Source: an uncultured Planctomycetota bacterium (GTDB lineage: Bacteria; Planctomycetota; UBA1135; GCA-002686595). From it: a DNA stretch of 64,000 bases. Shown here one piece after another: positions 1-64,000 of this stretch. The position numbers and the translations under genes were made by a program. The notes below the pieces were generated by a model that ran no database searches, had not been told where the DNA came from, and worked only from the letters and a program-made list of their open reading frames with translations. The stretch covers positions 62,001 through 126,000 of the forward strand of contig CAIYPP010000103.1 of NCBI GenBank assembly GCA_903928115.1, written 5' to 3'. The stretch's first letter is position 1, and the number at the start of each line of letters is the position of its first letter.

Positions 1-405
1 ACGTTGTTCGAAGCGCGCTCGCTCGGCCGCGCGAGCTTCGTGACGATGCAGACCGAGAACAACCGCGAGCAGGCGCGGCCCGCGCGCGCGCTGCACACGG
101 CGCGCTTTGCGTACATCCGCAACCTCGGCCCCGAAATGGCGACCGTGAGCAACGTCGTGGGCCACTCGCAGACTTGGGAGTCGGGAAAGGTGGCCGCGCG
201 AACCGACGCTGCGATCGCCGCCCGCATGAAGGCCTACCTGTATCGGCCGAAAGACGAGCTGTACGACCTCGACGGCGACCCCGAGCAGCTCGTGAACCTC
301 GCCGAGGAGCCCGCGCACGCGCAGCAGACCGCGGACATGCGCGCGCAGCTGCGCCGCTGGATGGAAGAGAACGCCGATCCTCAACTCGCGGAGTTCGACG
401 CATGA
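1..405 (+). CDS. Sulfatase, C-terminal part (cut by window edge)
   Basis: This is the last part of a sulfatase whose start lies left of the window; the frame is open from base 1. Seen: the block RFAYIRNLG followed by KDELYDLDGDPEQLVNLAE, the usual C-terminal substrate-lobe ending of S1-type sulfatases. The catalytic half is missing, so activity cannot be judged. It closely resembles the end of the next gene (RFKYIRN, EELYDLDADPWEQ, DRWMRESGDP), so the two are tandem paralogues. Its TGA overlaps the next ATG as ATGA, which indicates translational coupling. Substrate unknown. Confidence 0.85.
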   Translation, partial: TLFEARSLGRASFVTMQTENNREQARPARALHTARFAYIRNLGPEMATVSNVVGHSQTWESGKVAARTDAAIAARMKAYLYRPKDELYDLDGDPEQLVNLAEEPAHAQQTADMRAQLRRWMEENADPQLAEFDA

Positions 406-1814
406 CGCCGCCGCTCACGCGACGCGACTTGCTCGCAGCGGCCGCGGTCGCGCCGCTCGTCGCGAACGCCGCCTGTGAGTCGCCGGCGACAACGGCCTCG
501 CCGACGCCCGCCAAGCCGGAGCCGCCGCGCGTGCCGCGCCACGTCGTGATTCTCGTCGCGGACGATCAGTCGCGCACGGACATGGGCTGCTACGGCAACC
601 GAGACTGCCACACGCCCAACATCGACGCGCTCGCCGCGTCGGGAGCGCGCTTCGACTGCGGCTATGCGGTCGTCGGCGTCTGCAAGCCGTCGCGCTCGGC
701 GATGTACACGGGCCTGTACCCGCACAACAACGGCGCCGTGGGCTTCGTTCCGGTGCGCGAGGACGTCGCGACGTGGTGCGAGCTCCTGCGCAGCGATGTG
801 TGCGCGACGGGCATGATCGGCAAGCTCAACGTCAAGCCGCTCGCGAAGTTCCGCTTCGAGAAGTGGGTCGCGCCGAAGAAGGTCGGCGACGCGCGCGACG
901 GCGACGAGATCGCGCTGGCCTTGCGCGAGATGATCGCGGGTTTCGAGGGGCGGCGAATGGCGCTGGTGGTGAACCTGAAAGATCCGCACCGTCCGTTCCG
1001 CGAGCCGCTGCGCGACGCGGACCCGAACACGCCGATCCCGCACGATCCGGCGCAGGTCGCGCTCCCGCCGAAGTTCGCGGACACTCCCGAGACACGCGCG
1101 GAGCTCGCGCAGTACTACGACTTCGTGTGGCGGCTCGATCGAACGGTTGGGAGCGTGCTCGCGGTGCTCGAGCAGACGGGCCTCGCTCAGGACACGCTCG
1201 TCGTTCTCACGAGCGACAACGGACAGTCGTTTCCGTTCGCGAAGACCACGCTCTACGAGCAGGGCATCAACGTGCCGTTCCTCGTGCGCTGGCCGGGAGT
1301 CGTGGCGCCGGGAACGACGAGCCGAGCGCTCGTGAGCCTGCTCGATTTCTTGCCGACGGCACTCGACGCCTTTGGCTTGGAAGCTCCGACGGCGCTCGAC
1401 GGCCGCTCGCTCCTGCCGCTGCTGCGCGGCGAGGTTGCGCAAGTGCGCGAGCGCTTCGTCGGCGAGCACACCGAGCATCTCTCTGGGAAGCCGAATCCGT
1501 CGCGCTCGATCCGTGACGCACGCTTCAAGTACATCCGCAACTATCCAGCGGCCGAGGACTTCGCCAACAACGTGCTGGAGTTCAGCATGACGTGGAAGTC
1601 GTGGATTCGTGCTGCGCGCACGGATGCCGCGCTGCGAGCGCGCATGCAGAAGTTGATGCAACGTCCTCCCGAGGAGCTTTACGACCTCGATGCGGATCCG
1701 TGGGAGCAGCGCGATCTCGCGGAGCAGCCGGAGCATGCAGAGACGCTCGCGCGACTGCGCGGCGAGCTCGATCGCTGGATGCGCGAGAGCGGCGATCCGC
1801 TCAGCGCGGGCTGA
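402..1814 (+). CDS. Tat-exported sulfatase (S1 family)
   Basis: A 470-residue arylsulfatase-type enzyme expected to hydrolyse sulfate esters, probably on polysaccharides, after export. The N-terminus has a twin-arginine signal (TRRDLLAAAAV) followed by a possible lipobox ending ANAAC, so it may be a Tat-exported lipoprotein. Metal-binding DDQSRTDMG is followed by the formylglycine motif CKPSR at residues 94-98, where Cys94 would be oxidised by a sulfatase-modifying enzyme. Later motifs are GKLNVKP, DPHRPF and LTSDNGQ. The ATG at 402 overlaps the stop of the upstream paralogue and directly precedes the signal, which fixes the start. Its last 14 bases overlap the convergent permease gene. Substrate cannot be named from sequence. 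Confidence 0.93.
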   Translation: MTPPLTRRDLLAAAAVAPLVANAACESPATTASPTPAKPEPPRVPRHVVILVADDQSRTDMGCYGNRDCHTPNIDALAASGARFDCGYAVVGVCKPSRSAMYTGLYPHNNGAVGFVPVREDVATWCELLRSDVCATGMIGKLNVKPLAKFRFEKWVAPKKVGDARDGDEIALALREMIAGFEGRRMALVVNLKDPHRPFREPLRDADPNTPIPHDPAQVALPPKFADTPETRAELAQYYDFVWRLDRTVGSVLAVLEQTGLAQDTLVVLTSDNGQSFPFAKTTLYEQGINVPFLVRWPGVVAPGTTSRALVSLLDFLPTALDAFGLEAPTALDGRSLLPLLRGEVAQVRERFVGEHTEHLSGKPNPSRSIRDARFKYIRNYPAAEDFANNVLEFSMTWKSWIRAARTDAALRARMQKLMQRPPEELYDLDADPWEQRDLAEQPEHAETLARLRGELDRWMRESGDPLSAG

Positions 1815-3264
1815 GAGCGGCGCGCGAGCGACGGTCGAGCGTCCACTCGAGCGCCAGCGCGAGCGCGGCCAGTGCGATGGCGTGGAGCGGCCCCGTAACG
1901 ACGCGCGAAGCGAGCACTGCGACGAGCGCGAGCACCCCCGCGATCGTTGCGAGCAGTCCGAGCCAGTCTTGGCTGACGAGGATCTCGTCGGGCGCGACCG
2001 AGAGTGGCGACATGGTCACGCAGCGACGCCATGTCACGCGCAGGACGATCACTGCCGCGACGAGCGCGGGCAGTGCGAGCTTCGCCATCAGTGTCCAGCC
2101 GCCGAGCAGGCAGCCGATCGCGAACAGCAGCACGTAGAAAGGCAACAGGAAACGCACAGCGAGCGCCTTGATCGCACCGTTTCTCACGTCGACGTCTTCG
2201 ATCGGCGCCGTGTCGAGGATCCAACGCGCGCGGTGAGAGTCCGAGCCGGGCACGTGAGCCGCGAGCAGAGGGATGTACGCGCCTGGGATGAAGAGGAGGA
2301 GCGCGAGCCAGCCTTGCTTCGCCGCCGGCGACTCGCCGCTCGCGCTGATCCACAGGAATGCAGCGGGCACGGCGAGCAAGGGATAGGTGCGCAGCACGAA
2401 CTCGCGCTCGCGAGGCAGCGCGTCGAACAGCCACTCGAACGTCGCGCGCTCGCGTCCGTGGACCCAAAAGCGTGCGGCGAGCGCTCGCGCGGGCGCGAGC
2501 AGTCGGCCGAGCAGCGAGGGGCCTGCGTGGCTGCGGCGTGCGTCCGGTGCGGGGAGTGCGACCAAGCACGAGAGTGCGAGCAGGACGCTCAGTGGTGCCG
2601 CGAAGCTCGCCCAGCCTTGGGCGGTGAAGGCGCCGAGCGGAGCTGCAAACCATGCTGGCGGGAAGAAGGCGAGGTTCGGCGCCTGATCCGGCGAAGTCCA
2701 CTCGCGCATTCCGGGAACGAGCTTCAAGCCCGCGGACGCACCGAGCAGCACGCCTAGGAAGAGCGCGGTCTGCACCAAGACGAGCAGCGCTTGCGCACGG
2801 CCCCGCAGCAGACTCTGCACGGCGAGCAGCGCTCCAGCGAGCACGACCGACTGGCCGAGGCCGAGTGCGACGAGGGCGAGTCGAGCACCGACGCTGAAGT
2901 CCTTGGCGAGCAAGGCTGCGGGCACGAGCGCGCCGAGGCTCAGCACGCCGAGCGCGATCAGGAGGTGCGCGGTGCGCGCGAGGTGCAGCTCGATCGCTCG
3001 CACGGGCTGCGCGCGGATCCAGTCGCCGGTCTCGTCTGCGACGAGCAGCCGCGAGAGCTCGCCGAGCAACGGAATTGCGACGAGCGCCGCCGCGGTCGAG
3101 AGCGCGACGAGCGCGTAGGCGAACGGCGGGACTTCGCCGCGCACGAGCCCGCACACCACGGCGGCGACGAAACCTTGCATCAGGAGCGCGGCAGCGGGGA
3201 ACGCCGCGTCGGAGCCCTGCGCAGCGAGTCGCGCGCGCAGGAGGATCAGGATTCGTCCGGCCAT
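1801..3264 (-). CDS. ABC transporter permease-like membrane protein
   Basis: A 487-residue integral membrane protein with about ten or more hydrophobic segments (for example LVALSTAAALVAIPLLG and YALVALSTAAALV) and few charged loops, as in permeases of ABC-2-like exporters. No close family name is recognised. The likely partner is the ATPase at 4324-5094 on the same strand; the two are separated by an opposite-strand hydrolase/thioesterase pair, so they are not in one transcript. The ATG at 3264 gives a hydrophobic N-terminus (MAGRILILLRARL) and leaves only 22 bases to the divergent hydrolase start. The 3' end overlaps the sulfatase by 14 bases. Substrate unknown. Confidence 0.7.
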   Translation of the reverse strand: MAGRILILLRARLAAQGSDAAFPAAALLMQGFVAAVVCGLVRGEVPPFAYALVALSTAAALVAIPLLGELSRLLVADETGDWIRAQPVRAIELHLARTAHLLIALGVLSLGALVPAALLAKDFSVGARLALVALGLGQSVVLAGALLAVQSLLRGRAQALLVLVQTALFLGVLLGASAGLKLVPGMREWTSPDQAPNLAFFPPAWFAAPLGAFTAQGWASFAAPLSVLLALSCLVALPAPDARRSHAGPSLLGRLLAPARALAARFWVHGRERATFEWLFDALPREREFVLRTYPLLAVPAAFLWISASGESPAAKQGWLALLLFIPGAYIPLLAAHVPGSDSHRARWILDTAPIEDVDVRNGAIKALAVRFLLPFYVLLFAIGCLLGGWTLMAKLALPALVAAVIVLRVTWRRCVTMSPLSVAPDEILVSQDWLGLLATIAGVLALVAVLASRVVTGPLHAIALAALALALEWTLDRRSRAALSPR

Positions 3265-3286
3265 CGCCGCTACAGTACGTAGCCCC

Positions 3287-3919
3287 ATGCGCTTTTTCAT
3301 TCCGGGCCCGGTCGGTCGCCTCGAGGCGCTCCTGTGGCTGCCCAAGGACGGCGCAGCGCCGCGCGCGGCAGCTGTGGTGTGCCATCCGCTGCCGACCGCC
3401 GGCGGCACGATGGACAACAACGTCGTGTTCCGCGTCGCGCGCGGGCTGCAGAGCGCCGGACTTGCGGTCCTGCGCTTCAACTTCCGCAGCGCCGGCGCGA
3501 GCGAGGGCTTGCACGATGGAAAGGGCGCGGAGGAAGGCGATGTCGTCGCGGCCCTCGACCACATGGAGCGCGAGTTTCCAGCGCTGCCCCTGTGGGCCGG
3601 CGGCTTCTCGTTCGGCTCGCGCACGGTCGGCTCGCTCGCGCGCCGCGAGCCGCGCATCCGCCGCGTCGCGCTGATCGCGCCGCCCGCCAAGGCCTACGAC
3701 TGCCGCTTCCTCCGCGAAATCCGCCAGCCGACGCTGGTGCTCCACGCGGAGAACGACGAGTTCGGCACGCCCGCGGACTTCGACGCATCGGTCGGCCCGC
3801 TGCCGGCGAACTTCGAACGCATCACGATTCCCGGCGTCGAGCACTTCTTCCGCGGCGCGACGCCGCAGCTCGAAGCCACGATCAAGGACTGGGCCGAGCG
3901 CTCTCTCGCACAACCATGA
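3287..3919 (+). CDS. Alpha/beta hydrolase (COG2945-like)
   Basis: A 210-residue single-domain cytosolic alpha/beta hydrolase. Seen: VVCHPLPTAGGTMDNNVV near residue 30, typical of the COG2945 group; nucleophile elbow GFSFGS near residue 106; an acidic residue in LHAENDEFG and a histidine in GVEHFF near the end, completing a Ser-Asp-His triad. Substrate unknown; the family is usually listed as a serine hydrolase or esterase. The stop overlaps the start of the next gene (ATGA), so it is co-translated with a thioesterase, which suggests but does not prove a role in acyl metabolism. The start is divergent from the permease gene 22 bases away. Confidence 0.85.
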   Translation: MRFFIPGPVGRLEALLWLPKDGAAPRAAAVVCHPLPTAGGTMDNNVVFRVARGLQSAGLAVLRFNFRSAGASEGLHDGKGAEEGDVVAALDHMEREFPALPLWAGGFSFGSRTVGSLARREPRIRRVALIAPPAKAYDCRFLREIRQPTLVLHAENDEFGTPADFDASVGPLPANFERITIPGVEHFFRGATPQLEATIKDWAERSLAQP

Positions 3920-4314
3920 ACGACACCAAGGTCCACGAGTATCCCAAGGACAAGCAGCCCTCGATCCGCGTCGTGATGATGCCGCGCGACACGAACGCCG
4001 TCGGCACGATCTTCGGCGGCGTGATCCTCTCGCACATCGACCTCGCGGCAGCGACCGAGGCGCACCTTCGCCATCCGGGCAAGCTCGTCACCGTGAGCTT
4101 CGACCAAGTCGAGTTCAAGCAACCCGTGTTCGTCGGCGATCTCGTGAGCTTCTTCACCGAGACGCTCCGCGTCGGTCGCACCTCGCTCACGGTCGGCGTG
4201 TCGGTGTGGGCGCAGCGCTCGCGCAAGCGCGGCGAGCTGGTGCACGTCACCGAGGGGCGCGTCACGCTCGTCGCGGTGGACGAGGACCTGAAGCCGACGC
4301 CGATCGTGCGCTGA
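3916..4314 (+). CDS. Acyl-CoA thioesterase, hotdog fold (YciA-like)
   Basis: A 132-residue hotdog-fold protein that should hydrolyse acyl-CoA thioesters to free acid and CoA. Seen: RVVMMPRDTNAVGTIFGG followed by SHIDLAAATEAHLRH, the signature of the acyl-CoA hydrolase family containing YciA and BFIT, then TVSFDQVEFKQPVFVGD and a second strand-rich half. The length is standard for a single hotdog subunit, which would assemble as a hexamer. It is translationally coupled to the upstream hydrolase by a 4-base overlap and ends 9 bases before the convergent ATPase gene. Confidence 0.9.
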   Translation: MNDTKVHEYPKDKQPSIRVVMMPRDTNAVGTIFGGVILSHIDLAAATEAHLRHPGKLVTVSFDQVEFKQPVFVGDLVSFFTETLRVGRTSLTVGVSVWAQRSRKRGELVHVTEGRVTLVAVDEDLKPTPIVR

Positions 4315-4323
4315 GGCGCGGGC

Positions 4324-5094
4324 TCAGAGCCCGAGGACCTGCCGCGCCTTCGCCACCGGATCTTCGGCGCGCGTCACGGCGCGGAAGACCTCTTCGAGCG
4401 TCCCGTCGCGGCCCGAGCGCGCGCGCAGCTCGTCGAGCGTGCCGAGCGCCACGAGCTCGCCCTGCGCGACGATCGCCATGCGGTCGCACACGCGCTCGAC
4501 CACGTCGAGCTGGTGCGAGGTGTACAGCACCGAGCCACCCTCGCGCGCCCACGCGCGCAGCACCTCCTTCACGACCGCCGTGGTCGGTGCGTCGAGTCCT
4601 TCGAGCGGCTCGTCGAGTACCCACAGCGGAGTGCGCGGCAGGATCGCGCAGGCGAGCGCGGTCTTTTGGCGCATGCCGCGCGAGAACACGCCGACCGGGT
4701 CGTCGATGCGCTCGGCGAGCTCGAGCGACTCGAGCAGACGCCGCGTCTCGGACTCGATGCGCGCTTCGTCGAGCCCGTGCAGCCGACCGACGAGCTGGAG
4801 GTGGCTGCGCGGCGAGAGATTGGCGTACATCGGCGCGCCGTCGGGCACGAAGGTCAGGAGTCGACGCGCCGCGAGCGGGTCGCGCTGGACGTCGACGCCG
4901 CCGACGCGGACCTCGCCCGAGGTCGGTGCGACGAGACCGCAGAGGATCTTGACCGCCGTCGTCTTGCCGGCGCCGTTGGGGCCGAGCAAGCCGAGCACCT
5001 CGCCCGGCCGGACCTCGAGATCGAGACCCTTGAGGGCCACGCGGCCGCCCTCGTAGGTCTTGGCGACGGCGCGGAGCTCGGCGAGCGGGCCCAA
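4324..5094 (-). CDS. ABC transporter ATP-binding protein
   Basis: A 256-residue nucleotide-binding subunit of the CcmA/NodI-like ABC-2 class. Seen in order: Walker A GPNGAGKTT near residue 40, a signature-position motif SRGMRQK (the variant usual for this class in place of LSGGQ), Walker B WVLDEPLEGLD and the switch histidine in YTSHQLD. The only start giving the whole N-terminal strand is TTG at 5094. The probable membrane partner is the permease at 1801-3264, same strand but about 1 kb downstream past two opposite-strand genes. Transported substrate unknown. Confidence 0.9.
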   Translation of the reverse strand: MGPLAELRAVAKTYEGGRVALKGLDLEVRPGEVLGLLGPNGAGKTTAVKILCGLVAPTSGEVRVGGVDVQRDPLAARRLLTFVPDGAPMYANLSPRSHLQLVGRLHGLDEARIESETRRLLESLELAERIDDPVGVFSRGMRQKTALACAILPRTPLWVLDEPLEGLDAPTTAVVKEVLRAWAREGGSVLYTSHQLDVVERVCDRMAIVAQGELVALGTLDELRARSGRDGTLEEVFRAVTRAEDPVAKARQVLGL

Positions 5095-5132
5095 GAGTCG
5101 TGGCGGAGGGAGCGGGGCGGGAGGTGGCGGGC

Positions 5133-5915
5133 CTAGACCGGCTGCGCTTCGCGCGCGATCACGTGGCTTTGGATGCCGGTCTTCTCGAGCAGCTTGGCCG
5201 CGATCTCTTCGAGCTTGGCGGCGCTGACGGGCTTGACCCCGCCCTTGCCCTTGCCGGCCATCGTGAGGACGTAGACGTCCTTGGGGCGCAGCTCCTCGAT
5301 CTTCTTGATCCAGGCCAGCACCTCGCGGTCGTTGGAGTTGTCGAGGGCGCCTTGGACGAAGGTCGCCTCGGCGCTCCAGCGGTCCAGAGGCTGGAAACGC
5401 TCGACGAGCGTCTTGTAGTCGAGGGTCGCCTTGGGACGGAAGGTCTCATAGGTCTTGGCGGTGCCCCACTCGAAGGTAAAGACGGCGCGGTCGTAGACGG
5501 CGCACACCGCGCGCAGCTCGGGGCAGGAGAGGGCCTCCGAGGGCGACAGCAGGTTGAGCTTGGCCTTGGGGAACCACTTGGCCTTCAGGTCCCGCAAGTT
5601 CTCGCTGATTTCCAGCAAGTTGGGGTGCATCGTGGGGTCGCCGGTCCCCGAGACGGTCACGCCCTCGATCTTCTCACCGGCCTTCTGGATCTCGATGATC
5701 CGGCGGGCGGCGTTGGTCACGATCAGTCCCGCGCTCGGCAGGATGTGGGCACGGCTGACGATCGGCACGGCCGAGGCGTAGCCGGTCTTGCAGTAGAGGC
5801 AGTCGGCGCCACAGCCCGTGCGCGGGGTCGGGGTCAGGTTGATCCCCAGGCTGATCCCAAACCGCCGGGAGCGGATCGGGCCGTAGAGGATCGAGTGATA
5901 GGGAGCGAGAGCCAT
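5133..5915 (-). CDS. Radical SAM protein (COG0731-like)
   Basis: A 260-residue radical SAM enzyme. Seen: YGPIRSRRFGISLGINL then CGADCLYC, the CxxxCxxC site for the 4Fe-4S cluster that cleaves S-adenosylmethionine, then TVSGTGDPTMHPN, a glycine-rich SAM-contacting region. This order matches the COG0731 group, which is distantly related to the wybutosine enzyme TYW1; the reaction is not known. The ATG at 5915 is preferred because the in-frame extension upstream is arginine/proline-rich and unlike the family. A TAGAAT box lies 83 bases upstream. Confidence 0.88.
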   Translation of the reverse strand: MALAPYHSILYGPIRSRRFGISLGINLTPTPRTGCGADCLYCKTGYASAVPIVSRAHILPSAGLIVTNAARRIIEIQKAGEKIEGVTVSGTGDPTMHPNLLEISENLRDLKAKWFPKAKLNLLSPSEALSCPELRAVCAVYDRAVFTFEWGTAKTYETFRPKATLDYKTLVERFQPLDRWSAEATFVQGALDNSNDREVLAWIKKIEELRPKDVYVLTMAGKGKGGVKPVSAAKLEEIAAKLLEKTGIQSHVIAREAQPV

Positions 5916-5997
5916 GGAACCCCGCGGGTGGGTGGTTGCGATCGGCGTCCGCGTGCCGGGAAGGGGTCTTCTGAGGCGTAGACGCGGGCGAGCGAGC

Positions 5998-6003
5998 ATT
6001 CTA
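5998..6003 (-). promoter_or_regulatory. Possible -10 box (TAGAAT) for the radical SAM gene
   Basis: TAGAAT on the minus strand, 83 bases before the ATG at 5915, near the sigma-70 consensus TATAAT. No good -35 at 17 bases. It overlaps the stop of the upstream hypothetical gene. Confidence 0.3.
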
Positions 6004-6654
6004 CGCACAATCGTCTCCGGCGGCTAGGCGGCAGGGGGGCGCGCTTCGTAAGGGATAGGCCGCGAGCGACAGCGCCAGCAACGCGAGGGCGCAGCGCAGC
6101 GGGTGGTCGGCCCACGTGCCCAGCCAGCGGGCCCAGGGACTTGATGTGCCAAATAGAATCAATTTGATGGATATTTGAACAGCTAAAGAGGATCCCGCGG
6201 CAAGGACGATCCGCACCGCGAGCCGTCGCAGGGGCGAAGCGCCGGCGGCCGCGGGCGCGGCGTCGCCTACAGGAGGCACGGGACCGAATGGCGAGGCGTC
6301 GAGGTCCGAGCGTTCGAGCTCGGCGGGGGTGGTTCCGAGGTCGTCGGTGCCGCCGTGGGGCGGTCTCGGTTGCGCCAAGCCCTCGCGCGGCTCGTCGCGT
6401 GTTCCGTCGCCCCGCGATCGCTCGGCGTCTGCCCGAATCGGAGCCGCCGCGGAGGAGCGAGGGTCGATCTCTCTTGGGCTCGAGCCGATCGGCCTCGAGT
6501 TGATCCGGCTCAAGTCGATCGGTCCACGGTCGCCGAGCCCCGAGTCGCCGTCCTCCGGCCGATGCGGGCGGACCGGTCTGGGAGGACGGAGCGGGAGCGC
6601 GGACGGCGGCGTAGGTTCGGTTGCTGCGCAGGGCGGGTACTCAGAGGCTCCCAC
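6001..6654 (-). CDS. Hypothetical proline-rich protein with two C-terminal membrane segments
   Basis: No family recognised. The reading frame gives 217 residues: a long disordered N-terminal half rich in Pro, Arg, Ser and acidic residues, then two hydrophobic stretches near the C-terminus (AVRIVLAAGSSLAVQISI and CALALLALSLAAYPL). The two membrane-like segments at the expected end support a real gene, but the start (GTG at 6654) is uncertain and the low-complexity half could be chance in G+C-rich DNA. It contains a 15-base triplicate encoding GPIDLSRINSRPIGS. It ends 86 bases before the radical SAM start and is divergent from the complex I operon. Confidence 0.4.
   Translation of the reverse strand: MGASEYPPCAATEPTPPSALPLRPPRPVRPHRPEDGDSGLGDRGPIDLSRINSRPIGSSPREIDPRSSAAAPIRADAERSRGDGTRDEPREGLAQPRPPHGGTDDLGTTPAELERSDLDASPFGPVPPVGDAAPAAAGASPLRRLAVRIVLAAGSSLAVQISIKLILFGTSSPWARWLGTWADHPLRCALALLALSLAAYPLRSAPPCRLAAGDDCA
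6481..6525. repeat. Imperfect 15-bp repeat, three copies
   Basis: Three adjacent units CGAGCCGATCGGCCT, CGAGTTGATCCGGCT and CAAGTCGATCGGTCC. The period is a multiple of three, so the reading frame is kept in the hypothetical minus-strand gene, giving a 5-residue repeat. Confidence 0.6.
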
Positions 6655-6791
6655 GGGCTCTCCGTCGCTCGGGGCGGGCCAAGGTCGCGGCCAAAGTGAG
6701 GAAAATCGTCCGAGCGGAGCGCTCGGCAGGGCGCCGTGAAAACCGCTCGCGCGGAGGCGAGAGGGGGTCGAACGAAGTGCGGCCGCTCTGG

Positions 6792-6797
6792 TACCCT
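6792..6797 (+). promoter_or_regulatory. Possible -10 box (TACCCT) of the nuo operon
   Basis: TACCCT lies 80 bases before nuoA in a 223-base gene-free spacer. It fits the TAnnnT pattern seen upstream of several genes here. No convincing -35. Confidence 0.25.
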
Positions 6798-6877
6798 TCC
6801 CGCCCTTTCTAGACCCGCGTGGTCCAGCTCTGGCCGACCCCCTCCCCGAGGGGAGTTGGCGTCAGGCTTCCGCCGCC

Positions 6878-7414
6878 ATGTATTTCGACTACCTCAACGT
6901 CCTCGTCTTCGCCTCGGTCGGGCTCGTGTTCGTCTTCGCGAACCTGCTCATCGCCTCCGTCCTGCGGCCCAAGCGCCTCACCGACGAGGGTCTCGACACC
7001 TACGAGTGTGGCGAGGAGACCATCGGCGGGGCCTGGGTCCAGTTCGACATCCGCTACTACACGGTGGCGCTGGTCTACGTGGTCTTCGCCGTCGAGATCG
7101 CGTTCCTCTTCCCGTGGGCGCTCGTCCTGAAGGACGCCATGGCCGACACCGGGGCCGCCAAGGGCTCGGGCGTGGGCTACTTCGCGCTCGTCGAGGGCTT
7201 CGTCTTCGTCGCGATCCTGTTCCTCGGCCTCGTGTACGTCTGGGCCAAGGGGGACCTCGACTGGGTCCTCGCCTACGAGGGCAACCGCTACCAGCCCAAG
7301 TTCGCCGACTCGCGCCTCGGGCGCGTGGCGAAGGTGCGCGACATCGAGAGCGAGCTCGAGGCGCGCGAAAAGGCCGCCAAGGCCGCTGCCCAGCCCGAAC
7401 CGAACGCCGTCTGA
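6878..7414 (+). CDS. nuoA: NADH-quinone oxidoreductase subunit A
   Basis: First gene of the complex I operon, encoding the small membrane subunit near the quinone entry site. Seen: three hydrophobic helices and the family signature YECGEE near residue 45, followed by [19 protein letters not shown]. The 178 residues exceed the usual 115-150; the extra part is a charged C-terminal tail ([15 protein letters not shown]) that should be cytoplasmic. The ATG at 6878 is directly followed by the first helix. The next gene begins 28 bases after the stop. Confidence 0.97.
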
Positions 7415-7442
7415 GCCCGGCCCCGACCCCCGCACACACACC

Positions 7443-7943
7443 ATGCTGAGCCTTCAGAATCAGTTCGAAGAGAACGTCCTGACGACCCGCGTCGACTGGC
7501 TGATCAACTGGGCGCGTCTGTCCAGCATCTGGCCGATGACCTTCGGGCTCGCCTGCTGCGCCATCGAGATGATGGCCGTCGGCGCCGCGCACCACGACAT
7601 CGACCGCTTCGGCGCCGGTGCGTTCCGCGCCAGCCCGCGTCAGGCCGACCTCATGATCGTCGCGGGCACGGTCAACTTCAAAATGGCCGAGCGCGTCAAG
7701 AAGCTCTACGACCAGATGCCGAGCCCGAAGTACGTGATCGCCATGGGCGCCTGCGCCACGGGCGGCGGTCCCTACTACAAGTACGGCTACACGGTGGTGA
7801 AGGGCGTCGACCGCGTGATCCCCGTCGACGTGTACATCGCCGGCTGCCCGCCGCGCCCCGAGGCACTGCTCGAAGGCCTGATGAAGCTGCAGGAGAAGAT
7901 CCGCGCCTCGTCGGTGGTCCGCAAGCCCGCGCGTCTGGCCTGA
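7443..7943 (+). CDS. nuoB: NADH-quinone oxidoreductase subunit B
   Basis: A 166-residue peripheral-arm subunit carrying Fe-S cluster N2, which passes electrons to quinone. Seen: the adjacent cysteines in [10 protein letters not shown] (residues 38-39), a further cysteine in [15 protein letters not shown] and another in [14 protein letters not shown], which make up the N2 ligand set. Length is normal. It lies between nuoA and nuoC with short spacers. Confidence 0.98.
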
Positions 7944-7961
7944 GAAGAAGCGGCGCAGCAC

Positions 7962-8480
7962 ATGGACTTCCAAGGCATCCTCGATCGACTCGTGGCGATC
8001 CGCGCCCCCGGCCTCGTCAAGGCCGATGAGCCGCGCAAGCCCGACCCCAAGGACAAGAAGGACAAGGGCCGCGCGGGCGATCCGTTCGTGATCGTCGAGC
8101 CGGCGCTGCTCGCGAGCTTCGTCGAGGCTTGCCGCGACGACGACCGCCTGCACTTCGAGCAGCTCGTCGACCTCACCGCGACCGATCCCTCGAAGGACAG
8201 CGCGGACCTGTGGATCAACGTGCAGCTCCTGAGCCTCAAGTTCCGCCATCGCCTCGCGATCAAGGCGCTCCTGCCGAAGAGCGCGGCGAAGCTGCCGAGC
8301 CTCGTGCCGGTCTACCGTGCGTCGCAGTGGCACGAGCGCGAGTGCGCCGAGATGTTCGGCATCGTGTTCGAGGGGCACCCCGACCCGCGCAACATCCTGC
8401 TGCCCGACGACTGGGTCGGCTCTCCGCTGCGCAAGGACTACGAGTTCCCGAAGGAGTACCACGGCATCTCCTGCGAGTGA
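7962..8480 (+). CDS. nuoC: NADH-quinone oxidoreductase subunit C
   Basis: A 172-residue 30-kDa-type subunit of the quinone-reducing module. Seen: the signature WHERECAEMFGIVFEGHPDPR and the closing GSPLRKDYEFP, both typical of NuoC. A lysine/aspartate-rich linker near residue 30 (KPDPKDKKDKGRAG) is not part of the standard fold. It is not fused to NuoD, unlike in Escherichia coli. nuoD starts 13 bases after the stop. Confidence 0.97.
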   Translation: MDFQGILDRLVAIRAPGLVKADEPRKPDPKDKKDKGRAGDPFVIVEPALLASFVEACRDDDRLHFEQLVDLTATDPSKDSADLWINVQLLSLKFRHRLAIKALLPKSAAKLPSLVPVYRASQWHERECAEMFGIVFEGHPDPRNILLPDDWVGSPLRKDYEFPKEYHGISCE

Positions 8481-8493
8481 GGCCGCGAACACC

Positions 8494-9693
8494 ATGGCGA
8501 ACGAAGTCACGAAGACGATGCCGCCGAGCACCCGCCTGCGCCAAACGGACGTGGGCGAGGTGACGGTCGACATCCGCACGCCCGACCTCGAGATCAACTT
8601 CGGGCCCCAGCACCCCGCGACGCACGGCGTCATGCGCGTGCTCATGCGCACGGACGGCGAGCTCGTCACCGGCGCGCAGCCCCACTTGGGCTACCTGCAC
8701 CGCTGCGCGGAGAAGATCGGCGAGAACGTCGAGTGGCTGCAGTACCTGCCGTACACCGACCGCTACGACTACCTCGCGTCGATGAACAACAACCTCGGCT
8801 ACTCGCTGGCCGTGGAAGCCCTGCTCGGCGTCGAGATCCCGCGCCGCGCGACCTTGATCCGCATCATCTGCGCCGAGCTGAACCGCATCGGCTCGCACTT
8901 GGTCGCGTTCGGAACCTACGGGCTCGACATCGGCGCGTTCACGCCGTTCCTCTACTGCTTCCGCGAGCGCGAGTGGATGATGGCGCTCTTCGAGAAGATC
9001 TGCGGAGCGCGCCTCACGTACAGCTACATCCGCATCGGCGGCGTGTTCAACGACGCGCCTCCGGGTTGGTTCGAGGAGGTCGCGCGCTTCTGCGACGTGT
9101 TCGAGCAGAAGTGGCCGGAGTACGTCGATCTGCTGCTCGTCAACCAGATCTACGTGAAGCGCACCGCCAACGTCGGCGTGATCTCGCGCGAGATGGCGCT
9201 CGACTTCGGCCTCACGGGCACGATGGTGCGCGGCTCGGGCATCGACTGGGACCTGCGCCGCGACATGCCCTACATGTGCTACGGCGAGATCTGGCGCGAC
9301 GGCGCGTTCAAGATCCCCGTGGCCAAGGGCGAGATGGGCGCGCTCGGCGACTGCTGGGACCGCTCGTGGGTGCGCGTGATGGAGATGATGGAGTCCATCA
9401 AGATCGTGCGCTGGTGCCTCGACCACATGGTCGACGGCCCCGTGATCGGCGAGCTGCCGAAGACGCTCAAGGTGCCCGCGGGCGAAGCCTACGTCGGCAT
9501 CGAGAACCCGCGCGGCGAGCTCGGACACTACGTCGTCTCCGACGGCGGCAAGGTCTCGGTGCGCACGCGCGTGCGCGGCCCGAGCTTCTGCAACTTGGCC
9601 GTGCTCGAGGACATCCTGCCGGGCGCGCTCGTCGGTGACGCGATCGCGATCATCGGCTCGACCGACATCGTCGTCGGGGAGACGGACCGGTGA
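8494..9693 (+). CDS. nuoD: NADH-quinone oxidoreductase subunit D
   Basis: A 399-residue 49-kDa-type subunit forming the quinone pocket with NuoB. Seen: FGPQHPATHGVMR near residue 32, QPHLGYLHRCAEK, and the ending DIVVGETDR, close to the canonical final motif. ATG at 8494 was chosen because it follows nuoC closely and precedes the conserved core by about 30 residues. The stop overlaps the nuoH start. Confidence 0.98.
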   Translation: MANEVTKTMPPSTRLRQTDVGEVTVDIRTPDLEINFGPQHPATHGVMRVLMRTDGELVTGAQPHLGYLHRCAEKIGENVEWLQYLPYTDRYDYLASMNNNLGYSLAVEALLGVEIPRRATLIRIICAELNRIGSHLVAFGTYGLDIGAFTPFLYCFREREWMMALFEKICGARLTYSYIRIGGVFNDAPPGWFEEVARFCDVFEQKWPEYVDLLLVNQIYVKRTANVGVISREMALDFGLTGTMVRGSGIDWDLRRDMPYMCYGEIWRDGAFKIPVAKGEMGALGDCWDRSWVRVMEMMESIKIVRWCLDHMVDGPVIGELPKTLKVPAGEAYVGIENPRGELGHYVVSDGGKVSVRTRVRGPSFCNLAVLEDILPGALVGDAIAIIGSTDIVVGETDR

Positions 9694-10886
9694 TGACGCC
9701 CGCTCTCGCACTCGCTCAGCAGTCCGCGGCCGTCGAAGTCGGCAGCGGCAGCAACGCGTTCCTCGAAGGCTTGGTCGCCGCGCTCGGCGCGTACCTGCCG
9801 ATGTGGGCCCTGTGGCTCGGCGCCGCCGTGACGGGCGTCGCGATCGTCATGGGCCTGATCTCGCTGATCGCGATGTTCTCGGTATGGCTCGAGCGCAAGG
9901 TCGCCGGTCACATCCAGTGCCGCTACGGCCCGATGTACGTCGGCTGGCACGGCTGGCTGCAGTCGATCGCCGACGGCGTGAAGCTGCTCCTCAAGGAGGA
10001 CATGATTCCGCGCGACGCGGACCGCGTGCTCTTCATGCTCGCGCCCGCGCTCGTGCTCGCGGCGATCGTGGCGGCGATGGCGGCCTATCCGCTCGCCCCC
10101 GGCGTGTTCTTCGCGGACATCGACCTCGGCGTGTTCTTCGTGATCGCCATGAGCTCGATGACGACCATCGGCGTCGTCATGGCGGGCTGGGCCTCGAACT
10201 CGAAGTGGACCGTGTTCGGCGCGATGCGCGAGGCCGCGCAGGTCGTGGCCTACGAGATTCCGCTCGGCGTGGCCTTGCTCGTGCCCGTCATGGTCGCGGG
10301 CACGCTGAACATGCGTGAAGCGAGCGAGATGCAGTCGGGCTGGTACGGCATGGGCTGGTTCATGTTCAAGAACCCGTTCATGCTCCCCGCGTTCGTGCTG
10401 TACTTCATCGCAGCGCTCGCGGAGACCAAGCGCGCGCCGTTCGACCTCCCCGAGGCGGAGAGCGAGCTCGTCGCAGGCTTCATGACGGAGTACTCAGGCA
10501 TTCGCTGGTCGTTCTTCTTCATGGAGGAGTACGCCGCGATGTTCCTGATGAGCGCGCTCGCGGCGGTGTTCTTCCTCGGCGGCTTCGAGAGCCCGCTGAC
10601 GTGGGCGGCCGGAGAGTTCTTCGGGCGCGAGCTGTTCGTGAAGGGTGCGAGCGGCGCGACGGAGCTGAACCTGCAGGCGATCCCATACCACGCGGTCGCG
10701 GGCCTCACGCTGCTCGTCAAGTCGTTCGCCGGCATCTTCCTGATGATGTGGCTGCGCTGGACGCTCCCGCGCGTGCGCGTCGATCAGGTCATGACGATGG
10801 GCTACAAGTACCTCACGCCGCTCGCGCTCGTGTGCGCGATCGGCGCCGCTCTCTGGGAAGCCGGCAAGCAGGCGCTTTTGGGCTAG
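9693..10886 (+). CDS. nuoH: NADH-quinone oxidoreductase subunit H
   Basis: A 397-residue membrane subunit linking the peripheral and membrane arms and lining the quinone channel. Seen: SVWLERKVAGHIQCRYGP, and ETKRAPFDLPEAESELVAGF, the NuoH signature with the acidic loop, in a protein with about eight or nine hydrophobic helices. GTG at 9690 and ATG at 9693 are in the same frame; both overlap the nuoD stop, so translation is coupled. The ATG is reported. Confidence 0.97.
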   Translation: MTPALALAQQSAAVEVGSGSNAFLEGLVAALGAYLPMWALWLGAAVTGVAIVMGLISLIAMFSVWLERKVAGHIQCRYGPMYVGWHGWLQSIADGVKLLLKEDMIPRDADRVLFMLAPALVLAAIVAAMAAYPLAPGVFFADIDLGVFFVIAMSSMTTIGVVMAGWASNSKWTVFGAMREAAQVVAYEIPLGVALLVPVMVAGTLNMREASEMQSGWYGMGWFMFKNPFMLPAFVLYFIAALAETKRAPFDLPEAESELVAGFMTEYSGIRWSFFFMEEYAAMFLMSALAAVFFLGGFESPLTWAAGEFFGRELFVKGASGATELNLQAIPYHAVAGLTLLVKSFAGIFLMMWLRWTLPRVRVDQVMTMGYKYLTPLALVCAIGAALWEAGKQALLG

Positions 10887-10890
10887 CACC

Positions 10891-11436
10891 ATGCAACAGA
10901 CCGAAACTGCTCAGGGCTACGTCAAGAACATCTGGGACAGCGTCAAGACGACGCTGGTCGGGATGAAGATCACCTGGCGCTACATGCTCCAGAAGCCGAT
11001 CACCGTCCAGTACCCCGACGAGCGCATGCCGATCCCCGATCGGTACCGCGGCATCCACTACCTCGAGCAGGAGAAGTGCATCAACTGCCTCGCCTGCGCG
11101 CGCGCTTGCCCCATCGATTGCATCGAGATGGAGGCTGTGCGCCACGGCAAGGAGCTGGAGTGGATCAGCTTCACGCTGGACTACCAGAAGTGCATGTTCT
11201 GCGAGCTCTGCGTGTATCCGTGCCCCAAGGACTGCATCCACATGGGCACCGAGTACGCGTTCGTGACCTTCGACCGCTCGGAGTTCAAGCACGACCTGCT
11301 CTCGTTCAAGGGCATGGCGCGCGAGGCGCGCATCCGCATGAAGGAAGCGGAGGCGAAGAAGGCGGCCAAGGAGGCCGCGAAGGCCGCCGGCGTCAAGGTC
11401 GAAGACTCCAAGGCTGAAGAAGGGGACGGGGAGTAG
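10891..11436 (+). CDS. nuoI: NADH-quinone oxidoreductase subunit I
   Basis: A 181-residue ferredoxin-like subunit holding two 4Fe-4S clusters (N6a and N6b). Seen: CINCLACARACP near residue 64 and CMFCELCVYPCP near residue 104, each a CxxCxxCxxxCP motif. A lysine/alanine-rich C-terminal tail (KEAEAKKAAKEAAKAAG) extends beyond the usual end. The stop directly abuts the nuoJ ATG. Confidence 0.97.
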   Translation: MQQTETAQGYVKNIWDSVKTTLVGMKITWRYMLQKPITVQYPDERMPIPDRYRGIHYLEQEKCINCLACARACPIDCIEMEAVRHGKELEWISFTLDYQKCMFCELCVYPCPKDCIHMGTEYAFVTFDRSEFKHDLLSFKGMAREARIRMKEAEAKKAAKEAAKAAGVKVEDSKAEEGDGE

Positions 11437-12042
11437 ATGGACGCTACCGACAAGCTCTTCTACGGCCTCGTCGCGCTCGGCTCGCTCGCCGCACTCGGCG
11501 CGTGCACGTTCCTCGCGGGCGGCGACGGCGCAGCCTTCGCGCTGTTTGCGATCCTCGTGCTCGGCGGCTCGCTCGTGTGCATCTGGGAGCGCTCGGTCGT
11601 CCGCAGCGCGTTCTGCCTGATCGGGACGTTCGGCGGCACGGCGGGCCTGTTCCTGCTGCTCGGCTCGGACTTCCTCGCGATGAGCCAGATCCTGATCTAC
11701 GTCGGCGGCATCCTCGCGCTGATTCTGTTCGGCGTGATGCTGAGCCCGCCGGACCTCACCGAGCGCAAGCTGCCGCGCGTCCTCGCAGGACTCGTCGCGG
11801 TCGGCGCGGGCGTCGCGTTCGTCGCGGCCAAGGTCGCCTCGACCGTGAACTGGGTGCAGGCGGCGACGCTCGCCGAGCCCGAGCACGCGACCGAGCGCAT
11901 CGGCGTCGGCTTCCTCGCCTATGACCAGTACTCGATCGCCTTCGAGCTCGCCGCGATCGTGCTGACCGTCGCGCTCGTCGCTGCGGTGTACGTCGCGCGT
12001 CGCCGCAAGGTCGACCTGCAGGAAGAAGGAGCGCAGGGCTGA
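11437..12042 (+). CDS. nuoJ: NADH-quinone oxidoreductase subunit J
   Basis: A 201-residue membrane subunit with five predicted helices. Seen: the conserved region SQILIYVGGILALILFGVML near residue 85, which corresponds to the pi-bulge helix of NuoJ. Position between nuoI and nuoK is canonical. The TGA overlaps the nuoK ATG by one base. Confidence 0.95.
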   Translation: MDATDKLFYGLVALGSLAALGACTFLAGGDGAAFALFAILVLGGSLVCIWERSVVRSAFCLIGTFGGTAGLFLLLGSDFLAMSQILIYVGGILALILFGVMLSPPDLTERKLPRVLAGLVAVGAGVAFVAAKVASTVNWVQAATLAEPEHATERIGVGFLAYDQYSIAFELAAIVLTVALVAAVYVARRRKVDLQEEGAQG

Positions 12043-12359
12043 TGGGTCTGGGTGCCTACATCGCGGTGTCAGCGGCGCTCTTCGCGCTCGGCATCGTCGC
12101 GATCCTCGTGCGGCGCAACGTGCTCTACGTGCTGATGGGGATCGAGATGATCCTCAACGCCGCCAACATCAACTTCGTCGCCTTCAACCGCTTCAATCAG
12201 GCGGCGGGCGCCACGAGCAGCCTCGACGGGCGCATGTTCGCGATCTTCGTGATCATCCTCGCCGCTGCGGAGGCCGCGGTCGCCCTCGCGATCGTGCTCA
12301 ACGTGTTCCACCTGTTCAACTCGGTGAAGCCCGCCGAGGCCGACCTCCTGCGCGAGTGA
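12042..12359 (+). CDS. nuoK: NADH-quinone oxidoreductase subunit K
   Basis: A 105-residue, three-helix membrane subunit. Seen: RRNVLYVLMGIEMILNAANI, with the conserved membrane glutamate of MGIEM, and a second glutamate in AAAEAAVALAI, both part of the proton path in the family. Length is normal. Confidence 0.97.
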   Translation: MGLGAYIAVSAALFALGIVAILVRRNVLYVLMGIEMILNAANINFVAFNRFNQAAGATSSLDGRMFAIFVIILAAAEAAVALAIVLNVFHLFNSVKPAEADLLRE

Positions 12360-12381
12360 GCGCGAACGCAGAGTCCCACGC

Positions 12382-14889
12382 ATGACCGCGGAATCCCACT
12401 TCCTCGCGTTCGACCCGGCACAGGACTTCAAGCTCCTGTTCTTGGCGTTCGTGCTGCCGCTCGTCGGCTACGTGATCCAGATCTCGGTCGGCAAGCGCTT
12501 GCCCCGACAGGGCGACTGGCTCCTGACCGGCGGCCTCTTCGCCACCGCGAGCATCACGGTGCTGATGTTCGCCAAGTCCTTGTGGGCCGCCTATCACGGC
12601 CAAGAGTTCCGCCACCACTCCGGCGACGAGGCGGGCCTGTGGTTCCACTGGTTCTACTCGAGCGACACGATCGCCAACGGCGTGAGCAACGTCTCGGCGG
12701 CGATCTTCTACGACCCGCTCGGCGCGGCGATGCTGATGGTCGTCGGCGTCGTCAGCTTCTGCGTGCACCTGTTCTCGATCGGGTACATGCACGGCACGCC
12801 CCGCTATCACATCTTCTTCGCGAACATCTCGCTGTTCACGTTCGCGATGCTCGGGCTCGTCCTCTCGGACAACCTGCTGTTCCTGTTCATCTTCTGGGAA
12901 GTGATGGGTCTGATGAGCTACCTGCTCATCGGCCACTTCAGCCACGACCCGTCGAGCGGCTACTTCCACAAGTGGGCCACCAAGGCCTGCAAGAAGGCCT
13001 TCCTTACGACGCGCGTCGGCGACACCTGCCTGCTCGTCGGCATGGTGATCTTCTTCTGGAAGTTCGACACGTTCCGCTTCACCGAGCTGTGGCGCCTCTC
13101 GCTCGAAGAGATCGCGCGCCATCAAGCCGTGCACCCCGGCGAGTACCCGCTGTGGATGACGGTCGGCGGCCTCTTCATCTTCGGTGGCACGATCGGCAAG
13201 TCGGCGCAGTTCCCGCTGCACATCTGGCTGCCCGACGCGATGGCGGGTCCGACGCCGGTGAGCGCGATGATCCACGCGGCGACGATGGTCGCGGCCGGTG
13301 TGTTCCTGCTCGGGCGTTGCTACCCGATGTTCACGCCCGACGTGCTGAACGTCATCGCCGCCGTCGGCACGATCACGGCGATCTTTGCGGCCACGATCGG
13401 CACGACGGCCTACGACCTGAAGGCGGTGCTCGCGTGGTCCACGATCTCGCAGCTCGGCTTCATGGTCGCGGCGATCGGCCTCGGCGGCGTCGTCGCGGGC
13501 CTGTTCCACATGGTCACGCACGCGTTCTTCAAGGCGTGCCTGTTCCTCTCGGCGGGCTCCGTGATCCACGGCTGCCACCACGAGCAAGACATGCGCAACA
13601 TGGGCGGCGTACGCAAGTACATGCCGATCACGTTCGCGTGCATGCTCGCGTCGACGATCGCCATCGCGGGCATCCCGTTCTTCTCGGGCTTCTACTCGAA
13701 GGACATGATCATCCTGCGCGCGTGGGAGGAGATCCTCGGCGGGCGCTTCACGGGCGCGAGCTTCTTCGCAGCGGTCGGCCTGCCGATCGCCGCGGCCTGC
13801 ACCGCGTTCTACATGTTCCGCATGATCTTCATGACCTTCTCGGACAGCTACCGTCCGGGCACGGTCGAGAGCCCCTTCGCGCACCACGGCGGCGGGCATG
13901 ACGATCACGGGCACGATCACGGTCACGGCGACGACCACGGGCACGCTGGGCACGGCGATCACGCTCATGGTGATCACGGGCACGAAGCGCACGGGCATGC
14001 GGATCACGGCCATGCGGCTCATGGCCATCCTGCTCCGGCGCACGCCCACGCGGCGAGCGCGCACGCGTCCCACGGGCACGAGGCTCACGCCAAGGACCAC
14101 GGCGGACACGACGCGCACGGGGACCACGGCCACGCGGCCCACCCGCACGAGTCGCCGCTGCCGATGGTCGTGGCGCTCTGCATCCTCGCCTTCCTCGGCG
14201 TGTTCGGCGGCCATTTCTGGCTGGCGGACCCGGTGCACAGCCTCAAGTTCTGGGAGCACGCGCACACGTGGTTCGAGGAGAGCGTCTCGTTCCAGTCGCT
14301 CTACGGCGCGGAGATCGGCGACAAGCTCGCGGCGAAGATCGCCGTGGATGAGCACGCGGCGCACCTCGCGCACATCGTGGCGCTCTCGGTGTCGCTGACC
14401 GTCGCTTCGCTCGGGATCCTCGTGGCGTGGCTGATCTACGGCCGCGGCTGGGAACGTTCGCAGCGCGTCGCCGGCAAGATCACGCACTCGATCCACGCGA
14501 TCTACGAGGTGGTCAAGGGTAAGTACTTCGTCGACGAGGCGCTCGGCACCGCGATCGTGGTCGACATGAAGCGTAAGGACGAGCCCCGCTACCAGCCCGA
14601 CGCGAGCGTGATCGGCGCGTCGATGCACTTCGCGAACTTCCTCGGCTGGATCGACCGCAACGTGGTGGACGCGACCGTCAACCTCGTCGGTCGCATCGGC
14701 ATGGCGTTCGGCCGCGGCTCGGCCGCCTTCGACCGTGTCGTCATCGACGGCGCGGTGAACGGCGTCGGCATGTTCACGCAGACCTTCGGGTCGGTCGTGC
14801 GTCTCTTCCAATCGGGCCGCGTGCAGCAGTACGCGACCTTCGCTGTCTTCGGCGGGCTCGCGCTCGCCGCTTGGCTCATTCTCCTCTAG
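12382..14889 (+). CDS. nuoL: NADH-quinone oxidoreductase subunit L with His-rich insert
   Basis: An 835-residue antiporter-like proton-pumping subunit. Seen: the core region FWEVMGLMSYLLIGHF, KSAQFPLHIWLPDAMAGPTP and STISQLGFMV, all typical of NuoL. The protein is longer than the usual 600-660 residues, mainly because residues 501-589 form a hydrophilic segment with 33 histidines interspersed with Gly, Ala and Asp, placed between membrane helices after FMTFSDSYRPG. Many NuoL proteins have a short His-rich loop here; this one is far longer. The lateral-helix region follows the insert. Confidence 0.97.
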   Translation: MTAESHFLAFDPAQDFKLLFLAFVLPLVGYVIQISVGKRLPRQGDWLLTGGLFATASITVLMFAKSLWAAYHGQEFRHHSGDEAGLWFHWFYSSDTIANGVSNVSAAIFYDPLGAAMLMVVGVVSFCVHLFSIGYMHGTPRYHIFFANISLFTFAMLGLVLSDNLLFLFIFWEVMGLMSYLLIGHFSHDPSSGYFHKWATKACKKAFLTTRVGDTCLLVGMVIFFWKFDTFRFTELWRLSLEEIARHQAVHPGEYPLWMTVGGLFIFGGTIGKSAQFPLHIWLPDAMAGPTPVSAMIHAATMVAAGVFLLGRCYPMFTPDVLNVIAAVGTITAIFAATIGTTAYDLKAVLAWSTISQLGFMVAAIGLGGVVAGLFHMVTHAFFKACLFLSAGSVIHGCHHEQDMRNMGGVRKYMPITFACMLASTIAIAGIPFFSGFYSKDMIILRAWEEILGGRFTGASFFAAVGLPIAAACTAFYMFRMIFMTFSDSYRPGTVESPFAHHGGGHDDHGHDHGHGDDHGHAGHGDHAHGDHGHEAHGHADHGHAAHGHPAPAHAHAASAHASHGHEAHAKDHGGHDAHGDHGHAAHPHESPLPMVVALCILAFLGVFGGHFWLADPVHSLKFWEHAHTWFEESVSFQSLYGAEIGDKLAAKIAVDEHAAHLAHIVALSVSLTVASLGILVAWLIYGRGWERSQRVAGKITHSIHAIYEVVKGKYFVDEALGTAIVVDMKRKDEPRYQPDASVIGASMHFANFLGWIDRNVVDATVNLVGRIGMAFGRGSAAFDRVVIDGAVNGVGMFTQTFGSVVRLFQSGRVQQYATFAVFGGLALAAWLILL
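13882..14148 (+). other. Histidine-rich coding segment in nuoL
   Basis: Residues 501-589 of NuoL: 33 of 89 residues are histidine, in short units such as HGHDHGHG and HGHEAHGHADHG. Likely a soluble loop able to bind divalent metals such as Zn or Ni; function unknown. Confidence 0.9.
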
Positions 14890-14916
14890 TCGGATCGCAG
14901 ACGTCCCACACTCCCC

Positions 14917-16482
14917 ATGCAGTCCCAGATCCTGACCTGGATCACCTTCCTCCCGCTGATCGGAATGGCGGTGATCCTGCTGTTGCCCAAGACCTCGATG
15001 AACGCCATCAAGGGCGTGAGCCTCGCGGCCACGTTCCTCGCGATGGTGCTCGGCACGTGGCTCTACTTCTACGGCTTCGAGCAGAAGTCGCTGGCGGAGA
15101 TCGAAGCCGCGCGTGCGACCGGCGACATCCTCGGCGCGCAGTTCGTGCAGCGCATCGACTGGATCGACTCGATCAAGGCCCAGTACTACGTGGGCATCGA
15201 CGGGCTGTCGGTCGCGCTCGTGTGGCTCACGACCGTGCTGCTCTTCGTCGGCGTGATCGCGAGCTTCGGCATGGAGAAGGCCGGCAAGGCCTACTACGCG
15301 CTGCTCCTGATGCTCGAGGTCGGCATCCTCGGCGTGTTCGTGAGCCTCGACCTGTTCCTCTTCTATGTGTTCTGGGAGGTGATGCTCCTGCCGATGTACT
15401 TCCTGATCGGCATCTGGGGCGGTCCGCGGCGCGAGTACGCTGCGATCAAATTCTTCCTCTACACGCTGGCCGGCTCGGTCCTGATGCTCGTCGCGATCGT
15501 CGCGCTGCGCCTCGACTCGGGCACGTTCTCGATCCCGCAGCTCACCGAGCTCGCCGTCAGCGGCAAGCTGCTCGGCATGAGCCTGCCGGCGAATGGCGTG
15601 CTGCTCGGCATGGACTTCACGACGTGGGTCTTCTGGTTCCTCTTCGTGGGCTTCGCGATCAAGGTCCCCGTGTGGCCGTTCCACACGTGGCTCCCGGACG
15701 CGCACGTCGAAGCGCCGACCCCGATCTCGGTCATCCTCGCGGGCATCCTGCTCAAGCTCGGCGGCTACGGCATGCTGCGCGCGTGCTTCCCGCTGGCGCC
15801 GGACGCGTTCCACGAGTCCGCCTTCATCCTCGGCGTCCTCGGTGTGATCAGCATCGTGTACGGCGCGTTCGTCGCGCTCGGCCAGTCCGACTTCAAGAAG
15901 ATGGTCGCGTACAGCTCGGTCAGCCACATGGGCTACGTGCTGCTCGGCATGGCCGCCTTCACCGTGTGGGGCATGGAAGGCGCCGTGCTCCAGATGTTCA
16001 ACCACGGCACGTCGAGCGCCGCGCTGTTCCTCATCGTGGGTGTGATCTACGACCGCGCCCACCACCGCGACCTCAATGGTTTCGGCGGTCTGTCGCAGCT
16101 GATGCCGCGCTACTGGGCGCTGACGACGCTCGGTTTCTTCGCGGCGCTCGGTCTGCCGGGTCTCGCGGGCTTCGTGAGCGAGGCGATGACGCTCGTCGGC
16201 TCGTTCCAAGCGGCCGACACGCGCTTCCAAGTGCTCGTGCTCATCTCGACGCTCGGCATCGTGTTCACCGCCGCGTTCCTGCTCTACGCGATGCAGCGCG
16301 TGTTCCTCGGCAAGAAGAACGCGAAGTACGAAGGCATCGAGGAGATCAACTTCCGCGAGGTCTTCTGCCAGGCGCCGTTCCTGTTCCTGTGCGTCCTGTT
16401 CGGAATCCTGCCGTACTTGCTGCTCGACTGGATGCACCCCAGCGTGCAGAACCTGATCAACATCCTGAAGGTTCAGGGCTGA
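14917..16482 (+). CDS. nuoM: NADH-quinone oxidoreductase subunit M
   Basis: A 521-residue antiporter-like proton-pumping subunit with about fourteen helices. Seen: FWEVMLLPMYFLIGIWGG, including the key membrane glutamate, KVPVWPFHTWLPDAHVEAPTP with the conserved lysine and histidine, and AYSSVSHMGYV. The gene follows nuoL after 27 bases and is normal in length. Confidence 0.98.
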   Translation: MQSQILTWITFLPLIGMAVILLLPKTSMNAIKGVSLAATFLAMVLGTWLYFYGFEQKSLAEIEAARATGDILGAQFVQRIDWIDSIKAQYYVGIDGLSVALVWLTTVLLFVGVIASFGMEKAGKAYYALLLMLEVGILGVFVSLDLFLFYVFWEVMLLPMYFLIGIWGGPRREYAAIKFFLYTLAGSVLMLVAIVALRLDSGTFSIPQLTELAVSGKLLGMSLPANGVLLGMDFTTWVFWFLFVGFAIKVPVWPFHTWLPDAHVEAPTPISVILAGILLKLGGYGMLRACFPLAPDAFHESAFILGVLGVISIVYGAFVALGQSDFKKMVAYSSVSHMGYVLLGMAAFTVWGMEGAVLQMFNHGTSSAALFLIVGVIYDRAHHRDLNGFGGLSQLMPRYWALTTLGFFAALGLPGLAGFVSEAMTLVGSFQAADTRFQVLVLISTLGIVFTAAFLLYAMQRVFLGKKNAKYEGIEEINFREVFCQAPFLFLCVLFGILPYLLLDWMHPSVQNLINILKVQG

Positions 16483-16501
16483 GGCCCGGCCGGAGCGCAC
16501 C

Positions 16502-17989
16502 GTGAACAACCCCTACCTCGACGGGCTTGCGTCGATCGCGCCGGAGATCGTGCTGACGGTCACGGCGCTCGCCGCGCTCGTGTTCGACCTCGTCGTCAAG
16601 GGACGCGAGTCGGTGCGCGTCGGCTACTTGTCGCTCGCGGGTCTCGCGGCGACGGCGTGGTTCCTCTTCGGCCAGTGGGGCACCGAGAGCCACACGGCGT
16701 TCGGGATGGTCTCGATCGACCAGTTCGGGAACTTCTTCAAGCTCTTCACGGTCGCTGCGCTGGCTGTGGTCGTGCTCTACGTGATGCACGATCGCCGCGA
16801 GCGTAAGAGCGGCGTCGGCGAGTACTACTTCCTCTTGCTCGGCGCCGCGATCGGCATCTTCTTCATGGTCAGCACGAGCAATCTGCTGCTCATGGTGCTG
16901 GGCTTCGAGCTGCTCTCGCTCTCGTCGTACTCGCTCGCGGGCTTCCACAAGGGAAACCGCAAGTCCGCCGAGGCGTCGATGAAGTACGTCATCTTCGGCG
17001 GCCTCTCGACGGGCATCATGGTGTACGGCATCAGCCTGCTGTACGGCCTGACGGGCACGATCGACCTCGCGCAGATGGCGACGAGCCCGAACCTGCTCGC
17101 GCAGGTGAGCGCGAACCCGATTCCGCTCGGCATCGCGACCGTGCTGATCCTGGCGGGCTTCGCCTACAAGATCTCGCTGGCGCCGTTCCACTTCTGGACG
17201 CCGGACGTGTATGAGGGCGCACCGACGCCGGTGACCACGTTCCTCGCCGTGGCCTCGAAGGCTGCGGGCTTCGGCGCGCTGCTGCGCTTCCTCGGCGCGC
17301 TGTTCGTCGGTCAGAGCGGGAACGCGCTCGGCAGCTATGGTGAGCGCGTGACGTTGATGCTCGCGCTGCTCGCGGCGATCACGATGACGCTCGGCAACTT
17401 CGCGGCCCTGCGCCAGTCGAGCCTGAAGCGCATGCTCGCCTACTCGTCGATCGCGCACGCGGGCTACGTGATGGTCGGCATCGCGTGCATGACGCGCGAA
17501 GGGTTCTCGGCGGCGATGTACTACCTCGCCGCGTACTACTTCATGAACCTCGGGGCGTTCGGCTTCCTCGTCTACTTCGAGGGCGTCACCGGCTCGGACA
17601 CGATCGACAGCCTGAAGGGCATGGGCTTCAAGGCGCCGCTCATCTCGATGGTGATGGTGGCGTTCCTCGTGAGCCTCACGGGTCTGCCGCCGACCGTCGG
17701 CTTCTACGGGAAGTACCTGCTGTTCGTCGAGGGCGTGGACGAGGGTCTGATGTGGCTCGTCGTCATCGCAGCGCTGAACAGCGTGGTGAGCCTCTTCTAC
17801 TACCTGCGCGTGGCGAAGGCGCTCTTCCTGAACAAGCCCGCGGAAGCCGACGCGGCGCCCGCGCCGCTGCTCACGGGCTTCGTCACGGTGCTCGGGCTCG
17901 CGACGGTGGGTTTCGGCCTGTACGTGGCTCCGCTGGAGAGCTGGGCCAACCGCAGCCTCGACCTGCTGAAGGCCGCGTCGGGTTCCTGA
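16502..17989 (+). CDS. nuoN: NADH-quinone oxidoreductase subunit N
   Basis: A 495-residue antiporter-like subunit, last of the complex I genes here. Seen: LGFELLSLSSYSLAGF, KISLAPFHFWTPDVYEGAPTP and LKRMLAYSSIAHAGY. The start is GTG at 16502, 19 bases after nuoM, with the first helix following at about residue 10. A short membrane microprotein gene follows 19 bases after its stop. Confidence 0.97.
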   Translation: MNNPYLDGLASIAPEIVLTVTALAALVFDLVVKGRESVRVGYLSLAGLAATAWFLFGQWGTESHTAFGMVSIDQFGNFFKLFTVAALAVVVLYVMHDRRERKSGVGEYYFLLLGAAIGIFFMVSTSNLLLMVLGFELLSLSSYSLAGFHKGNRKSAEASMKYVIFGGLSTGIMVYGISLLYGLTGTIDLAQMATSPNLLAQVSANPIPLGIATVLILAGFAYKISLAPFHFWTPDVYEGAPTPVTTFLAVASKAAGFGALLRFLGALFVGQSGNALGSYGERVTLMLALLAAITMTLGNFAALRQSSLKRMLAYSSIAHAGYVMVGIACMTREGFSAAMYYLAAYYFMNLGAFGFLVYFEGVTGSDTIDSLKGMGFKAPLISMVMVAFLVSLTGLPPTVGFYGKYLLFVEGVDEGLMWLVVIAALNSVVSLFYYLRVAKALFLNKPAEADAAPAPLLTGFVTVLGLATVGFGLYVAPLESWANRSLDLLKAASGS

Positions 17990-18008
17990 GGCACGAGCGG
18001 AGGCCCCT

Positions 18009-18119
18009 ATGGCGGCGCTCGTGATGTTCAGCCCTAAGGAGCTGCTCGTCGTGGCCCTCGCGGCGGTCTTCGCGACCGCGGTGTTCCTGCTGCGGCGCCG
18101 AGCCGGCCAAAGCTGTTGA
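18009..18119 (+). CDS. 36-residue single-helix membrane microprotein
   Basis: A short reading frame 19 bases after nuoN, beginning with ATG after a clear GGAGG ribosome-binding site (17999-18003, 5-base spacer). The peptide starts MAALVMFSPKELLVVAL, continues with a hydrophobic helix AAVFATAVFLL and ends with a positive cluster RRRAGQSC, as expected for a one-pass protein with the C-terminus inside. No family recognised. The position suggests an accessory or assembly role with complex I, but that is inference. A GC hairpin follows 13 bases later. Confidence 0.55.
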   Translation: MAALVMFSPKELLVVALAAVFATAVFLLRRRAGQSC

Positions 18120-18132
18120 CGGTGAGGACGCG

Positions 18133-18149
18133 GAGCCCCGTGGGGGCTC
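18133..18149 (+). terminator. Hairpin after the nuo operon
   Basis: Perfect 7-bp stem GAGCCCC/GGGGCTC with loop GTG, just after the microprotein gene. No T-tract follows, so intrinsic termination is uncertain. Confidence 0.4.
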
Positions 18150-18187
18150 TACGGGCGGCGCGAACCCCACGAATTTGGGGGAGCACC

Positions 18188-18193
18188 TAGACT
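18188..18193 (+). promoter_or_regulatory. Possible -10 box (TAGACT)
   Basis: TAGACT 32 bases before the sulfatase ATG at 18226; the same hexamer occurs before the genes at 19599 and 52211. No good -35. Confidence 0.3.
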
Positions 18194-18225
18194 GGAAGTG
18201 TCGGTCCCTCGGCCGGCTTCCCGTC

Positions 18226-19548
18226 ATGCTGACGCTCGCGCTCCTCGCTGGCCTTGCGGTCGCGCCCCAAGTGGCGTCGACGCCGGGCAACGTGCTCCTG
18301 ATCATGGCCGACGATGTCGGCTGCGACATGGTGAGCAGCTTCAGTGGGCACCCTGACGCACCACCGACGCCGACGTTGAACGCGCTCGCGGCATCGGGCG
18401 TCAGTTTTCAGGCGACGTACACCGACCCGGTGTGTTCGCCGACGCGCGCCTGTGTGCTCACGGGCCGCTACGCGTTCCGAACAGGTATCGGGAACTTCCT
18501 GTTTCCCAGTGGCGCTCCACAGGCCTCGCTCAACCCCTCGGAAGTCACGATCCCCGAGGCGCTCGACTCTTTCGCTCCGTGGACGTTCGACACTTCCGCG
18601 GTCGGCAAGTGGCACCTGACTGCGCCGCCGCTGAATGTGGCGCTCGCGCCGAACTTGCAGGGCTTCGACTGGTTCGAGGGCACCGCCGGGAATCTGTACA
18701 TCGGGCAGAACTACTACAACCACACGACGATCCGAAACGGCGTCGCGCTCACGAGCACGACGTACAGCACGACAGAGCAGGTGAACGCGGCGCTCAAGCG
18801 CTCGCGCGAGATGCGCGAGCCGTGGTTCATGTACCTCGCGTTCAACGCGGCGCACGAGCCGTGGCACATTCCACCGGCGAGCCTTCACACGTACGCGCTC
18901 TCGGGCCCGCCTGCAGCGTCGCCGCCGGTTCACTATCGCGCCAGCGTCCAAGCTCTCGACAGCGAGCTCGGCCGACTGTTCGCCGCGATGGACCCCGGAG
19001 TGCGTGCGCGGACGACGGTCATCTTCATGAGCGACAACGGCTCGCCGAACGAGGTTGTCACGGCGCCGTCTACGTCGGGGCGTGCGAAGGGGACGCTCTT
19101 TGAGGGCGGCGTGCGCGTGCCGCTCATCATCTCGGGCCCGACGGTCGCGTATCCCGGCAGCCAGTGCAACGCGCTGGTGAATTCGGTGGACGTGTTTCCC
19201 ACGGTGATGGAGCTCTGCGGAGTCAGCGCAGCGTCGCAGTCGACGTTGCGTCGCATCGACGGCGTCAGCTTGACGCCGTACCTCGCGCAGCCATGGCGTC
19301 CGCCGCTGCGCGACTGGGTATTCGCGACGAAGTTCCTTCCGAACGGCTTCGGGCCCTTCACCTCGCTGGGGCGAATGATCCGCAACGCGCGCTGGAAGCT
19401 CATCGAGCGGCAGGGTCAAAGCGACCAGTTCTTCGACATGGCGAGCCCGCAAGGCGAGGACCTGAATCTTGCTTTGGGCTCGCTCGACATCGCGCAGCGT
19501 GCGGCGTACGCACGTCTCGCGGCACAGCTGCGCGAGCTCGTTCCCTGA
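18226..19548 (+). CDS. Secreted sulfatase (S1 family)
   Basis: A 440-residue sulfatase with a Sec signal peptide (MLTLALLAGLAVAPQVAS). Seen: metal-binding LIMADDVGCDMV, formylglycine motif CSPTR with Cys70, substrate-site GKWHL, and FMSDNGSPNE for the metal-binding Asp-Asn pair. The C-terminal lobe has NARWKLIERQGQ followed by FDMASPQGEDLN. ATG at 18226 is chosen because it starts the signal peptide; a longer frame exists upstream but is arginine-rich. It closely resembles the next gene in layout (NLQGFDWFEGT in both), so they are tandem paralogues. Substrate unknown. Confidence 0.93.
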   Translation: MLTLALLAGLAVAPQVASTPGNVLLIMADDVGCDMVSSFSGHPDAPPTPTLNALAASGVSFQATYTDPVCSPTRACVLTGRYAFRTGIGNFLFPSGAPQASLNPSEVTIPEALDSFAPWTFDTSAVGKWHLTAPPLNVALAPNLQGFDWFEGTAGNLYIGQNYYNHTTIRNGVALTSTTYSTTEQVNAALKRSREMREPWFMYLAFNAAHEPWHIPPASLHTYALSGPPAASPPVHYRASVQALDSELGRLFAAMDPGVRARTTVIFMSDNGSPNEVVTAPSTSGRAKGTLFEGGVRVPLIISGPTVAYPGSQCNALVNSVDVFPTVMELCGVSAASQSTLRRIDGVSLTPYLAQPWRPPLRDWVFATKFLPNGFGPFTSLGRMIRNARWKLIERQGQSDQFFDMASPQGEDLNLALGSLDIAQRAAYARLAAQLRELVP

Positions 19549-19568
19549 GCGCGGCTCGACGGGCGGGG

Positions 19569-19574
19569 TAGACT
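19569..19574 (+). promoter_or_regulatory. Possible -10 box (TAGACT)
   Basis: TAGACT 24 bases before the ATG at 19599, identical to the box before the previous sulfatase gene, so the two may be transcribed separately. Confidence 0.3.
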
Positions 19575-19598
19575 TTCGGCATCAGCCGGTCTGTCTGC

Positions 19599-20993
19599 AT
19601 GAACTGGAAGTTTCTTCACACGCCGATACCCCGTTGCCTGCTTGCAGCGGGCATGGTCGGCCTCGCTGCCACGTGCGGTGGGGGCGGTGGAGGAACCGTG
19701 ACGCCGCCGGTCGAGACGCAGCCGACCAACGTGCTCCTCGTGCTCGCGGATGACTTCGGCGTCGACATGTTCGCACCCTACGGTGCGCATCCCTCTCCGC
19801 CGCCGACGCCGAATCTCACCGCCCTCGCCGCTGAGGGCATGCTCTTCGAGTACTTCTACAGCGCACCGAGTTGCTCGCCGACGCGCGCCGCGATCCTGAC
19901 CGGGCGCATGGGCTATCGGCATGGCATCGGCAAGCCGATCGACCAGTGGTTGCCAGAACACGCGCTCGCGCTCGAGGAGCGCACGCTTGCCGAGGTGCTC
20001 GACGCCGGAGTCGAAGGCGGGATCACGAGCACGGCCATCGGGAAGTGGCACTTGGGCTCGGAGTCGGTGGGGGGAGCGTCCCATCCGAATCTGCAGGGCT
20101 TCGACTGGTTCGAGGGCACGCTGGGCAACTTCATGTTCGGCAACACCTACTTCAGCCACACGAAGGTCACGAACGGTGTGAGCGAGCCGAGCACGGTGTA
20201 CGCGACCAGCGAGCAAGTCGATGACGCGCTGGAGCAGATCGCGACCATGCCGCAACCGTGGTTTCTGTACCTCGGATTCAATGCGCCGCACACGCCGCTG
20301 CATGCGCCGCCCTCCGACTTGCACTCGGCGCAACTCGCAGGTGTTCCCAGCGACACGGCCAACGCGCACTACGGCGCGATGGTCGAAGCGCTCGACCGCG
20401 AGCTGGGGCGGCTCTTGGCGGGGATTCCGGAGGAGGTTCGCGCCAATACGATGATCCTGTTTCTTGGCGACAACGGCACGCCGCAGCAGGTGATGACGCC
20501 GCCGTCAGTCCCCGGCAACTCGAAGGGCACGGTCTTCGAAGGCGGTGTGCGCGTGCCGCTGATCGTCGCGGGTAAGCATGTCACGGCTCCGGGCACGCGC
20601 TGCTCCGCTCTCGTGCAGGCCGTGGACCTCTTTCCGACCGTCGTGGAGCTCATGGGAGCGGACTTGGCGCTCGGCCTCGGCGACGGCCGGCCGATCGATG
20701 GCATTTCGCTCGCGCCGTATCTCGGGAATCCGACGCGAGCGCCGCTGCGGGAGTACGTCGTTGCCGATCGCTTCAGTCCGAATGGCTTCGATCCATACGA
20801 GAGCTACGGAGCGATGATTCGAGACGCGCGTTGGAAGCTGGTGCGACGTGATGGCCAGCCCGACGCGCTCTACGACATGCAAGGCGTCGTGCTCGAAGGC
20901 GCCAACCTGAACGACGGTGACATGACCACCGAGGAAACCGCGACGCTCGCGCGCCTGCAGGCCGCGCTATCCGCCGCGATTCCCGGGCAGTGA
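19599..20993 (+). CDS. Lipoprotein sulfatase (S1 family)
   Basis: A 464-residue sulfatase with a lipoprotein-type signal ending GLAATC and a polyglycine linker. Seen: LVLADDFGVDMF for metal binding, CSPTR at residues 92-96 with Cys92 as the formylglycine site, GKWHLGSES, and FLGDNGTPQQ. Likely anchored to a membrane and facing the cell exterior or periplasm. It is a tandem paralogue of the preceding gene. Its last 27 bases overlap the convergent sulfatase-like gene, which is unusual for two genes of intact length. Confidence 0.93.
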   Translation: MNWKFLHTPIPRCLLAAGMVGLAATCGGGGGGTVTPPVETQPTNVLLVLADDFGVDMFAPYGAHPSPPPTPNLTALAAEGMLFEYFYSAPSCSPTRAAILTGRMGYRHGIGKPIDQWLPEHALALEERTLAEVLDAGVEGGITSTAIGKWHLGSESVGGASHPNLQGFDWFEGTLGNFMFGNTYFSHTKVTNGVSEPSTVYATSEQVDDALEQIATMPQPWFLYLGFNAPHTPLHAPPSDLHSAQLAGVPSDTANAHYGAMVEALDRELGRLLAGIPEEVRANTMILFLGDNGTPQQVMTPPSVPGNSKGTVFEGGVRVPLIVAGKHVTAPGTRCSALVQAVDLFPTVVELMGADLALGLGDGRPIDGISLAPYLGNPTRAPLREYVVADRFSPNGFDPYESYGAMIRDARWKLVRRDGQPDALYDMQGVVLEGANLNDGDMTTEETATLARLQAALSAAIPGQ

Positions 20994-22295
20994 GTGCACA
21001 CCCTGCTCGAGCGCTTTGCCGAGGCGCTGGAGAGCTAGCGCTGCTTCGGGAGCGAGCTCTCCGCGCAGCAGGTTTTCCTGCTCCTCGGGGTCGCCTTGCA
21101 GGTCGTACAGCGCGCGTCGATCCTCGCCGGCTTCCGCGTCCGGCAGCTCGACCAGCTTCCAGCGCTCGTCGCGGATCGCGCGTCGCCACGTCGCAGTCGC
21201 GGGCTCGATGCCGTAGCTTGGGAACGCGTCCACGCGGAGGAACTGCCGCTCGGCGAACGTCGCGCACTCGACGCTCAGAAACTCGCTGCAAAACGGGAGC
21301 GAATCCGGCGTTCCGACTCGGTCCTTGCAGCCGCGCAGGTAGCGGACCGTGGCCCACAGGTCGACGGCGCTGACGAGTCGCTGGCTCACGCCGCGCTCGA
21401 CGTCGCGACCCCAGACGAAGAGCGGCGTGTGCACGCCGACTTCCGCCAGCGAGCCCTTGCCCTCGCCGGAAGTGCCGTTGTCGCACGCGAGCAGCACGAT
21501 GTAGTCGGCGCTGAGCGCGGCACGCACGAGCTGACCCAAGCGCCAATCGAGGTGGCGGAGGATGTCGCTGTAGCGGCTGCGGCCGGGATAGATGGCGCCG
21601 GGAGGCTCGTTCGCCGGCGGCGGCAGGTTGTGCGGCGCGTGCGGCGCATTGAAGCTCACGTGAACGAACTCGATGCCGCGAGCGATGTCCGCGAGTGCAT
21701 CGGCTGCCGTCACGTTGGTCGCGAACTCGCGCATCTCGATCACCTGCGCGGGCTCACCGCGGACGATTCGCGCGCAGCTCCACTCGTGGTAGCTCTGCAA
21801 ATTGCCCTTGGGCCCGCTGTATTCGTCGTAGCCGTCGCGCTCTTCTGTGCTCTCGACGACCAACTCAGGCCAGCTCTTCGGGCCCGCGGACAGGTGCCAC
21901 TTGCCGCGCTTCGTGCGTCGGCCGGGCATCGCGTGAGTGATCCATTGGCCACTCGGACCCGGAAAGGGGCCCATGTTGTTCGATGGAACGTTGGCGCCGA
22001 CAGAGTTGCCCGCGCGAAAGGACTCGAGCCCGGTGAGCACCTTGGCGCGGAAGACGCTGCACACGGGCGCGGCCCAGAAGTTTCGGTACTCCCGGGCCGA
22101 GGAGCGCAGCGCCGCGAGCTCGGGCGCGTCGCCTTGCGCGAGGCACTCTTCCAAGAACGGCCAGCCCACGTCGTCGATGTCGACAAGCAGAACCTTGCGA
22201 GGAACGAAGCTGTCGACCGCCTGACACGCGCGCAGCGTCGCACCGGCCATCGCCGCGGCGCCTGCGGTCAGCAGCTGTCGGCGATCGAGTTCCAT
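20967..22295 (-). CDS. Sulfatase-like protein with degenerate active-site motif
   Basis: A 442-residue member of the alkaline phosphatase/sulfatase fold with a Tat signal (DRRQLLTAGAAAMAGA). The overall order is that of sulfatases: DIDDVGWPF, a motif at the formylglycine position, GKWHLSAG, FNAPHAPHN, CDNGTSGEGKGS, and a C-terminal ERWKLVELP followed by YDLQGDPEEQENL. At the key site it reads CSVFR (residues 79-83) where C-x-P/A-x-R is required for conversion to formylglycine; the proline is Val. Activity as a normal sulfatase is therefore doubtful although metal ligands look kept. It lies convergent to two intact sulfatases and 10 bases from a methyltransferase gene upstream. Confidence 0.85.
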   Translation of the reverse strand: MELDRRQLLTAGAAAMAGATLRACQAVDSFVPRKVLLVDIDDVGWPFLEECLAQGDAPELAALRSSAREYRNFWAAPVCSVFRAKVLTGLESFRAGNSVGANVPSNNMGPFPGPSGQWITHAMPGRRTKRGKWHLSAGPKSWPELVVESTEERDGYDEYSGPKGNLQSYHEWSCARIVRGEPAQVIEMREFATNVTAADALADIARGIEFVHVSFNAPHAPHNLPPPANEPPGAIYPGRSRYSDILRHLDWRLGQLVRAALSADYIVLLACDNGTSGEGKGSLAEVGVHTPLFVWGRDVERGVSQRLVSAVDLWATVRYLRGCKDRVGTPDSLPFCSEFLSVECATFAERQFLRVDAFPSYGIEPATATWRRAIRDERWKLVELPDAEAGEDRRALYDLQGDPEEQENLLRGELAPEAALALQRLGKALEQGVHSLPGNRGG

Positions 22296-22305
22296 GCGCG
22301 CTCCC

Positions 22306-23010
22306 TCAGCGCGGCTTCACCGCGTGCAACCACAAGAAACCGGCGCTGTGCACGTCCGACCATGTCTGCCAACTCGGATAGCACAGGCTCGGCTTGAAGC
22401 GCTCAGGCTCGCCAAGGCCGCGCGAGTCGACCACGCGTCGCGCCGCGAGCTCGACGAATCCCGCGCGCTCGAACTCGGCCTGCCACTGAGCCTCGCTCCA
22501 GCGGATCATCGGCACGCGAGTCTGCTCCGGCCAGAACGCCGTGCCCTCGTTCTCCGCGTAGTACTCGATCACGACGTCGAAGGTCCCGCCGGGCTTCATC
22601 ACGCGCAAGACTTCTACGAGCGCCGCTGCCGGATCCGGCGAGTAGTAGAGAGCCTCGAGCGAGAACCCACGTTGGAAGCGCGCGTCTGGGAGGTCGAGCT
22701 TCTCGAACGCGCCGACCGCGTAGCGCGCGCGAATCGTGTTGCTGTGCAGGCGCTCCGCCTCCGCGATCATGGCGGGGGAGATGTCGATGCCTGTGGCTTG
22801 GGCGCCGGCGGCCGCCTTGGCGAGTAGGCGCGTGGACCAGCCGTTGCCGCAGCCGAGATCGAGGATCTGATCGCCGGCACGAATTCCCATGCCGGCGATC
22901 ACCTGCCGCGCGACGTCGCCGTGCTCGACTTCCATCTCTGCCGCACGACCCGCCGCCGCCCAGCGATCGAAGGTCTCGGCGAGGATCTGATGATTCGAGG
23001 AGGTCGCCAT
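22306..23010 (-). CDS. SAM-dependent methyltransferase (class I)
   Basis: A 234-residue class I methyltransferase. Seen: motif I ILDLGCGNGWSTRL near residue 50 with IDISPAMI for the adenosine-binding acidic residue, LEALYYSPDP at motif IV and a glycine turn VMKPGGTFDVV, as in ubiquinone/tocopherol-type C or O methyltransferases. The substrate is not evident. It precedes the sulfatase-like gene by 10 bases on the same strand, so the two are probably co-transcribed. The ATG at 23010 is 50 bases from the divergent methyltransferase at 23061. Confidence 0.88.
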   Translation of the reverse strand: MATSSNHQILAETFDRWAAAGRAAEMEVEHGDVARQVIAGMGIRAGDQILDLGCGNGWSTRLLAKAAAGAQATGIDISPAMIAEAERLHSNTIRARYAVGAFEKLDLPDARFQRGFSLEALYYSPDPAAALVEVLRVMKPGGTFDVVIEYYAENEGTAFWPEQTRVPMIRWSEAQWQAEFERAGFVELAARRVVDSRGLGEPERFKPSLCYPSWQTWSDVHSAGFLWLHAVKPR

Positions 23011-23035
23011 GGAAGCCCCGAGGGCCCGCGGAGGA

Positions 23036-23041
23036 TACTGT
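23036..23041 (+). promoter_or_regulatory. Possible -10 box (TACTGT)
   Basis: TACTGT 19 bases before the ATG at 23061, in the 50-base divergent spacer. Confidence 0.25.
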
Positions 23042-23060
23042 AGAGCGTCACCCGATCGCG

Positions 23061-23888
23061 ATGGACCTTCGCCAACAACCCAAGCGCGCCGATCAGGCCG
23101 TCGTCACGGCCCGACCCGGCCTCGCGCAGCGGCTGAACGCGCTGCGCAAGCGCTCGCCGTTGAGTCCGTACTGGCTCGAGCGCCGTTGGCTGCGCCGCGC
23201 GATGGAGGGTCTCGCACAGCACGCGGCGGGCGAGATGTTGGACGTCGGCTGTGGCGAGCGGCCCTACGCCGAGTTCTTCAAGCCGAAGATCCGACGCTAC
23301 TGGGGCCTCGAGTATCCGCCGGTGGCGGACAACCTGAATCCGGACGTGTGGAATCGGCCCGAGATGCTGCGCACGGTCGTCGATGTGTGGGGTGATGCAC
23401 AGCGGCTGCCGTTTGCGAGCGGTCGCTTCGACACGGTGCTCGCCGCGGAGATGCTGGAGCACATCCCCGATCCGGATTCTTGTGTGCGCGAGATCGCGCG
23501 CGTCCTGCGGCCCGGCGGGAGGCTCTTGCTCACCGTGCCGTTGATCGCACCTCTGCACCAGTGGCCATTCGACTTCTATCGCTACACCCCGCGTGGCATC
23601 GAGGCGCTCGTGCAGCGCCACGGCTTCGACGTCGAGGAGATCACGCCGCGCGGGAACTTTGCATCCGCGACGGGCGCGACGCTCTCGCACTGGCTCGTGC
23701 GCTCGCTCGCCGCCTCGAAGCTGCACCACGACGGCTCGGTGGCGGTGTCGCGTTGGCGCGGGCCGCTCGTCTTGCCGCTCGTTGCGCTCGTGCAGCTCTT
23801 CTTCTGGGCCTGCGAGAGCCTCTCGAAGGATACCGGCGCGAGCCTCGGGTACTCCGTGGTCGCCCGGAGGCGCGTCAGCCCGTCTTGA
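23061..23888 (+). CDS. SAM-dependent methyltransferase, polysaccharide type
   Basis: A 275-residue class I methyltransferase. Seen: MLDVGCGERPYAEFF near residue 60, LAAEMLEHIPDP at motif IV and LRPGGRLLLTVPL. The pairing of this core with a following PFDFYRYTPRGIEALV block is common in methyltransferases found in polysaccharide or cell-envelope clusters. A hydrophobic stretch near the C-terminus (PLVLPLVALVQLFFW) may associate with the membrane. The end overlaps the convergent glycosyltransferase gene by 14 bases. Acceptor unknown. Confidence 0.87.
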   Translation: MDLRQQPKRADQAVVTARPGLAQRLNALRKRSPLSPYWLERRWLRRAMEGLAQHAAGEMLDVGCGERPYAEFFKPKIRRYWGLEYPPVADNLNPDVWNRPEMLRTVVDVWGDAQRLPFASGRFDTVLAAEMLEHIPDPDSCVREIARVLRPGGRLLLTVPLIAPLHQWPFDFYRYTPRGIEALVQRHGFDVEEITPRGNFASATGATLSHWLVRSLAASKLHHDGSVAVSRWRGPLVLPLVALVQLFFWACESLSKDTGASLGYSVVARRRVSPS

Positions 23889-25053
23889 AGCGCGCCATCA
23901 GCTCGTCGAGCGGCGCGAGCGCGACGTTCCAGTCGTAACGCTCCTCGACGAAGGTGCGACCGCGTGCGCCGAGCTCTCGCGCTCGCTTCGGATCGTTCAG
24001 CAGCGCGACGATCGCTTCGACTTGCGCCTCGACGGTGTCCGCGAGCACGAAGTCGCGCCCCGCTTCGCCTTCGACCCCCTGCGTTGCCGAAGTGGTGCCG
24101 ACGACGGGGAGCCCCATCGCGAGCGCCTCCAAGACCTTGTTCTGAATGCCGCGGGCGATGCGCAGCGGAGCGACGGAGATGCTCGCTCGCGCGAGCCACT
24201 CGCGCGGATCTTCGACGAATCCCGTGACCTTGACGCCAGGTTGCGACGCGAGGGCGAGCACCTGCGGCGTCGGTCGCGAGCCCACGATCGTGAGCTTCGC
24301 GTTGGGCACGCGCGCGCGCACGCGCGGGAGGATCTCGCGGACGAACCACGCGCAGCCGTCGACGTTCGGCAGGTAGTCCATCACGCCGACGAACACCATG
24401 TGCGCCGCCTCGGCACGCTCGGGCTGTGGACGATAGAAGCCGAGATCGACGCCATTGCGCATCACGAGCGAATGGGCGCCAGAGATCTCGCGCTCGAAGA
24501 CGCGCTGCTCCAAGGGAGTACAGAGCACGTTCTCATCGAACGACCGTGCGATGCGACGCTCGAACTCGCGCAGCGTGCGATGCTCGCGAGCGTAGACCCA
24601 GCTCATCGGCCAGCGGCTACGCTCGGCGTACTGGCGCCACTTGTCGGAGTCGAGCTCCGCAAAGTGCATCACGCGGCGGAGGCGGCTGTGCGGCTCGAGG
24701 AAGGCGCCCATCGACGACGAGTAGGCGTAACCGACGTCGCAGCTCGGAGCGAGCTCGTCGACGGCACGCTGCAGCGCGGGCGAGCCGTAGACACCGAGCG
24801 TGAGGGGCTTCGAAGTGAGCAGAAGCGGCAGCGAAAGCAGCTTGGCACGCTTCAGGTCGAGCGGAATCGCGACGGTTGGTGCGCCGCGGCGCGTGAGCTC
24901 TTCTGCGGCCTGACGATCTTCTTCATCGTGTGCGAAGGCCACAATGCGCACCTCGTGCGAGCGCAAGAGCCGCTCTACGAGCCGCCACGTTGTGATCTTG
25001 TCCCCGCGATTGGGCGGATAGGGGACACGCTGGGAGAGGAAGAGGACGCGCAC
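23875..25053 (-). CDS. Glycosyltransferase, GT4, XrtA/PEP-CTERM-associated type
   Basis: A 392-residue GT-B glycosyltransferase. The start RVLFLSQRVPYPPNRGDKI and the internal FVGVMDYLPNVDG match the family named TIGR03087 (sugar transferase associated with XrtA/PEP-CTERM systems). The donor-binding region has PLRIARGIQNKVLEALAMGLPVV, with the acidic position of the EX7E-like motif. Acceptor and sugar unknown; no exosortase or PEP-CTERM protein was recognised in this window. Overlaps the upstream methyltransferase gene end-to-end. Confidence 0.87.
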   Translation of the reverse strand: MRVLFLSQRVPYPPNRGDKITTWRLVERLLRSHEVRIVAFAHDEEDRQAAEELTRRGAPTVAIPLDLKRAKLLSLPLLLTSKPLTLGVYGSPALQRAVDELAPSCDVGYAYSSSMGAFLEPHSRLRRVMHFAELDSDKWRQYAERSRWPMSWVYAREHRTLREFERRIARSFDENVLCTPLEQRVFEREISGAHSLVMRNGVDLGFYRPQPERAEAAHMVFVGVMDYLPNVDGCAWFVREILPRVRARVPNAKLTIVGSRPTPQVLALASQPGVKVTGFVEDPREWLARASISVAPLRIARGIQNKVLEALAMGLPVVGTTSATQGVEGEAGRDFVLADTVEAQVEAIVALLNDPKRARELGARGRTFVEERYDWNVALAPLDELMARFKTG

Positions 25054-25098
25054 GCACCGCAGAACTTAGCGCGGCCGCACGACCGCCGCGACGGGCTG

Positions 25099-28000
25099 TC
25101 AGAACGCGACGTCGCCTTCCTCGGGACTGATACGCGGCTGCGGCTCGATGACGCGACGCGGACCGGCGCTCGCGCCCGAGAATGGCACGTCGAGGCCACG
25201 GCGCCGAACGTCGGCGAGCATCTCCATGTGCGCCAGCGCCTCGTGCACGCACTTGTCGGTCCCCGCCGCGACGAACCGCGCCGATCCCGCGGTCCACACG
25301 TCGTCTTCGCTGCGCGCGAGGTCGGCATCGATCGGGAGCTCGCGTAGGAAGAGGCGATTGGCGCCGTGGATCAGGCGCGAGTCGAGCACGAACACCGCAC
25401 CGCGGTCCGTCTCTCGGCGCATCAGGCGCCCAAAACCCTGGCGGAACTTTGCGAGCGCGCGCGGCAGATAGATGCGACGACGCTGCTCGGAGCTACCGAT
25501 CGCGGCGCACTGCGCGTGGTGGTATCGGTCGGGCACGCCGTAGGGGAGCTTCGCGATGACGAGGTACTCCAGCGTCTCGCCCGGGAAGTCCGCGCCGTAC
25601 CAGAAGGTGTCGACCCCGAACAGGATCGAGTCGACGCGGCTGCGGAAGAGGTCGCCGAGCTCTTCCTTGCGCACGCCCGGCATTCCTTGGAACCACAGCG
25701 GAATGCCGCGCTGGCGGAAAAACGCTGCGAGCTCTTCACCGGTGCGCCGCGCTTCATCCGCGTTGGTGAAGAGCACGAGCATCCGACCGCGCGTCCGCTC
25801 GCCGAGGTAGGCGACGAAGCGCCGGACGTAGGCTTGGAATTGGTCCCGCGCGCGCGAAGGATCCGGTGCGTCGTCGGGGACGCACACGACCACGCGCGAA
25901 TAGTCGAAGGGCGCCTCCGCACGGAACGTCTCGACGATGCTGGGCTCGCGCTCCTCGTCCTCCAGTGGCGCCGCGGCGCGATCGAGGCCGAGATAGGCCC
26001 GCGAAACCTCGAAACCATCGCGCAGCCACGTCGTAGCGGAGATCAGGACGCCGCTCTCGAGCGCGGGGTAGAACATGCGCCCCAAGAGCTCCTGCGGCAG
26101 CAGCACGCGCGCAGCGAGCACGTCGTCTCCGCGCGCGTCGGTCTCGACGTCATAGAAGCGCTCGCGCACGAAAGCGGGCCGATTGTCGGCCATCGGGATC
26201 CAGTTTTGGAGAGCGCTGAGCCACTCGAGCATGTCCCCGCGCGCAACCTCGAGCTGTCGCCGCACTCGCGCCATGCCGCGCGCGCGAACGGTGTCGAGCG
26301 TCGACGCAACCTGTGCGAGTCCGGCGTCGAGCTCCGTCGCTGCTGCGGAGAGCTGCGCGTGCGCGCGCACCAGTGCTTTCGCGCCCGCCAGCGCGCGCGG
26401 GTCGAGCTCCGGCGTCGCAGAAGGCTCGATTCCCTCGACGTATTCGCGCAAGAGCGAGTGCTCGTCCTTGCTGTCGCGCTTCCGGCGTTGCTCTTCGCGC
26501 CAGACCTTGAAGGTCTCGACCGCGACCTCGAGCGCGTCGAGCGCGCCGTTCGCCGCGCTCCACTGGGTGCGGAGGCTCTCCATCGCGGGCCATGCGGGGT
26601 CGCCCTCGAGCACGAGCTTGTCGAGACGGTCGAGCGGCGCGCGCGAGTTCGGCCGCGAAGGCTGGCGCAGCATCCCAAGGAACTCGCGCACCTCGCGCAG
26701 GGTCACGCTCCAGCTCCATGCATTGCCTGCTTGGTCGTGCAGGTGTTCGCACTCGTCGAACACGACATGCTTGAAGTAGGTCGGGCGAATCAGCGCGAAA
26801 GCATGGTTCGTGATGAGCACGTGGCAGCGCTCGGCGCGCACACGCGCCGTCTCGGCGCCGCACGTCTCGCGGTCATCTTTTGCGCGGCAGCAGCCGGTCT
26901 GCGAGCGCACGGCTCGCACGAGCGAGTCGAGCTCGCGCTGAAAGGCGCTCTGGGCATCGGTCGCGAGCGCAGGCCGCATCGGAAAGCGATCGAGGTCGCC
27001 ATCGTCGTCCGTCCACGCGAACAGCAGCACGCTGGTCCACGCCAGCCACGCTTCGCCACCGTCTCCGTCGCTCGGGACATGGAGCTTGAATGCGCGCCAG
27101 CACAGGTAATTCGCACGTCCTTTCAGCACGGCGACGCGCGGGAGCGTCGTCACTCCCGCACGCGCGAGCGCCGCCAGCGCGCGGGGCACTTCATGGTCGA
27201 CAGCCTGCTCTTGCAGTGCACGCGTGTATGTCGAGACGGCCACGCGCAGGTTGTTGCGGATCGACCAGAGCATCGAAGGCACGAGGTACGCGAGCGTCTT
27301 GCCTGTACCGGTGGGCGCGTGCACCAAGAGCAGCTTGCGTTGTCCGAGCGTGCGCGCGACCTGGGCAGCGACATCGTGCTGACCCTTGCGATACGTCGAA
27401 GATTCGTCGTTCGTGCGGAACGCCTGCGGAAGGTGCACCGTGAATACGTCGTCGACGAGACCGAGGTCCGCGTCGCCAAGCGGCGTCGGCTCGTCGAGCG
27501 AGACGGGCACCGTGCCTTCGAGCTTCCACTCCGCGGCGACTTGCGCGCAGCGGGGGCGCACGCGGTCGACATCCGCGCGTACGAAGTCCTCGGCATCTTG
27601 CGCGTCTCTCCGCGCGTCTTCCGTGAGGGCTCCGTCGCCGAGGGTTGCGAAGAGCTCACCGGAAGCCGCGCTCCAGCGACGTGGCGCGTCGACCAGCCGC
27701 AGTGCACGCGCCAGTCGGCCAGCCGCCGCCGTGTCGCTGCTCGCAAGTCGATCGTGCGCGACGGTCCACGCGGCTGCCGCGAGCGCACGGGCGTCGCGGG
27801 GGAGCTCGACGAAGCGTGCGACGAGCTCGACGAGCGCTCTCGCGACGTCGGCGCTCTCGCGCGGTGCCCGCGTTCGTCCTGCGCGTGCACGCGCAGGCAC
27901 GAGTAGCCGCGCAACCTCGTCGAGGCCGAGGATCGTGAAAGGGAGCTCGCCTGCGGCAAGGTGCAGGGCCCAAGGCGTGAAGGACTCCGCAGAGCTGACC

Positions 28001-28341
28001 ACGACGTCGGCTCCAGCGAGGAACCGCGCGAGCTCACGCCATGCGTCCTCCGCACGCGGCGCTGTCGCAAGCTCCTCGCTAGAGAGTTCGTACTCGCGTG
28101 CCATGCGGGCCGATGCGAGCGGGTCCGCGCCGCGCGTCGCGGGCTTGCACAGTCTCTCGAAGCGCTCCCAGCGTCCCTGCTTCTGACGCACGGCCTCGAG
28201 CCGCAGCACGCTGTCGAGCGCCGTATCGGAGCCCGTGGCCCACAGGGTCGCGAAGGCCACGTCCGGGGCGTTCTCGATCTCCCAGGGGAGCGCTCGCTCC
28301 GCGTCTGCTCCGAAGCTTGAGAACACCATCGCAGCACCCAT
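25099..28341 (-). CDS. DinG/XPD-like Fe-S helicase with decayed exonuclease domain
   Basis: A 1080-residue superfamily 2 DNA helicase of the DinG/YoaA type, probably acting in DNA repair or replication. Seen: Walker A HAPTGTGKT near residue 340; a four-cysteine Fe-S site (NYLCW near 413, TGCC, ETC and ERCHVLITNH near 483-505); DEAH-box variant DECEH near 528; and motif VI-like QGFGRLMRRETDRGAV close to the end. The first 170 residues align in layout with a DnaQ-type 3'-5' exonuclease, as in Gram-positive DinG, but the DxETTG position reads ATLWATG and the HNaxFD position reads SSAESF, so the nuclease seems lost. ATG at 28341 is chosen; ATG at 28329 is also possible. Expressed after topA past a terminator. 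Confidence 0.88.
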   Translation of the reverse strand: MGAAMVFSSFGADAERALPWEIENAPDVAFATLWATGSDTALDSVLRLEAVRQKQGRWERFERLCKPATRGADPLASARMAREYELSSEELATAPRAEDAWRELARFLAGADVVVSSAESFTPWALHLAAGELPFTILGLDEVARLLVPARARAGRTRAPRESADVARALVELVARFVELPRDARALAAAAWTVAHDRLASSDTAAAGRLARALRLVDAPRRWSAASGELFATLGDGALTEDARRDAQDAEDFVRADVDRVRPRCAQVAAEWKLEGTVPVSLDEPTPLGDADLGLVDDVFTVHLPQAFRTNDESSTYRKGQHDVAAQVARTLGQRKLLLVHAPTGTGKTLAYLVPSMLWSIRNNLRVAVSTYTRALQEQAVDHEVPRALAALARAGVTTLPRVAVLKGRANYLCWRAFKLHVPSDGDGGEAWLAWTSVLLFAWTDDDGDLDRFPMRPALATDAQSAFQRELDSLVRAVRSQTGCCRAKDDRETCGAETARVRAERCHVLITNHAFALIRPTYFKHVVFDECEHLHDQAGNAWSWSVTLREVREFLGMLRQPSRPNSRAPLDRLDKLVLEGDPAWPAMESLRTQWSAANGALDALEVAVETFKVWREEQRRKRDSKDEHSLLREYVEGIEPSATPELDPRALAGAKALVRAHAQLSAAATELDAGLAQVASTLDTVRARGMARVRRQLEVARGDMLEWLSALQNWIPMADNRPAFVRERFYDVETDARGDDVLAARVLLPQELLGRMFYPALESGVLISATTWLRDGFEVSRAYLGLDRAAAPLEDEEREPSIVETFRAEAPFDYSRVVVCVPDDAPDPSRARDQFQAYVRRFVAYLGERTRGRMLVLFTNADEARRTGEELAAFFRQRGIPLWFQGMPGVRKEELGDLFRSRVDSILFGVDTFWYGADFPGETLEYLVIAKLPYGVPDRYHHAQCAAIGSSEQRRRIYLPRALAKFRQGFGRLMRRETDRGAVFVLDSRLIHGANRLFLRELPIDADLARSEDDVWTAGSARFVAAGTDKCVHEALAHMEMLADVRRRGLDVPFSGASAGPRRVIEPQPRISPEEGDVAF

Positions 28342-28401
28342 TCGACCCGCGCCGGCGACGGGGCGCAATCGCGGCGCCGCGTCTCGCCGCGAAGTCCGCC
28401 G

Positions 28402-28447
28402 AAAAAGTGAGGCGCGCCGTGCGGGCTGACGGACCCGCACGGCGCGC
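28402..28447 (-). terminator. Intrinsic terminator of topA
   Basis: On the minus strand a perfect 14-bp stem (GCGCGCCGTGCGGG and its complement) with an 8-base loop, followed within six bases by a run of five T. It begins 23 bases after the topA stop and lies before the helicase gene. Confidence 0.8.
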
Positions 28448-28469
28448 TCGTAGTCGACGCCTCAGGCGC

Positions 28470-31160
28470 TCACGAGCGGCGGCCGCGCTTCTTCTTCACC
28501 GGACCGGCTGCTCGACGCTGCGCGAGCAACGCGGCGGCACGCTCGAGCGAGATCGCCTTGGGGTCCTCGCCCTTGGGGATCGTGGCATTGGTCTCGCCGT
28601 CGGTGACGTAGGGACCGTACTTGCCGGGCTTCACGAGCACGAGACGCTGCGAGGCCGGATCGGGTCCGAGCGTCGCGAGCGGCTCGCTCGGTGCCGCGTT
28701 GCGCCGTCCGAAGGTGCGCGCGGGGCGCTCGGCCGCGAAGAGCTCGCTCGCCTGCTGCAGCGTGACCGTCAGGAGCTCGCCCTCGCTGCCCAAGCGGCGG
28801 TACTCGGGCTTCTCGGCCTCCGGCGCCTTCTCCTTCTCGAGGTACGGGCCGAAGCGCCCGTTGCGCGCGGTGATCTTGCGCCCGTCGCGAGGATCGGGGC
28901 CGAGCTCACGCGGCAGGGAGAGCAGCGCGAGCGCCTCGTCGAGCGTCAGCGACTCGGGCTTCATGCCCTTGAAGAGCGACGCACGCTTGGGCTTCTCGAC
29001 CGCCGGCGCTTCGGCGGCCGCGGGCGCCTCCGCGCCCTTTTTCTTCGTCGTGCGCTTCTTCTTCGGCTTCTCCTCGCTCGCGGGCGGATCGTCCCCGAGC
29101 TGCACGAAGTACCCGAAGCGGCCGTTGCGCACGTACACGGGCTTGCCTTCCGCGGAGAAGCCGAGCGGCGCCGCGGCCTTCTGTGAGGTCTCTACGAGCT
29201 CGATCGCGCGCGCGAGAGTGAGCTCGTCCGGCGCAAGGCCCGTCGGCACGGTCGCGCGGCGGTCCTTGTGCTGGATGTAGGGCCCGTAGCGCCCGACGCG
29301 CAGGGTGACCGCTTCGCCTTCGAGCTCGCCGAGGCGTTGCGCACCGACCTCGCGCGGGTCGATCCCCTCGATGCGCGTGGTGAGGACGCGCCCGAGGCCC
29401 GGCTTCTGGCCGGTCCAAAAATCCTTCAGGAACGCGAGGTAGTCGAGCTCGCCTTCCGCGATGCGGTCGAGCTCCTGTTCCATGTTCGCGGTGAAGGCGT
29501 AGTCGACGATGATCGGCTCGAGCAGCTCGAGTGCGTGCACGACAGCGAAACCGAGCCACGTCGGCACCAGCGTCTTGTCGCGCGCCGTCGCGTACTCGCG
29601 GTACGTGATCGTCTCGATGATGCTCGCGTAGGTCGACGGACGGCCGATGCCGAGCTCTTCGAGCCGCTTGACCAGCAGCGCTTCCGTGAAGCGCGAGGGC
29701 GGAGTCGTGCGGTGACCCGAGGCCTTCGCTTCGTGAACCTTGGCGCGATCGCCGTGGTCGAGCGGCGGCAGCACGCTCTCGCGCTCGTCGAGGGCCTTCT
29801 CGACGTCATCCGAGCCCTCGACGTAGGCACGTCGATAGCCGGCGAACTCCGTTGTGCGCCCCTTGGCCTGTGCGACCACCTTGCCGTGACCCGCGACGTC
29901 GCCCGCGAGCGTCGCCGTGACCACCGTGAAGCGCTCGTCGACCATCTGGCACGCGACGGTGCGCTTCCAGATCAAGTCGTACACGCGCGCCTCGATCTCG
30001 GAGACCTCGCGTGCGACCTCTTCGGGCATGCGGAAGCGCGAGCCCGCGGGGCGGATCGCCTCGTGAGCCTCTTGCGCGCCCTTGGCCTTCTGATTGCCGT
30101 AAAAACGCGGCTTCGGCGGCAGGTTGTCGTCGCCGTAGCGCTCGGACACCAGCGTGCGCGCCGCTTGGATGGCCTCGCCCGAGAGCGCGGTCGAGTCCGT
30201 ACGCATGTAGGTGATGAAACCGCCTTCGTACAGGCGCTGGGCGATGCGCATCGCCTCTTGCGCGCGCAGCCCGAGCTTGCGGCCCGCATCCTGTTGGAAG
30301 GTGGAGGTCGTGAACGGTCCGCGCGGCGAGCTGGTCTTCGACTCGCGCTTGACGTCCTCGACTTGGAAGTTCGACTTGGCGAGCTCGCCCGCGAGCCGCT
30401 GCGCCGCCGCCTCGTCGAGAACGAGCGCGTCCTTCGGCTTGAGCTGGCCTTTCTCGGTGAAATCCGCGCCGCGCGCGAGCTTGCGGCCCCCGATCGACAG
30501 GAGCGTTGCCTCGAAGGCGCTGCCTTCCTTCTCGAGCTTCACGTCGACGTCCCACCAGCTCGCGGAGACGAACGCCATGCGCTCCTTCTCACGCTCGACG
30601 AGCAGCTTGGTCGCGACCGATTGCACGCGGCCCGCGGAGAGTCCCTGCGAGATCTTGCGCCACAGCACGGGCGAGACCTCGTAGCCATAGAGGCGGTCGA
30701 GGATGCGCCGCGCCTCTTGCGCGCGCACGAGCTTCAGGTCGACTTCGCGTGCGTTGGCGACCGCTTTGAGGATCGCGTCCTTCGTGATCTCGTTGAACAC
30801 CATCCGCGAGACGGGGACCTTGGGCTTGAGCACCTCCATCAGGTGCCAAGCGATCGCCTCACCCTCGCGGTCTTCGTCGGTTGCGAGATAGACGTGGTCG
30901 GCCTCGGCGCACAGCTTGCGCAGCTTCGCCACGTGGGCCTTCTTCTCCGATGGCACCACGTAGTAGGCCGTGAAGTCGTTGGCGATGTCGATTGCCAGCC
31001 GCGCCCAAGGCTCCTTGCGGACCTTCTCAGGCAGCTCGCTGGTCTTGTCCGGCAGGTCACGGATATGACCAAGGCTCGCCTCGACGACGTAGTCGCGACC
31101 GAGGTAGTCCTTGATCTTCTTCGCCTTGGTCGGCGACTCGACGATCACCAAGTGCTTCAT
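28470..31160 (-). CDS. topA: DNA topoisomerase I
   Basis: An 896-residue type IA topoisomerase that relaxes negative supercoils through a 5'-phosphotyrosine. Seen: N-terminal Toprim domain (LVIVESPTKAKKIKDYL and ATDEDREGEAIAWH, with the metal-binding acids at 95-101), and the active-site tyrosine in GFITYMRTDS (Tyr318). The C-terminal third lacks Cys4 zinc fingers and instead has four basic beta repeats each beginning with a form of GRYGPYI or GRFGPYL, an arrangement known from actinobacterial and other bacterial TopA. ATG at 31160 begins MKHLVIVES. Upstream is a 251-base divergent spacer shared with the dehydrogenase. Confidence 0.97.
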   Translation of the reverse strand: MKHLVIVESPTKAKKIKDYLGRDYVVEASLGHIRDLPDKTSELPEKVRKEPWARLAIDIANDFTAYYVVPSEKKAHVAKLRKLCAEADHVYLATDEDREGEAIAWHLMEVLKPKVPVSRMVFNEITKDAILKAVANAREVDLKLVRAQEARRILDRLYGYEVSPVLWRKISQGLSAGRVQSVATKLLVEREKERMAFVSASWWDVDVKLEKEGSAFEATLLSIGGRKLARGADFTEKGQLKPKDALVLDEAAAQRLAGELAKSNFQVEDVKRESKTSSPRGPFTTSTFQQDAGRKLGLRAQEAMRIAQRLYEGGFITYMRTDSTALSGEAIQAARTLVSERYGDDNLPPKPRFYGNQKAKGAQEAHEAIRPAGSRFRMPEEVAREVSEIEARVYDLIWKRTVACQMVDERFTVVTATLAGDVAGHGKVVAQAKGRTTEFAGYRRAYVEGSDDVEKALDERESVLPPLDHGDRAKVHEAKASGHRTTPPSRFTEALLVKRLEELGIGRPSTYASIIETITYREYATARDKTLVPTWLGFAVVHALELLEPIIVDYAFTANMEQELDRIAEGELDYLAFLKDFWTGQKPGLGRVLTTRIEGIDPREVGAQRLGELEGEAVTLRVGRYGPYIQHKDRRATVPTGLAPDELTLARAIELVETSQKAAAPLGFSAEGKPVYVRNGRFGYFVQLGDDPPASEEKPKKKRTTKKKGAEAPAAAEAPAVEKPKRASLFKGMKPESLTLDEALALLSLPRELGPDPRDGRKITARNGRFGPYLEKEKAPEAEKPEYRRLGSEGELLTVTLQQASELFAAERPARTFGRRNAAPSEPLATLGPDPASQRLVLVKPGKYGPYVTDGETNATIPKGEDPKAISLERAAALLAQRRAAGPVKKKRGRRS

Positions 31161-31343
31161 GCGTGGGCAGGGGAGTAACAGCCCGTGAGGCCGGGCCGCA
31201 AGGGTCGCGCGGTGGAAACCCGTTTTCGGACCCGTGGGGCCGATCCCTGTGCCCCGTGGCCGTGGGAGAGCCCTGCGAGGCTCGCGGATGGCCCTGGCGA
31301 CCCCGCGGAAGGGGTTGGGGTGGTCCCCCGGCGGCTTGCTTCG

Positions 31344-31349
31344 TATCCT
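31344..31349 (+). promoter_or_regulatory. Possible -10 box (TATCCT)
   Basis: TATCCT 62 bases before the dehydrogenase ATG, in the 251-base divergent spacer; the same hexamer is used before the methionine aminopeptidase gene. Confidence 0.3.
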
Positions 31350-31411
31350 CCTCGCCCTTCGTTCGGTAGCTAGGCGCTACCGCCCCCGTTCCCCCGCTCG
31401 CCCCCGCACCT

Positions 31412-32470
<1,059 letters not shown>

Positions 32471-32495
32471 GCCCGAGCGGAGTCTCGAAAACCAC

Positions 32496-32537
32496 AGAGC
32501 GCGTCCAGCCTCGCGGGCCGGACGCGCTCTCTGTTTT
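32496..32537 (+). terminator. Intrinsic terminator of the dehydrogenase gene
   Basis: Perfect 11-bp stem AGAGCGCGTCC/GGACGCGCTCT with a 13-base loop, followed by CTGTTTT. It starts 25 bases after the stop codon and lies just before the hairpin array. Confidence 0.8.
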
Positions 32538-32545
32538 CAGCTACT

Positions 32546-32718
32546 GCGGCGCGGGTCAGTCGCGCCGCAATCGACCTTGAACGCGGCGCGGATCAATCGC
32601 GCCGCAATCGACTTGGACCGCGGCGCGGGTCAATCGCGCCGCAGTCGACCTTGAACGCGGCGCGGGTCAGTCGCGCCGCAATCGACTTGGACCGCGGCGC
32701 GGATCAATCGCGCCGCAG
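32546..32718. repeat. 37-bp tandem array of palindromic units
   Basis: Four complete 37-base units and a fifth, 25-base partial unit. Each begins with an 8-bp inverted repeat GCGGCGCG/CGCGCCGC around a 7-base loop, followed by a 14-base tail. Loops and tails alternate: units 1 and 3 end in TCGACCTTGAAC, units 2 and 4 in TCGACTTGGACC, so there is a 74-base higher-order period. The partial unit covers the last five codons, including the stop, of the convergent kinase gene. It lies between two convergent genes, so each unit could form a hairpin in either transcript. Confidence 0.95.
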
Positions 32719-33630
32719 GAAGTCGACGAGGTCGGCTTCGAGCTCGGCGAGGCCGTAGTCCATCACCGTCAGGGAGCGGTAGATGATCTTGGCGAGGGGC
32801 TCGGGCGTGTTCGGGTTGAGGTCGCGCGGCGGGGGGTAGGAGAGGAAGTACGAGAGCGACAGGCGCTCGACTTCGCCGCCCTGCTCGCGGCCTGCGTACT
32901 GCCACGGGACCTCGTCGAAGGGCAGCACGCCCGTGAGGATCTCGTACAGCATCACGCCGATGCCCATGACGTCGGCCTTTTGGTCGCGCAGGAGCAGCGG
33001 GTTGTAGTGCGGGGTCGTCGTGATGACGTTGCGCTCGTCGCCGCGCATCGCCGGGTCGATCATCACGACCGCACCGGAGGGCTTGACGAGGATGTTCTCG
33101 GGCTTGAGGTCGCCGTGGTACGCGAGCTCGCCGGCCTTGGCCATCTTCTGCAGCGCGCGCACGATCGTCAGGAACCAGTTGAGGCGGATGCCCTCGAGCG
33201 CACGGATCTTCTCGCGCAGCGTCTTGCCGCGCACGTAGTCGAGCGCGAGCACGTTGCGGCCTTCGTGCTGGAACACTTCGCGCACGCCGATCAGGTTCTG
33301 GTGACGCGAGCGGCGCAGCAGGTCGCCTTCGGTCTTCACCATCGCGTCGATCTCCTGCGCGTCGAGGAAGTCGATGCGCGCGCCGTCCTTGCGGAAAAAG
33401 ATCGCCTCGGCGGGGGTTTCGTCGGGCGAGATGCCTTCGGGGCGACGCTCGCTCGTCACGTCCATGAAGCGCGTCACGTAGCGGCCGCCGCCGGCGATGT
33501 CGCCGAGCTTGAGCGCCACGAGCTCGCCCTTCGGGTCGGTCGCGAGGTACACGAGGCCGAAGCCGCCGCGCGCGAGGAACTCTCGCACCTGGTAGTTGCC
33601 AATCTGTTCACCAGCAGCCAGCTTGATCAT
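32704..33630 (-). CDS. Serine/threonine protein kinase (bacterial Hanks type)
   Basis: A 308-residue soluble protein kinase with no transmembrane segment or sensor domain. Seen: a glycine-rich loop LARGGFGLVYLA, the ATP lysine in VALKL, the catalytic loop HGDLKPEN (HRD replaced by HGD), the metal-binding position as IDPAM rather than DFG, and APE-like TTTPHYNPLLL. Long insert between the ATP lysine and helix C. The stop lies in the last unit of a tandem hairpin array. Targets unknown; activity is plausible but the DFG change should be tested. Confidence 0.88.
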   Translation of the reverse strand: MIKLAAGEQIGNYQVREFLARGGFGLVYLATDPKGELVALKLGDIAGGGRYVTRFMDVTSERRPEGISPDETPAEAIFFRKDGARIDFLDAQEIDAMVKTEGDLLRRSRHQNLIGVREVFQHEGRNVLALDYVRGKTLREKIRALEGIRLNWFLTIVRALQKMAKAGELAYHGDLKPENILVKPSGAVVMIDPAMRGDERNVITTTPHYNPLLLRDQKADVMGIGVMLYEILTGVLPFDEVPWQYAGREQGGEVERLSLSYFLSYPPPRDLNPNTPEPLAKIIYRSLTVMDYGLAELEADLVDFLRRD

Positions 33631-33777
33631 GGTTCGTAGGAGCGCAGCGGAGTGTGGAACGGCGATCGTGAGTGGGGTTTGCGACAGGGGTTTTGTCGCC
33701 CGCTCGCGGGTGGAGCCTGAGCCTCCGCGCGGGCCGTCCCGCGGGAGCGCCGGATGCGGGAATGGGCTCCCGAGGCG

Positions 33778-34182
33778 TCAGCGAACGCGCTCGACGAGCT
33801 CGACCGCGGCGTCGCAGCGCAGGATCGCGCGCGCGCCCTCGGCGACCGTCCCGCTCGCGACCCACGCCGGCTCACTCTCGAACAGCTCGTGACGCCACGC
33901 GCGCCCGAGCCCGTCGATGCGGCCGAGTTCCTGACCGAGCGTGTTTCTCACGGAAAAACAGCGCGCTTGCGGTGCGCTGCCGACCGCCTCGGCGACGAGC
34001 TCGAGCACGACGCCGCGCTCGCTTCCGCCGCAGAAGACGCTCCACGTGCGGCCCGCGTCCAAGCGCACCGGCTGCGCCTGCGACAGTCCCGCCGGAGTCT
34101 CCTCGCGGGTCACGCGGCAGGCGACGCCAGCGAGGACGACCAGCCCGAGCGCGACGGTCTCGACGATTCCGGGGCTTCGCAC
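33778..34182 (-). CDS. Small lipoprotein, hypothetical
   Basis: A 134-residue protein with a lipoprotein-type signal (VALGLVVLAGVAC) followed by a compact hydrophilic domain with several regularly spaced acidic and Val/Leu residues, ending in a beta-rich region. G+C-rich third codon positions show it is a real gene. No family recognised. Start GTG at 34182 precedes the signal; no ATG is available. It lies divergent from the aminopeptidase gene (117 bases). Confidence 0.6.
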   Translation of the reverse strand: MRSPGIVETVALGLVVLAGVACRVTREETPAGLSQAQPVRLDAGRTWSVFCGGSERGVVLELVAEAVGSAPQARCFSVRNTLGQELGRIDGLGRAWRHELFESEPAWVASGTVAEGARAILRCDAAVELVERVR

Positions 34183-34260
34183 GACGCGCCTGATCGGCCG
34201 CGCGCGCCCGCGGACCTGAGCGCACCCGGAAAGTCCTTCCCACCTCCGCGTCGGCGTGCA

Positions 34261-34289
34261 TTGCCGCCCTAGGACGACCCCCGTATCCT
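34261..34289 (+). promoter_or_regulatory. Promoter of the methionine aminopeptidase gene
   Basis: TTGCCG at 34261-34266, exactly 17 bases, then TATCCT at 34284-34289, near the sigma-70 -35 and -10 consensus. The ATG is only 10 bases after the -10, implying a very short or leaderless transcript. Confidence 0.5.
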
Positions 34290-34299
34290 CACTCGCCGC

Positions 34300-35211
34300 A
34301 TGATCGACCCGAAGGACAAGGTGGCCCTCGACAGCTTCCGCAAGGCCGGCCGCATCGCCGCCGAGTGCCGCCAGTGGGCCTCGCAGAACATCAAGCCGGG
34401 CGTCGAGATCCGCCACATCCTCGAGTCGGTGGAGGACATCATCCGCCAGCGCGGCGCCCAGCCCGGCTTCCCCGCGCAGTCGTCGCGCAACTCGATCGCG
34501 GCGCACTACTGCACCGGCTGGGAGGACCCGACGCGCTACGAGGAAGGCGACTGCGTCAAGGTGGACATCGGCGTGCACGTCGACGGCTACGTCGCGGACA
34601 CCGCACTCACCGTCGACCTCAGCAAGGACGGCCGCTGGCAGAAGCTGATCAAGGCCTCGTCCGACGCGCTCGCTGCGGCGATCGCGACGGTCGCCGACGG
34701 CATTCCGGTGGGTGAGGTCGGCGCAGCGATCGAGCGCACGATCCTCGCCGCGGGCTACCAGCCCGTGCGCAACCTCACGGGCCACGGGCTCGGCCGCTGG
34801 AAGGTCCACACGCCGCCGCAGATTCCCAACCAAGCCGAAGCCGGCGGCGGCCGCCTCAAGCAGGGCATGGTGTTCGCGATCGAGCCGTTCGCCTGCACGG
34901 GCAAGGGCTACATCGTCGAGCGCGGCAAGGCCGAGGTGTTCATGATGGTGCGCCCGCCGATGAAGGCGAAGGGCCTCGACAAGGACGTGCTGCGCGACAT
35001 CGAGTCGTGGCGCGGCCTGCCGATCGCGCGGCGTTACTTCCGCCATCGCGACCCCGAGGTCGTCGAGGACACGCTCGCCAAGCTGGCGCGGCAGGGCTCG
35101 CTCATGCGCTATCCGCCGCTCGTCGAAGCCGACGGCGTGATGGTCGCGCAGACTGAGCATTCGCTCTATCTCGGGCCGGACGGCGTCGAGATTCTCACCG
35201 CGGGCGCGTGA
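34300..35211 (+). CDS. Methionine aminopeptidase, type II (archaeal-like)
   Basis: A 303-residue metalloprotease that removes the initiator methionine from new proteins. Seen: the archaeal-type motifs SSRNSIAAHYCTGWEDP, CVKVDIGVHVDGYVADTAL (two metal-binding Asp), NLTGHGLGRWKVH (metal His), FAIEPFACTGKG (Glu) and TEHS (Glu). The sequence extending past the GHG motif is the type II insertion, so this belongs to the MetAP2 class usual in archaea and eukaryotes, not to the bacterial type I. The stop overlaps the next GTG by 4 bases (GTGA). Confidence 0.9.
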   Translation: MIDPKDKVALDSFRKAGRIAAECRQWASQNIKPGVEIRHILESVEDIIRQRGAQPGFPAQSSRNSIAAHYCTGWEDPTRYEEGDCVKVDIGVHVDGYVADTALTVDLSKDGRWQKLIKASSDALAAAIATVADGIPVGEVGAAIERTILAAGYQPVRNLTGHGLGRWKVHTPPQIPNQAEAGGGRLKQGMVFAIEPFACTGKGYIVERGKAEVFMMVRPPMKAKGLDKDVLRDIESWRGLPIARRYFRHRDPEVVEDTLAKLARQGSLMRYPPLVEADGVMVAQTEHSLYLGPDGVEILTAGA

Positions 35212-35891
35212 AGCTCGCGCTGGTCACGGTCCCTTGGGAAGCGCCGGGCGAGCATGCGGCGCTGGTCCGTGCGCTCGGGCGCGAGTTGTGGGACCACGCC
35301 GAAGTGACGGTGTTCGTCGAGCGCGGGCGCGAAGGCCGCGACTGGTTCGGCACTCCGACGCAGTCCGCGAGCGCGCTGGTCCCGCGCCACTTCGACAACG
35401 TGCTCTACTGCATCGACGACGCGCCCGAGCACGCGTTCATGGCGCCGCTCGTGCGCGACCTCGGCGGCAGCGTCGCGCTGCACTCGTGGAGCCTGCGCCG
35501 ACTCGCCCACGCCACTGCGCCCGCGCTCGCGCAGGGCGGCTGGCGCGGGCTGCGCGCGGGCTTTGACGCAGGCGGCATCGACGGCGCGCGCGAAGGTTGG
35601 TCGCGAACCGCAGGCGCATCGCCGCTCAATCGCAGCATCGTGCGCCTCGCCGACGCCTTCTTCGTGCGCGACGAGCCGTTGCGCGCCGCGCTGCTCGCCG
35701 ACCGCAACGCGCCCACGCCGATCGCCGTCCTCCCGTGGCCCGCGACGCCCGAGGGCGACTGGTCCGCCGTCGCGACCGGCCTCTTCCGCGCCTTCGAGCG
35801 CTTCCCCGCCCCGCGCAGCGCCCGCAAGGGCCTCATCTCGCTTCAAGTCCGCGAGCGGCTGCGCGAACGCAGCGAGCTTCCGCGCCGCTGA
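35208..35891 (+). CDS. Glycosyltransferase-like protein, short
   Basis: A 227-residue protein whose N-terminal half resembles the acceptor-binding Rossmann domain of GT4 glycosyltransferases: LALVTVPWEAPGEH, YCIDDAPEHAFMAPL and GGSVALHSWSLRRLAH correspond in layout to the region that usually reads GxSPxHxFIxxLL and VVLHDxxLHHL. The second, donor-binding half is absent or reduced, so it may be truncated, act as a partner subunit or not be an enzyme. It starts with GTG overlapping the aminopeptidase stop, so translation is coupled. Confidence 0.5.
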   Translation: MKLALVTVPWEAPGEHAALVRALGRELWDHAEVTVFVERGREGRDWFGTPTQSASALVPRHFDNVLYCIDDAPEHAFMAPLVRDLGGSVALHSWSLRRLAHATAPALAQGGWRGLRAGFDAGGIDGAREGWSRTAGASPLNRSIVRLADAFFVRDEPLRAALLADRNAPTPIAVLPWPATPEGDWSAVATGLFRAFERFPAPRSARKGLISLQVRERLRERSELPRR

Positions 35892-35946
35892 GCGACAGGG
35901 TCGCTGACCGAGTTCCGTTCACCGCTTCGGTCTTCGAGCGTCTACG

Positions 35947-35982
35947 AAAAAGCTCGGGAGACGCCGAGGCATCTCCCGAGCT
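35947..35982 (-). terminator. Intrinsic terminator for the 36047 gene
   Basis: On the minus strand a perfect 11-bp stem AGCTCGGGAGA with a 10-base loop, then five T. It lies 65 bases beyond the stop at 36047. A second small hairpin AGCGGGC/GCCCGCT is at 35991-36007. Confidence 0.75.
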
Positions 35983-36046
35983 GGACCCCTAGCGGGCAGA
36001 GCCCGCTCGCGGCGCACTTGCGTGGTCGCAGGGCTCGGCGGCTCGC

Positions 36047-37183
36047 CTACGGAACGAAGGTGAGCTCGACTCCGTTGGACAGGTTGGTGGTCTTCGGGGC
36101 CGGCGGATCGCGGTACCACGCCTGCGCATACACCTTGTTGCCCGTCGCGAACGGCTGGCCCAAAGAGCCGGGGTTCGCGAGCAGGAAGGCCCCAAAGTCG
36201 AGCAGCATCGAGCCGTCGCAGAGGCCGGCGACGCCGCCCGTGGGCTGCGTGACGGTGCGTTGGGTGGGCGCCTTGACGCACAGGAAGCTCGTGCTCGTGC
36301 CCCAGGTCTGGGGCACGAAGCCGGAGTTGTCGATGCCGTAGAAGATGAGTCCGGTCTTCTGGCCTTCGAGGTTCGCGACGGACAGCAAGCAGTTGTTGCT
36401 GAGCGCCGTGTTCGGGTTCACGCTCGCAGTCAGGAGCGGAACGCATCCGCTGGTGCTCGTGCCCGAGGTGCAGAAGTTCACGGGAGGCGGCACGGATTCG
36501 ACGATCTGAATGCCGTTGAGCGAACCGAAGCCGAGGTTGGGGGCGCCAGCGGTGACGAAGATGTCGAGCGGAGTTCCTGCCGTCACCAGAACGGTGTGCT
36601 TGGCGTAGGTCTCGAGGTACGTGTGACCCGCCGCAGGCCAGTCGAGCGCGCCGACGGTCTGAATGCCGTCGGGCGAGCCCACCACCTGAACGTTCGTCAA
36701 CCACGGCGAGCCGCCGTTGCCGGGCAGGTAGTTGTCGGGAGCGAAGCTGTAGGTGTAGATGTCGTAGAGCTTGCTGGGCAGGCCGTTGATGCGCACCCGC
36801 ACTTGGGAGAGCGGGCCCGTCGGGTAGCCACCTCCCACATCGACGATGTCGTCCATCAGCGCTTCATCGTCACCGGTGGTCGCGGGGTTGTTCCAAGTCC
36901 AGTTGTTGAAGCCGTTGTAGGCCGGCGTGAAGGCACCGCCAGCTTGCAGTCTCAGGCCGACGCTGGTCGCTGCGCCGTTCACATCGACGAGCGGCGTGGG
37001 AGTCACAGCGCCGAGTGTCACGACGGCAGGAATCGCGTTCCAGACTCCGGGTTGGGCAGCGGCGGCGCCATAGGCCGCCGAGGGACTCCCAGAGGCAGTA
37101 TGGAAGTCGATGTTGAATTCCTGCGCATTCGAGAGCGACGCGAGCGCGAGCGCTACGGGCAGGCATGCAAGGCGGGCGAGCAT
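36047..37183 (-). CDS. Secreted protein with planctomycete C-terminal module
   Basis: A 378-residue secreted protein with a Sec signal (MLARLACLPVALALASLSNA). The first two thirds show a beta-rich pattern (NIDFHTASGSPS, VRVRINGLPSKLYDIYTYSF, GSLNGIQIVE) as in exported lectin-like or glycan-related domains, but no named domain is certain. The last about 140 residues (FCTSGTSTSGCVP to the end) contain EGQKTGLIFYG, FLCVKAPTQR and QAWYRDPPAPKTTNLS and are shared with the FG-GAP protein at 49888-51597. It is divergent from the lamin-tail gene. Function unknown; surface role inferred. Confidence 0.82.
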   Translation of the reverse strand: MLARLACLPVALALASLSNAQEFNIDFHTASGSPSAAYGAAAAQPGVWNAIPAVVTLGAVTPTPLVDVNGAATSVGLRLQAGGAFTPAYNGFNNWTWNNPATTGDDEALMDDIVDVGGGYPTGPLSQVRVRINGLPSKLYDIYTYSFAPDNYLPGNGGSPWLTNVQVVGSPDGIQTVGALDWPAAGHTYLETYAKHTVLVTAGTPLDIFVTAGAPNLGFGSLNGIQIVESVPPPVNFCTSGTSTSGCVPLLTASVNPNTALSNNCLLSVANLEGQKTGLIFYGIDNSGFVPQTWGTSTSFLCVKAPTQRTVTQPTGGVAGLCDGSMLLDFGAFLLANPGSLGQPFATGNKVYAQAWYRDPPAPKTTNLSNGVELTFVP

Positions 37184-37258
37184 GAGGGCGATCCTTCCGT
37201 GGAAGAGGGACGGGGGCTTGGGAGGGAGTGGCTTACGAGATCCTCTCCCTCGCGGCCC

Positions 37259-37264
37259 ACGCTA
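37259..37264 (-). promoter_or_regulatory. Possible -10 box (TAGCGT)
   Basis: TAGCGT on the minus strand, 75 bases before the ATG at 37183, within GCTAGC; a similar GCTAGCAT is 83 bases before the FG-GAP gene (51680-51685). Confidence 0.25.
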
Positions 37265-37462
37265 GCAGGGGTTTCAAGAATTGCGGGCCCGAAGGCTCCC
37301 GCACCCCGAAAACCACCGTCCCCGCCACGGACAGGCCTCGTTTTCAGATCCCACGTTTTTCCCGCGACCCGCGCGCACGCCGAGCGACGAGGGGGCGTGC
37401 GGGAGGCGCGGCGGGCCACGGAGGCGCGCGGCGCAGGGCTCTCGCCGGAGAAGAAGACGAGA

Positions 37463-38461
37463 ATGGCCATGCGAATGGGTTTGCAGATCGGTGGATGGGC
37501 CGCGAGCGCGGTCCTCATGACCTTGGGTGTGTCGGCGGCGCACGCGCAGTCGACAGCGATGCAGCCGAGCGCGGATGCGCTGGCGGACGCGGCGTGGGAA
37601 GATCGGCTCGAGCCGCTCGCTCACGAGCTTGCGGGCACGGTCGAGCCCGCGTTCGAGCTGCAGCTCGGCGCGAGCCCCACGCAACGCGGCTTCGCGCTCG
37701 AGCTCCGCGGCGGCGAGCCGTTGGGCTGGGCACTCCTGTCGTTCGAGGGGCCGCACGGTCCTTCCGCGCGACAGCTGGTGCGACTCGACGAGCACGGGGC
37801 GGCACGCGTCCTGCGCCGCGACTGGCGTGCGGTGAAGCCTGTGCGCGCCAAGTGCGTGCTTCAGCGCAAGGGCGGCGGCCGCGCACGCCTCGGTCTCACG
37901 ATCCCTGAGTCGAGCTCGTTCCCCACGCCGCCGCTGGCGCTCACGAGCGCGAGCCCGCTCGTCATCACGGAGATCATGAAAGATCCCACGGCGGTGTCGG
38001 ACTCTGCGGGCGAGTGGTTCGAGGTGCGCAACGTCACTTCGCAGCCGGTCGACATCACGGGCTGGCTGCTGACCGACGGCGTCAGCAACAACCACGTGAT
38101 CGCTTCGACGAACGGGCCCGTGGTTGTGCCTTCCCGTTCGTACTTCGTGCTCGGCATCAACGCCAACGCGACCACGAACGGCGGGATCGCCGTCGACTAC
38201 AAGTACTCCAGCTTCACGCTGGGCAACGGCGCGGACTCGGTGCAGCTTTTCAATCCGTCCGGCATGTTGGTGGACGCGGTGAGCTACGACGACGGCATCT
38301 TCTGGCCGGACACGCCGGGCAAGTCCTTGTCGCTCGATCGCGCTCTCGTCGATGTCGTCTCGAACGACGACGGCATGCACTGGTGCGACGCGATCGTGCC
38401 CGTCCATGCGAGCGGCACCGACTGCGCGACGCCGCGTCGAGCCAACACGGTGTGTCCGTAG
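37463..38461 (+). CDS. Secreted lamin-tail domain protein
   Basis: A 332-residue secreted protein. Signal peptide MAMRMGLQIGGWAASAVL ending before AHAQS; then a region with LAHELAGTVEPAFELQLG and no known domain; then a lamin-tail domain from about residue 170 (PLVITEIMKDPTAVSDSAGEWF, VDITGWLLTDGVS), the immunoglobulin-like fold PF00932 common on extracellular bacterial proteins. Role in binding or adhesion is inferred. The start has two in-frame alternative ATG codons in the next four residues. Confidence 0.82.
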   Translation: MAMRMGLQIGGWAASAVLMTLGVSAAHAQSTAMQPSADALADAAWEDRLEPLAHELAGTVEPAFELQLGASPTQRGFALELRGGEPLGWALLSFEGPHGPSARQLVRLDEHGAARVLRRDWRAVKPVRAKCVLQRKGGGRARLGLTIPESSSFPTPPLALTSASPLVITEIMKDPTAVSDSAGEWFEVRNVTSQPVDITGWLLTDGVSNNHVIASTNGPVVVPSRSYFVLGINANATTNGGIAVDYKYSSFTLGNGADSVQLFNPSGMLVDAVSYDDGIFWPDTPGKSLSLDRALVDVVSNDDGMHWCDAIVPVHASGTDCATPRRANTVCP

Positions 38462-38481
38462 CGTTACGGGCCACGTGTCAG

Positions 38482-38515
38482 GCCGTCCGCGCTCCGCTTG
38501 CGGGGTGCGGACGGC
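38482..38515. terminator. Bidirectional GC hairpin between convergent genes
   Basis: Stem GCCGTCCGC/GCGGACGGC extended inward by CTCCGC/GCGGGG around a TT loop, 20 bases after the lamin-tail gene and 15 before the convergent radical SAM stop. No T-tract on either strand. Confidence 0.5.
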
Positions 38516-38530
38516 TCTGCGGCGCTCTCG

Positions 38531-39823
38531 TCAGCGAGTCGCGCGTCGGGCGCGCCGCTCGGCGAGCTCGCGTGCGATCGACTCTTGACGGCGCCACTGC
38601 CCGAACAGGGCCCCTGAGCCTTCGTAGGACTCGATGCGCGTGCGCGCCTCGGGTGCGACCGTACCGGCGGCCTCGCGTCGGAACGGGGTGCCGGGGAGCG
38701 GCATGAACGTGTGTGCGTGCGCTTTCGCGCCGAGCGTCGTCAGGCGCTCGACCAAGGCGAGCGTGGCGGCGACGTCCTCGGGTTCCTCGCCGGGTAGGCC
38801 GAGCAGGAAGTCGACGTTCGCCTTCCAGCCGTTCTCTGCGCAGATGCGGACAGCGCGCTCGATGGACTCGACGTCGTGACCGCGGTGCGTCGAGCGCAGG
38901 ATGCGCTCGCTGCCCGACTGGCCGCCGATCACGAGGTTGTCGTTGTCGACGAAACGGCGCAGCAGGGCGAGCGCCTCGGGCGTCACGTGCTCGGGACGAA
39001 CTTCGCTCGGGAACGTGCCGAAGAACATGCGTCCGTTCGAGCCGATGGCCTCGCGGACGCGGCCGAGCAGGTCCTCGATTGCGGCGAGGTTCACGCTCTC
39101 ATCGGGTGAGCCATAGGAGAGCGAGGTGGGGGAGACGAAGCGCACATCGCGCAGTCCAGCGCGCGCGATCTCGCCAGCCCAATGGGCGACGTTGGCGGGC
39201 GTGCGGTGGCGAAAGCGCGCCTTGGCGAGAAACGGCGTCTGGCAGAACTTGCAGGCGTAGATGCAGCCGCGGGTGATCTCGATCGGCCCGAAGAGGCGGC
39301 GCGCGGGGACGAACGGCGCGAAGGCGTCGAGCTCGGCGATGGGCTCGCCGCGACCGGGACTCACGACGCGGCCATCGACGAGGCGCGCGAGCCCGCGGAG
39401 GGAAGCGAGCGCGCTGCGGAGCGCGGCATCGTTGTTCGCAGCGCGCAGTGCGTGCGCGATGGCTGTGATCGTGTGCTCGCCTTCGCCGACGGCGACGAAG
39501 TCGAAGCCCGCTTCCAGCGTTTCCTGCGGCTCGGCTGTCGCATGGACTCCGCCTGCGAGCGAGGTCCAGCCGCTGGGGAACTGTTCGCGCAGCGCTCGTT
39601 GCTCCTCGGCGCACTCGACAAAGCTCGGTGAATAGAAGCTCCACGCGACGAGCGCGGGTTCGTCCGCATCCAGCGCGCGCGAGAGGGCGTCGGAAAGCTC
39701 GCGCGGCGTGCGAGCGAGCTCCAGCGTGAAGCCGCCGCGGGCGAGCTCCGGCTCGAGCGTTCCCGCGAGCACGTTGAAGGCGTAGCGACCGGGGTTGCGG
39801 TAGCTGAAGACGAGGCGCGCCAT
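38531..39823 (-). CDS. B12-binding-domain radical SAM protein
   Basis: A 430-residue radical SAM enzyme. Seen: an N-terminal alpha/beta domain of the cobalamin-binding fold (AWSFYSPSFVECAEE, SLAGGVHATAEP, FVAVGEGEHTI), then the cluster site CIYACKFC near residue 185 and downstream GGQSGSERIL and FLLGLPGEEPEDV. It lacks a clear DxHxxG cobalamin motif. The layout matches the TIGR04013 group of unknown reaction. The ATG at 39823 is 5 bases after the mutS stop, so it is co-transcribed with mutS. Confidence 0.87.
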   Translation of the reverse strand: MARLVFSYRNPGRYAFNVLAGTLEPELARGGFTLELARTPRELSDALSRALDADEPALVAWSFYSPSFVECAEEQRALREQFPSGWTSLAGGVHATAEPQETLEAGFDFVAVGEGEHTITAIAHALRAANNDAALRSALASLRGLARLVDGRVVSPGRGEPIAELDAFAPFVPARRLFGPIEITRGCIYACKFCQTPFLAKARFRHRTPANVAHWAGEIARAGLRDVRFVSPTSLSYGSPDESVNLAAIEDLLGRVREAIGSNGRMFFGTFPSEVRPEHVTPEALALLRRFVDNDNLVIGGQSGSERILRSTHRGHDVESIERAVRICAENGWKANVDFLLGLPGEEPEDVAATLALVERLTTLGAKAHAHTFMPLPGTPFRREAAGTVAPEARTRIESYEGSGALFGQWRRQESIARELAERRARRATR

Positions 39824-39828
39824 GCGCC

Positions 39829-42468
39829 TCACCGCTCGTCGAGCATGGCGCGCAGACGCTGCAGCTCGTTGAGCGCCTGAATCGGCGTCAGCTGGTCGGG
39901 GTCGAGCCGTCCGAGCGCCTGTTCGACACGCGACGGCGGAGCGGCGAAGAGCGAGAGCTGGCCCGACGACGCCTTCGCGCCAGCAGCGTGGGACGAGATG
40001 CGCGGGACGAGGTCCTCGTTGTCCGCTTCGAGGTCGCGCAGGATCGAGCGGGCGCGCTCGAGCAGGTCGGCCGGAACTCCGGCGAGGCGCGCGACATGGA
40101 TGCCGTAGGAGCGGTCGGTTCCGCCGTCGACGATCTTGTGCAGGAACACGATCTCGTCTTGGTACTCGCGCACCGCGACGCTCTTGTTGCACACGCCGGA
40201 GAGGCGCTTCGAGAGCTCGGTGAGCTGGTGGTAGTGCGTCGCGAACAGCGTGCGGCAGCCGACCTTTTCGTGGATGTGCTCGACGATCGACCACGCCAAG
40301 GCGAGACCGTCGAACGTGCTCGTGCCGCGCCCGACCTCGTCGAGCACGACCAGCGAGCGCGCGCTCGCGTTGTTCAGGATGTTGGCGACTTCGACCATCT
40401 CCACCATGAACGTCGATGCGTTGCGGCTGATGTCGTCCGCGGCGCCGACGCGCGTGAAGATGCGGTCGACGACGCCGATCTTCGCCTTGCGCGCGGGGAC
40501 GAACGAGCCGATCTGCGCGAGCAGCACGATCAGCGCCGTCTGGCGGATGTAGGTCGACTTACCGGCCATGTTCGGGCCGGTGAGGATCGTCACGCGCCGC
40601 GCGTCGCGGTCGAGCACGCTGTCGTTGGGCACGAAGCTCGATCCGCCACCCATGCGCTCGATCACCGGGTGGCGACCATCTTCGATCGAGAGCAGGTCGC
40701 CGTTGTCGAGCTGCGGCGCGACGTAGCGATTTTCGACCGCGCGCTGCGCGAGCGCGGCGAGCACGTCGACCGAGGCCAGCGCATCGGCCGTATCGAGGAT
40801 GCGCCCGACGTGGCGCGCGACCTCGTCGCGCAAGTCGCTGAAGATCTGGTACTCGAGGTCGCGCGAGCGCTCCTCCGCCTTGAGCACCTTGCCCTCGAAC
40901 TCCTTGAGTTCGGGCGTGATGTAGCGCTCGGCGTTCTTGACCGTCTGCTTGCGGATGTAGCTCTCGGGCACGCGGTCGACTTGGCCGCGCGGCACTTCGA
41001 GGTAGTAGCCGAAGACCGAGTTGAAGCCGACCTTCAGACCGGCCATGCCCGTGCGCGCGATCTCGTCGGCTTGGAAGCGCGCCATCCACGTCTTGCCGTC
41101 GCCCGCGATCTGGACGAGCTCGTCGAGCTCGGCCGAGAAGCCCGGCCGCACGATGCCGCCGTCCTTCAGCGAGAGCGGCGGCGCGTCGACCAAAGTGTGC
41201 TGGATGCGCTCGGTGACGTCGTGCAGCGGGTCGAGGCGCGCGAGCAAGTCGCCGAGGACCTTCGAGTACACGCTTTCGAGCTTGCTGCGCAGCTGCGGCA
41301 CGACCGCGAGCGAGTTGGCGAGCCCGACCAAGTCGCGCGCGTTCGCGCGGCCGGTCGAAACCTTGGCAACGAGGCGCTCGATGTCGAGCACGCTGCGCAG
41401 GAGTTCGCGCACGTCTTCGCGCAGGAACGGCCCATCGACGAGCTCTGCGATGCCGCGCTGGCGGTGGAGGATGGCTTCGGGCTGGCGCAGCGGCGCGAGC
41501 AGCCACGCGCGCAGCAAGCGGCCGCCCATCGGCGTGAGCGTCGCGTCGATCGCTTCGAGCAGCGTGCCGTCGGTGCGACCTTCGCGCTGTGTGACGACGA
41601 GCTCGAGGCACGAGCGCGTCGCGCGATCGAGCACGAGGAAGTCCGACGTCTCGACCTTCTCGATGCGCCGCACGTGCTCGCAGGCCGAGCGCTGCGTCTC
41701 TTCGAGGTATTCGATCAGCGCACCCGCCGCAGGAACGGCGAGCGAGTCCTCTTCGAGGCCGAAGCCCTCGACGGTCTGCACCTTGAAGTGCCGCGACAGG
41801 GCGCGCAGCGCAGTCGCGCGCTCGAAGCGCCACTCTTCGCGCTCGCTCCGGCACAGCCCCTGCATGCGGCCGAGCGCCTCGTCGATGGCCGGAGCGCGCT
41901 CGGCCAACGTCACGGCGCACAGCACCTCGGCCGGCCCGATGCGCGCGAGCTCGCCTTCGACGTCGCGTGCGGGCACTTCGCTCACGAGGAAGCGCCCCGT
42001 CGATACGTCGACCCACGCCAGCCCGGCCTTGTTTCCGTGGACGTGCAGCGCGGCGAGGAAGTTGTTGGCGCGCGCGTCGAGCGCCTCTTCCTCGGTGATC
42101 GTGCCCGCGGTGACGACGCGCACGATGGCGCGGTCGACGATGCCCTTCGCGGTGCGCGGGTCCTCCATCTGCTCGCAGATGGCGACCTTGAAGCCCTTGC
42201 GGACGAGGCGCATCAGGTACGCCTCGTGGGCCTTGATCGGCACGCCTGCCATCGGGAGTGCGTGGGTGCCCTTGTCGCGCGAGGTGAGCGTGATGCCGAG
42301 CTCGCGGCTGGCGGTCACCGCGTCGTCGCCAAAGAGCTCGTAGAAGTCGCCCATCCGGAAGAAGAGCAGGGCGTCCGGCTGCTCCTTCTTGGCCCGCAGG
42401 TACTGGGCCATCATCGGAGTCGTCGCGCCGCTCTTGGGGCCGTCGTCGATCAGGGGCGGCTGGTGCAT
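39829..42468 (-). CDS. mutS: DNA mismatch repair protein MutS
   Basis: An 879-residue MutS1, recognising mismatches and recruiting MutL. Seen: mismatch-binding region TPMMAQYL followed by FFRMGDFYELFGDDA with the FxE wedge, then the connector and lever domains, and at the ATPase end Walker A GPNMAGKST, Walker B LVVLDEVGRGTSTFDG and THYHQLTEL. ATG at 42468 gives the standard N-terminus; the longer frame upstream is unlikely. The next gene (radical SAM) follows after 5 bases. Confidence 0.97.
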   Translation of the reverse strand: MHQPPLIDDGPKSGATTPMMAQYLRAKKEQPDALLFFRMGDFYELFGDDAVTASRELGITLTSRDKGTHALPMAGVPIKAHEAYLMRLVRKGFKVAICEQMEDPRTAKGIVDRAIVRVVTAGTITEEEALDARANNFLAALHVHGNKAGLAWVDVSTGRFLVSEVPARDVEGELARIGPAEVLCAVTLAERAPAIDEALGRMQGLCRSEREEWRFERATALRALSRHFKVQTVEGFGLEEDSLAVPAAGALIEYLEETQRSACEHVRRIEKVETSDFLVLDRATRSCLELVVTQREGRTDGTLLEAIDATLTPMGGRLLRAWLLAPLRQPEAILHRQRGIAELVDGPFLREDVRELLRSVLDIERLVAKVSTGRANARDLVGLANSLAVVPQLRSKLESVYSKVLGDLLARLDPLHDVTERIQHTLVDAPPLSLKDGGIVRPGFSAELDELVQIAGDGKTWMARFQADEIARTGMAGLKVGFNSVFGYYLEVPRGQVDRVPESYIRKQTVKNAERYITPELKEFEGKVLKAEERSRDLEYQIFSDLRDEVARHVGRILDTADALASVDVLAALAQRAVENRYVAPQLDNGDLLSIEDGRHPVIERMGGGSSFVPNDSVLDRDARRVTILTGPNMAGKSTYIRQTALIVLLAQIGSFVPARKAKIGVVDRIFTRVGAADDISRNASTFMVEMVEVANILNNASARSLVVLDEVGRGTSTFDGLALAWSIVEHIHEKVGCRTLFATHYHQLTELSKRLSGVCNKSVAVREYQDEIVFLHKIVDGGTDRSYGIHVARLAGVPADLLERARSILRDLEADNEDLVPRISSHAAGAKASSGQLSLFAAPPSRVEQALGRLDPDQLTPIQALNELQRLRAMLDER

Positions 42469-42681
42469 GGGGGGCGGGGGGCTGCGGGGCGGTCCTACGC
42501 AGCTTTTCCGGCCTCCGAGACGGGCATGGAGAAGCGCGCGCGCGGTGTGCAGTCTATAGAGGACACGCGTCCCCGCCGAGGGGCGCGCGAGCCCCTCCGC
42601 GACCCCGCCACAGGCTCCCGCACCCTTGGCACTCGGCTTGCCCAGACCTGCCTCGCTCGGCACCACCCTCGACCCGCTCCC

Positions 42682-44040
42682 GTGACTCTTCGCCTTCGTC
42701 CCAGCGCCCCCGCGCTCCGCCTGCGCACGCTGCTCCTCGGCCTCGTCTGGCTGGGCGCGAGCTGCATCTCGACCACCGCGCGCCATGTCGCCGCCGTGGG
42801 GGACTTCGAGGCGGGGCGCTTCGACGAGGCGCGCACGGGCTTCGCCAACCCCGACACGATCGAGTCGCCGTTCCTGCGCGGGGCCGAGCTCGGCATGGTC
42901 GAGCTGACGGCAGGCCGCTTCGACGCGGCGCAGGCGGCCTTCGACGGCGCGGTGGACGCCGTGCGAGAGCTCGAGGAGCGCGCGTTGATCGGGCCCGCGA
43001 ACTTGGGCGAGCAGATCGGCTCGCTCGTGATCAACGAGGGTGTGAAGGACTATCAAGGCGAAGGCTACGAGCGTGTGCAGGTCCACAACGCGCTCGCGCT
43101 CACCTACCTCGCGCGCGGCAACCTCGACGGCGTGTACGTCGAGACGCGGCGCGCGGACAAGCTCCTCGAGACCGAGGAGACGCTCTACCAAAAGAAGTAC
43201 GCGGCCGGTGGCTTCGCGCACCTGATCTCCGCGGTGAGCTACGAGCTGCAGGGGCGCCTCGACGAGGCGTACATCGACTACAAGCGCATGGCGGAGAAGG
43301 GCGTCGGGCTCGAGCTCGCCGGTCGCGCGTTGGTGCGCATCGCGTCGCGCCTGCGCTACGACGACGAGCTGCCCGCGCTCGTCGAGAAGCATGGCCAGCC
43401 CTCGCAGTTGCCGCAGGACGCGGCCTCGATCGTGGTGCTCGGCGGCCTCGGGCTCGGGCCCTACAAGGTCGAGGACACGGCTGCGCTGATGACGCCCGCG
43501 GGCTTGGCGCAGTTTTCGATCCCGCGCTTCGTCCCGCGCGCCCAGTACCTTTCGCCGCTCGACCTCGTCGTCGACGGCGGCACTCCCCTGCGCACTTCGC
43601 AGGTCGAGAACGTCAACGACGTCGCCGCGATCAACCTGCAGGACCGCATGGGCTGGCTCGCGGCCCGCTCGGCGCTGCGTGGTGCGATGAAGCTGATCGC
43701 GACGAACGCGGTGGCGCAGAGCGTGCGTCGCGAGCACGGCGACGCCGCCGGAATCGCGGCCTTGCTCGTGGGCTCGCTGCTCACGGCCGCGACCGAGCGC
43801 GCCGATACGCGCTGCTGGTTCACGCTGCCCGCCGAGTGGCACGCCGCGCGCCTGTGGGTCGCGCCCGGCGAGCGCGACGTCGAGCTGCGCTACGGCAGCG
43901 AGCGCGTTTCGCTGGGCAAGCTGCGCCTTGAGCGCGGCGAGACGCTCGTGATCCTCGTGCGCAGTCTCGGCTCGCGCCTCTACGTCCACTCCATCGGCGG
44001 CGAGACGATCGCGGCCGTGCCTACGTCTCCTCAATCGTGA
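42682..44040 (+). CDS. Lipoprotein, COG3014-like
   Basis: A 452-residue lipoprotein with a signal ending LLGLVWLGASC. The N-terminal third is a short helical repeat region (YLARGNLDGVYVETRRADKLL) similar to TPR-like repeats; the C-terminal part is beta-rich with PRFVPRAQYL and a basic stretch. It is the first gene of a three-lipoprotein cluster with a YcfL-like protein and LpoB, an order known from gamma-proteobacteria with a COG3014 member. GTG at 42682 starts the signal; no ATG fits. Function unknown. Confidence 0.75.
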   Translation: MTLRLRPSAPALRLRTLLLGLVWLGASCISTTARHVAAVGDFEAGRFDEARTGFANPDTIESPFLRGAELGMVELTAGRFDAAQAAFDGAVDAVRELEERALIGPANLGEQIGSLVINEGVKDYQGEGYERVQVHNALALTYLARGNLDGVYVETRRADKLLETEETLYQKKYAAGGFAHLISAVSYELQGRLDEAYIDYKRMAEKGVGLELAGRALVRIASRLRYDDELPALVEKHGQPSQLPQDAASIVVLGGLGLGPYKVEDTAALMTPAGLAQFSIPRFVPRAQYLSPLDLVVDGGTPLRTSQVENVNDVAAINLQDRMGWLAARSALRGAMKLIATNAVAQSVRREHGDAAGIAALLVGSLLTAATERADTRCWFTLPAEWHAARLWVAPGERDVELRYGSERVSLGKLRLERGETLVILVRSLGSRLYVHSIGGETIAAVPTSPQS

Positions 44041-44048
44041 GAAACGCC

Positions 44049-44447
44049 ATGAAAACAAGTCTTTTCCTCGCTTCGCTCGCGCTCCTCTCTCTCGCCGCAT
44101 GTCGCGTCACGCCGCAGGGCTCCGTCAACCGCACCGATGGCAAGAGCACCGAGGTCGGCAACTCGTTGCTCAACGCGGCGCTCGAGATGCGCAACATCGT
44201 CAACGCCGAGAAGAATGGCCTGATGGTCGTGCAGCTCGAGCTCCGCAACCGCCGCACGAGCCCGCTCGCGTTCCAGTGGACCGTCGAGTGGTACGACCGC
44301 GCGGGGCTCAAGCTCAGCTACGTTCCGCAGCACTGGGAGCCCGAGCGCCTCGCCGGCTCCGCATCGAAGACGATTCAAATGGTCGCGCCGAGCCCCGAAG
44401 CCGTCAGCTGGCAGCTGCAGGTCGGCTCGCGCGACGAAGTCCAGTGA
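44049..44447 (+). CDS. YcfL-like lipoprotein (DUF1425)
   Basis: A 132-residue lipoprotein with signal MKTSLFLASLALLSLAAC. The mature part forms an Ig-like beta sandwich of the YcfL family; seen: VVQLELRNRRTSPLAFQWTVEWYDRAG, typical of that family. Function is unknown in the family; it is often beside lpoB. The previous gene ends 8 bases upstream and lpoB starts 32 bases downstream, so it is probably one operon. Confidence 0.82.
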   Translation: MKTSLFLASLALLSLAACRVTPQGSVNRTDGKSTEVGNSLLNAALEMRNIVNAEKNGLMVVQLELRNRRTSPLAFQWTVEWYDRAGLKLSYVPQHWEPERLAGSASKTIQMVAPSPEAVSWQLQVGSRDEVQ

Positions 44448-44479
44448 ACCCTCTCCCTCCTCTCCGCCTCCCAAACTCC

Positions 44480-45109
44480 ATGAAGAAGCTCCTCGTCGCG
44501 TTCGCGCTCTCCACGCTCGCCCTCGGTTCCTGCTCGTCGATCCAGTACGACGATCCGAACAAGGTCGAGACCGTCAACATGAAGTTCGGCTCGACCGACC
44601 TGCAGTCGATGGCCGACGCCATGGTGCAGTCGCTGCTCACGAGCCCGAACCTGCAGTACATCGACCACTCGGGCAAGGGCGACGACAAGCGCGTCGTGCT
44701 GCTCACGGGCAACGTCAACAACCGCACCAGCGAGCACATCGACACCTCGAGCATCACCGACTCGATCCGCACCGCGATCCTGAAGTCCGGCCGCTTCCGC
44801 CTCGCCGCGTCGAATCAGGGCCAAGACGAGCTCGGCAGCCAAGTCCGCTTCCAGATGGAGTCGGGCCGCGTCGATCCGAACCTGATTCGTCAGTTCGGCA
44901 AGCAGATCGGTGCCGACGCGGTCATGTACGGCAACCTGCGCTCGATCGAGAAGTCGCGCGAGCGCAGCGTCGAGGACGCCGGCCGCAAGACCGACGACGT
45001 CTACTACAAGCTGACGCTCGAAGTCGTGAACATCGAGACCGGCGAGGTGATCTGGATCGAAGAGAAGGAGATCCGCAAGTCGAAGAAGACGGGCCTCTTC
45101 GGAGCCTGA
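44480..45109 (+). CDS. lpoB: Penicillin-binding protein activator LpoB
   Basis: A 209-residue outer-membrane-type lipoprotein (signal ending LALGSC). In Escherichia coli LpoB binds PBP1b and stimulates its peptidoglycan transpeptidase and glycosyltransferase activity. Seen: ADAMVQSLLTSPNLQY, GNVNNRTSEHIDTSSITDSIR, KSGRFRLAA and KQIGADAVMYGNL, which match the domain conserved in LpoB. The position after YcfL and COG3014-like genes supports the name. A strong GC terminator follows 18 bases after the stop. Confidence 0.88.
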   Translation: MKKLLVAFALSTLALGSCSSIQYDDPNKVETVNMKFGSTDLQSMADAMVQSLLTSPNLQYIDHSGKGDDKRVVLLTGNVNNRTSEHIDTSSITDSIRTAILKSGRFRLAASNQGQDELGSQVRFQMESGRVDPNLIRQFGKQIGADAVMYGNLRSIEKSRERSVEDAGRKTDDVYYKLTLEVVNIETGEVIWIEEKEIRKSKKTGLFGA

Positions 45110-45127
45110 TCCTCGCGCGCCGCATTC

Positions 45128-45170
45128 GCGGGCCCCGCAGCGCAGCCGCGCTGCGGGGCCCGCGCTTGTT
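45128..45170 (+). terminator. Intrinsic terminator of the lpoB operon
   Basis: Perfect 16-bp stem (GCGGGCCCCGCAGCGC and its complement, 45128-45143 and 45148-45163) with a 4-base loop, followed by GCTTGTT. The T-run is short. Confidence 0.7.
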
Positions 45171-45234
45171 CGGGGTGGTTCGCAACGCGCAGTTGCCCCG
45201 CGGGGCGTGGAATACGAAGCTCTGCGTCAAGTCC

Positions 45235-46326
45235 ATGGGAGCTCCCACTTCGCTGCGCGACGCCGACGTGCTCGTGGCCAACCTGAGCCGCGGCTATGCC
45301 GGCGTGGCGGCGACCATGCGCGCGCTCGTTCCGCTGCAGCAGCGCGAGCGCGCTGTCGCCTTCCTCGATCGCGCGGGGATGGGGATCGTCGGCACGCTCT
45401 CGCTCGGTGAGGTCGTGCGCGGCGGCTGGAGCACGCCTCCCAATGGCTCGGCGCGCATCTGGCACTCGCGGCGCGCGCCCGAGCAGATGTTCGGAGTCTT
45501 CTTGCGCGACGTGCTGCGCCAACGCTGGAAGCTCGTGTACACGAGCCCGACGCCACGGCGCCATGGCGCGTTCTGGCGCTTCTTCGTGAATCGCTCGGAC
45601 GCGGTCATCGCGGTCACGCCGCGCGCCGCGGAGTTCCTCGACTGGCACTCGGCCGTCGTGCCGCACGGCGTCGATGTCGAGGAGTTCAAGCCGCCCGAAG
45701 ACCGCGCGGCGGCGTGGCGCGAAGCCGGACTCCCCGGCGAGTTCGGCATCGGCATCTTCGGCCGCATTCGCCCGAGCAAGGGAACGGACCTCTTCATCGA
45801 AGCGGTGTGCGAGGTGCTGCCGTGCCACCCACGCTTCACCGCAGTCCTCACGGGCCTGTGCCAGCCGGGCGAGGAGCGCTGGCGCGACGCGCTCGTCGAG
45901 AGAGTGCGCGCGGCGGGGCTCGAACGTCGCGTCGTCTTCCTCGGCGACCTTCCCTTCGCGCAGATCCGTCGCTGGTACCAGCGCGTGAGCCTGTGCGTCG
46001 CCGTCCCGCGCTCCGAAGGCTTCGGACTCACGCCGCTCGAAGCGATGGCGAGCGGTGCCGCCGCGCTCACCTCCCGCGAAGGCTGCTTCCCCGAGCTCAT
46101 CGTCCCCGGCCACAACGGCGACATCGTGTCCACGGGTGACGCCCGCGCACTCGCCGCCGCGCTCGACCGACTGCTCTCCGATCCCTCCGCGCTCACCGCC
46201 ATGGGCCAGCGCGCCCGCGCGCACGTCGTCGAGCACTGGTCCATCGCCCGCGAAGTCGCCGGCATCCACGCGCTCTACGACGCCACCCTGACCGGCACCG
46301 CGCCACGCACGGTGCACGGAAGTTGA
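45235..46326 (+). CDS. Glycosyltransferase, GT4 family
   Basis: A 363-residue GT-B glycosyltransferase. Seen: VLVANLSRGYAGVAATMRAL, RIWHSRRAPEQMFGVFLRDVLR, KLVYTSPTPRRH, VVPHGVDVEEFKP, GIFGRIRPSKGTDLFIEA and the donor-site PRSEGFGLTPLEAMASGAAAL with the EX7E glutamates. The set resembles a mannosyltransferase-type family found in polysaccharide clusters, but the sugar is not known. ATG at 45235 is chosen by comparing with the family start; longer frames begin with TTG inside or after the terminator. Confidence 0.83.
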   Translation: MGAPTSLRDADVLVANLSRGYAGVAATMRALVPLQQRERAVAFLDRAGMGIVGTLSLGEVVRGGWSTPPNGSARIWHSRRAPEQMFGVFLRDVLRQRWKLVYTSPTPRRHGAFWRFFVNRSDAVIAVTPRAAEFLDWHSAVVPHGVDVEEFKPPEDRAAAWREAGLPGEFGIGIFGRIRPSKGTDLFIEAVCEVLPCHPRFTAVLTGLCQPGEERWRDALVERVRAAGLERRVVFLGDLPFAQIRRWYQRVSLCVAVPRSEGFGLTPLEAMASGAAALTSREGCFPELIVPGHNGDIVSTGDARALAAALDRLLSDPSALTAMGQRARAHVVEHWSIAREVAGIHALYDATLTGTAPRTVHGS

Positions 46327-46880
46327 GAGCGAGGCCGAGCACCGCGTTGACCCGCTCCTCTCGTGGTTCGAGATGGGCTCGTTCCGGTGCCTGAAGCTGC
46401 GGAGCGTGCCTGCCTTCGAGGTCTCCATGCGGTCCGCCGCGCCCAACCGCCCCTCGACCATCGGGTCCAGCCGCCTTGCATGGAACGAGTCCGCAGCGGG
46501 CCGTCTCGGGGTTCACCACGGTCGCGGAGATCGCCAAGAGGGAGAGCTCTTGTTGGATCTCTCGACTTCCCTCGAATTCGAAACGGAAATAACGACACCG
46601 AAAAAAGACGAACGGACAGCCGAATGCGCGATTTCTGCTTGGAGCAAAGCAGAAGAGAACTGCGGCTTGTGGGGAGGGGTAGCGTGTCAGCGTCCGTCTC
46701 GCTCCAACGCCGTGCGCGCCTCGGAATCAACCGTTTCGCAGCGCAATGGCATTTCGAAATCACTCGGTCGATCCGGCGGCGCCTGCACGGAGCCGCGCGG
46801 AGCGCCACAGAGACCTTCTTGGCAAGTTGGCGACGATGCCGCGGGTCATTTCCCCGCGCAGTGAGACGCGTTGCGCGCGA
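46327..46880. other. Gene-free 554-base spacer between convergent genes
   Basis: No coding sequence is convincing. Part of it (about 46540-46680) is less G+C-rich than its surroundings. A perfect 8-bp hairpin TTCTGCTT/AAGCAGAA with 6-base loop is at 46633-46654. Confidence 0.5.
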
Positions 46881-49370
46881 TCACGGCGTCCGCGCGGCGC
46901 GGAAGCTCACCCTGTCGACGAGGCGGGCGGGGTAGCGCAGCGATGCTCGGCAGAAGCCTCCATCGAAGTCGAAATAGCTGCCGCGCAAGATGCGTTGTTG
47001 GCCAGAGGCCGGGCCTGCGGGATCGACCTGAGCCTGTCGCGTGTAGTCGGCATACCAATCGCCCACCACTTCCCACGCGTTGCCGATCATGTCGTGGAAT
47101 CCCAGTCCGTTGGCGGCCTTTCCTCCGACGGGATTCAGGCGGGCGGGCGAGTTGCCGCGGTGCCAAGCGATCTCGTCGAGCGGCCCCGAGCGCGGCTGGT
47201 CCACTCCTGCGCGGCAGGCGTACTCCCATTCCGCTTCGGTGGGCAGGCGCAAGCCGGTGCTTCGCGCGAACATCTCGATCTGATTCCACGACGTCACGAT
47301 CGGCGCATCGGGCGCCGTCGGGCGCGAGTCGCGTTCCCTGTCGGGGCCGCCCGCGGTGGTGGTGATGGTGAACGTGCCATCTTCACCGCGGGTGGTCGTC
47401 GAGCTGCTCACGACGATGTTGCCCTGTTGGTCGCGCAGCTCCGTTCGTCCCACGAGGACCAAACCGCCGCCGAGAGGCGCCGACGTGTCTTGGGCGGGCT
47501 GCTCGCGCTTGCCCGCGAACGCTGCTTCGGAGCGCGCTCGGTCCATCACTTGGCTCCATTGAGCTTGGGTGACCTCGTAGCGGCCGAGGTAGTAGGGCCG
47601 AGAGATCGTCACCGGGTGCGCGGGCACTTCATTGGCCCGCGCGTCTTCGTCCCCGGGGGACTTGCCCATCATGAACGAGCCAGACGGAACGAGGAGCATT
47701 TCGATGCCCGAAGAGCGGTCCTTCACGCGCCACGGCAGGCCCGTCGCGGAGAGCGCGGCGCGCAGGGCGGGGTCGGTCACCACCTTGGGATCGACGGCCT
47801 GCTCCAGCACTTCGCACCACGACAGATCGACGTCCTCTGTTCTGCGTTCAACGGGCGTGATCGTCGCAGGAACCGCCTGCGCAGGAGTTGCGGGCGCGAC
47901 CACTCCGACCACGGGCTCGACGCGCGGCCGAGCCTCGCCGCCAGTCGAGTCGCCGTAGAGCGATGTGGCCGCAGGACTGTTCTTCAGGAACGATGCGAAC
48001 CACACACGATCCAAGTCGTCGATGCGGGCACGCAGCCGCGCGCGCAGCTCGGCAGGGTCATTCAGGTCACCCGGCAAGATCATCATGCCGTTGCGGTTCA
48101 CCGGCAGAACATCCTCGAGCAAGCGCAGGCCGAAGCGATACATCGTGAGCGCCCCACGCTCATCCAGCTCACGCGCTTCGTCCAGCATGTCCGCCAACGC
48201 GTACGTCGCGTTGTACTCCGCTTCCTTCGCCGCAGACAGCTCCTTGACGTCGCGCTCCTTGTAAGCCTGAGATCCGAGGAACTTGTTCTCCAAGAGCGGG
48301 GGAAGCATCACGCGGTCGACGACATGGACCAAGCTGCCTCCGACGGGGATGTCACCGGCGATGATGCGAGCCTTGAACGGCTCTTCGGACTCGCGGTCCC
48401 ACGAGGTGCGCAGCGTGTAGACGAACACCATGCCGTTGCAGAGCACGTCGAGCACGAATCGGTCGCCCTCGTTCGAGATCATCGCCGGCGCCAGCTCGCG
48501 GTCGTTCAAGAGGAAGCCGAAGGGCTTGAGCTCCGGCACGGCATGCCAATCGAGCAGCGCACGCAAGGCTTCGCGGTTCGTCGGATCGAGCAGACGCGTC
48601 AAGTCCTTCGGGTCGATGCGCGCAAAAGCGGCGTTCGTCGGCACGAACACGGTCCAATTGCTCATGGGCTCGGGCTGCGCCCAATCTTGATCGGCGCCGC
48701 TGGCCTCGACTGCGGCAAGGAAGGTCGAGTAGCGGCCATCTGGTGCGGCGCGCAAGGCCGCGAGCAGGCTCGCGGGGGCCGCCTCCTTCATGGCCATTTT
48801 CATGCTGTTTTCCGTGTACGCCTTGGCGGGCAGCAAGACGCGATCGATCGCGTGAATCCAACCGTTCTTGCACCGCAGGTCGGCTGCCACCACCGTGGCC
48901 TCGCCGATCTTGAAGCCGCTCCGGTTGGCGCTCACCGCCAGACGCTCTCCGCTCGACATGCGCGCCATTTGCGGCGCGTCGATGTTGCCGACCTCGTACG
49001 ACACGAGCCGACCCTGCACGACGTGGAGCGCGAGGATGGCGCGCAACTTCGCCTTGTTCTCCGGCCGCAGTAATTCCTGCAGCGTGCCCGTCGGCAACGA
49101 AGCGAAGGCCTCGTCGCTCGGAGCGAACACCGTCATCGGCCCGTCACCTTGGAGGAGTTCGACCATGTCGGCAGCTTCGAGCGCCGCCACCAGCGTGCGG
49201 AAGCCCGCTCGCTTGGCGGTTTCTACGATGTCTTCGACGGAAGTCGCCTGACCGCGCTGCACCGGCGGGCTCGCCACGAATCGGACATTCGACTGCGCCG
49301 CGAGCGAAGGCGCGAGGAGCGCGGTCCCAAGAAAGGCCGTTGCGAGGGCGAGGGGCAAGCGTCGGAACAT
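46881..49370 (-). CDS. Secreted FAS1-FAS1-SUMF1-type fusion protein
   Basis: An 829-residue exported protein. Signal MFRRLPLALATAFLGTALLAPSLAAQ; two fasciclin (FAS1) domains at about 40-185 (GPMTVFAPSDEAFASLP, LHVVQGRL, AIDRVLLP) and 195-350 (NWTVFVPTNAAFARI, LLDWHAVPE, HVVDRVMLPP); a linker; and a C-terminal formylglycine-generating-enzyme fold (VPSGSFMMGKSPGDEDARANE, LPTEAEWEYACRAG, GNAWEVVGDWYADY, RILRGSYFD). At the catalytic region it reads FCRASLRYP, keeping one cysteine but not the second of the CxxSYC pair, so it is probably not a sulfatase-activating enzyme. Role in adhesion is inferred. Confidence 0.87.
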   Translation of the reverse strand: MFRRLPLALATAFLGTALLAPSLAAQSNVRFVASPPVQRGQATSVEDIVETAKRAGFRTLVAALEAADMVELLQGDGPMTVFAPSDEAFASLPTGTLQELLRPENKAKLRAILALHVVQGRLVSYEVGNIDAPQMARMSSGERLAVSANRSGFKIGEATVVAADLRCKNGWIHAIDRVLLPAKAYTENSMKMAMKEAAPASLLAALRAAPDGRYSTFLAAVEASGADQDWAQPEPMSNWTVFVPTNAAFARIDPKDLTRLLDPTNREALRALLDWHAVPELKPFGFLLNDRELAPAMISNEGDRFVLDVLCNGMVFVYTLRTSWDRESEEPFKARIIAGDIPVGGSLVHVVDRVMLPPLLENKFLGSQAYKERDVKELSAAKEAEYNATYALADMLDEARELDERGALTMYRFGLRLLEDVLPVNRNGMMILPGDLNDPAELRARLRARIDDLDRVWFASFLKNSPAATSLYGDSTGGEARPRVEPVVGVVAPATPAQAVPATITPVERRTEDVDLSWCEVLEQAVDPKVVTDPALRAALSATGLPWRVKDRSSGIEMLLVPSGSFMMGKSPGDEDARANEVPAHPVTISRPYYLGRYEVTQAQWSQVMDRARSEAAFAGKREQPAQDTSAPLGGGLVLVGRTELRDQQGNIVVSSSTTTRGEDGTFTITTTAGGPDRERDSRPTAPDAPIVTSWNQIEMFARSTGLRLPTEAEWEYACRAGVDQPRSGPLDEIAWHRGNSPARLNPVGGKAANGLGFHDMIGNAWEVVGDWYADYTRQAQVDPAGPASGQQRILRGSYFDFDGGFCRASLRYPARLVDRVSFRAARTP

Positions 49371-49887
49371 GACGGGACTCGGGGGGATCGTTGGCTTTTT
49401 GACCGAAGGCGGCCTCGATGGCCACCACGCGAAGTCATACGCCCCGATACCCACGCTCGGATGCATGCGCCTCCAGCATGGCCGTGGCTTTCCGACCGCG
49501 GCTTCCGACCCGCTGCCCCCCCTGCCGGCGCCTGCGCTCCAGCCCGGCAAGCCCATCGCCGTTGCTCGGAAGCCCGCTCTTCACGGCCGAACGACGCGAG
49601 TGTTCGACGCGGCACCTAGACCTCGCCCTCCTCGCGGTGGAGCTCCTAGAGATTCGAAGGCGCGTTCGTCGTCCGCCTTGCCGCACACGACCGATGACGT
49701 GGCGATCCAAGCTGCATCGTCATCGCGCGCCTCGCCGGACGCGGCAACGTGCGGTGGTACGAGATCTAGCTCGGGCTCGAGTCCGCGCTCTTCAGTCCCA
49801 CGCCGCGCCAACTTCCATGCCTCTCCTCCGTGCGTGTCCGCATGGTCGCAATCGGTCTCAGCACCGACTGCGTCGACGGCGGCAGCG
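49371..49887. other. Gene-free 517-base spacer
   Basis: Between two minus-strand secreted-protein genes. No coding frame has recognised features on either strand and no repeat was seen. It would hold the promoter of the FAS1 gene, but no convincing box was found. Confidence 0.4.
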
Positions 49888-51597
49888 TCACGGTCCGACG
49901 AGAAACTCGAGCGCGCCCGTCAGGTGCGTCGTCTTGGGGCTCGGCGGATCGCGGTACCAGCCTTGCGTTTGCACCAGCTCGCCCACGGTGAGCGCGGCCC
50001 CGAGCGCGGAGGGATTGGCGGCGCGGTACGCGAGCCAGTCGAACACGAGGAAGCCGTTGCACGAGCCTGCGGTGCCCGCGGTCGTGAGCGCGATGCAACG
50101 CTGGGTCGGCGCCTTGACGCACAGGAAGCTCGAGCTGGCGCCCCAAGCCGTCACCTGTCGGCCGGCGAGCCCGTAGAAGAAGAGCCCCGTCTTCTGACCT
50201 TCGAGGCCGCTCGTCGTGAGCTGGAATCCCGACGTGGCCGAAGCGCGCGGTTCACCGCTCCATCCGATCACGGGCACGCAGCCGTTCGAGCTCGTGCCCG
50301 CGGTGCAGTAGCGCGCAACCCAAGGCGTGCCCGAGTAGACGATGACGCGCCCGTTGTTGTTGAGCCCCGGCCCGTCGAAGAACGGCTCGCCCACGGCGAA
50401 GTCGCGCACGCCGTCGTTGTTGAGATCGCCCGCGTCGGCGACCGCGGCGCCGAGCCCGTTGTTGATCGACGTCCCGTAGATGGTGATCAAGAGCTCGTCA
50501 TTCGTGGGGTCGTAGACGCGCGCGAGCCCGAGCGCGGAGCTTCCGACGAGGATCTCCCGACCGACGAGATTGTCGATGTTTCCGAGCACCGCCACGCTGT
50601 TCCCAAGGTGCTCTCCCGCCGACAGTCCGCGCGCCGTGAAGACCGGCAAGCCGTTGGTGCCGCGCAGCGCCCGCACGAGGCCGGAATCCGTGGCCCCGAC
50701 CGAATCCGCCCCGCGCGCGCCGACGAGCACGTCGCTCGTGCCGTCGTTGTCGACGTCGAGCTGACCGGCGAGCGCGCAGCCGAATTCGTCTCCGACCGTG
50801 TCCCCTGACGCCGTCCACAGTTGCGTCACCGATGCCGTGGTCGAGAGACCGCTGAAGGCGCGCACCGCGCCGTCACCGCCCTCGCCGGGAGCGCCGACGA
50901 CGAAGTCGCGCTGGCCATCGCCATTCAGGTCGCCCACTCCCGCGACGGCATAGCCAAGATTGTCGAAGCCGCCGGTGCCAAAGCGCCGCAGGAGCAACCC
51001 ACCGTTGATGCCCGAGTAGGTGGAGAAGTATCCGGCATCGATGAGCACGCCGTTGTCGCCGTCGGGAGCGCCGACGATCACGTCCCCGAAGCCGTCGCCG
51101 TTCGTGTCGAACCCGCCGTCGACGGAATTGCCGAAGCGATCGCCGGCGGCGATTCCATAGAACGTGTGGAGGTTCGCGCCCGTCGCGCCGGAGAACACAC
51201 GCGCCATCCCGGTCTGCAAGCCGCCTCCGTTGATCGCGAGCGGAGCTCCGACGATCACGTCGCGCACTCCGTCGTTGTCGACGTCCCCGCCGATCGCGAC
51301 GGCCTGTCCGAACTGATCACCGGAGTTGTCGCCCGCCTTCTGCTGCAGCACGCCGCCGGTCCGCCCCGAGATCACCTGCACCACGCCGTTGTCGGTCTTC
51401 CCTGCCGTGTCGGCCCGCGGCGTGCCGATCACGAGGTCGTCGAAGCCGTCGCCATCGAAGTCGTAGCCGCCGGCGACCGAGGCACCGCGCGAGACGTCGG
51501 AGTTGGGAGCTTCGTTGGAGAGAATCTCGGTCTGAGCCGCGGCCGAAGCCGCGAGCGACAGCGCCGCGAGCACGATCGTGAGGGACTTGGAGGTCAT
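49888..51597 (-). CDS. Secreted FG-GAP repeat protein with planctomycete C-terminal module
   Basis: A 569-residue secreted protein. Signal MTSKSLTIVLAALSLAASAAAQ, then six or seven FG-GAP repeats of the integrin-alpha propeller type, each with a calcium-binding DxDxDG-like core (DFDGDGFDDLVIGTP, DVDNDGVRDVIVGAP, DTNGDGFGDVIVGAP, DLNGDGQRDFVVGAP and others) that close a seven-bladed beta-propeller. The last about 140 residues repeat the module of the 36047 gene (YCTAGTSSNGCVP, GLEGQKTGLFFYGL, FLCVKAPTQR, QGWYRDPPSPKTTHL). Extracellular binding or adhesion is inferred. A possible -10 (TAGCAT) is 83 bases upstream. Confidence 0.9.
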   Translation of the reverse strand: MTSKSLTIVLAALSLAASAAAQTEILSNEAPNSDVSRGASVAGGYDFDGDGFDDLVIGTPRADTAGKTDNGVVQVISGRTGGVLQQKAGDNSGDQFGQAVAIGGDVDNDGVRDVIVGAPLAINGGGLQTGMARVFSGATGANLHTFYGIAAGDRFGNSVDGGFDTNGDGFGDVIVGAPDGDNGVLIDAGYFSTYSGINGGLLLRRFGTGGFDNLGYAVAGVGDLNGDGQRDFVVGAPGEGGDGAVRAFSGLSTTASVTQLWTASGDTVGDEFGCALAGQLDVDNDGTSDVLVGARGADSVGATDSGLVRALRGTNGLPVFTARGLSAGEHLGNSVAVLGNIDNLVGREILVGSSALGLARVYDPTNDELLITIYGTSINNGLGAAVADAGDLNNDGVRDFAVGEPFFDGPGLNNNGRVIVYSGTPWVARYCTAGTSSNGCVPVIGWSGEPRASATSGFQLTTSGLEGQKTGLFFYGLAGRQVTAWGASSSFLCVKAPTQRCIALTTAGTAGSCNGFLVFDWLAYRAANPSALGAALTVGELVQTQGWYRDPPSPKTTHLTGALEFLVGP

Positions 51598-51784
51598 GGG
51601 GGGCGAGCGCGAAGCCTGGGGAAGAGTCGAGAGACGCCCCGAAACGGCGGGATTGCCGCTCTGAGCCTTCGAAGTCCCGATGCTAGCGACCCGCGCCGAA
51701 ACCGGGCCCCCCCTCCCGCCGAGTGCCTCAGGCCCGAGCCCGCCGCGGATCCGGCGCTCAGCGCTCGAAACCCATCGGAGGCGG

Positions 51785-52068
51785 ACAGAAACTCCAAGCG
51801 GAGGATTTCCGCCGGATGCGGTCGTCGTCGACCGCGCCCGCAGGCTGGGTGCGGGGCTGCTCCGTCAAGTCGGGCCGTCGCAGTCCGCCTTGGACCTCGA
51901 TGGGCGGCTCGGCGAGCCGAGCGAGGCGCGCTCAGGCCGTGAATCGAGCGCCTTGGGAACGAGCGGGCCGACTCGACGGCGCTGTTGGCGGGCGAGGAGT
52001 GTGCTCGAAGGAGCAACGACAGCGGCTATGGCGAAGTCGGGCACATCGCGCGCGCGCGCGGCGGGAAG
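51785..52068. repeat. Long imperfect direct repeat, copy A
   Basis: Aligns collinearly with 53219-53504 over its whole length, with shared runs such as AGAAACTCCAAGCGGAGGA, AGTCCGCCTTGG and GGCGAGCCGAGC. The start contains a small inverted repeat GCGGA/TCCGC. Coding is not convincing in any frame. Confidence 0.85.
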
Positions 52069-52195
52069 GCTCGGTGGGCAGCCCGAGATGCGCGAGCATC
52101 TTGCGCGCGACGACGGGGTCGGAGGTTCTTCGTGGCGATTCAGTCCCGGGCCGCGCTGCGCTCGCGTCCGGTGGCGCGTGTCGAGGTCGACCGCC

Positions 52196-52201
52196 TAGAC
52201 T
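52196..52201 (+). promoter_or_regulatory. Possible -10 box (TAGACT)
   Basis: TAGACT 9 bases before the ATG at 52211, the same hexamer as before the two sulfatase genes. Confidence 0.25.
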
Positions 52202-52210
52202 CGAGTGCGC

Positions 52211-53020
52211 ATGGCGTTCCCCGAAGCGAATGTCGAATGGCTCAAGGTTCGCGCCGGACGAGTCTCTGTCGTCGCTGGACTCGTGCTCGCGGGTTGCGGC
52301 GCGGCTCCAAAGGCCGAGCGGACGGCGTATTCCGAGTCCGACGTGCTCGCTGGCGCGACGATGCTCGAGAAGCTGAGCCGCGTGTCGCAGCTCGACCAGC
52401 TGGAGGACACGGACGACGATGCGGCGCGTTGTGGGTGCGCGGCGGCGCTCAACGCGTTTCTCGCGAGCGGTGGCACGTGGGAAGAGCTGGCGGAGCGCCT
52501 CGGGCTGGCGAAGGAGCCGACGCAGGAGAGCGTGCATCGGCTGCAGGAGCGGCTCTACGACGAGGCGAACGTCGACGGCGAGCCCGGGATCTACGGCGGC
52601 TGCAGGCCGCTGTACGACGCGGCGCGCAATGTCGTCGGGTGGGAGCGCAAGGAAGGCGACGAGGCGCAACGCATGTTCGAGGCCGTCGGGCTCGAGACGT
52701 GGGCACTCTTCGGTCGCAGCGAGGCCACGCTCAACGATCGCCGCGAGGCCGTGCTCGCCTACTTCCGCGATCGACCGCTCGGCGCGCTGATCGTCGGCGT
52801 GAACGAGGACATGGACTCCGGTCGCAGCCTGCCCGTCGCGCCGGGCACGTTCGCGAACCACTACATCGTCGTGCTCCAGCGCGACGGCGCCTTCCTGCGC
52901 CTCGACACCTGGGCCGAGCTCGGAGCCAAGACGCTGCATCCGATGACGGACACCGAAGTGCGCGAGCTCGTCTTCGAGACACCGATCACGCTGCTCGCGA
53001 CCGCGCTCGCGCAGCGCTGA
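52211..53020 (+). CDS. Lipoprotein with possible papain-like Cys/His site
   Basis: A 269-residue lipoprotein (signal VSVVAGLVLAGC after a basic stretch). No family recognised with confidence. A cysteine-rich helix start RCGCAAALNAFLASGG near residue 75 and a later NHYIVVLQRDGAFLRLDTW near 220 resemble the Cys-helix and His-strand-Asp arrangement of papain-like or C39-like folds. Both flanks carry copies of a long direct repeat, which suggests movement or duplication. ATG at 52211 starts the signal; a GTG lies 6 bases upstream. Confidence 0.72.
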   Translation: MAFPEANVEWLKVRAGRVSVVAGLVLAGCGAAPKAERTAYSESDVLAGATMLEKLSRVSQLDQLEDTDDDAARCGCAAALNAFLASGGTWEELAERLGLAKEPTQESVHRLQERLYDEANVDGEPGIYGGCRPLYDAARNVVGWERKEGDEAQRMFEAVGLETWALFGRSEATLNDRREAVLAYFRDRPLGALIVGVNEDMDSGRSLPVAPGTFANHYIVVLQRDGAFLRLDTWAELGAKTLHPMTDTEVRELVFETPITLLATALAQR

Positions 53021-53218
53021 CCGCACCCCGCCCGGAAATCCCGCTGCGCGAATCGAGTCCACGCACCAGCTCCGCGTCGCCTCCTCGTCGCCTCTCTCCG
53101 CGCACGATGCGCAGCGGAACCACGACCGTCGGAATCTCTCAGACAGAAGCCCCGGTCCGAGCGTGCCGAGAGTCGATCGACCCGCGCCCTGCGACGTCTT
53201 CGTCGATGTCCCCTGCGG

Positions 53219-53504
53219 ATAGAAACTCCAAGCGGAGGACTTCCGCCGGAGGCGGTCATCTTCGACCGCGCAGGCAGGTTTGGTGCGGCGCGATTCCGGC
53301 ACATGGTGTCGCCGGAGTCCGCCTTGGGCCTCGGTGGACGGGCTGGCGAGCCGAGCAATGTGCGTTCACGCCGTGGCTTTGGCGCTTTGGGAACGCGGTC
53401 ACGAGCTCGCCGGCGCGGGAGGAGGACGAGGAGCGCGTTTGAAGGAGCAAGGAAAAAAGCTCAGGCGAAGTCGAGCAGATCGCGCAAGCGCGCCGGCGCG
53501 GGCC
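53219..53504. repeat. Long imperfect direct repeat, copy B
   Basis: Second copy of the 51785-52068 repeat in the same orientation, 1434 bases downstream. It lies in the 577-base gene-free spacer (53021-53597) between the lipoprotein and the convergent HNH gene; nothing else was recognised in that spacer. Confidence 0.85.
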
Positions 53505-53597
53505 GCTTTCGTCAAGGACAGGTGAGGCGCGGTGAAGCACGACCCGGCACGTGCGAGCGGTGCCTAACCCGGCGCGCGGGCCACACTTCGCGCGAGT

Positions 53598-54716
53598 TCA
53601 CGCGCCCAGCAGGGCCTCGCGCACCAGCGCCGTATCGATCGGTACAAACGTGCCCCGTGCCTGCCACAGCCGCGCGGATTGGGGCAGGTGCAGGTACACG
53701 GACCGTGCCACCGACAATGTCCGCTCCGGTTCGTGGGGCCAGTCGCACTCCGATGCGGCATCGCGCAGCCCCTTCGCCTCGTCGTCCTGGCGGCGACGCC
53801 AGCGCGTCAGGTGGTCGGCCGCCGCCAGGTAGTGGCGCTTGTCGTTGTTGCAGCCGTGGTGCGCCAGCACCAGATTGGCCAGGCTGTCGTCTGGATAGCG
53901 CGCCCACGGGATGAAGTGGTCCACTTCGGTCTTCGCGCCCGTGAGCGAAAGACGGCAGTAGAAGCACGCACCTGACTGCAGCTCGTGCAGTGCCCTGCGA
54001 ATCGGGGCGGCGGGCGTGCGCTGCGTGTCGAACAGGAAGGCCTCGATGCCGGGGTCGGACAGCACGCTGCGGTTGTAGCGCAGGATCCGATCCGCGAAGT
54101 GCCGACGCAGCAAGGGTCGCAGGAGCGGCCCGAACTGCACGAGGTGCTCGGCGGCGCCGTCTAGGATGAGGATGCGGTTGTCGAAGCCACGACCCGTGCG
54201 CTGATAGTCGCGGACGGCGCCCTGCGTGATGTGCTCGTCCCAGGCGATGCGGTAGATGAACGGCTCGTCTGTGTTCCCGAGGCGCTGCAGTCGAGGCAGC
54301 GGCATCTCGATCAGCTTCCATTCCACCTTCTCCACCAAGCGCTCGTACGCACTGGCATCAGCCGCGCGTGCCTGGTGCAGGCTGGCCGTGGCGGCATCCA
54401 AATGTCGCTCGCGGAACTTGCGCACCAGCGACACGATCTCGGCCTGCCCGGTATTGCTCTGTCGCAGCACCAGCGACGCATTGCCTTCTACAAACTCGCG
54501 GGTCTGGGGCCAGTAGATCTGCACCACCTTGTCGGCGAGCTGCCGCGTGGTCAGCATCGTCGTCGGCGCGCCCGATGCCTCGGCCGTCTCGATGCACAGG
54601 TCCAGCAACCCAAGCACCACAGCGAACTTGTACGTGGTGCTGTAGCTGGCCTCGTCGAGCAGCGTGAGCAGCCGCTCCGCGAAAGCTACAGCGCCAGTAT
54701 CGGCCGCCGCGCTCAC
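53598..54716 (-). CDS. HNH endonuclease domain protein
   Basis: A 372-residue protein with a C-terminal HNH nuclease domain: CFYCRLSLTGAKTEVDH, FIPWARYPDDSLANLV and HHGCNNDKR give a zinc-binding CxxC, the catalytic DH and the closing N/C residues. The N-terminal 230 residues contain a helical region (YSTTYKFAVVLGLLDL, KVVQIYWPQTREFVEGN) of unknown family that is typical of larger HNH proteins seen near defence genes. The GTG start overlaps the HIT gene stop by 4 bases (GTGA), so the two are translationally coupled. No restriction partner is present. Target unknown. Confidence 0.85.
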   Translation of the reverse strand: MSAAADTGAVAFAERLLTLLDEASYSTTYKFAVVLGLLDLCIETAEASGAPTTMLTTRQLADKVVQIYWPQTREFVEGNASLVLRQSNTGQAEIVSLVRKFRERHLDAATASLHQARAADASAYERLVEKVEWKLIEMPLPRLQRLGNTDEPFIYRIAWDEHITQGAVRDYQRTGRGFDNRILILDGAAEHLVQFGPLLRPLLRRHFADRILRYNRSVLSDPGIEAFLFDTQRTPAAPIRRALHELQSGACFYCRLSLTGAKTEVDHFIPWARYPDDSLANLVLAHHGCNNDKRHYLAAADHLTRWRRRQDDEAKGLRDAASECDWPHEPERTLSVARSVYLHLPQSARLWQARGTFVPIDTALVREALLGA

Positions 54717-55123
54717 GCGTCCTCCCAGTAGCGTGCCCGCTCGGGGATTACGCTGCGCACCCCGCCGCGTGGGTCCGGCACGTCGCCCACGTAGCGCGGA
54801 ATCACGTGCAGATGCAGGTGCAGAACCGTCTGCCCCGCCGCCACGCCGTCGTTGATGCCGATGTTGTAGCCGTTGGGCGCGTGGTCCTGCTCGATCTGCT
54901 GCCGCGCCAAAGCGATGCAGCGAGTGAGTGCCTCCCGCTCCTGTTCGGTGGCCTCCGTCCACCCCGCTACATGCCGCCTAGGCACGATCAGCGCGTGTCC
55001 CGGACTCAAGGGAAACCTGTCCCACAAGGCGAGCACGAGGTCATTCGTGAATATCACGCGTTCAGGGCCGACGGTGCAGAACGGACAATGTTCGGAAGTG
55101 GATTCGGAAGTCACGTTCGGCAC
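54713..55123 (-). CDS. HIT family protein
   Basis: A 136-residue histidine-triad nucleotide hydrolase or transferase. Seen: an N-terminal CPFC that usually binds zinc, FPLSPGHALIVPRRHV, NDGVAAGQTVLHLHLHVIPR with the HxHxHxx motif. The start is GTG at 55123. It is the first gene of a tightly coupled pair with an HNH nuclease, which makes a nucleotide-processing role in the same pathway plausible. Spacing to the next gene upstream (divergent) is 165 bases. Confidence 0.9.
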   Translation of the reverse strand: MPNVTSESTSEHCPFCTVGPERVIFTNDLVLALWDRFPLSPGHALIVPRRHVAGWTEATEQEREALTRCIALARQQIEQDHAPNGYNIGINDGVAAGQTVLHLHLHVIPRYVGDVPDPRGGVRSVIPERARYWEDA

Positions 55124-55288
55124 CGGAACACGACCATCATGCCACTGACCTCAATGCCGAAGCCACCGTCGAAGTGTGCCGAGTGGGAACCGCCGAGCCG
55201 CGACTCGCATGCGCGCATCGGGGCGGCGGATTTTGCGCAACTGGGGGGGTCGTGGCTGGTTGGTGGGGATGGGAGACTGGGCATCGCT

Positions 55289-57334
55289 ATGAAGATGATG
55301 GTCGCGTTGGTGCTGGGTTGGATGTTGCAGGCGGAGGCGCCGCGCTTTTTGGAGCCGGAGCTTGCGCCGTGCGAGGCTCCGGCGCAGGCGGCGTTGGAGC
55401 GGGCGGCGGCGTACAGCGAGGAGTACGCGGGGCGAGCGGTGCTCGTGATGAAGGATGGGGCGGTGATCTTCGAGCGCTATGCGAACGGCTGGAGCGCGGA
55501 GCGGCCCCATGCGTTGGCGAGCGGTACGAAGAGCTTTGCGGGCATCGTCGCGGCGGCGGCGGTGAGCGACGGGTTGGTGAAGCTCGACGAGCTCGTCGTC
55601 GACACGCTCGTCGAATGGAAAGACGATCCGCGCGCGGCGCGCATGACCGTGCGCAACTTGCTCGATCTCTCGTCGGGGCTGGAGCCCGAGAGCGAGCTGC
55701 TCGGGCGCTCGGGCTACGGCGTCAAGGACCTCGGTCCGCTGAATGACATCGCGGGCCGACTGCGCGGCGGCGCGCGCGAGAAGGCGCCGGAGGATTGGTA
55801 CGGCGCGGTGCTCGGCGTTCCGATCTCGCGCGAGCCGGGCACGGTCTTTCGCTATGGACCGTCGCACTTCTACGCGTGGGGCGCGCTGCTCTCGCGCAAG
55901 CTCGCGGCGTCCGAGCGCGCGGAGAAAACCTATTGGGACTACATGCGGGCTCGCGTGCTGCTTCCCGCGCAGGTCGACATTCCGAAGTCGCGCTTCGTGC
56001 TCGATCAAAAGGGTCAGCCGAACTTGCCGGGCGGCGCGCACCTCACCGCGCGCGAGTGGGCGCGCTTTGGCGAGTTTGTGCGTCAGGCTTGCACGGTCGA
56101 GCGCGCGGGCAAGGACGGAGCGAGCGAGCGCGTCGCGCTCGTCGATCGCAACGTGCTCGAGCTGTGCTTTGCGCCAAGCAAAGCCAACGCGCAGTACGGC
56201 CTGACGTGGTGGCTGCTCAACGGCGCGAGTGGCACGGGCGCGCAAGTCGCCGACGGTCCGCTGACGCGGCAGGCCGCGCAGCTCGACGCGATTCGCGATG
56301 CGGACGGCAAGATCCTTCCGATCGCCATGGCGGCGGGTGCTGGCAAGCAGCGGCTGTATCTGCTGCCGAAGCACGGGCTCGTGATCGTGCGCCTTGCGGA
56401 GATGTCGCGCGGTGGCACGGACTTCGACGACACGCGCTTCGTCACCACGTTGCTCGCGCTCGATGCAAAGAAGAGTGCGCAGCCCCCGAGTACCGCGAGT
56501 GCGATCTCATGGACCACGCCGGTCGCGCGCGGCCCGCGCATCGACTATCGCACGTTCGAGAGCGCTGCCGCGAAGGCGACCGTGAGCTACCACGTGTACA
56601 CGCCGCCGCAGTACGACACGGAGCGCGAGCGGCGTTTTCCGACGGTGTATTGGCTGCACGGCAGCGGTGGCGGCGGCGCCGGAGTCTCGCAGGCGGCGCG
56701 CGCATTCGGCGAGGCGATTGCGGCAGGGCGAATGCCGCCGACGATCGTGGTGTTCCCCAACGGACTCCCCGAGGGCATGTGGTGCGACTCGCACGATGGA
56801 CGCACGCCCGTTGAGACCGTGGTCGTGAAAGAGCTGCTCCCAGAGGTCGACCGCGTCTACCGGACGATCGCCTCGCGCGAGGGGCGGATCGTCGAGGGCT
56901 TCAGCATGGGTGGCTATGGCGCGGCACGGCTCGGCTTCGCGCACCCCCAGGTGTTCGGCGCGATCTCGATGCTCGCCGGTGGGCCGCTGCACCCCGACTT
57001 CGAGGTGCGGCGCGCTTCGCCCACGAGCCGCGACGAGCTGCTCGCCCGCGTGTGGGGCGACCTCGAGCGCTACCGCGCGGCCAGTCCGTGGCGGTTGGCG
57101 GAGCAGCACCTCGAGACGGCGCGCAGCCAGCCGCTGCGGATCGTCGTGGGGGAGCGGGACGAGACCTTCGAGTTCAACCGCGACTTCCACGAGCGGCTCC
57201 TCGCGCTGGGGCTCCCGCACGAGTACGTCCCGCTCCCGGGCGTCGCCCATGACCCCTTGGCCCTGCTCGCCGCCATGGGGGACCGCTTCTGGACCTTCCA
57301 CCAGCGCGTCTTCACCCCGCCCGAAGGCCGCTGA
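55289..57334 (+). CDS. Beta-lactamase-like / esterase fusion
   Basis: A 681-residue protein. A short N-terminal hydrophobic segment may be a signal (MMVALVLGWMLQAEA). Residues about 20-370 form a serine beta-lactamase/class C-like fold: SGTK at 78-81 (SxxK), YGPSHFY and a later conserved QYGLTWWLLNG. Residues about 395-680 form an alpha/beta-hydrolase of the esterase D or feruloyl type: WLHGSGGGGAGVS, nucleophile GFSMGGYG with Ser539, and GVAHDP with the histidine. The fusion suggests two linked hydrolytic steps outside the cytoplasm; substrate unknown. ATG at 55289 precedes the signal. Confidence 0.83.
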   Translation: MKMMVALVLGWMLQAEAPRFLEPELAPCEAPAQAALERAAAYSEEYAGRAVLVMKDGAVIFERYANGWSAERPHALASGTKSFAGIVAAAAVSDGLVKLDELVVDTLVEWKDDPRAARMTVRNLLDLSSGLEPESELLGRSGYGVKDLGPLNDIAGRLRGGAREKAPEDWYGAVLGVPISREPGTVFRYGPSHFYAWGALLSRKLAASERAEKTYWDYMRARVLLPAQVDIPKSRFVLDQKGQPNLPGGAHLTAREWARFGEFVRQACTVERAGKDGASERVALVDRNVLELCFAPSKANAQYGLTWWLLNGASGTGAQVADGPLTRQAAQLDAIRDADGKILPIAMAAGAGKQRLYLLPKHGLVIVRLAEMSRGGTDFDDTRFVTTLLALDAKKSAQPPSTASAISWTTPVARGPRIDYRTFESAAAKATVSYHVYTPPQYDTERERRFPTVYWLHGSGGGGAGVSQAARAFGEAIAAGRMPPTIVVFPNGLPEGMWCDSHDGRTPVETVVVKELLPEVDRVYRTIASREGRIVEGFSMGGYGAARLGFAHPQVFGAISMLAGGPLHPDFEVRRASPTSRDELLARVWGDLERYRAASPWRLAEQHLETARSQPLRIVVGERDETFEFNRDFHERLLALGLPHEYVPLPGVAHDPLALLAAMGDRFWTFHQRVFTPPEGR

Positions 57335-57513
57335 CAGGGTTCTGGGATTTTTTGCGACATCCCGTTCGGTCGGGCGCGACCCGCGGCTCTTCACCGTGTC
57401 GCCCGACCCGAGCTTCCAAGATGGGGGTGGCCCGAGCGGGACGACGACAGAGGCTTTGATTCTCCTAGGGATGGAAACGATCTGACTGCGACGTTGGTTG
57501 CTCTTCTTCTCCT

Positions 57514-57552
57514 GACGCGGGCCCGCCGGTAACGACGGGCCCGAGTCGTTTT
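57514..57552 (+). terminator. Intrinsic terminator upstream of the epimerase gene
   Basis: Stem CGGGCCCG/CGGGCCCG flanked by GAC/GTC, 10-base loop, followed by GTTTTC. Far from the preceding gene, see the structured region. Confidence 0.7.
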
Positions 57553-57679
57553 CTGTCCCTGTCGTATTTATCCAGCTTCCGAGCCCGGCGGACGGTGCCG
57601 TGGGGCGGGCGGCGGAGGTGGGCTCCAGAGCCGCGCTCGGGGGGGCCGATGGACGGGGCCTTCGGCGTTCTGGCCGGAG

Positions 57680-57685
57680 TAGGAT
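57680..57685 (+). promoter_or_regulatory. Possible -10 box (TAGGAT)
   Basis: TAGGAT 15 bases before the epimerase ATG at 57701. No good -35. Confidence 0.3.
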
Positions 57686-57700
57686 CCTCGGCACCCTTCC

Positions 57701-58669
57701 ATGGCCCACTACCTCGTCACCGGCGGCGCCGGATTCATTGGCTCGCACATCGCGAGCGGGCTCGTCGAGCGCGGCCACCGCGTGCGCGTCTTCGACAACC
57801 TCTCGACGGGGCTGCGCGAGAACCTCGCGCACCTGCCGAGTGGAGACGCGGGCAGCGGAGCGCAGGTCGAGCTGTGGGTCGGGGATCTGTGCGATGAGCG
57901 CGCGGTGAGCGCGGCCTGCGCGGGCGTCGACGGGGTCTTCCACGAAGCCGCGCAGGTCTCGGTGCCGCAGAGCGTCGCGCAGCCGATTCGCTCCTACGAA
58001 GTGAACGTGATGGGCACGCTGCGGCTGCTCGAAGGCTGCCGCACGCAGGGTGTGAAGCGCGTCGTCTTCGCCGCGTCTTCGGCGGCCTATGGCGATACGC
58101 CGACGCTCCCCAAGGTCGAGACGATGCCGCCTTCGCCGCTTTCTCCGTATGCGGCCGGCAAGGTGGCGGGCGAGCACTTGCTCGCGGCCTATGCGCACGT
58201 GCACGGGATGCACACGGTCGCGCTGCGCTACTTCAACGTCTTCGGCCCGCGCCAGCGCGACGACAGCCCGTACACCGGCGTGATCGCGATCTTCGCGCGC
58301 GCGCTGCTCGAAGGCCGCGCGCCGACGATCTTCGGCGACGGGCTGCAGACGCGCGACTTCAACTTCGTCGGGAACGTCGTGCACGCCAACCTGCTCGCCA
58401 TGGAGCGCGACGTGCCGCCCGGCAGCGTGATCAACATCGGCGCAGGCGAGTCGATCTCGCTGCTCGAGCTCTATCGCACGATGGCGGCCGAGCTCGGCGT
58501 CACGCTCGAGCCGCGTTTTGCGCCGCCGCGCGAGGGCGACGTGCGCGACTCACTCGCGTCGCTGGAGCGTGCGCGCGCGCTGCTCGGGTACGAGCCCGAG
58601 GTTCGCTGGCGAGAGGGTCTCTCGCGCACGCTCGCGTGGTACGCGCGGCAATCGGTCGGCCGCGCGTGA
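57701..58669 (+). CDS. NAD-dependent sugar epimerase/dehydratase (extended SDR)
   Basis: A 322-residue extended short-chain dehydrogenase acting on nucleotide sugars, for example a UDP-glucose 4-epimerase of the WbpP type. Seen: TGGAGFIGSHI for NAD binding, DNLSTGLRENL, catalytic YxxxK as SPYAAGKVAGE, ALRYFNVFGPRQ and FGDGLQTRDFNFV. Precise activity (epimerase or dehydratase) cannot be read. It would feed polysaccharide or glycan synthesis. Confidence 0.9.
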   Translation: MAHYLVTGGAGFIGSHIASGLVERGHRVRVFDNLSTGLRENLAHLPSGDAGSGAQVELWVGDLCDERAVSAACAGVDGVFHEAAQVSVPQSVAQPIRSYEVNVMGTLRLLEGCRTQGVKRVVFAASSAAYGDTPTLPKVETMPPSPLSPYAAGKVAGEHLLAAYAHVHGMHTVALRYFNVFGPRQRDDSPYTGVIAIFARALLEGRAPTIFGDGLQTRDFNFVGNVVHANLLAMERDVPPGSVINIGAGESISLLELYRTMAAELGVTLEPRFAPPREGDVRDSLASLERARALLGYEPEVRWREGLSRTLAWYARQSVGRA

Positions 58670-58678
58670 GTCCGGTGC

Positions 58679-58894
58679 TCAGCCCGCTTGGCGGGTGAAG
58701 CGGAAGAGGTCCGGCCAGCTCCACTTGCGGGCGCTGAAGCCCTCGTCGCGGGTGAGGACGAGGACGTAGTCGCAGTAGGGCTCGGGGCAGGCGAGCAAGA
58801 GCGCCGTCGCGCCTTCCTCGGGGCGACCTTGGGTCGGGCGCAGCGGCTGGTAGCAGCGGGGGCAGGCGTGGACGGTTTCGGCGGCGGGGGTCAT
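58679..58894 (-). CDS. Small zinc-ribbon protein
   Basis: A 71-residue protein with CPRC and CPEPYC pairs about 25 residues apart, a zinc ribbon that probably binds Zn or nucleic acid. The C-terminal region is aromatic and basic (ARKWSWPDLFRF). No family recognised. It is convergent with the epimerase gene, 9 bases apart. Confidence 0.65.
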   Translation of the reverse strand: MTPAAETVHACPRCYQPLRPTQGRPEEGATALLLACPEPYCDYVLVLTRDEGFSARKWSWPDLFRFTRQAG

Positions 58895-59209
58895 GGCTTG
58901 GGGGCGTCTCGGTCGGAGGGAGGCGCTCCCGTGGGCTCGGATCCCCGGGGTGTGCGGGGGAGTGGCTCCGTGGACCCAGACTTGGCGCTCGGCGTCGACC
59001 TGCGACGGCTTCGGCACTTTCGTCGAGGCCCCTGAAGACGCCGTGAAGATGGGCTCAAAGTCGGTCCCAAAGCGGGGTTGGGGCGGTGAGCCGGCGGGGG
59101 GATCCCGCAGGGCCGTCGGCGTGGTGTACGCTGTGGCGCTCAATATCCAGCCCGCAAGTCCTCGCGGCTCCTTCCGTGAGGCCGAAGCGGCGCCAACCAC
59201 CACTACGCC
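58895..59209. other. Divergent spacer, pckA promoter region
   Basis: 315 bases between the zinc-ribbon and pckA genes. A possible -10 box TACGCT is at 59127-59132, 77 bases before pckA; nothing else was recognised. Confidence 0.35.
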
Positions 59210-60889
59210 ATGACGACCACGACCCAGGCCCCGCAGGCCGACTTCAAGGCCGAGCTCGAGAAGCTCTTCGGGCTCAAGAGCGTCTCCTACAAGTACAACC
59301 TCTCGAAGGACGAGCTGTTCCACGAGGCGATCGCGAACGACCGCGGCCGCGTGAAGAAGGACGGCCCGAGCAACGCCCAGAAGGCGTTCGCGACCAAGCT
59401 CGGGACCAAGGGTCCGCTGGTCTACTACACCGACCCCGACTGCACGGGTCGCCGCGTCAAGGACACCTACGCGGTCTGCTGGCCCGAGGTCGAGGGCGAG
59501 ATCTGGTGGAAGGACGACGTCCAGCGCTACGACCCGGCCAAGTACGAGGCCCTGCTCGCCCGCGTCGTCGCGCACCTCAACGACAAGAAGGCGAACCTGT
59601 ACGTCAAGGACGTCTTCATGGGCGCGGACCCCGAGTTCGCGGTGCCCTACCGTTTCGTCGGCGAATACGCGACGCACGCGATGTTCGCCCACAACATGTT
59701 CCCCAAGGATCTGCCGGGCGTGAAGGACGTCGCGGCGCGCCGCTGGACGATGCTGAACGTGCCGTCCTTCGTGTGCGTGCCGGAGCGCGACGGCTGCCGC
59801 GCCGAGTGCGCGGTCATCATCGACATCAAGAACAAGATCTGCCTCGTCGCGGGCCGCATGGACTACTGCGGCGTCGTGAAGAAGACGATCTTCACGGTCG
59901 GCAACTACCTGCTGCCCAAGCAGGGCCGCCTCTCGATGCACTGCTCGGCCAACGTCGGTCCGCGCGGTGACGGTGCGATCCTGTTCGGCCTCTCGGGCAC
60001 GGGCAAGACGACGCTCTCGGCCGACCCCGACCGCCGCCTCATCGGCGACGACGAGACGATCTGGAGCGACAACGGCCTCTGCAACCTCGAAGACGGCTGC
60101 TACGCCAAGCTGATCGACCTCAGCAAGGAAGCGGAGCCCGTGATCGCCGCCGCGCTCTCCAAGCCGGGCACGATCATCGAGAACGTCCCGCCGCTGCCGG
60201 GCAAGACGATGGCCGAGTGCGACCCGCAGGAGCTCGACCTGACCGACAAGTCGATCACCGAGAACACGCGCTTCAGCTACCCGCTGTCCGCCAACCCCAA
60301 CGTGATGCCGGGCTCGCGCGGCCCGCACCCGGAGACGATCGTGCTGCTCACGGCCGATGCGTTCGGCGTGCTGCCGCCGGTGGCGATCCTCGACGCGGAG
60401 CAGGTCATGTACCACTTCGTCTCGGGCTTCACCGCCAAGCTCGCGGGCACCGAGATGGGCGTCACCGAGCCGAAGGCGGCCTTCTCGGCCTGCTTCGGCG
60501 CGCCGTTCATGAGCCACAAGCCGCCGGTCTACGCCAAGCTGCTCGCCGAGAAGATGCAAAAGCACAAGGCGCGCTGCATCCTGCTCAACACGGGCTGGAG
60601 CGGCGGTCCCTTCGGCGTCGGCAAGCGCATGTCGATCCAGCACACGCGCGCGCTGCTCAACGCGGCGCTCGCGGGTCAGCTCGACAACGTGCCGACCGAG
60701 CTGCACCCCGTGTTCAACCTGAAGATGCCGAAGTCCTGCCCCGGCGTTCCGGCCGAGGTCCTGAACCCGCGCAACACGTGGACGGACAAGGCGGCGTACG
60801 ACGCCGCGGCCACCAAGCTGCGCGACATGTTCAAGAAGAACTTCGACGACAAGGGCTTCGCTTCGCTCGGCATCAAGCCGGCGATGTGA
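59210..60889 (+). CDS. pckA: Phosphoenolpyruvate carboxykinase (ATP)
   Basis: A 559-residue ATP-dependent PEP carboxykinase, converting oxaloacetate plus ATP to PEP, CO2 and ADP in gluconeogenesis. Seen: GLSGTGKTTLSADP, the kinase-1 (P-loop) motif of the ATP type; IGDDETIWSDNG, the metal-binding Asp-Asp; GCYAKLIDLSKEAEP; and MSIQHTRALLNAALAG. The GTP-type signature is absent. The length is normal. A long GC hairpin follows the stop after 44 bases. Confidence 0.97.
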   Translation: MTTTTQAPQADFKAELEKLFGLKSVSYKYNLSKDELFHEAIANDRGRVKKDGPSNAQKAFATKLGTKGPLVYYTDPDCTGRRVKDTYAVCWPEVEGEIWWKDDVQRYDPAKYEALLARVVAHLNDKKANLYVKDVFMGADPEFAVPYRFVGEYATHAMFAHNMFPKDLPGVKDVAARRWTMLNVPSFVCVPERDGCRAECAVIIDIKNKICLVAGRMDYCGVVKKTIFTVGNYLLPKQGRLSMHCSANVGPRGDGAILFGLSGTGKTTLSADPDRRLIGDDETIWSDNGLCNLEDGCYAKLIDLSKEAEPVIAAALSKPGTIIENVPPLPGKTMAECDPQELDLTDKSITENTRFSYPLSANPNVMPGSRGPHPETIVLLTADAFGVLPPVAILDAEQVMYHFVSGFTAKLAGTEMGVTEPKAAFSACFGAPFMSHKPPVYAKLLAEKMQKHKARCILLNTGWSGGPFGVGKRMSIQHTRALLNAALAGQLDNVPTELHPVFNLKMPKSCPGVPAEVLNPRNTWTDKAAYDAAATKLRDMFKKNFDDKGFASLGIKPAM

Positions 60890-60933
60890 TCCGCTCCGGC
60901 CGGGCGCAAGCTCGGCTCGGAGCTCGATTCTCC

Positions 60934-60966
60934 CCGCGGGGGCGCGTGATGAACGCGCCCCCGCGG
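60934..60966 (+). terminator. GC hairpin after pckA
   Basis: Perfect 14-bp stem CCGCGGGGGCGCGT/ACGCGCCCCCGCGG with loop GATGA. Followed by TCGTT, so the T-tract is weak. Confidence 0.6.
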
Positions 60967-61175
60967 TCGTTGGGGAGCGTGGCGCTCGGTCTTCGCCGCG
61001 ACCTGCTGTCCGTGGGTTGCGGGATTTCAGCGCTGTGAGAGGATTTGTCGTGTAACGCGGCCATCGGACCTCGGATGAAACGGGGGCCGACTCTCGTTCC
61101 CAGCCCTCTGAAGCCCTGCCCCGACTGGGGGAGGTTTGCTCCGGCGGGCGCAACTACCCGACTTGAGGCCCTCCG

Positions 61176-64000
61176 ATGTCTTTCCTCTTCGCTGCCGTGC
61201 TGCTCGTTCAGTCGCCCGCTGCCCCGCTCGAGCTTCCCCGCGTCGCGGACGAACGCGATGCCGTGATCGGCGAGGCGCGCTTCGTTCCGGTCTCGCTCGA
61301 CGACTCGATCCCGCTCCCCACGCGCGCGGTGTACGCGCCGGGAGACGCTGGGGACACGCTGCAGACCAAGGCGAGCGGGGATCCGTACTTCCTAGGCTTC
61401 GCGGCCGGCAAGCACTATCCGCCGTCGGAGGAGCGCATCGATCCGCGCCTCAGTGACATCGTCGCGAACCTGCCTGTGGATGGCCGCGGCGCGGCGCGCA
61501 CGTACGCGTTCGTGATGTTCCAAAAGCGCATGACCGAGCCGCGTGTGCGCGCGCTCGAAGCGCTCGGCGCGAAGGTGATCGAGTTCCACCCCTTCTACAC
61601 GCTGAAGGTGAGCTTCGACCCCGCGCAGCTGCAGGCGCTCGCAGACCTCGACTTCGTGCGCTGGGTCGGCAGCGTCCAGCCGTGGCAGAAGCTGCACCCC
61701 GACACGACGGCGCTCTTCAGCAAGGCGCAGCCGGGCGAGAAGCTCGCGCTGCACATCAACGTGTTCGAGAGCGACCTGTGCGCGGCTTCGACGCGCGTGC
61801 TCGTCGCTCCGGCGATGGAGAGCGATCCCGAGGGCAACAAGCGTCGCGGCAACCCGGCCCACGATGCCTATGACACCTTTGCCAACGGCTGGCAGCAGCG
61901 CGCGCTCGAGCAGCTCGGCATTGAGGTCGGACCGTGGACGGAGTCGATCCGCGCCTTCGACGCGCGCGTGCCGAAGGAGCGGCTCGAAGAGCTGCTCGCG
62001 CTCGATTTCGTGCAGTTCCTCGATCCGGTGACGGAGGCCGACTACGACCACGACGAGGGCATGCCGATGTCGAACGCGGACCGCGTCCGCGCCTCGTACA
62101 ACGGCGGCACCAGCGGCAACTGTCAAGCTGGCTACATCGACAGCGGTTACTACGCCGCGCACACGGCGCTCGATGCGTGGGTCGTCGGCTGGGACTACTC
62201 CGGCGCGGGCGATCCGTTCGACGACACGAACGGCCACGGCTCGCACGTCGCAGGCACGATCCTCGGCAACAACGACGTCGACGACAGCTACCAAGGCGGT
62301 GCACCGGGCTTGGGGCTCACGACGTCTCGGCGCTTCTTCGTCATCCGCAACGGCAGCGGCGCTTCCTTTGCGACGCGCCTCTCGAAGATGAACTCGAGCT
62401 ACGACGACGGCACGAACATCTCGTCGGCGCCGATGGTCGTCAGCAACTCGTACAGCACGAACGTCGTCACCACCGCGTACATCGGCAGCGAGTCGGAGTC
62501 CCGCACGATCGACGCGAACGCCTTCGACAACGACCAGCTCTGGATCTGGTCGGCGAGCAACGAAGGTCCGACTTCCGGAACGCTCGGCAAGGAATCGGTC
62601 GCCAAGAACGCGTTGACGGTCGGCAACTCGCTCAAGTGGCGCGACGCGTCGGTGGGGGATCCGGGCACGATCTGGACGGGCTCGAGCCGCGGTCCCTGCG
62701 GCGACGGACGCTGGAAGCCCAACCTCTCGGCGGTCGGTCAGGGCCTGCTCTCCGTTCAAGCCGGCACGACCACGGGCTACGCCCTCAGGGGCGGCACGAG
62801 CATGTCGACACCGCTCGTGTCGAGCATCGCCGCGCAGCTCTGCGACCACTACTCGTTCCTGCGCTACAACCCCTCCGCGCTGTCGGCGGTGCTCATGGCG
62901 GGCACGCTCTCGTGGGCGGATCAAGTAATCGACTCGCCGACCACCGACGCTTCGCACCTCAACTCCTACGGCGTCGGCCGCCTCGATTCCTACAAGGCGA
63001 ACTGGGCCTCGTCGCAGCAGGACCTGTACTTCTGGAGCTTCGATCAGGGCTGGCTCGCCGGCGGAGTCGAGCTCGACTTCACGGTCGACGCCGGCGCGAC
63101 GCGACTGACGGTGGTGTACCACTACAAGGAGGCCGCGGCTTCGGCGGGTGCATCGCAGGCGCTCGTGAATGACATCGACATGTACCTCGACGCATCGCCG
63201 TTCACGGGCAACACGAGCTCGGGCGACTACACGGCCCAGCAGTCGTCGATCGACAACACCGAAGTGCGCATGCTCAACAGTCCGACGCCGACGGCTTGGA
63301 AGGTCAAGCTGCACCCGTCGGCGATCCAGCCCTTTCAAACGACGCGCGGCGGCGTGTGCGTGATCATCACATACGGAGATACGACTCCGACGCCGACGCT
63401 CAACCTCACTTCGAGTGCAACCTACGTGAACACGCTCGAAGACGTGACGTTCGCGGCGACCTACTCGAACCCCGCGAGCTTCGCTTCGAGCGTCTACTTC
63501 GACTCCACCTCGTCTGGCGACACTCTGCAGGCTTCCTACAACACCATGCTCGACGGCTCGACCGCCGACTTGATGGCCAATGTCACGGGCGGCCGTGACG
63601 TCACGATGGGCAATGTGATCCACAACTCCAGCCGCACGCACCGCTGGACGACGCGCTGGTCCATCGAGGGGGTCAAGACGTTCCAAGTCAGCGCTCGCTC
63701 GGATAACGCGGCCGACGTCTCGGACACGGTCACGGTCTACGTCGACAACACCCCTCCGCCGCTGCCCACCGGCCTGCAGTCGACGACCCACACTCCGAAC
63801 GTTTGGACCAACGACACCACGATTTCGTTCTCGTGGACTCAGCCTGGCGATGGGGTCTCGGGCGTCGATGGTTACGGCTTGTTCTTGAGCACGGGTTCGC
63901 CCGGCTCGCCCTCGACCGTCAAGGACATCGAGCAGGTGCTCACGTACTCGACGACCCTCACGCAGGGTTCTTGGTACTTCAACCTGCGGCCGGTGGACAA
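61176..64000 (+). CDS. Secreted subtilisin-like serine protease (S8), 3' end outside window
   Basis: The frame is open from ATG 61176 to the window edge (more than 940 residues). A hydrophobic N-terminus (MSFLFAAVLLVQSPAAP) is a likely signal. A propeptide-like region follows (RTYAFVMFQKRMTEPRVRAL, HPFYTLKVSFDPAQL). The S8 triad is seen as YIDSGYY (Asp322), NGHGSHVAGTI (His354) and GTSMSTP (Ser542). After the catalytic domain come beta-rich repeats with Asp/Thr-rich strands (VYVDNTPPPLPTGL, TTISFSWTQPGD), typical of fibronectin or Ig-like modules in exported proteins. Probably an extracellular protease. Confidence 0.92.
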   Translation, partial: MSFLFAAVLLVQSPAAPLELPRVADERDAVIGEARFVPVSLDDSIPLPTRAVYAPGDAGDTLQTKASGDPYFLGFAAGKHYPPSEERIDPRLSDIVANLPVDGRGAARTYAFVMFQKRMTEPRVRALEALGAKVIEFHPFYTLKVSFDPAQLQALADLDFVRWVGSVQPWQKLHPDTTALFSKAQPGEKLALHINVFESDLCAASTRVLVAPAMESDPEGNKRRGNPAHDAYDTFANGWQQRALEQLGIEVGPWTESIRAFDARVPKERLEELLALDFVQFLDPVTEADYDHDEGMPMSNADRVRASYNGGTSGNCQAGYIDSGYYAAHTALDAWVVGWDYSGAGDPFDDTNGHGSHVAGTILGNNDVDDSYQGGAPGLGLTTSRRFFVIRNGSGASFATRLSKMNSSYDDGTNISSAPMVVSNSYSTNVVTTAYIGSESESRTIDANAFDNDQLWIWSASNEGPTSGTLGKESVAKNALTVGNSLKWRDASVGDPGTIWTGSSRGPCGDGRWKPNLSAVGQGLLSVQAGTTTGYALRGGTSMSTPLVSSIAAQLCDHYSFLRYNPSALSAVLMAGTLSWADQVIDSPTTDASHLNSYGVGRLDSYKANWASSQQDLYFWSFDQGWLAGGVELDFTVDAGATRLTVVYHYKEAAASAGASQALVNDIDMYLDASPFTGNTSSGDYTAQQSSIDNTEVRMLNSPTPTAWKVKLHPSAIQPFQTTRGGVCVIITYGDTTPTPTLNLTSSATYVNTLEDVTFAATYSNPASFASSVYFDSTSSGDTLQASYNTMLDGSTADLMANVTGGRDVTMGNVIHNSSRTHRWTTRWSIEGVKTFQVSARSDNAADVSDTVTVYVDNTPPPLPTGLQSTTHTPNVWTNDTTISFSWTQPGDGVSGVDGYGLFLSTGSPGSPSTVKDIEQVLTYSTTLTQGSWYFNLRPVD

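Follow-up and report, generated by a model that had tools for sequence, protein, structure and literature searches.

A planctomycete lipoprotein-like gene between two oriIS-type 3' ends of an ISCR/IS91-family element

Rolling-Circle Elements and Gene Capture

ISCR-type elements move antibiotic-resistance genes in hospital bacteria, and IS91 prefers a tetranucleotide target. The transposition of IS91 follows a one-ended rolling-circle logic (PMC6218425). For ISCR1, the oriIS end has been published as GTGGTTTATACTTCCTATACCC, and six tandem ISCR1 regions in complex class 1 integrons have been described on one plasmid (PMC13023784). Helitrons are rolling-circle HUH elements as well, in which read-through captures flanking DNA (PMC4778049).

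The locus described here lies in a window (the whole 64-kb stretch of DNA that was analysed) from the genome of a planctomycete, where two long repeats surround a lipoprotein-like gene. Both repeats are firmly identified as oriIS-type 3' ends of an ISCR/IS91-family element. The element family is of an ordinary type; it represents a new, distant subfamily, and its arrays are unusually extensive.

The Repeat Pair and Its Outer End

Copy A (51781-52063, minus strand) and copy B (53215-53498) are 77% identical over 286 aligned columns (E about 1e-56), with four gap openings in the alignment, the same orientation and an offset of 1434 bp. This bears out a sequence-only reading of the same DNA, which had described two collinear direct copies around one gene at a spacing of 1434. 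Copy A is an oriIS-type 3' end with its exact ori end at 51781, as indicated by a profile match (E 3.5e-60) and by the alignment of its terminus with more than 50 copies. Copy B, which by profile match extends to 53504, is a full-length oriIS-type 3' end on the minus strand (53215-53504; repeat comparison and profile match) with its ori end at 53215. The third copy that the earlier reading had asked for is absent from the 64-kb window, where the next best match has an E of about 0.002, and further copies lie elsewhere in the genome. That reading had staked its proposal on a genome-wide search for more copies, and the search found the repeat at 14 places at E<=0.01, most of them off the contig of the window; the two copies of the window are clearly related. 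Several of the 14 matches are located at or near the ends of short contigs, as is expected where repeats break assembly.

More than 50 copies from several genomes share one exact outer end, consisting of two hairpins followed by GGAGTTCCTATCC(G/C)C (in the longer aligned form, ...GGCGGAAGTCATCCGCTTGGAGTTCCTATCC(G/C)C), with unrelated DNA beyond. When searched as a degenerate pattern, this end is present in 9 of the 81 family genomes, versus none of the 81 for the reversed control. The commonest ends match the ISCR1 22-mer at 9 to 10 of its last 12 positions. In the window, the terminal two-hairpin regions of copy A (51781-51835, minus strand, ending GGAGTTTCTGTCCGC) and copy B (53215-53269, minus strand, ending GGAGTTTCTATCCGC) are more decayed, with 7 and 8 matches, respectively, to the ISCR1 12-mer. 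No conserved motif was found in 62 flanks outside the ori end, where a mild preference for C is limited to the first position.

The Transposase

The repeat is found directly 3' of a transposase frame, or of its remnant, on four contigs of the same genome (C76, C115, C79 and C82) and also in other genomes. The most complete transposase, on C79, has 443 residues from the first listed start and is cut at the contig end. It carries the Pfam domains Y2_Tnp and Zn_Tnp_IS91 (zinc-ribbon/HUH), and it matches the NCBIfam models ISCR_clade_Ia (3e-96, 322.9 bits, below the cut-off of 925) and transpos_IS91 (8e-19, 67.9 bits, below the cut-off of 125). Since both scores are below the curated cut-offs, the protein belongs to a distant subfamily and is a relative, rather than a member, of the named ISCR clade. 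Its nearest plasmid relatives, ISVsa3-family transposases among them, are about 41% identical. The assignment to the IS91/ISCR family follows from the IS91-type zinc-binding domain of this HUH transposase, from an ori end located 3' of the transposase gene, from hairpins of dyad symmetry and from an exact terminus, and the affinity to ISCR is indicated by an ISCR1-like oriIS terminal sequence (family consensus 9-10/12).

The window itself holds only a 39-codon remnant of this gene. This decayed C-terminal piece (52046-52150, minus strand) corresponds to about residues 404-442 of the C79 copy, with 56% identity over 39 residues and an E of 6e-6 when searched in the window or of 0.0013 genome-wide. 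The earlier statement that neither copy codes convincingly holds for the repeat proper, but it overlooked that copy A continues into this transposase C-terminus; beyond copy B, no transposase codons are detectable. Neither an intact transposase nor a terIS was found in this genome, the copies seen being 5'-truncated or cut by contig ends, and among them no complete 5' end was delimited. Separately, a relative represented by a single contig (G070:C1) has no fewer than 11 copies of a transposase with about 42% identity to the one described here. Most of these are free of stops, and intact elements of a sister subfamily may be obtainable from this relative.

Arrays in Related Genomes

On the contigs examined, the repeat profile identifies 89 merged copies. 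These occur singly, in pairs and in arrays, and they do not always border one gene. Neighbouring copies have the same orientation in 47 cases versus the opposite one in 8 (p about 4e-8 under a coin-toss model), a count made on contigs picked for holding matches, not for orientation, and with related genomes pooled. The longest arrays are those of G079:C33, G011:C69, G008:C32 and G009:C67. Array copies have a common 3' end and a differing 5' truncation point within the transposase, the spacers between them are irregular in size, and the intervening genes vary (HNH, HIT, CobW, peptidyl-arginine deiminase-like, permease, FG-GAP, kinase, DNA methylase and others). On C76, C79, C82 and C115 of this genome, the spacers have a GC content of 0.58-0.635 versus 0.68 for the window. 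A partial literature search brought up no evident published description of such arrays in Planctomycetota, and an earlier report may exist.

Two further loci of this genome deserve mention. On C82 there is a second pair of 5'-truncated transposase-plus-repeat units (L019 9907-10591 and 12241-12901), 86% identical over 688 bp, in the same orientation and 2334 bp apart, with an ORF of 249 aa between them. On C76 (L015 4533-6080), cargo with a GC content of 0.58 is enclosed between ori ends and comprises a type II DNA methylase followed by an ORF with no assigned family, which possibly form a restriction-modification pair.

The relatives are metagenome bins, several of them from one lake sampling series. 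Some bins that belong to different genera contain near-identical contigs (G008:C90 and G027:C139 are one such case), and exact termini were also seen in bins labelled Actinomycetota, Nitrospira and Gemmatimonadetes (L111, L114, L120), which may reflect horizontal spread or mis-binned contigs. Because such cross-genus contigs and bins of distant phyla may be binning errors, the host range of the element is uncertain.

Duplicated and Shared DNA Beside the Ori Ends

Immediately upstream of one ori end in G080:C64 is a 371-bp stretch that recurs with 96% identity before the next ori end, and a source for both stretches can be recognised a few kilobases away, apparently the 3' part of a feoB-like gene. 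The three stretches lie at L096 2320-2667, 5629-5999 and 8912-9282; the two duplicates are each joined to an 88-bp element end, and the source copy has no IS end. In G008:C32, a 444-bp stretch upstream of an ori end is likewise duplicated, with 90% identity. The element part attached to the duplicates of these two contigs amounts to only about 77-88 bp of the end. Moreover, in G079:C33, short pieces of this feoB-like gene lie right against element ends. The duplication of host DNA together with ori ends fits one-ended transposition and would also fit tandem duplication.

Cargo is also shared between genera. A peptidyl-arginine deiminase-like lipoprotein gene is present with 90% nucleotide identity, and in opposite orientation, in arrays of two genera (L089 10902-12005 in G009 and L092 8914-10083 in G079), and a 2.74-kb segment is 82% identical between G080:C25 and G008:C110. 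Core DNA of the genera that share cargo is 66-79% identical, below both values. The position of the 2.74-kb segment, on the ori end's outer side, is one that the simplest model does not predict, and thus shared descent or the exchange of a whole array segment may also explain this case.

It could be argued that the ISCR-type remnants are genuine and that the arrays, together with the pair in the window, nevertheless arose by homologous recombination or tandem duplication of old copies, the lipoprotein gene being a bystander. The long homology common to all copies could recombine, the upstream duplicates of G080:C64 and G008:C32 also follow from tandem duplication, and this genome has yielded no intact transposase, yet this history is judged unlikely in view of units that differ in both truncation point and cargo. 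The cargo found in opposite orientation in two genera and the feoB 3' ends whose source copy has no IS end speak against it as well, and so does the homology to the relative G010, described below, which breaks at the transposase remnant.

The Island and the Lipoprotein Gene

The genes that flank the two copies at a distance are adjacent in three relatives (G011, G008 and G007), where they are separated by about 170 bp to a few hundred bp, and the window therefore carries an island of about 9.0 kb (46309-55337), which includes both copies and is absent from those relatives. It contains a fasciclin/FGE gene, an FG-GAP gene, copy A, the lipoprotein gene, copy B, an HNH gene and a HIT gene. Since no ISCR-like end was found at the island edges, 46309 and 55337, the whole island need not be the work of this element. 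The HNH endonuclease gene (53598-54962, minus strand; Pfam HNH_4), on the transposase side of copy B, is possible cargo, with a relative beside another copy in G008:C90. It is paired with the HIT-domain gene (54713-55123, minus strand; Pfam HIT), whose frame overlaps it as listed, and the same pair occurs in G008:C90.

Some observations concern the surroundings of these genes. The HNH-HIT pair adjoins element ends in two genomes (window 53598-55123; G008:C90, L155 12157-13642), with 43-50% protein identity, and shows weak matches to defence HNH and HIT models. In G007:C15 (L104 4751-9169), two element ends are found beside a block orthologous to window 57700-60887, near the island site, which is possibly a recurrent insertion place. 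Finally, window 61375-62998 (L022 18375-19998) shares 77% identity across 1.6 kb with cargo that immediately follows an ori end, on its downstream side, in G027:C139 (L164 5240-6860), so that the cargo genes include one that lies, in the window, beyond the island.

The lipoprotein-like gene between the copies (52205-53020, plus strand) is an ORF of 271 aa. It has no assigned family, with no significant match in Pfam, NCBIfam, PADLOC or PDB sequence searches. The sequence-only reading had noted a possible Cys/His active site in its product, on which the single-sequence structure model, with a pLDDT of 44, is of too low a quality to bear. A single homologue was found among 81 family genomes, in G010, and none outside the genus in 392 sampled phylum genomes. 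The segment 52152-53024 (plus strand; blastn limits and junction alignment) is 91% identical to an unrelated locus of G010 and is read as the cargo of copy A. Homology to G010 begins at 52152, two bases past the end of the transposase remnant at 52150, and part of the spacer 53025-53214 is without counterpart in G010. We infer that the copy A junction marks the capture of this segment. No repeats were found near the lipoprotein locus of G010, nor a counterpart in this genome of the flanks of that locus, which would represent the reciprocal empty site. The ordinary divergence between the two genomes corresponds to 73-90% identity; the 91% of the lipoprotein segment is near it, so there is no need to regard the gene as recently acquired from a foreign source, and transfer is not evidenced by divergence. 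The gene is differently located in the two genomes, and it was presumably the elements that moved this particular gene.

A composite transposon, in which the lipoprotein gene was mobilised by directly oriented insertion sequences, one on each side of it, would account for direct repeats flanking one gene and for a single homologue at a different locus in G010. This arrangement is very improbable, given that only 3' ends are present at A and B, with no complete insertion sequence on either side, that arrays of more than two ends are common and that the transposase is of the IS91/ISCR kind.

Hairpins and the Nature of the Terminus

In the terminal hairpins of the aligned copies, 90% of cells are paired versus 31-52% when the partner is slid. 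As single-stranded DNA, both copies of the window fold better than shuffles (z -4.0 for the terminal region of copy A and -3.2 for that of copy B), and the two regions are further supported by alignment and pair counts. The compensatory changes that had been looked for in the folded copies did not emerge clearly: for most measures, pair changes are no commoner than in shuffles, and the hairpins hence rest on conservation and folding. The repeat has no Rfam match, even at E<=1, and no relatives of the 3' end were found in the plasmid DNA and viral contigs searched.

The conserved hairpins and the non-coding character of the repeat had led to the suggestion of a conserved regulatory RNA, or another functional non-coding element, on both sides of the gene. 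This idea can be largely set aside in the light of the Rfam result, of pair changes not above shuffles for most measures and of a repeat placed 3' of transposase genes; moreover, conservation ends at one exact DNA point in all contexts, and hairpins at such a sharp DNA junction are consistent with a site recognised by a transposase. A cassette array of the integron kind, with recombination sites of unusual length, is likewise very improbable, ordered same-orientation repeats with varied genes between them notwithstanding, as transposase codons and an IS terminus form part of the repeats, the spacers are irregular in size, and the terminus has GTTCCTA (by inspection of the alignment) and not the GTTRRRY core of attC sites.

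A Proposed Mechanism of One-Ended Capture

On the evidence of sequence comparison, it is very probable that a single IS91/ISCR-family rolling-circle element has multiplied in this planctomycete lineage and that both repeats are its decayed 3' ends, each with an oriIS. An HUH transposase acting in trans would nick at an intact ori end, from which copying would proceed through the remainder of the transposase gene into the adjoining DNA. On insertion, the ori end of the product would be precise and its far end arbitrary, and repeated rounds would give rise to units made of an ori end, a transposase remnant and a passenger. The window would hold two such units in the 9-kb island, one formed by copy A and the lipoprotein segment, the other by copy B and the HNH-HIT segment. 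The mobile or duplicating cassette of the sequence-only reading was thus right in kind, and can be named as ISCR/IS91-type oriIS ends with cargo between them.

From a wider perspective, it may tentatively be proposed that freshwater planctomycetes of this family possess a chromosomal gene-capture platform, in which an ISCR-type rolling-circle transposase, acting in trans on minimal ori ends (as short as about 75-90 bp), gathers unrelated genes into long same-orientation arrays. Such a platform could be an integron-like gene store that has come about in another way, and it might show ISCR capture in a natural setting outside antibiotic-resistance plasmids. The lineage offers a comparative record of one-ended capture in nature, with many copies per genome, exact ori ends and variable far ends, as well as host fragments whose capture can be traced to a source and relatives in which the site is empty. 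Furthermore, a long non-coding repeat around a gene is explained without a new class of RNA or element.

Comparison with Known Systems

The closest likeness is to ISCR elements (ISCR1, ISCR2/ISVsa3), with which the planctomycete element shares a zinc-ribbon HUH transposase assigned to the same families in NCBIfam and Pfam, an ori end 3' of the transposase and, probably, the carrying along of adjacent genes; its terminal motif, TTCCTATNCSC, is like the oriIS end of ISCR1. It differs from the ISVsa3 family in a transposase with about 41% protein identity that scores below the NCBIfam cut-off. Unlike ISCR, it resides on bacterial contigs of freshwater planctomycete bins and not on resistance plasmids, and its copies are mostly 5'-truncated and set in arrays. 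With IS91 sensu stricto it has in common a Y2_Tnp transposase and, presumably, the one-ended rolling-circle logic, whereas no target motif was found outside the planctomycete ori end in the 62 flanks and the transposase scores closer to the ISCR model than to that of IS91. Helitrons, eukaryotic and equipped with a helicase domain, provide an analogy of mechanism only. The tandem ISCR1 regions of complex class 1 integrons resemble the planctomycete arrays in that same-orientation ISCR copies are repeated with genes between them; however, those are amplified copies of one resistance region, whereas the planctomycete units have differing cargo and ends truncated to different lengths.
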